Shown here: positions 1 through 64,000 of the stretch, piece after piece
Numbering within the stretch: position 1 is the stretch's first letter
Layout: every line of letters begins with the position of its first letter
DNA from: Colius striatus
Taxonomy: Eukaryota > Chordata > Aves > Coliiformes > Coliidae
DNA: 64,000 nucleotides
Assembly (NCBI RefSeq): GCF_028858725.1
Contig: NC_084768.1
Coordinates: 30,782,664 to 30,846,663 of the forward strand
Direction of reading: 5' to 3'
The notes under the pieces: generated by a model
What the model was told of the DNA's origin: nothing
Databases searched by the model: none
What the model saw: the letters and a program-made list of their open reading frames with translations, nothing else
Translations under genes and position numbers: made by a program

Positions 1-410
1 CGTGCCCCTCGCAGGTCCCCGCGGACGCTCAGCAGCAGCTGGCTTGTTGCCTGAGAGAGTTGCCGAGCACATCCCCTCCGGCTGGGTGGGCAGTTGGGGG
101 GCAGCCGTGGGGCGGGCTGAGGGCACACGTGTCCCACCCCCCCCCACAGAGTCACCCGGCCCCAGGGCCCTGCTGAATGGAGCCCTGGTCCGGGCGCTGA
201 CCTGCAGGGAGGCTGCAGCCCGGGCCCGTGCGTGCATGGCCTGGAGCGAAGCCGGTGACGGCAGCCAGAAGGGCAATACAGGCACTGAACTTGGCGGTAC
301 ATGACTGCATGGTGTGTGGTGTTCCAGTTAAACCAACCGATAATGCAAACCCAGCATTTTCATTGTCTAGTTATTCCAATCCTTGCTGTAAATGTGCCAC
401 ATGAATAAAG
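1..410 (+). other. Probable 3' end (3' UTR and polyA site) of an unidentified plus-strand gene
   Basis: A canonical AATAAA lies at about 402-408 and is followed by a GT-rich stretch at about 440-465, the usual arrangement of a vertebrate cleavage/polyadenylation site. Upstream I see no frame I can recognise; the open frames are short and GC-driven. In human the gene facing DMAP1 tail to tail is ERI3, so this may be the ERI3 3' UTR, but no ERI3 coding sequence is visible and the assignment is positional inference only. Confidence 0.35.
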
Positions 411-884
411 TTTGGGGGTAAAGGAGCCCGGGCTGTGCCCGTGCGTGTGTGAGTGTGTCCGGGGGGCAGAGGTGGGGCTGTGCTGCCTGGATACATGGAG
501 CAGGAGGCTCTCCCAGCAAGCTGCCCTCCCTAGGGAACAGCCTCCCAGCATGTCCTGTCCGTGCTCCCCAAAAAGGCCAGTTTTGGCGGTGGAGGTGCGG
601 GTTCCCTGCTGCAGGGTGACAGCCACCACCGTGTCCCAGTGGCTTTTGGCACGCCGGAGGGCAGTGAGAGCATCCCTGCATGGCAGTGCCCCACAGCAAC
701 CATGCCCAGCCCTGCAGGAGCCACCACTAAAGGGCGGCTCTGGTGCCGCCGGGTGATGGGGACACAACGTCCAGCTGGCACAGAGTGGGCAACTCCCAGA
801 GGGAAGGGGCAGCCCCAGCCCACTTGCTCCAAGCAAAGGTCAGGGGAGTGTTTAATGGTTCCCTCTGTGCGGCCCCCGATCAGC

Positions 885-890
885 TTTATT
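885..890 (-). terminator. Minus-strand AATAAA polyadenylation signal (candidate)
   Basis: The plus strand reads TTTATT, giving AATAAA on the minus strand. It lies convergent to the plus-strand signal near 404. Whether any transcript ends here is not shown; it could mark a distal DMAP1 3' end or be a chance match. Confidence 0.25.
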
Positions 891-1919
891 GACCTATTTT
901 CAATGGAGTCGTCCAATTAGTTTTCTATGAAAACTAAGAACTTGGCCTTTGCCCTTTACTCCTGCAGGCGAGAAGGCGGCTCTCGAGGACGTTGTCACGG
1001 CAGATTGATCGCCCGTTACACTTGAAAGGCAGGTGGAGGGGCTGCGGTGGGCAGCGGGCACACAGCCAGCGGCAGAGGTGCCCACACGGGCAGCACGTGA
1101 ACCAGGCTGCATCACTGGCTGCAGCCACGCCGCAGCCTCTCTGGGGCCATGCAAAATATGGAGTGCAGGGCTCAGGGAGCCCTCTCCCTACGGGCTGAAG
1201 CCAGAGGTGTCTGCCTGCCCGAGGCAGGGCAGCTGGAGGAACAGGGCCTGACAGTGAGTGAGATGAGTGTTTCCTGGCAGGGATGTCCCCGCACCTTGGC
1301 GAGGCACGTGGGGCACACAGGAGAGCAGTTACAGGAGGCTGGGCTTGTGGGATGCTGGAGGGAGCTTCGCAGCCCAGAGTAGGGCCTGGTGGCGCCAAAA
1401 GTAGCAAGGTTGCAGCAAATCCCACTGCTGCTCTGTGACTGGGGGGCTCAGAGAGAGCCACTGGCACCAAGGGCTCCCAGGATGGGAAGCAGCAGCTGGT
1501 GTGCCCAGGGTGGAGGTGACACAGCTCACACCATCACCCTCGCTCCACACAGGCTCAGCAGGGCTAACAACAGCTCCAGCACAACTTCTCTATCAGAGGG
1601 ACCCTAAAAAAATCGACTCTGCCACCCCAAACCCAGCAGAACCAACAGTAGGCAGCAGCATGGGGCAGCCATGGCCGTGGACAGAGCCACAAGCAGCCCC
1701 GCGGCCACTCTCCAGCACCGGCTGCAGGCGCCTGGGGGCCATGCAGGGCAGGGGCTGGCTCCCACTGCTCTGCTTGGAAACAGCTCTGCTCCCCCTCCTC
1801 GCTCAGCACAGGAGCCTCATGGGTTCTGCACGTTGAGAGGAGGAGCTGGAGGCCGGCTCCCTTCACTTTCTCTAGGGACAGCAGGTGGGAGCACTCAGGT
1901 CTCATGGAAAACACACCTG

Positions 1920-2328
1920 CCAAACCAGTTTCTCCTTGTGTTTAAGTGGAACTTGTTGTGTTCCAGCTCCTGTCCATTATCCCCCAGTCCTGTCACTGGG
2001 CACTACAGAAAAAAAGTGTCCCCCCATCCCCCTGACATCAATCCTTTAGGTACTTATAAGTGTCACTGAGTTCCCCCCTCAGTCTCCTCCAGACTAAACA
2101 GCCCCAGTTCCTGCAGCCTTTCCTCATCAGGAAGATGCTCCAGCCCCCTGATCATCTTGGTGGCCCTGCACTGGCCTCTCTCCAGCAGTTCCCTGTCCCT
2201 CTTGAGCTGAAGAGCCCAGAACTGGACACAGGACTCCAGAGGAGGCCTCACCAGGGCAGAGCAGAGGGAGAGCAGAACCTCCCTTGACCTGCTGCCCACA
2301 CTCTCCTGGGCAGCGCACCCCAATATAC
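1920..2328 (-). repeat. CR1 LINE fragment (reverse orientation)
   Basis: The segment is the complement of the CR1 3' region. It contains the diagnostic stretches that read, on the minus strand, as 'ctgggctcttcagctcaaga' and 'ctgtttagtctggagga'. It shares these with the CR1 copies near 24.6, 33.6, 37.2 and 59.3 kb. The extreme CR1 3' tail is missing, so the copy is truncated at both ends. Confidence 0.85.
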
Positions 2329-3164
2329 ATGAGCTAAAGGAGCAGGCCTTGCAGACCTTCACCCTCCACAAAGGAGGTTCCAGAGCTGAATCAAGCTGGA
2401 GGAAAGACAGGGCCACTCACACCAAACAGGGAGCATCACCCCAGCCCTGTGGCTGCAGGACACGCTGCCCCGGCACGGTGACTGCAGGCAGGTCCCTGCC
2501 CTGTCCCCAGAGGCCTGCAGAGCCGCTGCCCCAGCCTGCAAGCACGCAGGGGCTGGAGGAGGCAGCGCTGACAGCTCTCTGGCAGGAGGCAGGGCTCGCC
2601 CTGCCCGGCGCTGCCCGCTGCCTCCCCGGGGAAGGCGGCTTCACGTCCCGCCGGGCACACGGGCAAACACAGGCTGGAATTTGCAGGGCTAACAGTTAAA
2701 CACAAGGCACACACGGATCCTGTCAGAGGCCCTGGCACGGCCGCCTGCGCGGGGTGCGATTAACGGGGAAATAAAAGGGCCAGAGGAGCCAGGCAGCAGC
2801 GCCAACACACGCCCTATAAAAACCCAACCCGTGGTAATCAGGGGGAACCGAAAGGTACGTTTAAAAAACACCCCAAACCCCACCCTGGAAACAAAGGAGC
2901 TGGGTTTTGTGGCTTTCCTGGGAGGGCTGGGGAATTAATGGGGAAGAGCACATGTGTTTGATAATCTTTATATGGCAAAAGACCCATCTTTCAAGTATGT
3001 CACAAATTCATATTAATCACCTTCCTATTGCCTTCCGTGGCGCAGCTATTCCAGTTGCCTTGGGCAAAACTGGGGACTGTCTGGTTAAAAAAAATGTTTT
3101 ACATTATAATTTACAAGAGCCTACAAGTCTAGTTTCTTTTAATGGAAAGAACGATTAAAAAAAA

Positions 3165-3235
3165 AGAGAGAGAGGAATATATATACACCCTGGTATATAT
3201 ACACTATATATATATTAAAATATATATATATAAAA
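3165..3235. repeat. TA-rich simple repeat
   Basis: Several runs of alternating TA (ATATATATA) separated by short interruptions follow a GA run. This is ordinary microsatellite sequence in otherwise AT-rich DNA. Confidence 0.8.
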
Positions 3236-4766
3236 GACAGATATTGTAACTCCATCTGGAAAGAGAGAACGTTTGATCTTAACAATGTTAACTTCTAGCT
3301 TTCAAACAGGCTCAGAAAACAAGAAGTCAGCAGGAGTTCAGATAAAGGAAGCTTAAAAGTCAAATAATTCTGACTCTGAACCCGAGACTTCTTAGACTCG
3401 AGGTCCTTTCCTTTACCCATTAATGGGCTGACTTGTGAGCTCGGGAACAAAGTGCTGCAATGTGAGGATTTCTGAGAGTCACTCATTACAGATCACTGAG
3501 TGGAGTCTGAGTTGCGGAAATCAAAGGATCCAATCTGGAGTAACTGGCTGAACTTCTGCTTGGAACTAATTTGTTCCGAGTTGGGCTCACCTTTCACCTC
3601 CCGAAGGCCCTGAGTAAAGTCCCTCCCGGGGTCAGCGGCAGCCGGCACCGGGGGGATCCCAGCTCGGCTGCCAGGGGCAGGACGGGCACTGCGGCCCCGA
3701 GGAGAGGGCAGGTGGGCAGCCAGGGCAGGATGAGGCGGCTTCCCACTGCCCCATGGGCTCTCACCCCTCCTAACCTGGGCAAAAACACCCTGGTTGAGGT
3801 GCCCCCCACCCCACTGCTGGCCGAGGGGGATGGTACCACAGTGTCTCAGGACCCTGGTGTCCCTTTTACCCATCTGCTCCAATCCCTGGAGAGGAATCCA
3901 GGCACCCAGGACAGGGCTCAAGAGGCAGGACTCATTCCTGGCTTTGCCACTCACCCCTTCCAACATCTGGAGCAAGATACTTCTCTCCAGGGAAACAAAC
4001 CTGGCTTCAGGGGAGCAGCTGGTTTGGAAGCTGAACTAATCCGTCCTTAATCCAATGTGTGGAGTGCCATGGACAAGCACTGCCAGACAGCACAAAGGGA
4101 TTCTCCAGCTTGGAGGAATTTGAAGCAGGGAGATTAAATGATTCCCCCAAGGGCCTCCAGCATCTCGGTGGCAAAGCACACACTTGAACTGGGGAGTGCG
4201 AGGCTGGCACAGCAGGGCTGAACCGCTGACGGACCTCGGCAAGGGAGGGGCAGAGGCAAGGGGTCACCCAGAAGCACCCAGGGCCAGGGCTGCAGGAGGG
4301 AGGGAAAGGCCACTTCCAAGCACCTGCACTGTCAATATTGCCACCTCTGCTGCTGCAGGGTGGGGGAAGAGCAGGGCACTTGCCAAGGCAGGTTGCTTCC
4401 TCAGCACTATGTCCTGGGCCCACTGCGAGTGCCCAGCCACCCCCTTCTCAGCGCTAACCCCAGCCCCCTCGTCTTCCAGAGGCCACCACACTGAGCAGGG
4501 CAGGGAGCACCACCAACACCTGGCCCGCACTCAGCTCGGCCCATCTGTGGAAAAGCTGGCTGTGGGCCACAGGCTGCTTTCTCTCCATCACCTCACCCAC
4601 AGCCATAGGAAAGGTTGAGGACAAGCACAGTGCAGGGCCCTGCCTGACCCTCCCAACATACCTGAGCCAGGCTGAACGTGGTACAGCGGTCCCATTCCCC
4701 TCCTCTCCAAGATACCCCTCCAGCTGGGATGTAATTCTTCCCCCCTCGAAAGGTAGCATAAAATGG

Positions 4767-4935
4767 TCACAGTGTGAATGTGCTTGACCTTTTGTCTTGG
4801 ACTAATCTAATTGTGTCGTCTTTGTGTAATCAGCCGGTAAAGGTCAGTGCTGTATTTAACATGGGGGCCCTTTAGGTACTGAATTTGCCTTGCAGTGAAT
4901 TAACTTGATTATATTTCTCTCAAATATGTCAGAGA
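4767..4935. promoter_or_regulatory. AT-rich island with two AAAGGTCA nuclear-receptor half-sites (putative enhancer)
   Basis: A compact, low-CpG, non-repetitive island lies inside GC-rich sequence. It carries AAAGGTCA on the minus strand (785-792 of the 4 kb block, i.e. 4785-4792) and on the plus strand at 4839-4846. This half-site is used by several orphan nuclear receptors. It also contains TAAT/ATTA cores. Function and conservation are inferred from appearance only. Confidence 0.25.
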
Positions 4936-6209
4936 CCAGGTCAGTTTAACCCTCTCTGCACTGCCTGGGCCCACCCCTTTGTTTCCAGCTCCAGGAGGTG
5001 GCACTGAGGAACAATGGGGTCAGAAACAACACGCATGGGCTCCCTCTTCCTGCAGCCACAGCCGCCTCCACCACCGCCATCGCCACCGCCACCTCTCCCA
5101 CCTTCCCAACAAGCAAAGTCTCGAGGAGCAGCGAGCGTTGGGTGAATCAGCCCGAAAAGGAGCGCAGGGAAGGGGTGAGATTTCAGACTGAATAATGCAG
5201 GAGGGTTTTAAGAAAACAATTCAGAAGACTTCTTTGCAAACATGAACCTGTCTCAGCGGAACGCTTCCTTACGACTCCATATTGTCACAATCAAACAGGA
5301 CATTACTCAAGTCCAGATTAACGCGTCGCCTCTGCCGTTGACAGACAAGGTGTTCTCAATATCCTGCAATACATTGTACATTTTAGAAAGTGAAGGTCTG
5401 TGCCGCTACCAGGGGCAGTATGTCTGAGGCGTCGGGGATGCCACGGTGTGCAGACGGGGCAGCTTTTACCAGGCAGCTCAGCTCAGCTGTGCCAGGGGAC
5501 TGCGCAGAGGGGAAAGCAGCCTCAGCAGAGCCCCGCGCGTGCCCTCGGCTGGGCAGCCTGCCCTCCTGGAGGTGGGGGGAGGAGAGGCTGGTGATGCACA
5601 TCCTGCACAGGACGTTGTCCTAGGGCTCGCAGTGGAAGAACCCCTAGGCCCGCCTTGCCTTTCTCGGCACTGGAAGTAGGGTCATAAAACCACCTCTTTG
5701 CTCTTCAACACCTCTCCCCTTCCCGAGCCTCCCGCTCCAGGCAGGGCTACTGCTTGACGCCAGGGACTCAGGGCAGGTCACGGCTCGTCATCCCAAGGCT
5801 GCTTTCCCCACTCGCTTCCCTCCGCTGAGCGACCCTTACGGGGCTGCGTTCTAGAAGGAAAATGCCTCAGGCCTGCAGCTGCACTGGCGTGTGGCTGTTG
5901 CTGCCCTAGCGCAAGCTCTCGTCACCCAAAGCCTCGCTGCTTTGGTCCATGGTGGCACCCACGTCAAGCCATCTGCCTGCATGCAGGATGTAGAAAGCCC
6001 TGCTGACCCCACCTGTAGCACCAAGAACACTGTCCAGCACAGGAGACAAGCCCAGAGAGCAGCACTGGGCCCTGGGGGGGACGGGCGTGCTGTGCTCCCT
6101 CGGACCGCACGCCTGGAGGAGAGCAGGGCAGCATCCCCAGCGCCTGTCAGGGCAGCTGCGTCGGAGACCTGAGCGCTCCCTGTTCTGCCCCCCCAACCTT
6201 CCTTCTCAC

Positions 6210-6493
6210 CGAGTTGGGGGTCAGTGGTGCTCCTACTACATCAATGATCTGGTCCTTGGCATCTCCCTTGCCCTCCTCGATGCCGAGCCCTGCCTGGCCA
6301 TCCGGGTGAGTGCCCTCGGCACTGAGGGGGCCGATGCTCCCAGCTTTGGCCAGGGCTTCGTAGCGGTGCCGTAACATCTGCAGCTCGTACTCGCAGTTGG
6401 CAAAGGCCTGCTTCAGCTCATACAGCAGCACCAGGTCGCTCCGCAGCTCGTTGAACATCTGCACAATCTCCTCTGTGGGCATAGGGTTGAGAT
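6210..6493 (-). CDS. DMAP1: DMAP1 coding exon 9 (residues 350-444)
   Basis: The acceptor is TTTTCCTCCATAG. The exon encodes [20 protein letters not shown] through [20 protein letters not shown], then a poorly conserved linker, and ends [13 protein letters not shown] at the donor GTGAGA. Human DMAP1 continues from this same point into a short lysine/serine-rich last exon. Confidence 0.95.
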
Positions 6494-9400
6494 CTATGGA
6501 GGAAAAGGAGGTTCTGTTAAACACCCAGGCTCACAACGGGACAACTGGAAGATCCTTGGAGAGGTCCCGGCTGTCCATCCGCTCCCACAGACACGCTGGG
6601 ACTCACCTCACATGGACCATTAGCTAACAGCATCCCTAAGGACTTTAGACCAGCATTTCCAGGCCGTCCTTTGCCTCTGGCCAAGGACTAAGGGTGAACC
6701 TGCAAAGTCCAGCGCTCATCAAGTGAAGGATGGTGGGAGATGCAGCTCAGACCAGATGGCTCAACCTTGCCACCCCATCAGGTCACACAAAGAGCTCTCA
6801 GCCTCGGCAACAAGTCCTCCCACGCTGCTCCAGAGGGCAAAAGAGCTCCTGCTGCTCCCTACGCTTTCACCAACAAGGGGTGAACAGGCCAAGCTCCCTT
6901 GCCTCTCCTGTTACTCTTCCCAGGGTAGGAGAGGCAGAGAATTGCTCTCCCGCTGTGTTACGGACACGTTTTCATGCAGACTTGAACTGCTTGTGGCTGG
7001 GGCTGGCAGATCACATCCCACACCATGCATTCTGCTGCAGCCCATCACGCAGAGCCAGGAAGAGCTGCGTGTTCTGGAGAACAAAAGGATGAAGCTCTGC
7101 ATGTTTGTCCTGACAATAGAGCAGTGTCTCCCTGCACGCAGGGATGCCCAGGTGACCTCTCCCTGTGTTCACCGACACAAAGCCCAGGTGTGCTTCTGCA
7201 CTCTAAGGCACCGCAGGGCTGGAGCACCAGGAAGCCCTCGAGATGCATGTGAGCGGGGAGTCAGGAACCCCTCCCTATCCCTGTGGAAAGTGAGCTCTAA
7301 GAATCACTCACTTCCCTAAGGCTTCCCTGGCAAGCAAAGATGGTAACTCCATCAGTTTTAAAGCAGAAAGAGGAAGCCACCCCAGTTGAGCCACTTTCAC
7401 CAGCCACAGGAGGCTTCCAGCACTGCACAGTCTCTGAGACAACACGTCAAGCTATAAACCAACAGGTCCAAAAAAACCTACCAAGAGTTAACAGCAGTCA
7501 GTGCTGGGAGCAGGCTCAGTAATCTCTTGTAAATCACCAATAAGGCACTTTTTTTTTTCCCCCTCCTCCTTCTTTTTTTCCTATTTTTAAAAGTCCCCCC
7601 AGCCACAGTGGGGGGAAAGGGGATCATCAGGTGTCTAATCAAGGGGCACTACGTGCTGGGACCTGTAGTACCTGCAAACCACAGCCAGTGCCCGGAGGGC
7701 AGCAGCCAGCCATGGACTGCACTTCTCCTCTGCCTACGAGCGGGTATTGTAGATGTGAAGTGAACCCTTCTTTCTGCTGCTAAGACACTGGAGTTCAAGA
7801 GTGAGGGCTGTGTGTTTACTCGCCTTTCAGCGGAGATGCTCCAGATTTTCACCCAGCATGCAACCTATAAAGGGGGGGGTGACGAACAGTCCCAGACGCA
7901 TTTTGGACTTGCCACGGTGAGCAGTAAATTAAGAGGAAAGGAAGGTTGAAAGGGAGCCAGGGCAGCCCCGAACAATGCGCGTGCCGTGGTCACCAACGCG
8001 CTCAGAAGTACCTCTCCCGGCAAGGCTGAGATTTGCCTTCCTAATACTGTGCTGCCTCTCTTGATGGTTAAAAAGGCCCAAACAAGAGAGAAACAAAGGC
8101 TCTTTTAAAACAGTTTTTTTTTCTACTGGGAGGGAAAAAAAAAAACCCACCCCTGTGCATCTTGTTCTGCCTTTTACCCTCTGTCTCTCCTCCTTTTTTT
8201 TAAACACATAAAATATTTTAAAAACCATTCACATACTGTTATTCAAGAAACTGGCTGTATTACTAGGGGAAAAAATAGCCCATCTCGAGAACAAAGGCGA
8301 GCTCTGTGTGTCTCTTTCTCTCTCTCTCTCTCTTGCGTGCCCCCTTTACTCACCTACTCCGAGTTCCATCAGCATCTGCTCCAGGGCTTTAATCTTCTTC
8401 TGTCCCACCGAGCTTGGCAGTTTCATCTGGAACACAAAGGTAACAGAGCCACACAGCTCAGAGATAGCCCTCACTCACAGCCGTCTAGTTCAAAAGGCAA
8501 GAGAGCTTTTCTTTTTATAGTGCAGGGGGAACAAAAAAAGAAAGGGAGAGAAAGGAAAATCAAGTGGTAAGAGAGGGAGACAAGGGCTGAAAGTTTTCAG
8601 ACTAGGTCCGAGGGCAGGTATTGAAAAGCCCGGTCATGAGGGCTTTTATTTTCTCTCTCGTGTGTGTGCAAGACACGCTGTTTTACAGTTTCCATGTGTC
8701 ACTGAATTAACAACAAAAGTTCTTCTTGGCTTCAAACCCTCTCCCGCGGTGCCCAGCCCATCAAAGGGCTCATTTACACAGCGGCTAATGTGCAATGCTG
8801 CCCTACTTTATTCGCTTTAGCCGGCCTGATTAGACTCATGCGCTAACAGACTCACTTCTCCTTTTACCTGCTGAGCCCCAGACCTGTGGGATTCATTTAC
8901 AGAGCAGGCTTTATAACAAAGGGGAGAGACAGAGAGAGCACAGTTACTTGACTGGCGGAAGTGTGAACACACATTTACATCGGAGCTAAGGGGCTAGGTG
9001 AGAGAGGAAGCATCAGATGTGAGCTATGAAAGGGAACAGGAGCTAGCCAGGAGAGGAAGAATGCATACACTTAGCAGGGTCCTTCCTCTGCATTCATTTG
9101 GGCTCTAGCAGGAGTGCTAGCTGCTCAGACCAAGCGTTTATTAGATTCCAAGCAGCACAAATACAGCTGGCACAACATGGCAGGAAGAACAGGTTTCCAA
9201 GCCCTGCAGGTGTATCCAAGAAGGAGTGAAAACATTTTCAATCCTCAGCGGTGCCACAAGACAAGACCAGGAAAGAAATGATTCTCAGCAGGGGCAGCAG
9301 CAAACACCTCACTGCACAAGGTCGCAGGCTGTCCCTCCATATCCAGCCCAGCTCTCACAGGGAATTGCTATCCCCAGCCCAGGCTGCCCAGCAAGCCACT

Positions 9401-12400
9401 GAACAGCTAAGAGAGGAGAGCAGCCATCCTGCAGACTACTCTGATCAGGGCCCCCAGCCTGGGCCAAACCAACACTGGGCTGGGAACAACCCAAAAGGAA
9501 AAGACATTCCTTACTCCCTTAAAACTGGGCTCTGAGGTGAGCTCACCAGAGGGTCCCACGGTTACCTTCCCACAAGCCACAGCTTAAAATTCCCCTAAAC
9601 AGCCAGCTCAGTGTCAGTCTCCCAAATCAGGCTCGTCTCCTTCACAGTGTTCACTGCCCCAACATAAAAATGACAACATGAGACATCACCTGGAACTTCT
9701 TAACTCCTCTGATAGCAGGAGCATTGCACAGACATACCCCAGTGGTGGAAGCCTTAACCTTAACTTTGCCAGGGCTGAAGGTGTCCCACCAGCAGCTCCA
9801 GTGCAGGACCTGCTGGGAAAAGCTGCCTTCTCCACCACATCATTTCAGCCAAGAGACCAGAGCAGGGATGCCACTGAGCACCCCAGAGGTGCAGGCCTTC
9901 CACAGTACACGCTAAGAAGCACCCACTCCTTTTGCTAGATGTTACCAGCACAACTGAGACTCCAGCAAGGGATCAAGGGGACTATCAGGGGAGGACTTCT
10001 AAGAAACCAATCTGATGTAGAGGATCCAAAAGGCACACTAGGGAAAAAGGAAAACCCACTCTCATGCACACAGCCAGCACCAAGGACTAGAGGACACCTC
10101 TATCCCTTTTCATGCCCTGAAGGTCTTGGCTTAGAACTGGGGTTTCTGCAAAGCAGTGAATTGCACACTTCAGAGACTGAATCTTTACAGTTGACCCCAA
10201 AATGATTGTTTTTGCAGAAGAAAGGCTGCCAAAGGTATCAGACATTTGGATTTCAGTCAAGTCTTTGGTCCAGATTCTGAACTTGAACAGAACCTTACTG
10301 GAAGTAGGTTTTCCCAGGAGCTCTGCTGCACAGACTACCTGCATACACCCTGCTGAAAACCAGCAGGAGAAGGCAGAGCCCTAAGGTAAGGCAGCCCAGA
10401 GCACTGGGACAGGAGATGGTTCCATTTGTTTGGTGGGTGCCATGCTGCAGCTAGCAGCGGGATGCCAAGGAAGGAAAGGTCACTTGGCACAGGACACAGA
10501 ATGGTTAGGCCTGAAGCATCGGGAAGACATTCCTGAGAGCAAGAGGCCTTGGTCCAGAGCACTGTTCTGCACAGAACACCCAAATTGGGCGAAGTATCCA
10601 GCTCTGTCTGAGATGGGGGATGTGTAGGCTGACCCAGTCAGACTTTGCTATCCTTAACTTTCAGACACAAAGAGTTAAAAGAGCCCAGCACCTCCTGTGT
10701 GGGGACACAGCAGGATTCCCTCCCTGTTAAACATCAGTGGCAAAAGCCTGCTGGACTTTACACCAGCTTCAGGAACAAAGGACAAGAAACAGGAAAAGCT
10801 GATGCATGCCTAGGCTAGGTGGACAGATAGGAGGCACTGGGTTGCTCCTTAGAGGAAGAGCACAAGCTTTTCTCATGGGAGTCTTCCACTAGCTCAAGGA
10901 ACTACTGGCAACACAAACAATTAACCTGGCGAAGCCTTCAACTTTGGTGTTGAGTATGTCCTGCTGGCATCCCACAGGAGTCTGGTCAATGAATGCCAAG
11001 CCAAGGCTTTCACTGATACTCCTGAAGATTAGAAGATGGAGCAGGCAGAGGCATGACAAATCACTTTAACTTCAAAGAAAGGAACACTGGAGATGCTCTG
11101 GAGGAGTGGGGCTGAGAGTTTAAAAACACATCAATTAAGCTTCCTTTTAATTCAGGCAGGAGGATCTGGCCTGCGAAGAGGAAGGCTTCATTGGTTTCTC
11201 AAAGCAAGAGTATATTTTAATTTTACCATCATTAAGAAAATGTTATGATTTATGTGGCTGCTGTCGGACTAATATCTTTAGAATTTAGCTGGCTAAGCCA
11301 ATTCATCTCTAAGACTGATGAAGGCTGATTGCTCTCTATGCAAAATGTATTAAAACTAAATGAGCAGTCTATTACTCAAATGCTGCTGATAATCTGTTAG
11401 CCAGGGTCCGTTAGCCGGGCTGCCTTGTTGCGGGAGAGGAGCCTTCATGCCTTCCACAGTTCTCATAAGCCCAAACTTATTTCAGCAAGCTCTTCTTTGT
11501 TTCAGTCTTTTAAGCAGATGTTCAGAACACTCCAGAATGCTGGAAGTGGTGTATCACCTGCCCTTTTCCCTGAGGAATGAAGCAGAGACCGTGGGTCCCA
11601 TCCAACGGCACAGAGAGCAGCTCTCCAGCTGAGCCCCGTGTGCTGGGCTGCGTGCTTTCTGCAGGCCCTGTCTCTGCATTAGTAACATCACACTCAGGAC
11701 AACCTCGCTGCTCACACCCCAGCTCCTGGGATGCTCTTGGTGTTGTCATGGATCCAGTCATCTGCAGGGCCTGAGGAAAATTATGCTCCTCAGAGAACAC
11801 CAGTGAGCCACCACGGCTTCCGAGGTGAATGGCATTTGCCCTTTTCTTTCCTTCCTTACACCAGACTATTATTGTTATTTATTATCTTTAAAGTCCCCAT
11901 ATAATAATAACACCTGGGAAACAGATTGCTCCAGTCAGAAAACTGATTAGCTGGGATTTTTGAGGTTACTATATTTTGGATGCTCTTCTCCTCTGACAGC
12001 CTCTCCCTGCAGCCCTCTTTGCAACACCAGCCCGCGCTTATAATTACACCAACGTCGCTTTTGATTTAAGGACTGTAATCCTTTGTCCTTGCTATAAACA
12101 ACCTGCATTAAACACATGAACTGTGTGTACCAAGAGAAAAATAAATAAAGAGCTACAGAAAATTGTGTGAATCAACACCATGAAGCCACAGGACGAGAGC
12201 CTACCTATGGAGAGAGGAGCCTTGCCTGATCCTGGGATGCACCTGGCTGACAGGCACGGAGCACACCAGCAGTAAACCCCTCTGCTCTGCCCTGAAGGAG
12301 CAGGGCATTGCTCTGGAGTTGGGCCACACAGACTGGCCAAGTTGGGCAAAACATCCACTGCACTTTCACAGGAGGAGCTGAGAGACTGGGGGTAGCCCCA

Positions 12401-15400
12401 AGCAGTTCTACAGAGGGTTTCACCGCAGAGTGCCCTCGAGGTTTGGAAAGATACGGGATTTTTATTTAAATTCCACCAACAAAACCTTGCTAATTTACAC
12501 TAATGACTAGGAGACCTACTGCAAATTAATTGCTAATTGGCAAAATTCATTAAATGAACAAACATGGTGAGAAATAGCTGAAGATACAGACTGCTCAAAC
12601 AGGCTCGGTTCATTTATTTTTGTGTGCCATCCGCTTTTCATGATTTATGCTAATACTTTTAAGCGTAGTTGTAAATGTTTTTGAGTATATTCTGGAGGAG
12701 TAATGAAGCCTAAGTAATAGCTGAGCTTGTAACACAGTCTCCTGTTATGTCTTACAGCAGCACCACCTGGCAAGTAGAGACTGTTAAGGGGATCTGCAGT
12801 AGGAACAGAAGAGGTCTGCAGGACCTACAGATTCAGCTACATCCCCTGTGTGATTACATCTACGTGCTCATCTTAAATGTCCCGCTCTCAATTGATCCTT
12901 TTCTTCATAAATGCTCTATTTCTCGTGTCCACAACTTCTAAAAAGAAAAATAATCCCCCTTTTGTGCTGAAACCTTTTGTTTGGTCTGTCACCAAAACAC
13001 AAGGGCTTTAAAAGGAATCACTGTTTATTTGGGTATTCCACGTGTGCCCTCCCCCATGCTGCACCTCATTTTAATTCCATTTTGAGACAACCTTCTGGTG
13101 AAACTCAACCTTCCCCAACCCTAAACAATACTACTGTCCTAAAAGCATTAATCCTAAAAACTCCACACATCTGGCCTGTGTCCTTAAGGCTATAAACTGA
13201 GTATATGCACCAACGCTGTTGTTTGGCATCATAACGCAGCTCACTGACATTGAAAACCACCTTCTCTGTGGATTTCAGCAGCAAAGAAAACTTTCTCATT
13301 AGGCACTTTCTTCTTTAGAGTACTGAATTGCTTAGCAGGTTTCCAGGAAGGAGTGCTAAAGTTTCAGATGAATAATGTTTTTTTGCATTTTCTGGCTTAA
13401 GATGGGGAAAGAAGGTCAACCTTCCCCCGCCTGCATGGCTCTACTCTGCAGGAGCAGGGAGCCTCCACTCCTGAACAGTTTTAAGACTCAAGGAAGGAAA
13501 GAGCCATGTTAAGTACTTCAGCCTTAGATCTCTGGAATTTAAAAAACCCCAACAGAGAAATTCAATTTCAGATACGAACGTGCACATTTCTGGCAATGTG
13601 AAGCGCTCAAGTGCTCACAATTAAAGTGCTTCAATGAATGGAAGGCAGAGGGACAACTGCACTGGGTATATGCAAAAGTCACAACAGTTTGAAATTGCAC
13701 AGGCATTCTCTGCTTCAACCAATACACATGCTTCCTTCCCCCTGCCTCAGCTTCCAGCCATGGACCCCACATCTTACGTCAGTCCCTGCTGATCTGCCAG
13801 ACTAAGATTCAGGATGGATAAAAACAAGGAGTCATACTGCCTCTCTGCTATGGTATGTAACACAGTGAGCACTCTGGGATGGCAGATGACCATCAGCTTG
13901 CTCCATCAATGAGACATAATGCTAAATAAGCCAGTCCTTTAAGAGGAAAACATTTCTATAGGCACTTATGTACATGGTGATTTCAGGGATCCTTTGGGCT
14001 GAAGTTAAGACATACCTCACAAACTCTCAAACTGATTGTGCAAAGCGATAAATTCTGTACTTGGATCCTGCTAGTAAATGAAACCAGTTTTATTTACTAG
14101 AGGAATGTACCTCATGAAAGCTTTGTCAAGGATGAGGGAGGCGAGAGATCCTGAAGAATAGTGTGCTCAGGCAGCCAGCAAAGTGGCAGCTCTTATAAAC
14201 ATTAATGCCTCGTTATGCAGTTCTAGCACTGACTCAAGCTATAGAGATAAGAATAAAAAGCTAAGAGATACTGTCCAAAGCAGCCAAAGGCCTCAAGGGC
14301 CCATCAGCATAATGGGTTTTGACCAGTGGAGGTAACAAGGTCTTCAAGGTCTCACACCCTTTTCCCCCTAGGAAAGGAGTACAGTTTGCTTGATCCAGCA
14401 CAAGTGGCCTAAAATGAGAATGACTTGGAATCCACACAAAGCATGGCTGATAAGAGCTATCTTTCTCTCTCACTTTGACATACAGGTTATGACAAGAAAG
14501 GAGACACCTGAGAAGGCAAGAAGAATTCACACCTTGCCAGGACTGCCTGCTATTTAGAAGACAGTCGTCTTCTGGAGAGAAATGTTTATCTACCACTTAC
14601 CAATCTTGAGGTTTTCTTGCCCTTAAATACATTTGGCTTTAAGTATAGTACAGGCCTGTAAAATGAACGCAAAAGGAAGTGTTTGTGTAGGGAAAAACAG
14701 ACATGGTGCAGAAGAAAGAATCACACAGGACGTTTTTACTGGTGGGTGTTTTCTGTTAAAGCACATTACCAGTGTGACACTATGGTGTTCTGCTTTAGGA
14801 GACCTGCAGGTTCCCAGGTAGTCCTACCCCTGCCTCTCACAGAAAGCAAGCTGGGGACCTGGAGAGGTGACTGCAGGGAACGGCTGCAGCCTCTGAGCTG
14901 CATCTGACTGAAACAACAGGAGAGCACAGAGGAGTGTGCTGTGATCACAGGCCTAACACAGGCCACAGGAGGGGGAACTCCAAAGGGCAGTTTCACAAGA
15001 ACATTATGTAAACTTTCAGATCAGACACAAATCCAACAAACTATAGCAAAACATGCATCTAGTCTTGAATGGATGTTGCCTTTCTCTTAAATAATTGAAC
15101 TGAAACTGGACTTACACAAAATCCCCCAGTGACAAATCACACTCTGAGCATTACGTTGGTTACACACACGAAAGAAACGAGTAATATCTATGGTGCTCTG
15201 CACAAGTTACATACAATTAGATTACCTGATGAATAACACCTAAGACTGTGTCACTGTGAGCACACAAAGGTAGGAAAGGCCTCTCAAATCTGTCCAGGAC
15301 TGACAGAAAAAGGTCTCCAAGGCCTTGTACTGCACAGACACTATTTGGTACCTGATGATTCAACAGAAGCAGCAACACAGAGTTGTCCTCTCCAGAACTA

Positions 15401-18400
15401 CAACTTATTTTAAAAGACTCCATTACTGTACCCAGAGTGCTCTCTTTATACCCAAGAGCCTACTAAGGCTTTGGTCTAGATGTTCTCCCACACCCAACAG
15501 CTCCAGGGGAAAGGTGACAGATCTACTTTCTTTCAGCAACTTTACATTACCTGCCCTTCAGTTTAGCTAAGGATGAGAAGCAAGGAAGAGAAAGTGTTGT
15601 GGACACCTCTAGTCCATTCAAGATTTTGCATCCTTTGCTGTTCTCTTAAAAAATAAATACTCCAATATTTTCATCTTATTTCATTCTCTACAGGAGGGAC
15701 TTTGATTAGGAAACACAGCAGCAATCTCTTGGCCCTAATGAACGGGCATGTGATGAAACTAATGGATGGCAGTGCCACAACATGAATTCCACCCAGCCTG
15801 CATCATTTTAACTTTTATTCAGAGAAATGAAGCTACTGCTTTCCTTCCTTCCACACCTCTGTCAAGCTCCCCATGGAAATTACTCTCATCCACTCTCTTC
15901 TAGAGTGCAAAAGACACAAGTTTGCTAATGAAAAATTGCTAGCAGAAGCACCAAGCACATCTCAGCTACCTAAACCATGGGATGCTCAGATCTGGAAACA
16001 TAAACTTTCCTACCTAATAAGAGTGTGCTGATCTTCATCAGATTGATGTCAGGATGCCTTGGAGCGCAATCAATACAATACAAATAAATTATTAATTGCT
16101 CCAAGTAATTACATTTATCAAATCCAAATAAAAATAACTGATATTTTATGGAACTGATTCCAGAGCCGAACCTCTGAAGGGACACTATTGATCACAGGAG
16201 GACAGACAGATGTTTCACATGTTCACAGACAAGGAGGTCTGGGTTTGCATTAATGACGGGGAAGGAACAGAGCCAACAGCCTCCGATGCAGAGTAAACAG
16301 GCAGCGTGCTTGGCCATTTAATTGTGGGTCAGATCAAATATGGAGAATAAACACATCCAAACACATCCACACAACCCCATCTTCCTCTAGAAATATCATT
16401 CACCTTTGGGCTGTAGAAAGCACTCTGACACCCCTCCAAGAAAAAAATAAGGGCAGAAAACACACACAAACACACACATTCCTCCCACAACCACAGTAAA
16501 TTCCTGCTCATTAATCAATGCTAAAAAAAAGCTCAGCAAGCTAGTAAATATTTAAAAGCTGGTGAGTGTGAATATTTGAATCAATGAGCACTAAAGCTGT
16601 ACTTGTAATTTTCCTTCCTCTACCTTTTTAATTGGTCCGACTGGCAAACTGTCGAGGAGATCCCAGTTAGCAGATGGAGTCAGGCTGCTGGCTGGAAGCC
16701 TTTTCTGAGGGAAGGTGGCCAGCTTTGAATAAGGAAGCTGGAGCACCCCTCAAGTCCTTTCTGCAGACTGAGATCTCTATAAATTCCTTTTCACCCCAGA
16801 GTTTTGGTTTGTTTCCAGATGAGAAACAATCGATTATCTTCCTTTGTTTCCAAAGGGATGACAACAGAGCAAGGACACAGATTTCTACCTCAACACTTAG
16901 GATAAACATCCACCCTTTTCCATCCATCAGTTTTCTTCTTAAAAAGCACTGTTGCAGCAATTCAAGAACATTAATGAAATCCTAAGCTAAAATTCGCAGA
17001 TAAGGCTGAGAGAGAAGATAACCACAACTTAAAACACACTGAAGAGATCTCAAGTATGCCAAAGTCAAGTGCCCTGAACACAATCAAGTCAGAGACAAAG
17101 GTTAAAATGAAAAGAAGGCTGAAGATGACACGGTACAGAAACATTGTGGTGAATTCAAACCAAACTCAGCTCTGCCTTACAGAAGCAACATGATGCCTAG
17201 ATCACAAACTGTGGTTGTTGTGGGTTTGTCTGGGTCCTGGAAAAGATTCAACAGCTCCCATTTTCCTTTCCTTCAGGCAGATCATGAGTAAAGCTTTCCT
17301 GCCTCATAGCTCCTGCTTTCCCTTTAGTCTCTTCCTCTCCTTTCCCTGTGCAAATTCCTTGCCCATCTCTCATTTCCTCTGGCTTCTGGCTGTCTGCCCT
17401 CCCAGCTGAGCAGACCTGCTGTAACAGGAAGTTTTCCAGAAGCAATGCTTAGGATTAATAATAGGTTTCTGGTGTTATTTTCATAACACTAACAGCAAAG
17501 GCAAAGGGCTAAAAATCCTTTTCAAGAAACCCACGAAAGGCTTTCTCCCCCCGCTTCAAAACATCTGCTGCTGCCTCCTGTTCTCAGTGGCACCAAGGCA
17601 ATACGTTGCCTTGAATTAAGCAGCAGCTCTCTATAATACCCAGCTTCCTACTGCCTTAGAGAAACTCCCAGTCTGTGCTGTCAGGAGGCAGAGGGGAAAC
17701 CCCATGCAGAGCAAGGACAGGGGGAGGCTGTGGCCTTCTTTGCCTGTGGCCACAGTCCCAGGGAGAACAATGGGAGACTGAAGCCATTGTGATAGAAGGC
17801 AGCTTGTGGAACTCTCTGGAGAAGATTACTCTTCAGTGTCTGCCGAAGGAGAAACTTTCAGTTATGAAGAATAATGGCCATAAGTGACCATTAATCCTTG
17901 TGGGAAGGGAAGGGGGAAGAAAAGTCTCCAAATTCAGCCTGTGCATAAAGATTTTGTAAGCTTTAACAATGGGGCAAATTTGAAAAGCCAGGACTGTTGT
18001 CATAAAAACTACTGGGAGCAAATTAAGTTGAATACAGGTTGCTAACTTTTCTTCAAGGACTTATTGCTAAAAAATAACTCAAGTTTTCAGACTAAATGGT
18101 AAATCCTTAGGGAAAAAAATTATCTCTAATCAGAGAGTAAGTGCTATTATCCAGGGGAATGATATGGTACATTTTTCACATGTGACAGAGGTTGAGTCCC
18201 TGATCTCAGTGCAAAAATCCAACTCTGCCTAACCACCAAGTCATAAAGCAGGGTAGTAAAGTACAAACTAAAGGAGGACAATAAAAGCCTTTAGGTGAGG
18301 AACCCTATAGGTCCTCAGGCAACAGAAACTACTGCTTGGAAGTCACAAGCCTTTAGAAATCATTTTCCAATGTGCCCAGGGCAAAACATCTTATGCTGGA

Positions 18401-21400
18401 TATTGCCAGAATATGAGTTTCCAACACAGCATCCCAGTTCCTCACTTAGTCCTTGTCGGCTCCCACCCTATGGATTCCACAACACTGTTGTGCATATTTG
18501 CCACATAAATCCCACAGGTAAAACAATTCTGATTAGCATGAATTGTCAACTCTGTACCACTTAGCACGCACTAATTGTCCCCATCACCCATATGCAAAGC
18601 AAGTGAGCCTATTAGCTCCTGATTTAAAAACTTGAATAAGGAAGCCAGGTGACTGGCTAAAGGCCACAAATGAATTCATTTTGCTGGGTTGGAGGCAGGT
18701 TTCACATTTCCAAGCAACAAGGTGTTGGTTTTTTTAAACCTAGATCAGTGTTTTCCAATCTGTTTCAATTCACAAAGCACTGGTACTTCTAACAATAGCA
18801 TTTATCTCCTTAAAAATTTCAAGCAGAGAATTGAAAGTTGCTCTAGGCCATCCCAGGAGCTTGGATACTGCAGGCTGAAAGTTGCTGAATCAGACTCAGC
18901 TTATCATTTCATTTTGTGAGCATTAAAGAGAACAGGGAGAAGCATCTTCACACCCATCTTCACAAAGGCTGGGACTTGAACTGCCCATTATGGACATGAA
19001 AAGGCTGCTGTCTTTGCCAGATGGTTCCATCACTGATAGGTTATTGCCCAGCTTCTCTTCCAGAGCGGGTAAAAACCCGAGAAAATATCAACCATCTATT
19101 TTTCAAAATCCAAATCGATCTCCACAAGTTATTCTATTTACCTTGGTGCCAGAGAACACATCTGCAAGGTCTCACTAAATCTTTACAGACACACTGCGGT
19201 CTTGCCTGTGAGTTCCCCAAAGCTGTAGCCCACTCAAACAGGTAACCTGCCTGCAGATGGTGGCACTGGCAGAGTAAAGAGGATCCCCGGCAGTGACCTT
19301 GCTGAGGCACATCGACACTCAGGGGTACATACAGCATGCCTTGAAGCAGCATAATCCCTAACACATTCCTGTTAACAGGCCCGGGGTGTTTCCAGCATGA
19401 TCTCAAACTATTCTGACATCAAAAGAACATCCCATAAGACAGCCTTTAAAAGCAAGCTAGAAAACGACCATGCCAAGTGAAGGTGCTGGGCAAGGAACTG
19501 CCCAGAGGGTCCAAACCCCTCTGAAAGCATTCAGTAGGTCAGGCAAGCTTAACTTAGTACCCCAAAACCGGTCAGTAGGAGACAGGCGTCAAGTCTTGCT
19601 GATAAAACAGCAAGAAAGTTCTTTTCTCAGGCATCTGTGCAACAGGATGAACAAAGGGGCTTTTCCCAAGCATATTTTCTGAAGATAATGGAAATTGGAG
19701 GGCTAAAAATTGTGTGAGTTTCTGTGTGTCTCTTTTTTTATCCAAGACACAATCCCAACATAAAAGCATCTCTCATCTACAAACATGGGTGCTCGCTGAG
19801 GGCTCTTAGGTTTGGCTAGGAGCTCTGTTTGGACTAAACAGCCCCAATTAGGTCTGTCCCGTGTGTTTAAGAGCAGAGCAAGCACATCAGTAACAAACCC
19901 CAGCGAGTTCAGGTGTCCCTGCAAGGAGATGAGCTGGCTTTCACAGAGCCAGCATTCCAGGTTTCTGAGTCTCCACATTTATGGAATTCCTTTCTTATTT
20001 TAGAGGCAAGAACTTGACTTTCTTTAGCTATAAAAGGAGAACAAATGAGGAGACAGGCAGGCAGACAGAAAGACATTAACAGTAGTCCCAAGGGACCAGG
20101 ACAACAGCTCACCCTCTGGCTTCGAAGCGTGACACCTGCAGATTTGAAGTCAGGAAACTTGATGCCAGCAGTCTCAGGAACAGCCTGAAAGAGATTGAAA
20201 CAGGATGTGTTGATGGAGGAAACACAAAACCCACAAGATTTCATACAGAGGCTATCTGAAGGGGAAACTCTGTTTCCTATGACAGAGAACCACCTGCCAC
20301 AGCCACATGTCGGAGCTGAGGCAAGAGGAAAATCCCAAGCAATGGCATTCAATGGGAAAATCCCAAGCAATTCACTGAGAGAAAAATACCCCAGTTCAAA
20401 GTATCTTTGAGAGGCCCAAACATTTCTGGTTGGTTGGCTGAAATGCACTGCTCTGCACAGAGCCTTACACTCATCCACACAAGGATAAACCCTAACCCTA
20501 AATGGTACTGCCTACACTAACACAGCCACATTTGCACAGTATGATCCTTATCTAACTTAGGCACATTTCAATGATCAAAACAGCCCAGGACTTCCCTAAA
20601 TCTTGGCTTTTGACTGTAATTCCTCTAAAGAATGAGCTGAGAAAGCTCTCATCTGTCCAGGCATGAGCCCACTAATGAGGATGTAAGGACTGCACCCCTC
20701 CAGGAAGGCCTGCTGTTTATACATGTTTTGTCATTTGTCCACATTAGACAGGTTTTCTTCTTCCCACTTCACATTTTAAGCAGAGCAATAAGTGGGGGGA
20801 AAAAATGCAATCCCTTAAAAATCTGTGTCGCTGAGCAAAGCACAAGGTGAGCAAACTCTTAAATTATTAAAGCAGGCTGGCTGTGGCTCTGTGCACTCAA
20901 CAGTCCCCTGAAGGGGTCAGTGATACTCATGGTTCAGTCTCAGAATCGCCACAACCTTTACAAAACAGATACTTAATCATGCTTTTCCCCAAAAGAAGAG
21001 TCACCTCAAACCTCCCCATTTCTCTGGAGACAGCATTTGCATTGCTGCTCCCACATTTCTCTGCAGAGCCTCTGCAGCTTGCTCTTCGTTTGTTACAGAC
21101 AGAGCTGAGACTACCTGGGCTGCCACAAGATCATAAGAGATGCTGAAGGACAGTGACTCAATTCCTCAAGTTCCCTGCCAGTGACTCTCACATCTCTACC
21201 AGCTTTCCCTACCTCTCGGTTTTGAGGCTGCACCTTGCAAACTGCTTTGCATGGCCAGGCCTACATTTGTTTTTCAGTTACCTGTGCTAAGTCCAATAAA
21301 CAAAAGTCCCAGGAAGAGATTTCTAAATTGGACCATGGTGGAAAAATTATTCTGTACCAACCTATCACCAGGGCTCGTGAACTTGTAGGGATCACTTTGA

Positions 21401-24400
21401 TCTTTGGTAGAACGTGGCCTCCCTGCTTGGATTATTAGAGACAAAGAAGGCTGCAATCAAAACCCAATCTCTCCATTTCCTTTGGATTAAGGCTGCCTTT
21501 CAGACTGCCCCAGTTCTGCCCCCCAGCCTGTCACTGAACACCCTGACACAGCCAGGAGGGTAAACCAGCACCACTGGCTCGGCTGAGATACCTGCGACTG
21601 CGCTCGGCACAGAAGCAATTAAATGGGTCCTTTTGCCTCGCGTGCCTGTACATGCTGTAAACGCTTCAACCTCAATTGACTCTTTGGTAAATGATTTTCC
21701 TTTGTTGAAATGATGCTGATGCAGCTCCTGATTCAAATTCTTAGTTAAAATGCAATTTTTTTCTTAACATTTCCCGGCTATAGTTGGTAATTGACTCCTA
21801 ATGGACTCTGTCATGGTTGAAATGACGCCAGTGCAACAACAGAAACTGCTTCTCTGCCCACCCTGGCGTGCCTATCCCCTCTGTGCCTGCACACAGGCAC
21901 CAGCCAACAGGTAATATATAGGGCTGGACTCCTCACCTTGGCACCCTCAGCATCTTTCCAGCCCCATTCTCCATCACCACCACGAATGAGAAGCTGCTCT
22001 CTTTAGAGCGAGATATGCCAGCCATGGCTGAGCTTTACCACATGCAAAAGGTGTCCAGTGCTATTAATTACATAGAGGGGCAAGGGGGAAGCCAAAACAA
22101 TGTTTTAAGGAAGTGCTGGCCACTAGGCACACTTCATGAAGCAGCAACTGTCCAGCACTCACTGCCTCTTTCCCTTCCCTGCACAAACCCTTTCTTTCAG
22201 AGGACAATGGCACAAGTGTTCTCTGTTCACAGGGTGGAGGCACAGGAATTCCCAGGGACTCACTGGAAACATCTGAGATTTTGTAACAGCCCTTTCCTAC
22301 TCAAGGTGCTGAATTTAGTTCAGTGCACTTTGTCCTCCCTGCAGAAAGGGAAACTGACGTGACATTAAATGGGAATTGAAAGGGGTGTTCTGGGCTCACA
22401 CTTTAGCTCACCTTGGGAAGAAATAAGAAGTAATAGCTCTCAGAACACAAGAGTCCCACAGATCTGATCCCACAGATCCTTATCTAATCACAGGTAAGGA
22501 TCAGGAGAGAGGCATTCACTGAGCTTGGGGAGATACTGCTGAGACCCAGGAGTGGGGAAGGAAAGGGAAACATGGACTAGAAAAAGAAGGTAGGTGAAAG
22601 AGAATGAGTTTGTAGGACAACTCTGCACAGCAGTACCAGAATATCCTTGGGAGAAGCAGGGACACAGACAGATGCTTCTCCCTGCCATGAGGTATGAATA
22701 GCTGGCAACATTTCATCCCGTTTCTCAGGTAGGGAAAGGGAAACAGGACTTAAACCATCATTTTTCAAATGGGAGAGAGACAGAGAGCACACCAGGAGAC
22801 TCTGACAAGAGACTGTGACAATGACTGCTTTCGATCAATCTGCCTTCCAGAAGATGTAAAAAAGCATCTGCCAGAAAGCAGCCAACAGCTACTCTGCCCA
22901 GACAGAGCTGGTGGCCTGATCCCAGTAGGACTGCTGAAGGAAATGTGTTACCCAGCCAGAGCATACTTGGGGGAAAGGAAAAAGAAAGGAAATAAAAGAC
23001 AAATGTTTACAGGCTTCTCTGTCTCCTTCTTCTGCGGCAGCTTCTTCTTGGGAGCCTTGCGCTCGGCACGTCTCTGCTCAGTGGTGGTGTCAGCAGCTGT
23101 GATGAGCTTCTGCAGGTCTTGGGTTCTCTTTTCTCTCTCTTTCTTCCTGGTTTCGATCTTGCGGAGCTCTTGGATGAGGTATTCTTCTTCTGCCACCTGC
23201 AGACCAGAGCACGCAAAGGCAATCAGAGCTGCGGAGGCGGCCGAGCAAGGCAAGAGGGCCATCTACTGCTAAAAGGTCTGCTCTGGGCAAGGAGAGACTT
23301 CAAACTCCCCTGCCCAATATCTTGGATCTGCAGAGCTCTTTATGCTCTATAGTCTTACCCTGAACGCATGGCAATGCCAGTCTATAAACTGGCAGGTACT
23401 GAATTACAACATTCACGATGCATCCTTCAGCAGAATCCATAAATGATTAATCTCACGTCCAGACAAAGAGACCAAGGGGATAGATTGGGGTAAAAAAGGC
23501 CAAATCCACTCTAGTTACGAATGCAGTGCTGTGAAAAGCTAGTTCTCCCCCTAGACATAGCATGTAGAACCTAGAGTGACTATGCCTGGTATCTGCACAG
23601 CTGTCAACATGGGAAGCACAGAGTCACTACAGGTATGAAGCTGTCATTAGAGGGAATCACCAACAGAAAAGGATGCTCTCCCCCAGCCTTTGGGGCACAC
23701 ACAGTTTCTTAACCTCTGTATCCTGAGACTGTTACACAACTTCAATGAAAACTAAACATGCAGATTTACAGTCCTTGATATTTTCTGGCAAGATTTTTAC
23801 TCTCACAGAACCATCTTCCCATGGGACTCAGGGACTCTCATAAGGACAGCTACCTGAGAGCTTGTTTCTATTCAGAGGGTTGTACTTCTCAAAGAGGTGT
23901 TGGCAGTCACCAGAGACCACAACTGCTCACCTAGACCTCTCTCCTATGTGGCCAGATTTCTCAGTTATTCTCCTTTTATATCCCTTAAAATGTCATCAAC
24001 TCAACTACGAGTTGCTCTTTTCTTGTCCAGTCTTTCCCTTCTCCACTCTCTGGCCTATTTAATTCATCTCCTGATTCAACTTATCATAAATCAATCTTTT
24101 GGTGCAGTGATGCTTTCTTCCCCAAGTTACCTGCTCTGGTGTCCTATTGTAGAGCCTTTCCAGCTGTTCCTTCCTTCGCCTCTCATGGCCAGCATCAAAG
24201 ACTGGGATTTTCAGGTCTGTGCCTGGAGCAGCACGAACATTAGCCAGCTTGGCACAGATGTGATAGTATCTTTCTTTCAAGTCCTCCACTGATCTTTTCT
24301 GTGGAAGACATCACAGGAGAACATCATTATGGAAGAACCAAACAAAACCTTGTACAGAAGCAAGCTAAGGACCACTGGCTGAAGGATGTCAAACAGGGTA

Positions 24401-27400
24401 CAAGACACAGTGCCCAGGAGGAATATCAGAAGGGAGCTTTGCCAGTCCAGGTGGAACCTCAGGGAAGAGGGAGTTTCTCAGTGAACCACATGAATTAACC
24501 AACATGGGTTCACAGCTACTGCTTTAAAAACAGCCACCAAAGGGTCCAACAACAGAGCCAAGGGTTAGAGACAATACAGCAGTGAAGCACTCCCAGATAC
24601 AAGGATAATTAGAATCACAGAATCATTACAGCTGGAAAAGACCTTCAAAGTCATCGAGTCCAGCCACTAACTTCACACTGCCAGGCCCATCACTAAACTA
24701 AACCATGTCCCTCAGCACCTCAGCTGCATGTCTTTTAAATATGTCAAGGGATGGTGACTCCACCACCTTCCTGGGCAGCCCATTCCAATGCCTAATAACC
24801 CTTTCAGTAAAAAAGTTCTTCCTAATCTCCTACCTAAACCTCTCCTATTGCAACCTGACCCCATTTCCTCCTGTCCTGTCACTCATTACTGGAAAAAGAT
24901 CGACCCCTACCCCACTAGTGGTAGAGAGTGATCATGTCTCCTCTCTCAGCCTCCTCTGCTCTAGGCTAAACATCCCCAGCTCCCTCAGCTGCTCCTCATA
25001 GGAAGAGAAAACCTGTCAACAGGAAACTCTGTCAACAGGAAACACAGGAGGCCTCATACCTGAGCTGCTCCAAACAATGGCCATTCCAACCATAACCAAG
25101 GAGGCATCAACTGCAACTATTCATTGCCCATCGTTATATAGAGTCTGAGCTGTGCTCCCTGATTCCAAAGGTGTTTGGGCTGCCCAGATGAGAAGATTCT
25201 TGTTATTTCACTTTGCTACAGGCTCTTCAGGTGAACATTTCAGAAGGCAACAGAAACCTCCAGCACTCAGCTGTTCTATAGGAGTCATATCATTTACCCT
25301 TGTCACCAGGAGCAGTAGAACCAGCAGTTACACGAGATTTATGATCAGAACACCAAGGCTGGATTTCCAGACCACTGACGGTTCCTCCTTCACAATAGAG
25401 AGAAATCTGCACCAGGTCAGACCACAGGTCAGGAGCAGCACCAGAGAAAAATCACAATTCCCAAGGACTGCTGGCAGACTCTTCTCCCAGAGCCTAGACT
25501 GGATTCCAGGACACCTATCCTACTCAGCTAAACAAACTTCCCAGCTGCCTTATCTTCAAGGAGCAATCAGCTGCTCTCCTGGCAGGGTCAAAGCTTGTAA
25601 CTTGCTAATAAAACACAACAGGGAATGAGCACAAGTCACAGTGGATTTCATTACAAACAAAGCAAGCAGCAACGCCCTGTGCTGGAAATTCAATATTCCT
25701 TGCTGCCAATAATTCATTATTTTCCCCTAATTAAGTTGATATAAAGGGTAATTTGGTCTTTGCAGTGCCGTAGCAGGGGGGTTGCTGGCAGCAGCTTGGC
25801 CCTGGGGACTCACCTTGAACTGCTGGTGATCGTAGCGGTCATGAATCACCACGAAGCGCAGATCAAAGCGCCGCGCCAGGTCAAAGAGGTGGTCTGTCTC
25901 GGCCTTGGTCCACGCGTCGTCGTGGAGATACATCTGGTACTCCTGCTCTGAGTAGACAGGTACCTGCACTGTCTGTGCAGAGAAAAAGCAGAGAAAACAG
26001 TGGCAGCTCTCCTGCAGCAATGCCCTTCTCTCCAGGCGGGAGGGGCTGAGATGCCCGAGGTGAGAACAAGGGCAGCACACTGACAGGAGGGGGCTGCCAG
26101 GACCCTGAGCAGTGAATGGGTCCCAGTCGAAAAGATGAGGAGGAGGGAGAGCACTTGATAAGGAGCAACGTGTGATCTCAGGGCCACAAATGTGATGTTC
26201 TGGGAGCCTACCAGGAACTACTGCCTCGGAGGCCGAAGTGTGTTTCAGGCAGCTGACAGGAGTGGAGGTCAGCAACCCACATCCTGACTTAGAGGTTTCA
26301 AAATTATCAGGCTAATATGACAGCAAAACCGAGGCTGAGGCAGCTCCCCTGCACTCCTCCCATAGGATGGCACCAGGATCTAGACATAAACTGCTCTGAC
26401 AGTCAACTCTTCACTTGGGTTGGGACACATTTGCCTGTATGGGAAGAACGGGAAAGACAAGGAGTGGTAGTTCCCAGCCTTCAGCACGCCTCTGCTTTGG
26501 TACACAGCCCACTTCTTTCATGTCTGCTGCAGACAGTGCCATGAAGATCTGAAAGACTGGGTGCTGTACAATTGAGGGCCATGAACTTGGATAATAACTT
26601 TGTCCCTCCCTTCCTCATCCACTCTTTCTCTGGCAAAGCCACAGAGCCAAAAGCCAGTTGAATCATCAGAGGTGCCTAAAAGGCCAAACCCACACCACAG
26701 TCCCAAGCCTGGAACTGCCAAGGGCTCTATCCAGAACACAAGTGTGTCACATGAGGACTAAAGGAACAGTAAAAATATTTAGTGTATTAGGGAAAGTCCT
26801 AGCACATGGTAAAGCAAAAGTGCAAACAAGCTTGTGCTTTCCTCCCTTATCCCCTCCCATCGCTCCTGCAGGGGAACTTTGCTCAGCCTGAGGAGGTCCT
26901 GTCCCCACAAGAAAACTGTGCCTGTGAGGAGCACCCATGCTTCAATACCTCTGTGCCTTCCTGAGCCCTACACCAGAAAAGTCATGCTCATGAACTCCAT
27001 ACAGCTCAGAGGAGCACTTCTGAGCCACCATATAACAGCCTCTTTAGGTCTCCTGGCCTTCTTCCATCACTTAGACACAGAAGCTTAAAGGTGAAGAGTA
27101 TCTCTTGGGGATGCACTGCACCTCAACCTTCAAGTACCACTCCCACCAGCAGAAAAGCCACCCTACTAGACACTGCAAGGATGTCCCAGGTACATACATC
27201 ATGAACAAAAGGTATTTTCTAGAGTGGCAGACACATATGGAAAAGAGCCAGCAGAGCCCTCTGCAGTGGATGGAAGCAAAGGTAGCAGATGCCCAAGGAG
27301 CAGTTCCCAAAACATCCTCAGCCCTACTCCTGGCTGCTCAGGTGAGAACTGCTGAGAGGCACAAAGGTGGGAACTCATCAGATGGAAAGTTTGAGCCAAA

Positions 27401-30400
27401 CGTTATAGTGCAAAGGCAACATAGCCATGAAAATGCAAATATGCCCCTCAGAGAGGGATTTCCAGCAGGCACTGGCAAGGTTTCAGTTGCACAACAAGAC
27501 CTTGGCAGGAACACCAACTACGATTCTACTAACCCCTGCTCAAGAAAGATGAACTGAAATGAGAACAAGTACAGAGAAGAGCACTGAGGATGAGTAATGG
27601 GGTGGGGAGCTTTTCTTCCCACAGCAGACTGGAAGGAAAGGAAATCTGAAAGGGATTCTGACTGCAGGCTTCAAGTATGCTAGATGGAGTGAGAGGAGTA
27701 CCCACAGGAACAAAAGAACAACTGAAATAAGGACAAAGAAGTCAGCTTGCAAAGAAATGCCAATTTAACATGGAAAATTTAACCTGGAAATGAGAAATGG
27801 AGCAGAGACAGTCTGGAAGAGCCTCCCAAGGAAGCACAGGGGCAAAAAAATCCAAGTGCTTTTTAAATGGAACTTGATCAGTTTATGAAAGCAACTGGAT
27901 GGTCCAAGACCTGAAAGGGTCACGAAGAGGATTCAATGGCCCAGAAAACCCCTCTCAGTCCGTTTCACACCATAAACACACACAATGATGGGCCTTAAAT
28001 TAACTGAAACTGCTCTGGAAAGATCCTGAAGCCATGAGGCAGTTTTGTGAAAACATCAGCACAATGCCTAGTAGTGCTGAAAAGACAAACTGAGTAGTAA
28101 AAATCATCATGGAAATAAAGAGAAACACGGGCAAGGTACAAACCTGCCATGCTTCCATAAGTGAAACACTCCCTCCTAGTCTACCCACTTCAAAAGAAAG
28201 GATATTTGGGAACAACAAGGGTGAGACAGAGCACAGAAGAGCAGATGTGTGTCAAATTATGGAAAGCACAGTACACAGCAAAGACAATTTACTACCTTAT
28301 GTAACACAGGATCTGAGAGGCACCAAAGGAAACCCCAAGGCATCAATTTAAAAGGAACAGAAGAAAGCACCTTTGCACATCACACAAAATTAATCTGAAG
28401 AACTCATTACCATGGGGTATTCACAGAGCAGCTTCCTGTTCTGAACATACTTATCAAGAATTACTAAAGACAAACTCCAAGCTAAGAAATCCTGAAGCCA
28501 AAGCCCACCAAAAACTAGGAAAATGCATTCTGTATTTGCCCCATTCTCGTGCTCTTTCTCTAAGCTTTTACTAACAGCAGCCAGAAAGAGAATATTGGCT
28601 GAGAGAGGCCTTTGCTCTGACACCAGTGGACCTGCTTTTATGTTCCTATTTCACACTCTTGACTGAGGCTCGGTGTACACTGTGAAACCTACATTTACAT
28701 TTTGGATCTCACAGTGAGGAGAAGGAATTTGTTTTGGAGGCTGGAAGCACAGAGAAAAGGCAAAACAACTGGGCAGAGACGCAGGAATCAGATTAAAGAG
28801 CTTGAGAGATCAATAGCACAGAATGCAGAGGAAAAGGGGAACAAGAGACTAGGGCAGAGGTATTGAGTATGAGAGAAGGGACTCACAGAAGAGCCTGGAA
28901 AAGTAAGTAAAAGCCTCTGATTCAACAATTATCTGCAAAACTCCTCATTGGTGCCTTCTTCCCTCTCAACCATGGATCCACAAGGGTCACAACTTGTTCC
29001 AACTAGTATTTAATTGTGCCTGTGCAGATGGTAGAGGTCTGTACCACTATCTAAAGGTTGCAGCCTCGCTCAAGGCTCTCCTGTCTGTCAGTTCACGGCA
29101 CATGATAAAGTTAAGGAAACGAGAATCGTATAATTACAACACCCATGCGTGGCCACCTCTGATAAACTCGGTTGAACTCAGTCAAAAACTGTTACAGCAG
29201 TAGAGTCTTTGAGACAATTACACTCCCAAAGTTTCACAGTTAGGTAGGTGCCTTGACTAAGTGAGTCATGCTTCAGACTTCCACCCTAGACATCAGAGAA
29301 GAGATACCACAGGAGGCTCTTACCAATGTCCCAGCAAGAGGAAAAGCATCAGTCAGAGCTTGAGCCTTCTAACATATAAGGTCAACCGACCACTTAACTC
29401 TGCAGGAAGCCAGGCTTTGTTAGAGCTGATGCTCTGTGGGTTACAACACTTTAAATTTGTACACAGTGCTACGCAAGCAGAGCTTTTGTGGAATCATGTC
29501 AGCACACACTTTTCTCCCCCTCTTCGGATTTGCATCATGAAGGAGGCTAAATTACATTACAGAGGCACCCTAACTCTGCTCCTTCCTAACTTTGGAGGTT
29601 CTGACTTTGAAGTATAAATCTTGATGTAGTTTTCTTTGTGTATAGACATGAAAGCCCCAACCACTCAAAGCAGATACATCTGGGACAAAAGACAGCAGGA
29701 GATTACAACAACACGTTGTGGCAATTGTAAGATGCAAAGAACAGGGTTCTGCACCGCACTGATACCACAGGAGCAATTTCAGAGGGAGCGCAATGTAACT
29801 CAGCCTCTGGGCTGGAATCTGGCCAAGGGGCTGCAAGACAGCTTTTTGGCCACCAAGCTCAAGCCATCTTTTTCATATTGAGCAAAATAACAAGACTTAT
29901 GACTTTAATGTCTCACTCTTTTACCACCCAGAGCCTGTAATCAGTGGGAGGATGTCGGTTAGGAACTGAATCAGACAGCAGAGTGCCTCCTCACCAAATC
30001 AGCAACTGCACACCTGAAACATGGGAGTTCTGGCAAAGCTCTGACCACATACTGAGCCCACTGAGCTTGAATGATTTGGAGACATCACACTCTGTGGTCA
30101 CATGGCCATGCTGCAAGTTAAAATGCAATTGCCAAATTAACTCAGCCTTCAGTTGTTGAAAGAACCAACTTCCTGTCTGGACATTCAAGAAGCTGACCCA
30201 AGGGTATTTTCCAGATGCTATTTATAGGCTTTTGCTTGAAAGTGCTCCCACTTACTTTATTGAACCTGGCAAAAGGGTAGTCCTTCCCTTCCTCTGCTGC
30301 TCTCCTCCAGTGGTAAAACATGGCTCCATCTTTTCTTGCTGGGTTGGTGAAAGGCATCCACTTCCAAGGCCGAACTTTCTTGGACCCCAGTTTTGCTTTG

Positions 30401-33400
30401 ACTGTTCGATAACCCTGAGTTGTATCACTTGGCAGCAGCGGAGGTGCATCCCTGTGGTGGACAAAAGCACTGGCTGAACAGAAGGAAGAAGTAGCCTGGG
30501 ACAAACTCAAAGACATTTCAGATTCGGAGTGGCATCTGCTGCCACAATGTTGAGGTGGGAAAACCTGAATCTAAGCTCTGTCACAGGTTTTGCCCTTCCC
30601 AGACTGCAATGCTTGCCACACCAGAGGGCAGAACACACAGCACGGATGGGTTTGAGCAGAACCATCTGGAAAGCAAAGTGTGCAACAGACCTCTGAGGCA
30701 AGGGCATGTTCCATAACGAGCTAAATACAGGCTATAGCAGAACTCTTTGCAGAAATAAAAGTAGGTGCTAATCCCAGTGACAAATAAAAGAATCACACAC
30801 AGAAGGGTAAGAACACTGCCTTGATTGCACTAGATTATTGTGCCTGCACCCAATTCATCTCCCACATAGAGCAAGCTCCTCAATTTTACACGAGAGAAGA
30901 CAGACACTGCCCATGAGTGTCTAAGAGAGAAGGGCACAAGCATGGGCCAAGGACAACAGGGAATCAGTCTGGGAGGGAAGACTGCCCGTGGTTTCACGAG
31001 GATGCTGCCCTGCCACAAAAGCCCAGGCTATCCCACAACCTGCACAGATGACCATAAGCTCTTACTTTTTGTCAGAGTAGAGGAGTGCATAAACTTCTCG
31101 GTGCATTCCTTCTGGCCTCTTAAATGTCAATGTCTCTGAAGATTTCTTGGATTTTTTCTGAAACAAAAGAATTGCATTTTAGATTCAGAAGTAGCAGTCC
31201 CCGAGGGAACATGAAGCTACACAACAACCTGGCACCCTGTGATGGCTTTCACTTTTATCTGCTTTTAGACACCTTGAATTTCTCCTGGAAAGTGCCTGTT
31301 CCTGGTGGAAGACACTGACAGACAAAATGTTCCTACTTTCAGCGATAGCACTCACCAGTACTCAGACACTTGTTGCTGCTGATAACACACACATAAATTC
31401 CAAGTTGTTGAACATCTGGCTGTAGTTTTCAGGGGCTGGTTCACTAAGCCTTTTTTTTTTAACTAGGTAAGCACTGTCCTCACGTGAAGGGATCAATGTA
31501 TGTAATTAAGCAATCCTCTACCTTTTGGAGAGGATAATAAGAAATGTCTTCCCACCCTCTCTTAGGTTTTGTCACTTTTTTCTGCAGCAATTTCAGTTGT
31601 TGTCAGTTGTGACCAAGTCCCATGTCAAAACTACCGGCACCACCTACAAAAATAAAGCCCTGTTCCTACCTCCACTCTCCCATTTATACAGCAAAGAATT
31701 TTCTTGATGCAGTTTCTTCACACTAGGAAATCAGTGCAGGCAGAGGCCCCTAAAGTCTTGTCATAACTGATGGCTTCTGAGACAAGAGTACACCTCATAT
31801 CACATATACAAGTTTATAAAGTAATGAGCTTTGGATTCAGGTAGATACAGGAACAGCTATGTTATCAAGGGACACTTTATTTATGGGGGCCAAACTTATT
31901 ATGTGGAGCCTTTGCTCCAATGTGTCATCTTTATACATACTAGCCATGTCACTACTTTAGAGTACTTGTTTACCATATTGCTATCAACTTTTTAATCACA
32001 TTATGTGGCAGTAACAAAAACAACACTGTACCATAAATTGTATTAAATCTAGCCACCTTTATCAAGTAAATTCAAAATTCCCATTGAAGAACAAAATCAA
32101 ACATCCGTCATAGAAACACTGAACGGTGCGGGTTGGAAGGGACCTTTAGAGATCATACAGTCCAACCTCTTGCTAAAGCAGGCCCACCTAGATCAGGTCA
32201 CTCAGGAACACATCTAGGCAGGTATGGAAACCTCCAGAGAAGGAGCCTCCACACCCTCCCTGAGCAGCCTGTGCCAGGGCTCCCTCACCTCAACAGCAAG
32301 TAAGTTTTTTCTTCTGTTTAAGTGGAACTTTTTGTGTTCCAGCTTCTTTCCATTACCCCCTGTCCTGTCATTAGATACAAAAAAAAGTGATGCCCTAACA
32401 TCATCTTAGACTACAACTGCTTTCCATAAAACTTGATGACAGACATTAATTACATCAGCACCTTTTCACTCCTAATCAAACACCTTTCTCCCAGCACATC
32501 CATCGCTGTGCCCGGGAGCCAACTGAGGCAGTTACCCCCAGGTCACCACACACCCTGTTTGAACACAGGCTCCTGGAATTCCCCCAAAGTTCCCAGATTT
32601 ATGAAAAGTTAATATCAGCAGACCAGAGATCAGCTCAGCCAGCTATTTTAGGACTTGAGAACAAATGACTTTGTCCTGCTGATTTAAATGTTTCTATGCC
32701 TAGTAATTTTTCTTTTAACATTCTCTCTCACTAATGGAGTGGAAAGTACTTCACAGTTCTCTTGTGATTTAAAGACATCAATCTGATTCTTTCCTAATTG
32801 AGACCAGATCTATTTCCTGAGCAAGAGCTGCACTGTTATTAGCAATTTTGCTCTCTCCACGTGATAATGGCTTATACCTTTGGTTTGACTTGGTTTCTGT
32901 ACTTTGCAGAAATTCAACGTTTCACTCATTTCTGCTCTTCTCCCAGAACCTCTCACTGCACCTCTCCCTTTCCATTACATTTTAGGAGAAACCCATTTTA
33001 TTGTCTGCTCCAAAATAGCGAAAGGCAGCCACCAGTACTCCTTCAGCTGTCTGCTAGCTAACAGACAAACACATCTGAGTCAAAGAACTTGCAGCTCCAA
33101 CACTCTGCAGCACAACATCGCAGGCCTAATCCAGCCGAGGAGCTGCTCACCAGACACGTTATTCACCAACACAGCTGACAACTGGGGATTTTAACATTGC
33201 AGCCTTTAAATTAACTCATCAGTTTTCCATTACACCAATTATACTGTGTTTCCCATCCCCAGCAAGGTAGACATAAAGCCACTGTGCTGCTCTTCAGAGA
33301 CAAACACATTCCAGAAGTACTTTCAGGGGTAGGGTGGTTGCATATGTTTGGGTTTGTTTTGGGTTTTGTTTCCCAAATAAATACACAGGCTTTATTTCAA

Positions 33401-34791
33401 ATCAGACTATTTCTGTACCAGAGAGCTCCTGGGAATTTCACCTCCTGCAGCATATTTCCAAGCACCTGCACATCTCATCACTACTCGTGAATTGTCCTTC
33501 CAAACACCTTGCAAAGCACAGGACAGCCAAGACCTTGCCCAAATATAAAACACAGAAGGCAACAACACACACCTTAGCATATTACCACACAGGACACAGC
33601 AGATCATAGAATCACCGAATGGGACACAGGGATTGGAAGGGACCTTTAGAGATCATCTAGTCCAAAACCCCTGCAAAAGCAGGTCCCACCCAGATCAGGT
33701 CACACAGAAATGCATTCAGGGGGGTCTGGAAGATCTCCAGAGATGTAGCCTCTACATCCTCCCTGAGCAGCCTGTGCCAGGGGTCCTTCACTTCAACAGT
33801 AAAATAGTTTTTTCTTATATTTAAATGGAACTATCTGTGTTCCAGCTTCTTTCCATTACCCCCTGTCCTGTCACTAGGTACAACAGAAAAAAGGGATGCC
33901 CCAGCCTCCTGATATCCACCTTTTACACCCTTGTAAATATTAATGAGATTCCCCTCTCAGTCTCCTCCAGACTAAAGAGCCCCAGTTCACACAGCCTTTC
34001 CTCAAAAGGAAGATGCTCCAATCCCCTGATCATCTTGGTGGTCCTGTGCTGGACTTTCTCCAGCAGTTCCCTGTCCCTCTTGAGCTGAGTGGGACAGTAG
34101 AGGGGGAGCAGAGCCTCCCTCGACCTGCTGACCACGCTCTTCTTGATGCATCCCAGAATGCCAATGATAGTCTACGTCCTTAACAGAGCTTACTAATTTG
34201 CCCCACGCTCCTCTATGCAACACATCTCAAACCCCAGCCAACACCTTCCCTACAGGAGGAATGCTCCCTTGAAAACATTTACCATTCCATCAAGCCAGAT
34301 AATGCTTTTTTCCTTCTAAAAGCAGACTGTGTTCTATGATTGCTATCTGTTTAGGGGCTACATGGTAAACACACTTCACGCTTATTCCACAAAATGAGAA
34401 TTTCAGAGACAGCTGAAAGTGTCCTGTGACAGGCCCAGCTACCAGGACGGTATCTCCAGCTCAGATACTGCCTCAAATGCCACAGTGCACTTATCCAAGA
34501 ACACCAGGAACCCAGGAGTTTGGCCCTCCAGGCATTTCCTGATGCTCCCAGGAGGCTCAAAAATGAACAGACTACAGCAGGAACACACTTCACTCCATCT
34601 TTTCCCACAACATTCATCCCAGACACCACAGGCAAGGTCAAGCAGCGCCTAGCAAACACGCAGCAGCCCCTCAGGGCAGTGCAGCTCACCTTATCCGAGT
34701 TGATGATATCCTTTTTGTTGATGGTGCCCGTGTTCTCCGACTCCACACCGCCCAGCTCCAGGATGTCCCGCACATCCGCGCCTGTCGCCAT
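6210..34791 (-). CDS. DMAP1: DNA methyltransferase 1-associated protein 1 (nine coding exons, C-terminal exon not found)
   Basis: DMAP1 is a nuclear subunit of the NuA4/TIP60 acetyltransferase and SRCAP remodelling complexes and a co-repressor partner of DNMT1. Joining nine GT-AG exons gives 444 residues that track human DMAP1 (467 aa) almost residue for residue. It starts [20 protein letters not shown]/Myb-like domain lies at about 149-199 ([18 protein letters not shown]). A basic, charged helical segment likely to form a coiled coil lies at about 240-300 ([15 protein letters not shown]). The conserved C-terminal DMAP1 domain runs through [20 protein letters not shown] at about 358-377. All exon junctions keep phase. 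The final ~19 residues (the KRRESASS...KKAKKP tail of human) are absent from visible sequence; without a further exon, exon 9 would read through into the intron and stop at 6147-6149 after about 18 unrelated residues. Identification is secure; only the C terminus is unresolved. Confidence 0.97.
6494..8353 (-). other. DMAP1: DMAP1 intron between coding exons 8 and 9
   Basis: A 1.86-kb intron with a long polypyrimidine stretch at about 7550-7590, homopolymer A runs near 8140 and a CT microsatellite at 8304-8333. No gene is seen in it. Confidence 0.85.
8304..8333. repeat. CT microsatellite
   Basis: GTGTGT followed by an imperfect (TC)n run, about 30 bases, sits 20 bases from the donor of DMAP1 exon 8. 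Confidence 0.8.
8354..8426 (-). CDS. DMAP1: DMAP1 coding exon 8 (residues 326-349)
   Basis: A 73-base exon after an 11.7-kb intron encodes [20 protein letters not shown] then ELGV, leaving one base. The acceptor is GTGTTCCAG and the donor GTGAGT. A CT microsatellite lies just downstream on the plus map (8304-8333). Confidence 0.95.
8690..8925. promoter_or_regulatory. Putative conserved non-coding element in DMAP1 intron
   Basis: Unique, low-CpG sequence with ATTTACA, CTAAT and ATTAGACTCAT-type motifs and no homopolymer decay. The CNE call rests on texture only; an alignment to other birds and to mammals would decide it. Confidence 0.25.
11145..11420. promoter_or_regulatory. Putative conserved non-coding element in DMAP1 intron
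   Basis: AT-rich unique block with several TAAT/ATTA cores, ATGCAAAATG (octamer-like) and a TTTATGTGG run. It begins and ends abruptly within more ordinary sequence. It has no coding frame. Confidence 0.3.
12440..12740. promoter_or_regulatory. Putative conserved non-coding element, dense homeodomain motifs
   Basis: About 300 bases contain repeated CTAAT, ATTAATTG, GCTAATTGG and CATTAAATG motifs plus TGATTTATGC, with very low CpG and no simple repeat. It is the densest cluster of homeodomain-type cores in the window. Confidence 0.3.
16060..16660. promoter_or_regulatory. Two AT-rich blocks with homeodomain motifs, putative regulatory
   Basis: Blocks at about 16060-16160 (AATTATTAATTGCTCC, AGTAATTACATTTATC) and about 16505-16660 are separated by an imperfect CA run near 16460-16485. 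Function is not demonstrable from sequence alone. Confidence 0.2.
20113..20184 (-). CDS. DMAP1: DMAP1 coding exon 7 (residues 302-325)
   Basis: A 72-base exon encodes [20 protein letters not shown] followed by RSQR. The acceptor is CTCTTTCAG and the donor GTGAGC. This is a conserved block of the DMAP1 C-terminal domain. Confidence 0.96.
20185..23010 (-). other. DMAP1: DMAP1 intron between coding exons 6 and 7
   Basis: A 2.8-kb intron without an evident transposon. A unique AT-rich block at about 21610-21840 resembles a conserved non-coding element. Confidence 0.8.
21610..21840. promoter_or_regulatory. Putative conserved non-coding element with SOX-like and homeodomain motifs
   Basis: Unique block with CCTTTGTTG (SOX/TCF-like), AATTGACT twice, CCTAATGG and a pair of similar TTGAAATGATGC / TTGAAATGACGC words about 110 bases apart. 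No coding potential is seen. Confidence 0.28.
23011..23196 (-). CDS. DMAP1: DMAP1 coding exon 6, charged coiled-coil-like segment (residues 240-301)
   Basis: The exon has 186 bases in phase 0. It encodes [20 protein letters not shown], then a run of alternating K/R and E/Q residues typical of a long helix, ending [13 protein letters not shown], a likely nuclear localisation region. The donor is GTAAAC. Confidence 0.97.
23197..24130 (-). other. DMAP1: DMAP1 intron between coding exons 5 and 6
   Basis: A 0.93-kb intron; nothing recognisable beyond splice signals. Confidence 0.85.
24131..24298 (-). CDS. DMAP1: DMAP1 coding exon 5, end of SANT domain (residues 184-239)
   Basis: The exon has 168 bases in phase 0. 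It encodes [20 protein letters not shown], completing the SANT-like domain, then the conserved [20 protein letters not shown] segment. The donor is GTAACT. Confidence 0.97.
24611..25005 (-). repeat. CR1 LINE fragment (reverse orientation, with 3' end)
   Basis: Begins with AGAATCACAGAATCATTACA, the complement of the CR1 3' terminal octamer repeats, then reads through the complement of the 3' UTR (TTGGAAAAGACC-type words, 'gagtccagcc'). It lies within the DMAP1 intron between coding exons 4 and 5, opposite to CR1 sense but therefore in CR1-sense orientation with DMAP1 transcription. Confidence 0.92.
25814..25972 (-). CDS. DMAP1: DMAP1 coding exon 4, start of SANT domain (residues 131-183)
   Basis: The exon has 159 bases in phase 0, flanked by a CACAG acceptor and a GTGAGT donor. 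It encodes [20 protein letters not shown], then the SANT-like helix [20 protein letters not shown], and ends [10 protein letters not shown]. Confidence 0.97.
25973..30255 (-). other. DMAP1: DMAP1 4.3-kb intron between coding exons 3 and 4
   Basis: No gene, RNA or clear repeat is recognised. Sequence is ordinary intronic with short open frames only. Confidence 0.8.
30256..30451 (-). CDS. DMAP1: DMAP1 coding exon 3 (residues 65-130)
   Basis: The acceptor is TCCACCACAG and the donor GTAAGT. The first base completes a lysine codon; then [20 protein letters not shown] through PFARFNK follows. It includes the highly conserved [20 protein letters not shown] segment. Confidence 0.97.
31066..31157 (-). 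CDS. DMAP1: DMAP1 coding exon 2 (residues 35-64 plus two bases)
   Basis: The acceptor is TTTGTTTCAG and the donor GTAAGA. The 92-base exon encodes [20 protein letters not shown] and continues to SDK, matching the basic N-terminal stretch of DMAP1, and leaves phase 2. Confidence 0.96.
32108..32409 (-). repeat. CR1 LINE fragment (reverse orientation)
   Basis: Starts at the 3' tail complement (CATAGAAACACTGAA) and carries GGTTGGAAGGGACCTTTAGA and the following ATCA...AGTCCAACC words shared with the copies at 33.6 and 35.1 kb. About 300 bases of CR1 3' end remain. Confidence 0.93.
33604..34165 (-). repeat. CR1 LINE fragment, longest copy in the window (reverse orientation)
   Basis: About 560 bases: 3' tail complement (ATCATAGAATCACCGAATGG), the GGAAGGGACCTTTAGAGATC word, then the complement of the terminal ORF2 region and UTR. 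It aligns by eye with the 32.1-kb copy over its first 300 bases and with the 1.9-kb copy over the rest. Confidence 0.94.
34690..34791 (-). CDS. DMAP1: DMAP1 coding exon 1 (residues 1-34)
   Basis: The ATG is at 34789-34791 and begins [15 protein letters not shown], the conserved DMAP1 N terminus. The exon ends at GAT AAG followed by the donor GTGAGC, leaving phase 0. The same exon carries 5' UTR up to 34845, where a strong acceptor stands. Confidence 0.96.
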
Positions 34792-34845
34792 CTCCCCGCC
34801 TGCCCGCCGGCCTTCCCTGCCCCGTCCTGTCCGGCCCCTCCAGCT
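34690..34845 (-). other. DMAP1: DMAP1 exon carrying the start codon and proximal 5' UTR
   Basis: On the minus strand a branch-point-like TATTAAC, a C/T-rich tract and TTTCACCCCTAG precede position 34845. This indicates a spliced 5' UTR, so a further non-coding exon should exist upstream in the CpG island. Confidence 0.6.
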
Positions 34846-34909
34846 CTAGGGGTGAAAGGGGGAAACCCAAAGGCTGGGGTTAATATGCACCTCCCACCTG
34901 GATAGGCTA

Positions 34910-35690
34910 TCCCATACACACGTGTGTGTGTGTGTGTATAAACACATGGATCTACATACACACATCTACACTTACACATATATATATGCCCACACGCAGG
35001 TATCTACATACACACGTATCCCTACGTACATACACACATACATACCTACACACACCTATATACATACCTACACACATCCCCCTGTATCTACATAAGCACA
35101 CACACATCATAGAATCATAGAATGGAATGGGTTGGAAGGGACCTTTAGAGATCATCTAGTCCAACTCCCCTGCAGAAGCAGGGTCACCTAGATCAGGTCA
35201 CATAGGAACGTGTCCAGGTGGGTCTTGAAGAACTCTAAGGAAGGAGCCTCCATATATCTGCATATACATCTATGTACACCCATGTATGTGTACATAAACA
35301 CATGCATACATACACATGTATCTCTCCATAGGTACATGCATACATACACAGTCGTATATCTATATAAGGACACACATAGATGCACACAGCCCTACATCTA
35401 CACACATATGCACCCCTATATCTACATATGGACATGCATAAGTGTATCTACATATGTAAACACATACATATACACACACGTATATCTACCTACGTGCAAG
35501 CACGTCTACCCACGCTCCTGTATCTACACACATACACACACACAAGTACATCTACATAAGTACACGCATATATATACACACAGACGTACATCTACGTACG
35601 TCCAGGCGCACATACACACTCGCAGACGTGTATCTACACGCGTACACGCGCACATTCATACACACGCGCGCACATCTACACACACACACA
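34910..35690. repeat. Degenerate CA/TA simple-repeat domain interrupted by a CR1
   Basis: Nearly 800 bases, apart from the CR1 insert at 35108-35252, consist of imperfect mixtures of ACACAC, ATACAT and TATATCTACATA words. It lies in the DMAP1 5' intron, directly beside the CpG island. Long open frames here are repeat artefacts. Confidence 0.85.
35108..35252 (-). repeat. CR1 LINE 3' end inserted in simple repeat
   Basis: Begins CATAGAATCATAGAATGG, the complement of the CR1 octamer tail, and reads about 145 bases into the 3' UTR before returning to the CA/TA repeat. Confidence 0.93.
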
Positions 35691-36560
35691 CCCCCCTCGG
35701 CCGCCTCCCCATCCCCCGCCAGGCCCAACAACGGGGCCTTGTACCCGGCCGGTCCCGGGGGCCGCGCACGCCGCGCCCGCGACCCGGAGCCCCGCGGCGT
35801 GGTCCCGGGTGGCCCGAGGGAGGGCAGAGGGGACGAGACGCCGCCGGGAGGGGGGTCCCAACCGCGCTGTGCCGCGCCGGTCCCGCGCTCACCCACCGGC
35901 GCCGGCTCCGCAGCCAGCGGGACGGTGCGACCAACACAGCGGCCCGGGCAGCGCCGCTTCCGCTCCCGCCGAAAGGCGCCAGGAAGTGCCCGGAGCGCTT
36001 TGAGGGACGCACCGGGGAGGGGGGGCGGTGCGGGTGGCGGGTTCGCGCCCCGGGCCCGGCTGGCGGCGGCCGCCTCGGGCCTGGGCTCGGTGCCGCTGCC
36101 CCGGCCTCGGCCGCGGCCCGGTGGCAGCGGCTGTAGCCGCGTGGGGTCGGCGGCCCTCGTTCCCCAGCGCGGGCGGAGGGGCGGCCGCCGGCGGGACTCG
36201 CCTCCGCGCCAGGAGGTGGCAGCACGTGCTCGGCGCGGGCCCCGCGGTGGCGACGAGCCCGGCCCCGCTGGTCGCCCACCCTCGCCCGCCGGTTGTCCGA
36301 GGTGCCGCTCGCCCGGCGGGTGGCTGGGCTCAGCGGCAGCCGGGGACGGCGGGACAGGGGCAGGCCACCCGCATCGCTTGCCCAGCGCCTTGCCCTGGCC
36401 CCTCCCCGGGGGGGGTGTTGAGGCCGGACCCGCTTCCCCGCAGAGCTCGGAAGATTTTTCCCCTGTCCTCGCTGGGTCCCGAGGTGGTAGCCCTTGATTC
36501 AGGTGCCGTCCTGTCCTCCCCGCCAGCCCACGTTGGCGTTGGGCTCGCCGGTGGCCAGCT
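35690..36560 (-). promoter_or_regulatory. DMAP1: CpG island, probable DMAP1 promoter
   Basis: CpG dinucleotides are very dense over about 870 bases, unlike flanking DNA. On the minus strand near 35950-36000 there are ETS-type sites (CACTTCCTG, CGGAAGCGG) and an E2F-like TTTCGGCGGGAG, common in TATA-less housekeeping promoters. Long open frames in both directions here are GC artefacts. Confidence 0.7.
35893..36000 (-). other. DMAP1: Candidate non-coding first exon of DMAP1
   Basis: A donor GTGAGC (minus strand, 35892-35887) lies in the CpG island and would splice to the acceptor at 34845. The upstream boundary, i.e. the transcription start, is a guess based on the ETS/E2F sites. Confidence 0.3.
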
Positions 36561-37214
36561 AGCCCTGCCAGGTGGCCACCTGCCATGCAGCCTGCACCGC
36601 GTGGCACCTGCAGGCTGCCTGGCCTGAGCTGGCTCTGCATGGCATGTGCTCCTCACCTTTGTGCTTGGCAAGAGAACCCTTCCAAAGCACTCCATTGAAG
36701 CAGTGCTCACCTGAGGCTAGAAGCAGCCAGGAGTGAAGGTGTTTTTAATAAGACTCTCTTGATTCCACTTCCCTGTGGGAGGAAAGGGAAGGGGAAGGAA
36801 ACAACAGTGTGCAGGACAAGCATGGGGTACAGATACCCGCAGGGAAATGCCAGCCACCTTGGCTAGCCCAGGAGAGGGGATATCCCTGAGGGGATCTCTT
36901 CTCCTGTGCACACTGTGCTGAGGCAACTGCAGCACCCAGCCCCTCAACACCAGGCAGGCTGTGCTGGAGTTGACCCCGTTCCCATCCCACCAGCAATCCC
37001 TTGGCACAGGGACTGGCATGTCACTTCCCCTTCAGGTCCCAGCCAGCATCAGTGTGCCCCAACAGGAACTGGAGACACTCCAGAAGCATCATCTCTTGTC
37101 CCCAAGAATCATTTCATTCTTTTCTGCCCCCTTCCAAGCTGCCAGGCATGGTTTTAGCATCTTGGTCCTTCCTCACACAGAGACAGAGAAGCAAATCCAA
37201 AGGTTTCTCCTCTC

Positions 37215-37658
37215 CTGTCAGGCAACGGAGCTGGGGAAGGGTCTGGAGAAGAAGTATGAAGAGCAGCTGAGGGAACTGGGGGTGTTTAGTCTGGAGAAAA
37301 GGATACTGAGGAGAGACATGATCACTCTCTACAACTACCTGAAAGGGCGTTGTAGTGAGGTGAGAGTCAGTCTCTTCTCTCCAGTAATGAATGACAGGAC
37401 AGGAGGAAAAAAGAGGGCCTCAAGTTGTGCCAGAGGAGGTTTAGACTGGAGATTAAGAAGAACTTCTTCCCTGAGAGGGTTATCACACACTATCCCAGGC
37501 TGCCCAGGGAGGTGGTGGAGTCCCCATCGCTGGAGATACTGCAAAGACACCCAGCTGAGGTGCTGAGGGACATGGGTTAGTGATGGGCTCGGCAGTGTGA
37601 GGTGAGGGGTTGGACTTGATGATTTTAAAGGTCTTTGCCAACCAAAATGATTCTGTGT
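37215..37658 (+). repeat. CR1 LINE fragment (forward orientation)
   Basis: Carries the CR1 3' region in sense: GAACTGGGGGTGTTTAGTCT, AAGAAGAACTTCTTCCCTGA, GGCTGCCCAGGGAGGTGGTG, GGTTGGACTTGATGAT, and the 3' end near GATTCTGTG. Confidence 0.94.
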
Positions 37659-38939
37659 CCTACCTATTTGCTCTCGGCTCTGCCACCTCCACCCCACTCC
37701 TCTCATCAGTGACTGTGGCCATTTCTAATCATTTCTAGCACCTTTCCACTCCCACAGATGGGTCTGTAGAGGGAGACTGGGCTTTCCCAGTGCTGCCTTC
37801 CTCTGCCTTCACAGTCTCAGCCCTACTCTGCCTGCCTGGCACTGCTGTTCCAGGGGGAGCTTTGTAAGCCGAGAGAAAGAAGATCTCTCTTCTTGGCCCT
37901 CATTGTCAGGTCATTGTCAGCCCATTCACATCGTTAAACAGCACTTAGAGAAGTAAAATCCAGAAACATGCAGCCATTCAGTGACCTTGGACTTTGATTA
38001 TATTCCCTGACCTCCTCAAGCCCAGCTTCCAGCCCTATCCCAGCAGGACTCAGCCCAGGCTCTGCCCTAGCACAAGATGATCTACTCACTCCTCTTCAAA
38101 GTCCACAGCTTCTCTCCCCAGGGCAGAGCTTTTTGAGCTCAGGAAAGGTGGAGATTGCGGGCAGCTGGGCTGCTTTGTTCACAGCCTGCCTCCCCCGCAC
38201 CTCTGTGAGTGAGTGTCCCTGTGGGTCTGGGTCCCACCAGCAGCTCCATGGACCTGCAACACAATAGCTGAGTGCTTCTGCTAACCTAATCAGCAGTGGA
38301 ACAATCAGCTCTGCCTTCAAAGGGACTGGAAGATGTTTCTGGGCAGCAGTCACTGCATCCCAGAGCCCCCACAGGCCTTCAATAAACAAAGGGGCACAGA
38401 TGGAGACATTGGTCAGCCCACACACACCTGGTCCATCACTGAGAGTCCTGCACAAGGATATGTGCCCAGGTCTGTCACCTCCCTGGGTGCACGTGGGTCC
38501 TGCCTTGCGAGGGCACAGGGAGAGCCCGGGGAATGCCAGGGGAAGCCAGCAATGCCGTGGAGCCCGCCACTTCTGTGCCCTGAGCCTTTGCTGTGCTGGA
38601 GGGACAGCAACAGCCAGCATCACTCTCCTGACCCTGCAACCCCATCACTCACCTTTTGCCATGCCGTCACTGTCACCCAGCAGCTGAGGGAAGGATCTCC
38701 CCCCACATTTAACCCTGGCTGAAAGGCAGTGCTGTCCCTTTGCAGGCCAGCCTCCTGCCCACCCCTGAGTCCCAGGGAAGGATGCCCCTTGCACCCTTTG
38801 CCTGGCTGCCAGGTGTGGCCAAAAGTAGCCTCAGGCCAGGGATGTGTGTGCCTCCAGCCCAGGGCTCAAGGTGTGCGTGTCTGCCGGCCTGGCACCAGCA
38901 GAGGAGGACAAGTGCAAACACTGCGGCCAGTGGGGCAGG

Positions 38940-39125
38940 GGGAGGTTATCTGGGGCCCAGCAGTGGAAAAACTCTCAGTGTGTGACTAAGGCCCGATAGC
39001 AGCAGGTGTGGGTCCAGGCAGGGCGAGCGAGCTGGGGAGTTATCGCTTCCCCGTGGGTTCAGGTGCCTCAAGCCAAATGTTTCCTAAGGGTGCGGTGACA
39101 GGCACAGTCCCGTTATCACGGCGCC
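38940..39125. promoter_or_regulatory. GATA/CACCC motif cluster (putative enhancer)
   Basis: Within 180 bases there are canonical GATA sites on the minus strand at 38946-38951 (AGATAA) and 39113-39118 (TGATAA), near-matches at about 38995 and 39040, and CACCC-type words (AGGTGTGGG, CCACCCTGG just downstream). This combination is typical of erythroid elements; activity is inferred. Confidence 0.25.
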
Positions 39126-40904
39126 TGGCCCACCCTGGGTGTCAGCGGCTGCTGGACCTTCCCTTTCTGGTAGGGATGGGACACTTGCCACTGCTTTGCC
39201 AGGAGAGGGGATGCCAGCCTTGCAAGCATCCTTCAGCAGGGACACCTCAGCCCTGGGGACCCAAGCTCCAGCCTCACACTGTGGTGATGACGGGCCTGTG
39301 TCAGCCCCTCCAAGCACCCCTAACCAGTCCCTCCTACTCTGCAGCACCCAGGCTGCATCCCACCTCCAGCACCCTCACCCCCTCCACAGCTCCTTCTGTA
39401 CCACGGACCACAACACCACCAGGGTTGAGCCCTGAGCAAGGAGCCCTCCGAGACCTGCAACCTCCTTCTCTCCAGGCTAGCTCCGTGAGACCTGCCAGCT
39501 CCAGCACAGGGGATCCCCACAAACTGGGTCATCCCCAGAGGACAGAAATCCACCTGTGCTGCTCTTTTGCCCTCCCTCTAGCTATGAAACCCCCTGGGGC
39601 CCTGCTCTTGCTGGCAGGTGACTGCATGGTGCCAGGCCACGCTGCAGCCATGACTCACCTCCCTGCTGGGAGGTGTTTCTCCATGCCTCACTCCTTCCCT
39701 TCCCCATTTACCTGCCTGCCTGCTGTGCCACTTTGGCTGCACCCCAAAGCCACGGGGCTGTGTCCCATGAGAGGGTCAGGAAGCCAACACAACCACAGCT
39801 CCCAGAGGACTTTTTGCCAGGAGGTGACCAAGCAGGGCAGGGAATGCCAGGCTGGCAGGGGAGAGATGCAGCCTGGGGTGTCGTCTGCGTGGCCGTGGTA
39901 TGGGCATGGTGGTGTGGGCACTGTGACTTTGCTTTGCCAGCCAGCTTTCCCTCTGCACTGTCCCTGCAGCAGCCTGGCACGTGGTCCAGAACACCAGGAC
40001 CTGCCCCTGGTTGTGCCAACCATGGAACCAGGGGCTGTATGTTGGTGAAATCAGCTTTTCAAGAACCAGCCTGGCTTCTCCAGGGCATCCCTCTCTCCAC
40101 TCTAGCAAAAGACACACTGCTACGGGTACATCTCCTGCAAGGCAGGGTCCCACCAGCTGACTGGTGCATTTCTGAGTCCCTGCCAGGCCAGGGCAAAGGG
40201 TTTTCCAGCTGACCACAGGCACACGCACTGCAGGCAGGGATTGCACCTCAGCCTTGTCTCCCTCAAGTGCTGCTGAGGGTGTTTTCCTGCTGCCCTCATC
40301 GCTTTGCAGGGCAGGTTTTGCAGGGAACGGGACTGGGCTCCCTCTTCCAATGGAGAGTGCATCTTGGCCCAGGCAATTGGAAGAGGGTGTTTTTTTATTA
40401 AGAACAAATTAACCATAATTGCCTTTTCCACTAGAGCCGCTCCTCGCCCCGGTGAGGTTCCCAGCCATGCCAGCACATGCGACCGCCGTGCCCCATCGTG
40501 TGCCCCAAGGAGTGCCTCGCCCCAGGCCCAGGGGAGCAAACCCAGAGCAGCTCTGCCCAGAGAAGGAGCCAAAGTGTCTTCCCCTGCCCTCGCCTTCACG
40601 TAAGGCAGCGGAGCCGGACCTCGCTCCCGCCCTGGCGCGGTGATGATGAAAGGTGAAGAAGAACTGGTTTGTGCTCTGATCTCAGAGCTGAACCTCAAAA
40701 CAGCCACGGACCGTCACTCGAGCTCCCAGGATGCTTAGGGAGGACAGGACAGCAGAGCCAGCCTTTCCAGTGGGACAGGATGGTTGGAGAAATTCATCGT
40801 TCCCCTGGAAATAAAAATAATAATCATAATAAAAGCACAAAGCCAGAGATTACTTATACACACACAAACACACAGGCACGCACTCTCTCCCCATCTGGCT
40901 TTGC

Positions 40905-40945
40905 CAGCCTGACTCATCGCTAATTCAAACAGCCCACACCTTTCC
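40905..40945. promoter_or_regulatory. AP-1-type site next to CACCC box
   Basis: CTGACTCATCGC at 40909-40920 (core 40910-40917) is followed within 20 bases by CCCACACC. A TAATT core lies between them. Confidence 0.2.
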
Positions 40946-41783
40946 CTCTCCCTCTCCCTCCATGTGACAATTTGAACAAGTCTCTGGGGAAGAGGCAGCA
41001 GTTTTGCTCTGGTCACCCCACCAGCATCAGACCCTCACCTTGACTACCAGTGGTCCCAGGAGCAAGATAACCGCGTCACAAGCCACTTGTGTCCCAGCCT
41101 GGTCAACCCCATGCAAGGCATCTCTCTGAAAGTGGGGCAAGCAAAGGGTGGAGGCAGCTGTGGAAAGGACAAGTGATTGAGGCTGATGGATCAGTGACAC
41201 CTGTGGATGCAGTCCCATGGTCCCATGCCTGGGCTTGCAGCCAGGACATGACATCCCAGGATGCTGCCGCCCTGCCTAGAGACACCCATGCTTTTGGTAC
41301 CTGCTCAGGGCAGACCCCACAGCTGGGTACTAGCCCCAAAACACTAAGCTTAATCCCAAAAGACGAGCCATCCCTCAAGAGAGCAGCAGCCCTGCTCTTC
41401 CCTTCCCACTGTTAGCTCTTCACAGTTGCAAGTAGGAAACAGGGAAGGAGCAGGATCAGCCCTGCCCAGCCCACATTGGCAGCACATCCCATTTCCTATT
41501 GCAGGCCAAAGAGCCCTAAGGCCACCCTAAGGCCTCCCCCAGCCAGCCCTGGCCAGCCACAGGGGTTGTAGCAGTGAGCACGGGAGGAGGAAGCCACCAC
41601 CACCCTTGGGCCAGGGCACCTCACAGCTTCTACAGCAAACTCCCTGCGCTGCCAGCATGGTGTCAGGTCTGGACAAGCCCCTGCCTTCAGAGGGATGTGT
41701 GCATCACGGGTAATCAGCCGTGGGAGGGAGGGAGGGATGGAGCCAGACCTGCTTGCTGAGCTTGGAACCTGCCAGCACGCTTG

Positions 41784-42128
41784 TGCTGAGTCACCACCTA
41801 TTAACGTAGGGAAACCTCAGCACCTGAACCCCAACAAGCTGCCAGGCCACCCCCGGGAGGACAGCAAGCACTGCACACAGGACCAAGCAGCTGCCACTGA
41901 CCTCCCGGTTGTGACCACAGGGCCGGTGTCACACAGCTCCTGCTGCAGGGGACAGCGGGACAGGACTGCTCAGGAAGCAAAGATGGGAGTAGCGAGGCTC
42001 CTGGGAGGGTTTCGGGTGCCATTCCCCACGGGGATGACTCAGCGCAGGACCAGTCACGCCATCCCGGTGCCGCAATTGCCCCATCTGCAGATTAGGGAAA
42101 CTGAGGCACGGGGAAGTGGGGTGACTCA
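41784..42128. promoter_or_regulatory. Three AP-1/NF-E2 (MARE-like) sites in 345 bp
   Basis: A full TGCTGAGTCA at 41784-41793, its reverse complement type ATGACTCAGC at 42034-42043, and a core TGACTCA at 42122-42128. The first two match the NF-E2/MAF recognition element including the GC flank. They lie just beyond the KLF17 polyA signal. Confidence 0.35.
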
Positions 42129-42319
42129 AGAGCTGTTGCACAGGAGATGCTGCTCAGATGCCAAAGCTTGGGCGTTCCCCATTGATCCTCCACAGCTAAC
42201 TTAAGCAGAAATGAACATCGATGTAAATATTTACTGACAAGCAAGCCCAGCCTCACCCTCACTCCTCTTCAGGACAAAAAAAAAAACTAACAAAGCTTTA
42301 AAGTAAACTCTCCTGGCTC

Positions 42320-43545
42320 TTTCATGTTTACATCTTGTTTATTTATTATACAGCAGATCACAATATTTCAACAGTTTGCATATAAAGAAAAGTAACATTT
42401 CAGAGTGCAAGAGACCTAACGTGCCCAAGCAGAGAAATGTTAATTAACAATATACACAGACAGGAACAGTGCACTTCCCAAAGCCGAGACTCATCTGTGT
42501 TCCCAGCTGGAAGAACAAAATATATTAAAAACCAGAAACATTATATATTACTGCTTTGTTTAATTTACAACTTGCTTTTGCAGAAGCTGCACATAAAGAG
42601 ACTCATTTTGGTTTTGAGTTTTCTGTTTTTTCCATTAAAGTTTCAAGTATAGCAGAGACCTGGGCATTCATAGCTGGACTCGCTGTCCTTTACACACTAA
42701 AACTTAAAGCAGCATGGGGAAGGCAGCTGCAGCAGTACCTGGTGTCATCCTGAGGGGAAGAACAAGACAAATGAAAGTAGACAAGAGCCAGGAAAGCCAT
42801 TTTAGGCTCCCAAGCCAAAAAAAAAAACAACTGTGGAAGTGGCCAGGACTGGACTGCCCAGTGGGAGGGGGATGTCTCAAGCTGGTGACAGGAGTGTCCC
42901 CTGCTCCCTCTGCAAGGTGACACTCTGCTGCCAACCCCTGCAAACCTTTATAGCCATGAGCCACAGTCACGTCCTACCCTCGCCCCATCCACTTTGGGCT
43001 TTTTGGGGCAGGAGGTATGTTCTGATGGCTACAACCAAGAGACCAGCAACCCACTTCCCAGCACCCTAAGCCATGCACCCAGTGGGCACGGGCCTCTGGC
43101 CGAAACCCCAACAGAGTCAGCCACCACAGGCTCTGGAAATAGGACTTGGGGGTAGAGGCCAGGGGTGGGATTGGGGGGAGAAGCTTAAGCTGATGCCAAA
43201 ATACAAGCCAGGAGCTCTGATCCCTGCTGCATCAGCTGCTCTCCCTCCTCTCTCACCAGGTGCATGGCTGGTGGGGGGGTCCCTCCAGGCACAGGAAGCC
43301 AAGTGGTGGTGCCTGGGAAGGGACTGGAGACACATCCTGCAGCTTTGCTCCCCATCTATACCCCAAAGCAGCCCTTCCCCACCACTCAGCTGGGCCCAGC
43401 TCTCACAGCAGGGGCAGGAGGAGAAAACTAGTCATCAACTACAAGCAGAGAGGGCTGGGGAGCTGGGCTGCTCCCCAGTGCCATCCCCAGCCCGACGCTA
43501 TTTACACCGTGAGCTGGCACCGGGGACGTCAAGTCCAGCCATGGC
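42320..43545 (-). other. KLF17: KLF17 3' UTR (inferred)
   Basis: From the stop codon to just beyond the AATAAA. The first half is GC-rich; the distal half (42320-42720) is AT-rich with several ATTTA-like and TTTAAT words, as in the unstable mRNAs of related KLF genes. Boundaries are inferred. Confidence 0.5.
42339..42344 (-). terminator. KLF17: KLF17 polyadenylation signal
   Basis: AATAAA on the minus strand (as AATAAATAAAC) about 1.2 kb downstream of the stop codon, at the end of a long AT-rich non-coding stretch. It is the most convincing signal for the KLF transcript. Confidence 0.6.
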
Positions 43546-43721
43546 TCACATGTGCCGCTTCATGTGGAGGGCGAGGTGGTCGGAGCGGGAGAAAGCCCGT
43601 TCGCAGAGGTGGCACTGGAAGGGCCGGTGCCCCGTGTGCTTGCGGTAGTGCCGGGTCAGCTCATCGGAGCGGGCGAATTTCCAGCCACAGCCTTCCCAGG
43701 TGCAGTGGTAGGGCTTCTCAC
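43546..43721 (-). CDS. KLF17: KLF17 coding exon 3 (fingers 2 and 3)
   Basis: The acceptor CCTCTGCAG precedes GTGAGAAGCCC, completing Gly of TGEKP. The exon encodes [20 protein letters not shown], continues through [13 protein letters not shown] and ends [10 protein letters not shown] with stop TGA at 43546-43548. It is nearly invariant against KLF2/KLF4 fingers; the final residue Met is as in KLF2. Confidence 0.97.
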
Positions 43722-45849
43722 CTGCAGAGGAGAGGGGGTGTCAGTGGGCTTAGAGGTCCCCATCGTCCCCCTACAACCTTCACCCCAATGCTCTCCTGCT
43801 CGGCACCCTCTTCTCAGGAGAGATCCTCACCCACCACTTAGGAGTACTCATCCACACCTCTGACTAACCCACCTTTCCTTTTATCCCGATCTTCCTGCTC
43901 TTCTCCATGTGCCTCACATGAGGATCATCCTCTGGTCACCTCTGCCTCATTACAGCACCCACCCCATGCGCCTTTGCCCTGCTCCAAACCATAGGTGCCC
44001 ACCCATCCCAGCTCTGGGGCTGCACCACGTGCCTGGTCCCACCTATCTGAGGGAGGTCTCACCATACACCCCCAGTCCATGTCCCCCCCTCAGCTCACCT
44101 CCAGCCCAGCTGGGGAGCTTCTCCACGTCCCGCCCTACCAGGCACCCCAAGGCCAGGTCAGGTGTGGCCTCACTCTGTGCTTTGGTCCCTGCGCACGCCG
44201 CACCACGGGGGTCCCGCGGATCACTCCCGGGGGCCATTCCCATTCGCGCATGCTGCCCTGCACCTAGGACCCCTCCATGCAGCCCCGTGCCGGCTGCGGG
44301 GTCTTCTCTAGTTGCTCCCACCCGGCCCCACCACAGTGACCTCCTCCGTGCACTCGGGGACTGACCGCGGGGCTCTTTTCCGTGCGCCTCCGGTGCCACC
44401 TTCCCCGGCACTGCTCCGCACCGCCTGAAACCGCACCGGAGCGGGTTCACGGCTCTCCCTGCGCGCCCAGCTCCCCTCGACTGAGGCTTTTTTGCACATC
44501 CCCCGCCGCATCTCCTCGCCGCTCCCACGGCGCATCCTTACCTGTGTGGGTCCGCATGTGAGCCTTGAGGTGGGAGCTTTTGGTGTAGGTCTTGCCGCAA
44601 CCCGGGTATTCACAGTTGTGCGTGGCCGTCCGCTTGCGCGCCCACGAACGGCGGCCGCGTTTGGGCTTGCAGTCCTCGGGGGGAGCCCCGGCCGGGAAAT
44701 ACTCCAGCACTGGGGAGTTGGGCGGCGTGACCAGCAGCCCGGGCAGCCCCGCTGGGCCCGGCCCCGGCCCCTTGAGGGGCTCCCTAAAAACACTGAAGTG
44801 TCCATGAAACTGCGGTGGCGGCGGCTGGGGAGCGAAGTGGGGCGCGTAGCGGTGCGGGGCCACGGCGTAGTGAGGCGGCAGGTCGGCCAGGAGGTGGGGG
44901 TCGGCGCCGGGCAGCGGCTCCTCGGGGGGCCCCAGGCGGCCGTGGGCGAAGCCCGGGTAGGGCAGCGGTGGCCCCGGCACCGGTCCCGGCCCCGTCGCCA
45001 CGCGTGGCTTGTGCTCGCCGCCGCCGGGCCCCAGGTAGTCGGCGGCGGGGGGCAGCCCCAGCATGCAGGCGCGCTCCTCCGGCTGCTCCTTTTTGATGCG
45101 GGGCCCGAAGGGCTGCGCGGGGTCCAGGGGCAGCGGGCGGGCCAGGGACGGGTGCAGAGGCGGGTGGTGATGGGGGTGGGAGTGGTGAGGGCCGCCGGGC
45201 ACCCGCAGCTCCGTGTACTCCCTCCGTTGCAGATCGCAGTGGCCGGGCAGGTCCGGAGTGAGTAGCTCGGCTACGTAGCTGTGGCTCTGGCCCTCGGGAT
45301 AAGGCGCCGGGAACTTGCCCGGAGTGGGGTAGGAGCCGTCGCTGTCGTAAGTAGTGCCGCAGCTCTCGGGGGTCTCGGGCAGAGGGTAGTTGGGGCCGGG
45401 CGGCCCCTGCCCGCCGCTGCTGGTGTGCGCCAGGATGAAGTCCAAGTCCACGAACTTGCCCAAGTCGTCTTCCTCCCGCTTGACGGCGGCGCCGCCGTCC
45501 TGCTGCAGCATCCTCTGCGGGGAAAGAGGGGCGTTAGGACCGACGGGGCAACGGCTGCGGCGGCTCCCGCCGCTCGGGGCGGCGGCTCCCCCCGACTCGT
45601 CCGACGGGTTGGCACCGCTTCGGCTGCACCGCCCCCGGGCCGCCCTTCGCCGGCGGGAGGGGGCCGCCCCCACAAGCCCGCCTGAGCCCTTGTCCCAGGA
45701 CGCTGTGTCCCGTACCCCCCCCCCTTGCCGCACCCACCCTTCTCCTCGGTACTTACGTGGAGCATATCGGCGGGCCGCTCCTCCAGCGGCAACAAGTTGG
45801 CGAAAGTCGAGATGGAGGGCAGCGTGCTGTCGTCCACGGCCGCCGCCAT
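43546..45849 (-). CDS. KLF17: Kruppel-like transcription factor, KLF2/4/17 subgroup, syntenic KLF17
   Basis: Three exons join in phase to a 413-residue nuclear C2H2 zinc-finger activator that should bind GC/CACCC boxes. Visible motifs: N-terminal [11 protein letters not shown] (11-21), as in KLF2/4; SUMO consensus VKRE (42-45); acidic activation motif DLDFILA (54-60); VAELLTPDL (112-120), a KLF2/4/17 signature; His/Pro-rich stretch (140-153); second SUMO consensus IKKE (171-174), matching the KLF4 site; TPPNSP repression/phosphorylation-type motif (294-299); [16 protein letters not shown] (314-326); three C2H2 fingers at 332-354, 362-384 and 392-412 with TGEKP and TGHRP linkers and helices ending [16 protein letters not shown] and RSDHLALH. 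Paralogue choice rests on synteny: human KLF17 adjoins DMAP1 in the same order. By sequence alone it could be called KLF2-like or KLF4-like. Confidence 0.9.
43722..44541 (-). other. KLF17: KLF17 intron 2
   Basis: 820 bases, GT-AG, no recognised element; GC content rises toward exon 2. Confidence 0.9.
44542..45514 (-). CDS. KLF17: KLF17 coding exon 2 (residues 32-355, activation region, NLS and finger 1)
   Basis: The acceptor CCCCGCAG precedes AGG ATG CTG. The 973-base exon is GC-rich and encodes the Pro/His-rich transactivation part, the basic NLS and finger 1 ([20 protein letters not shown]...). It ends at ACACAG with donor GTAAGG, the conserved KLF splice point inside the TGEKP linker. Confidence 0.95.
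45757..45849 (-). CDS. KLF17: KLF17 coding exon 1 (residues 1-31)
   Basis: ATG at 45847-45849 in a good initiation context (purine at -3, G at +4) begins [20 protein letters not shown] and ends DMLH at the donor GTAAGT. The exon/intron position is the same as in KLF2 and KLF4. Confidence 0.92.
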
Positions 45850-46245
45850 GGCTGGCGGTGCGGTGGGGCGCGGGTGCCGCGGCCGGGCGCGCTGGGGCGG
45901 GGGGGTGCGCGGAGCCCGGCACCGCTCCGCTCCCCGCGGCGGCCGCAGCGCTGCTCTGCGCCGCCCCGCGCCCCTAAGCTGTTAACGGCATGCCTGCGCC
46001 CCCATTGGCCCGCCCGCCCTTGATATTCGCCGCCGCCGCCCGCCATTGGCTGCGCCGCCGCCCCAGCCACGCCCCTCCCCTCGCGGGCCGCCCCGGCGGG
46101 CGGGGGTCGGCGCTGCCCCCTCCGCGGCTGCGGTGCGAGGTGCGGACCCGCGCCCGCCGCTGCCTGCCCCCGCGCCGGGAGAAGGGGCGAGGCTGCCGGA
46201 TCCCAAAGCTCAGGGTCTCCTGGTTTTCCCCGCGATGACAAGTGG
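45850..46245 (-). promoter_or_regulatory. KLF17: KLF17 promoter CpG island with paired CCAAT boxes and GC/CACCC boxes
   Basis: The CpG-dense region extends from the gene body upstream. On the minus strand there are CCAAT boxes at 46004-46008 and 46045-46049, exactly 41 bases (about four helical turns) apart, a GGGCGGGCGGG Sp1-type run between them, and a GGGGCGTGGC box at about 46067-46076, the binding type of KLF proteins themselves. No TATA box is evident. Confidence 0.65.
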
Positions 46246-47228
46246 GGCAGAGACGGCCCGACCGACAGTTTGCCCCCGCGCCGTGAATGGGGAGGGGGGG
46301 CTGTAGGTCGCAGGGCTGGGGACCTTTGGCTTCGTGTCCCGACTGGGGCTGGGGCGATGGCCGTGGCACACGCCAGCGCGTGTAGGGGTGAGCGAGGGTG
46401 TGACGGGGAAATCTGGTGTAGGGTTATGGGTTACAGCTGAGAGCCCACCGGCCGGTGAGCTGGCCTCAGCGCTCGCCGTGGGGGCTGCAGTGGGTGCTTG
46501 TGCCAGCCGGGGAGCTGGGCCCAGGTGGCTGAGCCGTAATTCCACCACACCAGTAGCTTAATGTGACTGCGTTCGTGCCCCGTGCCGGTGCTGTCAGTGA
46601 GGCAATCAGGAGCCCAGAGCACACCAGCTCCCATCTGGCCGCACGCAGGGTGCGTGTGTGAGCTCAGATAACAGCCGGTCAGACCCTGCTGGGGGGCTGG
46701 CACCCTGCCTGCACCATCTCATCTTGTCCCACAGCCCCCACGGGACGTTTGTCTGCCCTGTCTGGGGACCGCTCTGCCGTGGGGGGCACAGGCTGGTTGG
46801 CCAACCCTATGTGCCCCTTAGAGTCCTTGAGACAATGCTGTGCCTCTGAAGACTTCCCACAGTGGGGGACATGAGGGTACCGAGATGTCCCACTTCGCAG
46901 AAGACATCCAGGTACCCCACTCTCTGCTGGGGAATTGGGACATGTCCCAGCGTGGGGTGCTGGACAGGCCTCCCCAGGAGCTGTCTGGTGCCCTGTCCAT
47001 CTCAGAGTAAGACCTTCTCCCCTTGGCCCCCATCCAGCCAGTACTAGGAATGGCCCTACTACTGTTGAGTTTGTCAAGAAGCAATGTCCCTTATCTCCTG
47101 GAAGCCTGTCTCCCTGCTTTCTGGGGCTTTCCATCCCCAGATACCTTTCTAAGAACTGGGGCTGCTGCCTGTAGTGTTGAGAAGCAAGGAGTCAATTTAA
47201 AAAAAAACAAATATAAACACCAAAGGTG

Positions 47229-47271
47229 AGGTGCACACACACACACAGACACACACACCACACACACACGC
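47229..47271. repeat. CA microsatellite
   Basis: Imperfect (CA)n with AGACAC and CCACAC interruptions, about 42 bases. Confidence 0.85.
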
Positions 47272-47289
47272 TTCTGGATCCAAAGCTAC

Positions 47290-47720
47290 TCTACCAGTTG
47301 CTTTCATCACCGCGTTTTAATTATAAGGGTGGAGCATTGCAATAAATTGTTTCAGTAATCCAGTGGAACAACAACGATTCAAATCTTCCCCCTTTTACCA
47401 GGAATCCCTGCCCTGGTTTCCAGAGCACACACCGGGTTGCTGCCTGGGCCCCGCGTGCCTGGCTGATGGTAAGGGAGAGAGTTGACGAATGCCATCCAGC
47501 GGGTCAGATCACACGGGCTGCAAAGTCCTTTCTTTGGAAAAAAGTCACCCCCAAAGTGGCAAAGGACCACGTGGACATCACTCAAAATCCCTTTTAGCCT
47601 GGCCCCCAGAGTGGCTTAAGTCATCAGTTAATCCCATTAGTTGTTTCTTAGCCAAATAATAATTAATAGCAAGGCAGTTCCTGCTCCAAACTTGTATAAA
47701 TAAGTGAGAGCAGATGCCAC
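47290..47720. promoter_or_regulatory. KLF17: AT-rich unique blocks upstream of KLF17, putative regulatory
   Basis: Blocks at about 47300-47380 (TTTTAATTATAAGG, AGTAATCC) and 47600-47720 (CATTAGTTG, AATAATAATTAATAGC, TATAAATAAG) carry homeodomain cores in a GC-rich neighbourhood, 1.5-1.9 kb upstream of the KLF17 start codon. Confidence 0.25.
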
Positions 47721-50700
47721 AGAACACAAACACTTTTTCTACTTGGTTTTTCCCCTTTTCCAGACAATTTTGGCGCCTGCACCCGTGCAGTGCTGGCTCA
47801 TTTTAAGAGGGGTGTCACCTTGAGATCAGGTTCATTTTTACAGCCAATATTTCTTGCAGATGTGGGATATTCCCCAGGAAACTCTCACTACCAATGCTAC
47901 AGTGGGAGGGTTGGCTTGGAGGGGAGCGGCACCACGCCAGGCACTGCACCAGCACAAGCACTGCCAGTGCTGCCCATGCAGGGAGATGGGGAGGGCAGCA
48001 CGGGAGGGATCTGCCCGCTGTGAGCCCTGGGGGTCCCTGCCACAGCCCTGCCAGTCCCTCAGCCACAGAGCCACCTCTGAGCCGAGACAGAAGCGAGCAG
48101 GAGCAGCTGGTGGGTACGCAGCCCGCTGTTGACAGAAGCTCGTTTAGGAAAAGTGGATTATCTCCTGCACCACTCCAGCAGGCTGTACAGTGGCTGACAT
48201 CCCAGGAAAGCCAGCAGCGAGCTGACAGGAGGGTGGGAAGGAATGCCTGCCCAGGCGATGGCCAGAGAGGAAAGGGTTAATGGTTATCCCTGCTCTTGAC
48301 ACATCTGGCTGCAGAAAAGCTGTGCCATGCCCAGCGTGGTGTGCTGGAGGTGGCTTCCTCAAGGAGAGAGCATCGTCAGCCGTGTCAACACTGCCACGGC
48401 CACACAGTGCCCATGGCAGCACTCAGCACACGTGGGGCAGGCAGGAGGGTGATGCCTCATGGCACTGCTGGGGATGGCATTGGTACCTGGATTGCCTGGT
48501 GGGGCCCCCAGGAGACCCAGAAGAGTCCCCTATCCCACAACACACCAAGGACTGAAAAACACCTGCACTGTGTCCCCTGTGATGCTCCGTCAGCAGGAGC
48601 TGGGGTCTTGAGTGAACCTGGAGACTCTCCTTTGGGGCATCTCGAATGTCCCCTCTCCAATGCGAGCCACAGAGTCCTTCCAACACCTTTCACAGCATCA
48701 GAGACCAGAGAGCTTCTGCTTTAGTGGGAGGTGAAACCCAAGCCCCCAAAACCCTGCAGGAGACTCCATGGGGGCAGGCGCCTCGGGGACACCCACGCAG
48801 CGGGACAGCCACGCAGCAGGACACCCCTGGCTGCTGTGACACTCCAGAGTTACATCCCTGAGAGCAGAAAGTGGCTCTGGCTGGCTTTTACTCTCTGTCT
48901 TCCCTCCTGTGTGGGACTGGCCTGCCTGGAGAAGGGTCTGGGAGCCCCCAGACCTGCTTACACCTTCCCAAAACCCCTTTCCCCTACTGCAAAGAAAAGA
49001 GGAACTGAAAATGAAATTAAAGCATAATTCAATCCAGAGTGGGTCCAGAGTAAAGTCATCTGCTCTTATCGTGTGCTGGCAGGCTCTTCCCGCTCTGCAA
49101 CAAACACAATGTTATCAGGGCACAGAGGGCAGATTCGTTTGCACCGGCGGAGCGAGCTGCTGTGTCCGCCCTGCCTGCCCCAGGCCTGGGGAGCACCGGG
49201 ATGCACGGCCAAGGATCGGGGCTGTGGGGCTTCGGGGACAGCGGCTGAACCCTGACAGCACTGTTGGGGAACCTGGCCCAGGGACGGGGTGCTCTGGATC
49301 GGGCACACATCCAGGCTGCCCACACAGCTCTCCAGCAGGGCAGATGGGTCAGGTCCAGGCTTGGGGGTGATGTCTTTGCCTATGGGAACGTACGTGGCCC
49401 CATCTCCCACAGGTGCTGCCCGGCTGTGGGCCCAGGGAGGCTGCTGAGCCGGCAGAGCTGGGCACCCCGAGCCCTGGCGCGGTGGCACAGCAGCACCACG
49501 ACACCCCCAGACCCCACTGCACTGCTTGGAGCGCATCCTGCTTTGATCTCTGCCTGCTGCCTGGCTGTGCCCTGGCCACTGTGGGGCCAGCACAGCCCTC
49601 TCCGTCCCTCTTTATATACCCCTGTTATTTTTAACTCTGCCTACGCAAATCCCGAATCCGGAATGAGCAGCGGCCGGGGGCCAAGGGGAAATGGACATGG
49701 TGCAAATTTCCTGCCCTTTTTACCTCTCTTCCTCTATAACATACAGCAACGTTTTTCCTCCACTGCTTAACTTTCACTGGTACAGGAAAGCTGAAAGCAC
49801 CGGGCCCTGCACAGATCCACTGGGTCCAGCATCACGATGGACGGGGTATGCCCCTGCTCGGGGGAGACATCGCACCCGGCGTGATGCCAAGAGCTGTCCC
49901 AACCCGTGATGCAGGCCACAGCCTCCACCAGCACTGCAGCCTGCTCCAGGCCACCTGCCAGCCCTCGCAGCAGCGGCCTCACGTGCGCTCACGTGCCAGC
50001 CCAGGGCCGCATCCTGCCCCTGGCCCGGCGAGTTCCCCCGGCCCTAGCCACAGCACCTGAGCCTGGAGCATGGCCATGGGAGCCGTTTGCTTTGGCTGGA
50101 GAAGACCTGTGCCACTGGAGCAGCTTCAGGAGCAAAAGGAGGAAATGCTGCTTTCTGTTCCCTCGTGAGCAACAGGGAAGGCTGAGAGGAGCACAGGAGA
50201 TTTTTCCCAAAGTCTCTGGTTTAATCTTTAAAAGAACCCTCATCAATCTGTAGTGCCAGCAGGCTGCACAGAGAGTATCATAGTGGGCATCATGGTATGG
50301 CTGCACAGCACAGGGGACGCCCACACTACAGCCCTTCTCCTGCGTGTTGGGGATTAATGGCTTTACGTTATGTACGAGCAATTGGACCGCAAACATTTCG
50401 AATAATCCAGGTAAAAACCTCTGCCACTCTTTCCCAAGCAGCCTCCATCCCTCATCCCCAGTGATACTCACCGGTAGTCAGCCTCCAATGAACCTGCACT
50501 CTCAGACGGTGGGGATAAACCTCCCTTGCCCGCTCACAGAGGCAGGGAAAGTGCAGGTGCTGAGCCCAGCACTGATCAGCCCCATTCCACGCAGGTCCAC
50601 GCTGTTTCCCAGCCCACAGGAAGCCCAACTGGCCCTGGAGGCTGGGCAACTGTGTGGCCATTGCATGTGGACACTGCCAGCCTGTCAGGAGAACCACTTT

Positions 50701-51597
50701 CTAATGGAAACCATGGCGTGGGGCTGAGAGTGCCATGAGTCACTGGCACTCATGGGGACACTGCCCTAGTGTAAGGCATCAGGAGACAGCAGTACACGCA
50801 GGTAGGTGGGGAGCCATCCTGCTCTGTTTCCTAGGACATCTGATTTTGTTACTCATCCCATGCAGCTATCTGCCTGCAGCCAGCTGCCCGCTGCAAATCA
50901 CGCACCACGCAGCATCGCACACGACAGCCGCTGTGCCGCCGTCCTGCAGCCCCGGGACACACTGCACCGGGGCCACCCACTCCAGCACGGGACACTGGCC
51001 ATGGCATGTGGCAGCTAGGCACACACAGAAGCCACAGTGCAGTTCCACACACAGACCAGGAAAGTGCATCCTCCCACGTGCAACACGGCTGAGGTGGCGG
51101 CCGTCCCGCATCGGGAGCAAAAACCCCTTTGCACCGGCATTACATAAAGCTGCTTGGTTCTGCTCCAGGAAGTGGCATTTAATTACCCAGCCTCTCTGGT
51201 AGTAAATAGGTTTGCAACACATGACAAAAGGCTGTGTTTCTGGTTTTTTTCTTCCCCAACCAACCCTGCTCATGCACTGCCCAGTGAGCTCATCCCCTGG
51301 GAGTACCGGCTCCAAAATAGATTCGCTCCCTTGTTGGAAATAGTCAAATGGGAATCCAAGCTGACTGAGCCCAAGCCCAATTCCTCCCTTTGTTCTGGGG
51401 CTCTGGCAGTGAAGGGGTTCAGAGTGGGGCGACAGGAACTTGCCTTCTCTTTAATTGACCTCCGATGATGAAACAATCAACCAAACAATTTAGAAATGTG
51501 CATCCAGTGAGATCATTGGGAAAACGTCTCCGGGAAGGAGCCTGGGGAAAGGAAGGTAATCCACCTGCTCCAGCCACCTCAGCAGGCCTCACTGTGT

Positions 51598-51625
51598 GGC
51601 ATGGCATGGCATGGCATGGCATGGC
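51598..51625. repeat. ATGGC pentanucleotide repeat
   Basis: Five perfect tandem ATGGC copies, preceded by a partial copy and followed by an imperfect one. Confidence 0.85.
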
Positions 51626-52390
51626 ACAGCATGGCTGCTCAGCCTGTCTTGAGCCACTTTGCTCTAGCTCCACGCCAGCAGCCACCTTGCCAGGGCCAAC
51701 ATCAGGGAAAGGGACAGTGGGACCTTCTCCAGCAGGGTGAGCTGAGCTGGGACAGAGGTTAAATGGTATTGCTTCCCATCCCCATGGTGCCAGTGACACT
51801 GACATGGTCACAGTGTCACCAAGCCCATCTCGGCTAGCTCCCAGTCCTAAAGACAGGGGAGTGGCTGGAGCCACCTGATCCCATGGGACACCCATTCTCC
51901 TCATTTCCAGCCCTAACCCATCCTTAGCTGCCGGGTGCCTATTTATCCCTCGCCAGCACCGAGCAGCAGCTCTGCCCATCTCCATCCCCAGCCGCAGTGC
52001 AAGTGCTTCCGCCCTGATGGGCATTTCTAGGACAGGACCTGCTATTCCAGGGCTCCGTGGAGGGAAAACCCTCCCATGCCCATGAGGGCTGCCTCCCTGG
52101 GGATTTCCATTCCTGGCACCCTTTCCCCAGCTTCTCGCAGCCCGGCGGGAGGGCAGCCACCCGGGAAGGGCTGGCACGGCTCCCTGGCCCCGGCTGTGCC
52201 GACAGGGCTGCCCCGGCTTCCCCAGCCCGGGCAAGAGCAGGCTCCAGCTTGGCATGCAGCAGGGGCTAATTTTGGCCCAAAGGGTTTCCCTTCAGCAGAC
52301 TCTACCACCAACGTGGTTTTTAAGACAATCTTAGCCGGAGTCTTCCTTCCTCGGCTGCCAGCGACCCGGAGCCGGGCTGGTGTGTTGGTG

Positions 52391-52493
52391 TTGTATGTGT
52401 ATGTGTGTGTGTGTTTATCTCCAAACCGCAACAAATATTTCATATTCGTTTTCTTTCTTTCCCTTTTCTATTTCTCCCCCCCCCCCCTTCCCT
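52391..52493. repeat. GT microsatellite and poly-C tract
   Basis: A GT-rich run at about 52391-52415 and a run of about 13 C at 52478-52490 in pyrimidine-rich sequence. Confidence 0.7.
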
Positions 52494-52504
52494 CCAAGCT
52501 CTTG

Positions 52505-52810
52505 GCTGTGGTATTTAAATAGTAGGTGTGGTCCCGGCGCTGCGTGCCAAAACCAACACCAGCTCCAGAGCAGATAACCCTGCGAGCAAACGCAGCAGCG
52601 AAACCACGCCGAGCTGCCAGCAGAGCCGCGCCGGGCCGGGCAGCGCTGCCGGGGACGGCCACGGCACGGCCCCGCGGGCGGGCGGGCACGGCCGCCACGT
52701 GGCTCCCTGGCCCCCCGCACGACAGCTCGGGCACGGAGGGGACAGGGAGGAGGCGGCGGAGGCGGTGTGTCTGGCTGCAGGGACACGCACTCGCCGCTCG
52801 CTCACTTGAG
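52505..52810 (+). promoter_or_regulatory. TATA-like box followed by GC-rich patch with GATA and E-box motifs (putative promoter)
   Basis: TATTTAAATAG at 52511-52521 is followed after about 50 bases by AGATAAC and then about 230 bases of CpG-rich DNA with a CACGTGG E-box near 52696. This could be a TATA promoter reading rightward or a distal enhancer; no exon or splice donor could be tied to it. Confidence 0.25.
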
Positions 52811-54526
52811 AGCTGTTTGGGATGCACTTGGATAGTCTTTGGTTTTGTTTGTTTTAACTGAGCCAAAACATTTTTCTCCCAAACAAGTAAAGTGTGAGTA
52901 AGTGAGAGGAGGAGTCCCTCCAGTGCTTTAAGAGCAGCTCGCAAAGAAACTTTCTTACGCCCTGAAAAATAGTGAACGTCATCTATTTCAGCATGAGTCA
53001 CTCGGAGAGAGGCGGCTGCTTCACCTTCCCGGGCGGTGCTGGTGGAAGCACTGGGGATGGTGAGGACAGCAGGGATGGAGGGCACCTCTGGGTGCTCTTG
53101 ATCCAAGGATGGACAGAGACAAATCTGGGTAGGCAGGAGAGCGATGAGGAAAGAACACTGCAGACCCAGAGCCTGAATCCTGCCCTCTCTTTTGCTGGGG
53201 CTGCAGCCGTTTCTGGGGACGGAGAGGGATTGCTTGGCAGCATCCATCAAGCATCCGTTACAGCATAATCCCCAGGAAGGTCACAAGCTCATCTTCAGGT
53301 GAATGTGCACACAAGTGCTAGCTGAGTGGGAGCCACAGCACGCCAGCTCCTGCAGAGCCTGTGCCTGGCTGCTGGTGTCCCCCAGGGCAGCACCCACTTC
53401 CAAAAAGATGGAGAAAGATTCTTATCTCAGCTTTTATGATTCTTGTGTGTGTGTGGCAGGTTCCTTGGAGAGGAGATTCTTGCAAGGTTTTGCTCCCAAG
53501 AGGACCTGGTTGCCATTTGCAAGCAGTGGGATAGTGGAACAGTGCCCAGGGGGAGGGATTAGGGGGAAGCCTGAGCTTTCCCAGCCCCAGGAAGCACACC
53601 CTGCTTTCCTCCTCACTCCCTGGGTGGCCTTGGTGTGGCAACCCTGGTTTCCTCTTCCCTCAAGCCCTTCCGAAAGCAAAAAGATGGGGTACTGTCATCC
53701 CACAACCATAGCCCCAAAGCAGAGACCACCACCGTGGGTCAAAGAGGGTCCCTGGAACCTCCAGCTGCTGCAAGTGATGCCAGGAGGTGGGGATGCTCCT
53801 CTCCACCTGCTCCAGGGCACAGGGCTGGATGCCCAGAGGATGCCTGGCGATGTATCCCCTGGTTGGGCAGTGCCTGAGGACAGGCTACAGGTTGCCTGTC
53901 CCTGAGCTGACCGAGCTAGCGGCAGGAGCAGCCAGCACACCCCTCCCTGCCCCCCGGTGCCGCGGTGGCTGTGGCGCTGGAGCAGAGCCGGCCAGACATG
54001 CACAAGGTGCAGAGCGGGGCCGGGATCCACCCAGCCTCTGGCAGAGTAGGAGGGTCCTTGGCAGGTGAACCGGCTCCCTGCCCAACCTCCATGTGTGTTT
54101 GGGCTACACAAACAGCCCTGAGCCCAAACCCAACCTGTAGCAGCCTCCATTTGTCCTCGGCTCCCTCTTCCCCGCCTCAGTCCCGCTCTGCCTCCCACGT
54201 GCCGGCTCAGGGCCCGGTGTGGCCGCCGTGTCCCGTGGCTCCCCAGGCACCGCTCGGCCCCGCTGGCGTGTGTCCCAAAGCAGAGAGGAAAATAAGGTTC
54301 GGATGTCACCTCCCCAGTCAGGAGAGGAAAAATCTTTCCAACAAAACAGGCTTTTGATTCCTCCCCAAGCACGGGCAGCGTTGGAGCTCCCGGCCCCGTG
54401 CGTTCCCGGGCAAACAGGGAATTTTCCACCTACATCAAAGCGGTTTTGCAGGGACAGACACAGAGGCCGTGCCCTGCACACCTGTCTCCTTGTTTTGGAA
54501 AGTGATGGTAACTGTGAGGCACTGCG

Positions 54527-54779
54527 CAGGACCATGAGGTCTCCTGCTCCCCATCGTGCCAGTTCAGTCCCTCCTGGCAGGACCATGAGGTCCCCTGCTC
54601 CCCACTGTGCCAGTTCAGTCCCTCCTGGCAGGACCATGAGGTCCCCTGCTCCCCATCGTGACAGTGCAGTCCCTCCTGGCAGGACCATGAGGGCTCCTGC
54701 TCCCCATCGTGACAGTGCAGTCCCTCCTGGCAGGACCATGAGGGCTCCTGCTCCCCATCGTGACAGTTCAGTCCCCCCT
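54527..54779. repeat. 51-bp minisatellite, five copies
   Basis: Five tandem units start with CAGGACCATGAGG at 54527, 54578, 54629, 54680 and 54731, an exact 51-base period. Copies differ by a few substitutions, with units 4-5 sharing the GAGGGCTCC variant and units 2-3 the GAGGTCCCC variant. The multiple-of-three period creates open frames on both strands that are not evidence of a protein. Confidence 0.95.
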
Positions 54780-56029
54780 GCCTCCCCAGGCACCCTATGA
54801 ACTGTCGGGTGCAAGGGATATGGGGGGGACTTTCCCAAGGCCCTAAAGACATCTGCCCTCCCAGAGATGTGGGATGAATGAGGCCTGGCTGAACTCGTGG
54901 CATATGTGAGGACAGGGAGGCTGCTGGAAGGGGGCAATCCAGGGTATGGCTGAGCAAATGCCACGGGGTACAGAGAGCCATGGGGGTGGAGAGGTGATCT
55001 CTAGAGTTTTAGAGCTGTAAGAGCAGCCTGGACTCACCACTGTCCCCTGATGCATGGCCCCACATCCCTTCTTTTGCTCTGGGGCTGGAGCTGCTGGGGG
55101 GCAGGGGGAGTTTGACTGGCGCTGCACTGAGGCTCTGTGGGACAGTGGAACTCTCCATGAAGCTGGAGGGTTCTGCAGGGCTGTCTTTTCAGCAGCCCTA
55201 AGGCAAGGGGCAAAGGACCATGCAGAGGGGGAGCCCAGCCCCTCGTACCAGGCACTTTCCACACCAAGTCCTTTGTGGACCCTGCCCCACAGGCTTAGAG
55301 CCCAGAGGTGGGGTAAGGAGCCATGGGACTGTGGGCAGCTCCCCACCACCACCCTGCCCGAGGGAAGGCACAGGGCAGCTTAGGGGACAGGCATGTGGTG
55401 GGGATGTGAGGTGGCACAAGGTGCCCTGGGGTCAGTAGAGCAGCACTGGGATGGTGCTGGGAGGAGGAAAGCCTTCTTCAGTGCCCCAGGGGATTAGGGG
55501 CTGCCATATCCCAGTGAGACTGTGGTCCACCCTCCCTTTGAGTGTCTGGGTGAATTTAGTGAACTGGGATGTTCCTAAAGTGACTCAAATCCAGGTTTGA
55601 CTCAGTGAGTCTACTCCAGCTCATCTGGTGCAAATGGGGCCATGAGGCTTGGAGGTTGCCAGGATTTGGGGGACACCAAATGTCCATGCCTGGCCACCTC
55701 CCTCAGACCATCTCTGCCCTGGGATCATCTCCCCCAGCCCTTCTGGGCGCAGATTTGGTGGATGCACCTCCCCATTAGCTCAATCTGATGCACTACAAAG
55801 CAGAAAGCAGATCAGCTCCAAGCCCTGAGGCGGGAGCCACCTGCCCTGGGGACACTAATGGCAGGCAGCAGGAGATGTGGGCAGCCTGGGCTGGCAGTGG
55901 GATGGATGGTGGAATTCCCAGAGGAATCTGCACTTCCCATAAAGGGGAGGGATCCGGGAAGGCATTGAAGTTTTGATGTCCCGCACCTGAGGCATCAATG
56001 GGACAATTATGGGGGCCACTCAAGCCTCC

Positions 56030-56260
56030 TGGGAACCTTTTTGTCTCCAGTCAGGTCTGCTTCCACCCGATGCTGATTTGAGAATTCTTCTCCCCTCCAA
56101 GTCCACAATTGCAGGGTTATTTGCATCTAAAATGAGAGCTGGGCCCTTCAGCAGCTTGTCTGCTCCTGATAGCGGGGGCCTGCTCCAGCACTAAACCTGC
56201 TAATGCAATCAGCAGGGCCCCGGAGGCTTCTGCATATCAAAGCTCCCTGGTTCTCTCTTA
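56030..56260. promoter_or_regulatory. Putative enhancer with perfect octamer and TCF/LEF site
   Basis: Contains a perfect POU octamer ATTTGCAT at 56119-56126 and an ATCAAAG TCF/LEF core at 56236-56242, with GCTAATGCAATC between them. It is unique sequence in a GC-rich setting; regulatory role is inferred. Confidence 0.3.
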
Positions 56261-57824
56261 TAGAAGCCTCCAGGTCACAAACCTCCCCTCCATCACCTTT
56301 CATCACTGCCAGGGTGGTTGTGCGCTGCTCCTGGGAGCCCCTGGCCATGGGGAAGCCCAAGGAGCGGGGATGGAGAAAGGCCACCAGCTCTCTCCAGGTG
56401 CCAGGATGGGCCAGTGCTGCACCCCTGCCTGCACCCCTCTCCAGCACCTCACTGCTCAGGTCTCCTTCCCTGTAGGGCTGTGTGGAGAAGCTTTGGTCCC
56501 CATGCAGGTCATGGAGGAATGTGGCTGTGGCCAGGCTGGGGAGGGGGGCTGTGGGGCCAGCGCTGGGCAGGAGCACCCACAAACACTGTGACTCACGTGT
56601 GGGGTTACTAACAACATCCGAAAGGAAACTGGCTGGGGCAGCCCTGGCCCACATTCCCTGCACCAGGGAGTGGCACAGTCCTCATCCCGCTGCCAGGCGT
56701 CTCTGGGGAAAGGGCCAGCAGCCATGTACCGGTAGGGAGACCTGCTTGTCACCCACCTAACGGGGTACCAGCCACTGGAGCCTGGCTGGGGGGATGGCCA
56801 GAACCCTGGGCTGGCTCTCCTGCGGCTGCTGTGTCCCCCATGGCGTACCCCCACGTCACCCAGCATCTCTTCCTCTTGGGAAAGTGCTTTCCTCCTTGCT
56901 CATTTCTCTCTGCATCCCCAGGGCCTCCCACAAAGCACCTTCCCTGGGTGTGGAGAGGACACTGTGGCACAGCCCAAGGTGGCATCGTGCTGCACCTGCA
57001 CCCTGCACCTCAGAGATGGACCTGAGCCATCTCTGCGTCTGGTGACCTTATACCTCCTGCTCAGGAGGATCCTACCACCCTCCTGCATAATCCTTGCTGG
57101 AGGCAGGTGCTGCAGACCAGGCCTTGACTGGATGGGCTCCTGGCTACAGCTTTCCTAGTGCCCGGTGTCCCAGGTGGGAGGAGAGGTGGCAGAGTGTTCC
57201 TGGAGGGACATGAGGACACCAAGGCAGTGGCACAGACGTGCTGGCTGCACCAGCCAGCCAGGGTGCTCCTGGCCAGCACTGGCCTCTCCTGGCAAACACA
57301 GCTGCTGCCCCATCCCTCTCCGTGCCCCGCCAGCGCCTGTTGCCATATGGTGCTGATGTGTACAGAGCTCCTGGGTATGCAGAGCGTGGCAGGAGCCCTT
57401 GCAGCAGGGGCTGCACAGCCTCGGGGGAACACAGCACCCCCAGACACCTCTACTGCTGCACTGAATGCACTGATGCTTTGCTGCTGATGCCCTGTGCTCC
57501 CAACAGCTAAAGATGGGATATATAAACCAGCACACAGAGCCAAGGACCCCAAAACCGGCACCTGGGAGGGACGTGGGGTGACAGCATGGGTGGCAGGAGG
57601 GAGCTGCAGGAGACACTGCCATCAGTGAGGGCTGGTTTCTGCAGGCAAGGCTGAGCAGTCAGACACCAGCTCTGCTGGGTGGTGGTGCTGAGGAGGTTAC
57701 CTGCTGGTTTGCATTTTTAGGGGGTCTCCCTGCAGCCCTGCTCTATCCTGGGGGCTGGGTACAGCCAGGGGCACAGCTGAGGGATCAAAGAGGTGGGGGG
57801 AGAGGAGAAGCTCTTGAGTTGTGG

Positions 57825-57990
57825 GTCATTATCTGTTATTAACATCTGTAATCTCCCGGAGAGCAAACTGAGATTTACAGCCTGTTATTAGGCTGTTACT
57901 CAACCTGTTGTGCAACAGCTCAACTTAAAAAAAAAGAAGAATGTGATTAATAGCCCGCTAATAAGGGGGAAATCTCTCCTGTTTAATTCA
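57825..57990. promoter_or_regulatory. AT-rich island, putative conserved non-coding element
   Basis: Carries CATTATCTGTTATTAAC, CTGTTATTAGGCTGTTA and GATTAATAGCCCGCTAATAAG, i.e. several homeodomain cores and one GATA site (AGATAA on the minus strand), plus a short A run. Confidence 0.28.
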
Positions 57991-59324
57991 AACAGCCTCT
58001 GCCTGGGCACTCCAGGAAGGTATAGCCCAGGTTCTCAGGTTGGCTACTGGTCTCCTGCTGGGATCCCCCAGGACCCTTCATGCCACAGGACACCAGCACT
58101 GGATGGGGGTCCTGGGTAGCAGTGGGTGCTGCTCTACCCGCAGACCTGGGTTCTGGGGTCCCAAAGGCATTGGGGTGCAATGACCACCTCCTCCCAGCAC
58201 TGGCTGCACATGAAGGGGTTCCTGGCTCGTCCATGACCATCCCTTGTGGTCACCCTCTGGAAGAGGTGGAATCTCTGTGTCAGCTGTGGTTTTTATCCAA
58301 GCATCTTACCTTTTGTTTGACCGTGATTCACACCTGACTCACTTTGACCCCAAGCTTCCTGCCCTCCTGCCTTTCACTGCCCTTGATAGGGAGGGTGCCC
58401 TCTGCTTCTAGACATCCCTACCCCAGCTACAGCTTCACCTCTTGACTCTCACCTCCTTTTCCAGACATCCAAGCCAGTCCTGCCTGCAAACACCTTGCTG
58501 ACCCCGAGACCACCACTCTGGGTGTGCTCCCTGGTTCCTGAACCCCTCTGCCCTTGGATCTTTGCCTTTCTGAGTTATCCCTTGGTAAGATGGGGAAAAG
58601 CAGGCAAGTGGCATGAGGCTGTTCCCTCCAAACCAAACCTCTGGACACTACTTACGCCCCACTTGGACCCCGAGGACCTGTCTCTAGTCCAGGAGAGGGT
58701 CATCAGCACAGTCAAAGGTGGAAGAGAAGATGCCAATGACCACCTTGTGCTTTGCAGCCTGGATTCACCCCTCATTCCACCAATGGCCTCACTCTGATGG
58801 CTTTGACCCGGTGACTGAGCACCGTGGTTAACTGGATTGCAGCCGGCCCCGTTCCTGCCCCTCCTGCCAGCCAGAGTCCTGCCCTCTCTCCTGGGATGCT
58901 CCAAGAAAGCCACCACCTGGGACCCACCTCTCTGCAGCCTTTCCCTCTCCCTGCAGCGTTAAATCCCTCACCTGCTTTCCCTCAGGCACAGAGGAAATTG
59001 CCAGCTCTGCCCTGAGTGGAGAGTGTGGGTGCTCAGGAGCTGCTGACACCTACTCCTATGGGGTCTCCTCAGTCCCTGGCTGAAGGCAGCACTGCCTGTA
59101 AATACCAATGCTCAAGGTCTTGCCAGCAACAGCCAGTCTCCAGGGCCATCTTCTGCCTATTCCAAGGTACAAGAGGCACTTGGGAGTCGAGAAGCAGTTT
59201 GTGCCACCTCCAGATGACACCTTGGGAAGACTGAGGGATCCCTAGTCATCTTCTGAGAGGGCTGAGGCCAGTCTCAAGGGCCTGGAGGGCAGTGGAGGCA
59301 CAAACAGCACCCATGGGCACCAAG

Positions 59325-59540
59325 GCAGTGACAAATAGGAAGAACTTCTTGACTGAGAGGGTTGTTAGACACCGGCACAGGCTGCCCAGGGAGGTGTTCC
59401 CATCCCTAGAGATATTGCAAGGACACATAGCCAGGGTGCTGAGGGACATGGCTTAGTGGTGAGTTTGGCAGTGTGAGGTGAGTGGTTGGACTTGGTGATC
59501 TTAAAGGTCTTTTCCAAACAAAATCGTTCGATGATTTGAG
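59325..59540 (+). repeat. CR1 LINE 3' fragment (forward orientation)
   Basis: AGGAAGAACTTCTTGACTGA, GGCTGCCCAGGGAGGTG and GGTTGGACTTGGTGATCTTA match the copy at 37.2 kb; the end near ATCGTTCGATGATTTG is the degraded octamer tail. Divergence is higher than in the other copies. Confidence 0.92.
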
Positions 59541-60480
59541 ACACAAGCCCAAAGCTGGGGTCCTCACTTCCCACACCCTTCTACCCAGCAAGCTCAGGCA
59601 ACTTTCCCTCACCTTGCCCAGCCACTGGCTGTCACCAGCAGAGCTGCCATCCCTGACCGTCAGCCAGCGCGGAGCTGCAGCACTCAGGGGCTGAGCCCAT
59701 GGCTCTCAGGCTCCCAAAAGCATCCCATGTGGTTGCAGCTGCCAGCTGGGTGGGCAGCTGCTCCGTGCCAGCCTGCTGCATGGTTGCTCAATGCTGCAGA
59801 GGAGGGCAAGATGAACCTGTCCCGCCGACCCACGCATTTAATTAGGGCCTCGTTGGTGCCTCGTCAGCGGGGTGCCCTCACTGCCCTGCTGAGCCTCGCA
59901 GGGTGCATGGTGCTGGAGCCTGGCTGTGCTGGCAGGCCTGGCCCTGCTTGCACCTCACGTGGCACGGCGGCTGGGCTGCATTGTCCACATTCCTCCCAGC
60001 TCTGAGTCACTTGCACCTCTGCTGCCAAAACCTGTGCCTGTGCCTGGCCGTGCCGGCAGCCCGCGCCAGCGCCGGTAGCCATACGTGGCTCTGTGCGAGG
60101 CAATGTACCTGTGTGGGTGCTCCAGGGTGCCCTCCTCTGCCCCCAGGATGGGTTTCCCACTCTGGGCCCCAGCAGTGTGGGGCAAATACTGCTGCCCTTC
60201 TGTGGTGGGTTGCTCCTGGCCAGATGCCAGCTGCCCACCAAAGCTCCTCTATCACTCCCCTCAATGGGACATGACAGAGAAAATACATTGAAAGGCTAGT
60301 GGGTTAAACCCACGTGATGTGCAGACTGAGCTGTGGGGCAGGGGGAGGAGTGAGGTGAAGGGGATGGTGTAGGTGGGCACGAGGGGTTTGCACACGTGAG
60401 GGGTGTACATGTGGATGCAGGGGTGGGATGGATAGTGCGGGGTCTGTGTGAGGCACGGGTGTGTGGGACCTGCCTAAGTG
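59541..60480. other. Intergenic sequence, nothing recognised
   Basis: GC-rich unique DNA leading into the GT-rich minisatellite; no gene, repeat or strong motif cluster seen. Confidence 0.6.
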
Positions 60481-60552
60481 TGTGTGTGCATGTAAGGGGC
60501 ACACATACATTCAGATGAGAGCATTCATGAGGCACATACATGTATGGGGGAC

Positions 60553-61905
60553 ACATGCAAGGTGCATGTGGTGTCAGGCTGTGTGATGTGTGTGTGTACA
60601 CAGGGGTGGGCACTGCAAGGTGCGTGTGGTGTCAGGCTGTGATGTGTGTGTATACACGCGAGTGGGCACTGCAAGGTGCGTGTGGTGTCAGGCTGTGTGA
60701 TGTGTGTGTGTGTACACGGGGGTGGGCACTGCAAGGTGCGTGTGGTGTCAGGCTGTGATGTGTGTGTATACACGCGAGTGGGCACTGCAAGGTGCGTGTG
60801 GTGTCAGGCTGTGTGATGTGTGTGTGTGTACACGGGAGTGGGCACTGCAAGGTGCGTGTGGTGTCAGGCTGTGATGTGTGTGTGTACACGGGGGTGGGCA
60901 CTGCAAGGTGCGTGTGGTGTCAGGCTGTGTGATGTGTGTGTGTGCACGAGGGTGGGCACTGCAAGGTGCGTGTGGTGTCAGGCTGTGATGTGTGTGTGTA
61001 CACGGGAGTGGGCACTGCAAGGTGCGTGTGGTGTCAGGCTGTGTGATGTGTGTGTGTGTACACGGGGGTGGGCACTGCAAGGTGCGTGTGGTGTCAGGCT
61101 GTGATGTGTGTGTATACACGCGAGTGGGCACTGCAAGGTGCATGTGGTGTCAGGCTGTGTGATGTGTGTGTGTGTACACGGGAGTGGGCACTGCAAGGTG
61201 CGTGTGGTGTCAGGCTGTGTGATGTGTGTGTGTACACAGGGGTGGGCACTGCAAGGTGCGTGTGGTGTCAGGCTGTGGTGTGTGTGTGTGCACGGGGGTG
61301 GGCACTGCAAGGTGCATGTGGTGTCAGGCTGTGATGTGTGTGTATACACGCGAGTGGGCACTGCAAGGTGCGTGTGGTGTCAGGCTGTGTGATGTGTGTG
61401 TGTGTACACGGGGGTGGGCACTGCAAGGTGCGTGTGGTGTCAGGCTGTGGTGTGTGTGTGTGCACGGGGGTGGGCACTGCAAGGTGCGTGTGGTGTCAGG
61501 CTGTGATGTGTGTGTATACACGCGAGTGGGCACTGCAAGGTGCATGTGGTGTCAGGCTGTGTGATGTGTGTGTGTGTACACGGGAGTGGGCACTGCAAGG
61601 TGCGTGTGGTGTCAGGCTGTGTGATGTGTGTGTGTACACAGGGGTGGGCACTGCAAGGTGCGTGTGGTGTCAGGCTGTGGTGTGTGTGTGTGCACGGGGG
61701 TGGGCACTGCAAGGTGCATGTGGTGTCAGGCTGTGATGTGTGTGTATACACGCGAGTGGGCACTGCAAGGTGCGTGTGGTGTCAGGCTGTGTGATGTGTG
61801 TGTGTGTACACGGGGGTGGGCACTGCAAGGTGCATGTGGTGTCAGGCTGTGATGTGTGTGTATACACGCGAGTGGGCACTGCAAGGTGCATGTGGTGTCA
61901 GGCTG
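60553..61905. repeat. GT-rich minisatellite, about 24 copies of a 55-60-bp unit, with 402-bp higher-order duplication
   Basis: The word GGTGTCAGGCTGT recurs about 24 times at intervals of roughly 55-60 bases. Each unit contains GGGCACTGCAAGGTGC, a GCAC/GTGC inverted repeat, and a GT run ending in either TATACACGCGAG or TACACGGG/ACAGGG. The array has alternating unit types and a nearly perfect 402-base (seven-unit) repeat. It is open in several frames on both strands; these frames are artefacts of the period. Confidence 0.96.
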
Positions 61906-61969
61906 CATGTCTGTTCTCCCGTGCCACATGCACACACGTGCGTGCCCCTGGCAGCACTCCCACCCCTGT

Positions 61970-62440
61970 CTCGCCGGCCGCGGGCTGCAGAGCTGCGGTG
62001 TGAGCGGGCGGTGAAGCCCTGAGCCCTGCTCCCAGCCATGACGCAGGGGCCGGTTCGTCTCTTTCCGGCTGTTTCCCAGCCTGTCAGTCCAGTCGTGTTG
62101 GGTCTTGCCGCGATTTCCCGGATGGCTGCTTGGCACCTGCCTCTTCCCCGTCCGGACGGGCAAGTTCCTGGAGCACCAAGCCGGGGCGATGCACGGCCCC
62201 GGTCCCGCCTGCCTGGCTCCGTGCCGCGGCTCCGGCATCCCGCCCCGCACGGTGCCGGGGCCGCCCCGCCTGGTGGTGCTGGGAGGGCCGCGGGGGAGCG
62301 GGGCTGCGGGTGCCGGCGGTGGGCAGTGAGTCAGAGCAGGGCTGGGAGGAACGGGCAGCAACCTGCCGGCTGTCTGCGGGGCGGCCGGACTGGCCGGGCG
62401 AGTCAGGCGCGGGCGGCAGCGCCGCTGCCGTTCCTCTGCC
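61970..62440. promoter_or_regulatory. CpG-rich patch beside the minisatellite (possible promoter or first exon)
   Basis: CpG density rises sharply over about 470 bases. A plus-strand donor-like GTGAGT lies at about 62324, and the CAGTGAGTCAG there also contains an AP-1-like core. No coding exon can be recognised, so this may be an unlinked CpG island or the 5' end of a neighbouring gene. Confidence 0.3.
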
Positions 62441-64000
62441 GCTGTAGCTGGAGGATGTGCCCAGAGAATGGGCGCTGGTGGGGACACGTGTCCCTGGGTG
62501 CTGGAGCTCAGAGACGGGCATGCAGCATGGCCAGGCCGGTTCAGGCGCTGCCCAAGGCTGCGAGCCGGGCAGGCAGAGCAGGGGTGGGATGGCTGTAGTG
62601 AGCAGGGCTCTCCCTCCCACTGAGCGCGATGGTACCAGCCACACTGGGATGCTCGGCCTTGGGGAGAGGCACAACCTTTGGTGGCACTCACGCTGCCCAT
62701 GGAAAACCCCTTTGCTGCCCAGAGCCGCCTGTATGTCCGTGGCAGGGATGGGGAGGCAGCTGGGAGCAGAGGGTGTAGCCATGGCTGCAGGCAGGTGCGA
62801 GGGAGCCGCCTGCCACACCGAGCCCTGCCGTGCCTCCGTGTCCCTGCAACTTGCCTGGGGCAACTGAGGCCATGCCACCACTCCTTCCCTGACAGCAGGA
62901 CAGCTCACGGCCCTGCCCGCCCAACCCTCCTCTGTACATGGGGAAGCCAAGGCAGGGAGTGTGACAGAAGTGACATGCTGGGTTAAGGCCCAGAGAAGCC
63001 ACAGGCACTGAGCCAACAGCCCTGCCCAGCCTCACACAGCCCCAGAGCATCCTTTGGGGAGAGCTGGAGGATGGGGCTGAGGTACTGTGGCAATGTCGGA
63101 CTCATTTCAGTGTCTCCAGCAGCCACAGGACTATCCTAGCAGGACTATCCTAGCAACATGCTCTTCAAGACCGTGCCAGGTTGTGCCTCTGTGCCCTCCT
63201 GGCCATGTCAGGCAGGACACAAGCTTTTGTCTGGGGCAGGGGAGGTGCAGATCCCCAAGCCCCCAGACCCCATTTGTTCCCACAACCAAGAATTAGAATC
63301 ACTGCCAGGGACTGTATTTACCTGCAGCTCTCCCTATCCAGAGCAGGGGTTGCCTGTGGAGCACAGGGAGAGTCAGGGTCCTGGTGGGGCAATTCCCTAG
63401 CAGGGACACAGAGGGACCCCTGAGCTAGAAGCCCTTCCCCTACCCTTGCCAGACCCAGTGGTTTCCTGGCATCTGCAGTGCAAGGTGCTGGGTGCCAGGG
63501 CAGGAGGTAAATGAAGAGGGGAACAACTGGGACAGCCCGTGTGATGGAGGAGTCAGGGCATTCTCCCTGAGCAAGGGAAGCTGGATCCTGGCTGGCGGAG
63601 GAGGGATAGAGCCCTGCAGTGCCTGGAGGCTGGGCCCTAGAGCTGGGCTCACCATCCCTAATCACCTCCTTCCCATTCCCCATATCCACATCTAGTTAAT
63701 GAGCCCAGGAGCTGCTGCTGGCAAGATGCTGGGAGCCTTGTCCTGCTGCAAGCTGTAACCCTTCCCTGCCCGGGCTCCCACAGCCTGCTCCGTGCCCTGC
63801 TCGTTGCTGGCACCACAGGGTGAGGATGCAACAGCCACAAGGTCCCAGACTTCGGGGCCACTGATGGGCCATCAGAGTCAGGATGTGCCCAGCCTGCATG
63901 GTCCCATCCAGACCCCACAGTGTCCCAGGGAATGGGCTGGGAAACAGCTGGCTACAGCACTCCTGGATTACAGCAGTGTCTGGGGCAAGGGTGCTGGACA
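62441..64000. other. Right flank, nothing recognised
   Basis: GC-rich unique DNA with only short random frames; no repeat, RNA gene or exon was identified. Confidence 0.6.

What the first reader, a model, noticed from the sequence alone, without database searches (positions are those of the whole stretch)
43546..45849. Bird KLF17 that retains the full ancestral KLF2/4-type architecture
Seen: a three-exon, 413-residue KLF with N-terminal STFANLL motif, DLDFILA activation motif, VAELL signature, two ΨKxE SUMO sites, TPPNSP, a KLF4-type NLS and near-invariant fingers. Known: in human this position beside DMAP1 is KLF17, a fast-evolving protein with a divergent N terminus, and the fish gene once called klf4b is its syntenic counterpart. 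Inference: the bird gene preserves the pre-mammalian state and could reveal the ancestral role (erythroid or early embryonic) of KLF17.
Basis: partly seen in the sequence, partly recalled or inferred. Interest (0 to 1): 0.7.

Follow-up and report, generated by a model that had tools for sequence, protein, structure and literature searches.

The report
Bird KLF17 gene, already known
This is an intact, ordinary bird copy of KLF17, a DNA-binding gene switch already described in chicken; it keeps features that the fast-changing mammalian version lost.

Summary
Its neighbours (ERI3, DMAP1, SLC6A9) are those of vertebrate KLF17, and this genome has separate KLF2 and KLF4 genes. Other birds could not be searched.

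The gene is not new. Published papers already place chicken and frog KLF17 between SLC6A9 and DMAP1, identify fish klf4b as klf17, describe non-mammalian KLF17 as not long-branched, and cite chick expression in the blood island.

Two refinements. 'KLF2/4-type architecture' is incomplete: residues 262-292 match human KLF1 (recalled sequence) and none of the five KLF2, KLF4 and human KLF17 sequences compared. No KLF1-like finger exon was seen in this genome, so KLF17 may do KLF1's work in birds; this is inference. Klf17-null zebrafish still make primitive red cells, which weighs against a simply erythroid ancestral role.

The parts
45757..45849 (-). KLF17 coding exon 1 ([14 protein letters not shown])
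   Evidence: in frame, GTAAGT donor
44542..45514 (-). KLF17 coding exon 2 (SUMO-type sites, DLDFILA, VAELL, KLF1-like block, TPPNSP, NLS, finger 1)
   Evidence: matched at 752.5 bits in the own-genome search
43546..43721 (-). KLF17 coding exon 3 (fingers 2 and 3, stop)
44732..44824 (-). sub-feature of exon 2: residues 262-292, KLF1-like block (coordinates worked out by hand from the exon table)
   Evidence: score 89 against recalled human KLF1, shuffled mean 34.4, 0 of 500 as high; like shuffles against own KLF2, own KLF4 and recalled human KLF2, KLF4 and KLF17
44501..46500 (.). CpG-rich stretch over most of exon 2, exon 1 and the promoter (GC 0.72-0.77, CpG o/e 0.80-0.98 in the seven 500-base windows)
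6168..34791 (-). DMAP1 (nine matched stretches, same orientation, downstream of KLF17)
   Evidence: recalled human query; Pfam DMAP1 or SANT_DAMP1_like on four of the five fragments given, three of them above the curated cut-off

Best explanation
The locus is the bird orthologue of KLF17. It encodes a nuclear transcription factor that binds CACCC/GC-box DNA through three C2H2 fingers nearly identical to those of KLF4 and KLF2. It should activate targets through an acidic N-terminal DLDFIL-type motif and be tuned by SUMO at VKRE and IKKE. Shown: intact gene, conserved fingers, motifs, synteny, separate KLF2 and KLF4 loci. Inferred: DNA target, activation, SUMO control, and use in embryonic blood and early ectoderm. 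The divergent human KLF17 is the derived form.
For: Gene model. Fingers 79 of 88 identical to solved KLF4, with RSDELTRH and RSDHLALH unchanged. Gene order ERI3-DMAP1-KLF17-SLC6A9, as stated for mammals, chicken and frog in PMC3820594 (passages). KLF2 on C31 and KLF4 on C40 are separate genes. Pairing with one KLF4 row is rejected in the 6-row full-length tree: p-AU 0.001 (own KLF4) and 0.0009 (recalled human KLF4). NLS plus fingers: 92 of 100 identical to own KLF2, 90 of 100 to own KLF4, 51 of 99 to recalled human KLF17. Chick Klf17 in the blood island is stated, citing Antin 2010, in PMC6763433 (passages). KLF binding to GC and CACCC sequences is stated in PMC11394431 (passages).
Against: The 9-row finger tree has no starred branch and rejects none of the placements tested, KLF2 (p-AU 0.173) and KLF4 (0.115) included. 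In the 6-row full-length tree the protein falls beside the two KLF2 rows at 60/27, pairing with own KLF2 is not rejected (0.41), being sister to the two KLF4 rows is not rejected (0.205), and the two KLF2 rows are not resolved as a pair. Pre-finger global identity does not separate the candidates: 31% with own KLF2 and also 31% with recalled human KLF17. Sequence alone therefore does not prove orthology to KLF17. Human KLF1, 2, 4 and 17 were typed from recall. No expression data and no second bird genome were available. In PMC5369966 mammalian-rooted sampling put KLF17 in a group of its own, apart from KLF1/2/4 (passages).
Confidence: 0.93

Rival explanations
1. [quoted passage not shown]
For: Residues 262-292 match recalled human KLF1 and none of the five other sequences compared; both have RSWARKR; pairing with recalled KLF1 is not rejected (p-AU 0.407; 0.173); no KLF1-like finger exon was seen elsewhere in this genome; the chicken label is reported in PMC11394431.
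Against: Its position is that of KLF17, not of KLF1 (KLF1's position is recalled). PMC11394431 itself concludes that chicken 'KLF1' is most likely KLF17. Over NLS and fingers it is closer to own KLF2 (92 of 100) and own KLF4 (90) than to recalled KLF1 (84).
Confidence: 0.05
2. It is a duplicate of bird KLF2 or KLF4 that moved here.
For: Near-identical fingers; pairing with own KLF2 not rejected (p-AU 0.41), and the KLF2 rows are not resolved as a pair without it.
Against: The locus is in the conserved KLF17 position, it has introns so it is not a retrocopy, pairing with a single KLF4 row is rejected, and pre-finger identity is 31% to own KLF2 and 35% to own KLF4, while own KLF2 is 48% identical to recalled human KLF2 and own KLF4 61% to recalled human KLF4.
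Confidence: 0.02

Closest known systems
Chicken KLF17 (Antin et al. 2010, not held, nothing seen; labelled KLF1 LOC424577 in PMC11394431; PMC10177326 lists a chromosome-8 KLF as KLF4)
   Same: Same place between SLC6A9 and DMAP1 as reported in PMC3820594; same subgroup.
Zebrafish klf17 (biklf, klf4b) and Xenopus klf17 (neptune)
   Same: Reported syntenic orthologues; non-mammalian KLF17 reported without long branches and grouped with KLF1/2/4 (PMC3820594, passages).
   Different: Reported hatching-gland role in both and lateral-line role in zebrafish (PMC6763433, passages); birds lack lateral lines (recalled). Sequences not compared here.
KLF2 and KLF4 of the same genome (C31, C40)
   Same: NLS and fingers 92 and 90 of 100 identical; ATFA and DFIL motifs and IKxE sites in both, TPPSSP in KLF2, VAELM in KLF4 (letters).
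   Different: Separate loci; pre-finger identity 31% and 35%; neither matches the KLF1-like block better than shuffles.
Human KLF17 (recalled)
   Same: Syntenic counterpart by PMC3820594; recalled fingers 2 and 3 keep RSDEL and RSDHL.
   Different: 51 of 99 identical over NLS and fingers; pre-finger local similarity is reached by 6 of 200 shuffles.
Human KLF1 (recalled)
   Same: PQ[FY]xGHFx[LV]FR ... GPxPGPA block and RSWARKR.
   Different: Different chromosomal position (recalled); NLS and fingers 84 of 100.

Membership tests
KLF/SP family | three C-terminal C2H2 fingers of 23, 23 and 21 residues (spacing recalled) | tested here: met
   three fingers starting at 44614, 43704 and 43614 (minus strand), 23, 23 and 21 residues from first Cys to last His
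KLF1/2/4/17 subgroup | KRGRRSW-type NLS directly before the fingers (recalled) and best finger match to KLF2/KLF4 | tested here: met
KLF17 | position between SLC6A9 and DMAP1 (PMC3820594) | tested here: met
   ERI3 beyond DMAP1 by recalled query
KLF17 | separate from KLF2 and KLF4 in the same genome | tested here: met
KLF17 | clade with other vertebrate KLF17 proteins in a tree | tested here: inconclusive
   only recalled human KLF17, on a very long branch, was available; pairing with it not rejected (p-AU 0.271), no starred branch
KLF4 | nests with KLF4 sequences | tested here: not met
   pairing with one KLF4 row p-AU 0.001 and 0.0009; sister to both rows not rejected (0.205), and the finger tree does not reject it (0.115)
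KLF2 | nests with KLF2 sequences | tested here: inconclusive
   p-AU 0.41 with own KLF2, 0.122 with recalled human KLF2; the three rows are one side of a branch at 60/27; 0.173
KLF1 | position beside DNASE2 and GCDH (recalled) | tested here: not met
   the neighbours found are ERI3, DMAP1 and SLC6A9; the bird region matching KLF1's could not be searched (and repeats unanswered)
KLF17 | expression in embryo or blood | not testable with these tools
   no expression data on hand

The most novel reading that the evidence does not exclude
KLF17 and KLF1 are sister genes, with KLF2 and KLF4 the other pair; bird KLF17 keeps a KLF1-type block that fast evolution erased from mammalian KLF17, and because birds lack KLF1 it serves as their main erythroid KLF.
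Probability: 0.25. Interest if true: 0.45.

Novelty: already known. Interest (0 to 1): 0.18.

Why it matters
Bird KLF17 is a conserved copy of a gene whose human form, reported in the early embryo (PMC12070069, passages), has diverged strongly, so it helps in reading human KLF17. The gene and its expression in chick blood islands are already in print. What could be added is the KLF1-like block and the apparent lack of KLF1, which together suggest a direct test of which KLF runs bird red-cell genes. It also gives a clear case for correcting bird gene labels (KLF1, KLF4) at this locus.

Tried and rejected
KLF18-like or tandem second KLF nearby: none in the window or in the 40 kb beyond its high end (three C2H2-pattern matches in the window, all this gene; four others in L009 and L010 that look like chance). 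The 60 kb fetched on the ERI3 side were not scanned for fingers. Relatives in viral contigs: one pattern match, none confirmed. N-terminal search of solved structures: no match. Erythroid signature in the promoter (20 mononucleotide shuffles): GATA motifs 2 against 1.7 expected in 2 kb and 8 against 9.3 in 10 kb; CACCC-type boxes 7 against 1.45 in 2 kb but 7 against 7.15 in 10 kb, all seven at 45873-46192 in GC-rich DNA; one E-box-GATA composite at 50886 against 0.15 expected; taken as uninformative. Finger-only tree: no starred branch. KLF1's neighbourhood (FARSA and DNASE2 families) could not be searched because the tool did not complete.

Confidence in the KLF2/KLF4-duplicate rival rose from 0.01 to 0.02 and the main reading fell from 0.94 to 0.93 for that reason.

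Full report
What is there. On the minus strand, 45849-43546, three exons (93, 973, 176 nt) with GT-AG introns join into a 413-residue open frame. Pfam finds three C2H2 fingers. Against solved KLF4 (2wbs) the fingers are 79 of 88 identical, and RSDELTRH and RSDHLALH of fingers 2 and 3 are unchanged. CpG-rich DNA covers most of exon 2, exon 1 and the promoter.

Where it is. The window is G000:C12:30782664-30846663 in a 1.21-Gb, 191-contig genome. DMAP1 lies downstream in the same orientation: recalled human DMAP1 matched nine stretches from 34791 down to 6168. Of the five given to Pfam, four matched DMAP1 or SANT_DAMP1_like, three above the curated cut-off and one (24125-24301) below it at 24.2 against 29.1 bits; 30253-30474 had no hit. 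A recalled ERI3 fragment matched two stretches on the plus strand before the window: L048:2237-2362 (42 residues, 79%) and L045:8734-8820 (29 residues, 90%), the latter ending about 1.2 kb from the window's start; this was not checked with Pfam. SLC6A9 lies on the plus strand at C12:30870066-30875152, about 23 kb beyond the window. Pfam SNF matched five of five fragments given, and the one fragment compared with solved structures matched glycine transporter 1 at 5e-38, against 9e-16 for the best other transporter. No other KLF-like finger occurs in the window or in the 40 kb beyond its high end. Order: ERI3, DMAP1, KLF17, SLC6A9, as described around KLF17 in mammals, chicken and frog (PMC3820594, passages).

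Separate KLF2 and KLF4. A whole-genome search listed 121 matches (101 of 1976 first-look candidates scored), and all 30 returned loci were examined. KLF2 is at C31:664638-666045 and KLF4 at C40:36505120 onwards, each with its own N terminus (KLF4 named by its near-identity to solved KLF4, KLF2 by recalled human KLF2). Other finger-2/3 exons at 76% identity or more are C1:41593117, C4:75215605, C1:41805151, C15:10928950, C15:10896098 and C13:29316698; I read these as KLF5, KLF3, KLF12, a KLF5-like gene, KLF8 and KLF6 or 7, by recalled hallmark residues. None looks like KLF1. The 91 matches without a locus include this gene's own exon 1; the others stand at 64% identity or less in the listing.

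Trees. The 100-column tree of NLS and fingers (9 rows, four recalled) has no starred branch; the KLF4 pair stands at 74/96, and human KLF17 is on an extreme branch. None of the five placements of the window protein tested was rejected: with the KLF2 pair 0.173, the KLF4 pair 0.115, human KLF17 0.271, human KLF1 0.173, KLF1 plus KLF17 0.159. In a full-length tree without human KLF17 (6 rows; own KLF4 partial), the KLF4 rows pair at 93/93 and the KLF2 rows are not resolved. Holding the window protein with own or human KLF4 alone is rejected (p-AU 0.001, 0.0009). Holding it beside both KLF4 rows (0.205), with own KLF2 (0.41), with human KLF2 (0.122) or with human KLF1 (0.407) is not rejected; it falls beside the KLF2 rows at 60/27, which is not support. 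So the tree excludes that it is a copy nested in KLF4 but not a KLF2 relation; orthology rests on synteny.

How conserved. NLS plus fingers: 92 of 100 with own KLF2, 90 with own KLF4, 84 with recalled human KLF1, 51 of 99 with recalled human KLF17. Before the fingers, local similarity was reached by 0 of 200 shuffles for own KLF2, own KLF4, recalled KLF1 and recalled KLF2, by 1 of 200 for recalled KLF4 and by 6 of 200 for recalled KLF17. Global pre-finger identity is a poorer guide: 31% with own KLF2, 35% with own KLF4, 38%, 43% and 37% with recalled KLF1, KLF2 and KLF4, and also 31% with recalled human KLF17, probably because these stretches are rich in proline.

A correction to 'KLF2/4-type'. 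Residues 262-292 ([31 protein letters not shown]) score 89 against recalled human KLF1, with shuffled mean 34.4 and 0 of 500 as high. Against own KLF2, own KLF4 and recalled human KLF2, KLF4 and KLF17 they score like shuffles (114, 364, 355, 132 and 446 of 500 as high). RSWARKR is likewise shared with recalled KLF1, where KLF2 and KLF4 have RSWPRKR. The segment was chosen after I noticed the likeness, and KLF1 was typed from recall after the window was read, so this needs a check against a database KLF1. It suggests that KLF17 and KLF1 may be closest kin, or that both keep an ancestral block that KLF2 and KLF4 lost.

What is already known (passages seen unless stated). PMC3820594: chicken and frog KLF17 between SLC6A9 and DMAP1; klf4b is klf17; mammalian KLF17 long-branched, non-mammalian not, grouped with KLF1/2/4; KLF1 called mammalian-specific. 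PMC6763433: chick Klf17 in the blood island, citing Antin 2010; zebrafish null embryos make primitive erythrocytes but lose the hatching gland; it also names a zebrafish klf1, at odds with a mammal-only KLF1. PMC12070069: Xenopus and lamprey klf17 in blastula and neural crest; lamprey has klf17 and klf2/4. PMC11394431: chicken 'KLF1' on chromosome 8 most likely KLF17. PMC10177326: lists a chromosome-8 KLF as KLF4. PMC10982350: a sterlet Klf17 mis-annotated as Klf4. PMC4628740: a review that calls zebrafish Klf4 the orthologue of KLF1, so the KLF1 link has been drawn before in function. PMC5369966: KLF17 in a group of its own, apart from KLF1/2/4. Antin 2010 itself is not held. Two searches aimed at a bird KLF1 loss or a KLF1-KLF17 sister relation listed three papers, seen as listings only, none relevant by title; this is not proof that it is unpublished.

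Mechanism. Most likely a CACCC/GC-box activator with an acidic DLDFIL motif and SUMO control, as for KLF1, KLF2 and KLF4 (family knowledge, recalled). The bird role in embryonic blood is inferred from the cited expression report and from the lack of any KLF1-like exon. That lack is provisional, because only part of the candidates was scored, assemblies can miss GC-rich genes, and KLF1's neighbourhood could not be searched. The zebrafish mutant shows that an erythroid requirement is not universal.

Verdict. Interest is low, with a modest open lead in the KLF1-like block.

Noticed in passing
60556-61905: Minisatellite of 116-base units, about 11.7 copies, 92% matches; it overlaps and probably explains the sharp GC-skew peak (0.38) at 60001-62000.
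   Followed up: no
54526-54780: 51-base tandem repeat, five copies, 94% matches.
   Followed up: no
8429-20104: DMAP1 spans at least 28.6 kb here, with one intron of about 11.7 kb between matched stretches.
   Followed up: no
L023 (G000:C15:10928950) and L027 (C15:10896098): A KLF5-like finger exon lies about 32 kb from a KLF8-like gene, mirroring KLF5 and KLF12 about 212 kb apart on C1; looks like an extra KLF5 paralogue kept in this bird (names from recall).
   Followed up: no
G000:C9:29932271-29932843 (+) and C9:30456537-30457109 (-): Zinc-finger hits with matching E-values in mirrored order: an inverted duplication or an assembly effect; C15:18790754 and C79:25745 likewise look like duplicate copies.
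   Followed up: no
45873-46192: Cluster of seven CACCC-type boxes and two CCAAT boxes (46008, 46049) just upstream of the KLF17 start, possible self- or KLF-regulation; CCAAT is not in excess over 2 kb (4 against 3.1).
   Followed up: partly
literature, chicken chromosome 8 KLF: Two chicken KLF family papers label a chromosome-8 KLF as KLF4 (PMC10177326) or KLF1 (PMC11394431); probably both are KLF17 (that they are one gene is inferred).
   Followed up: partly
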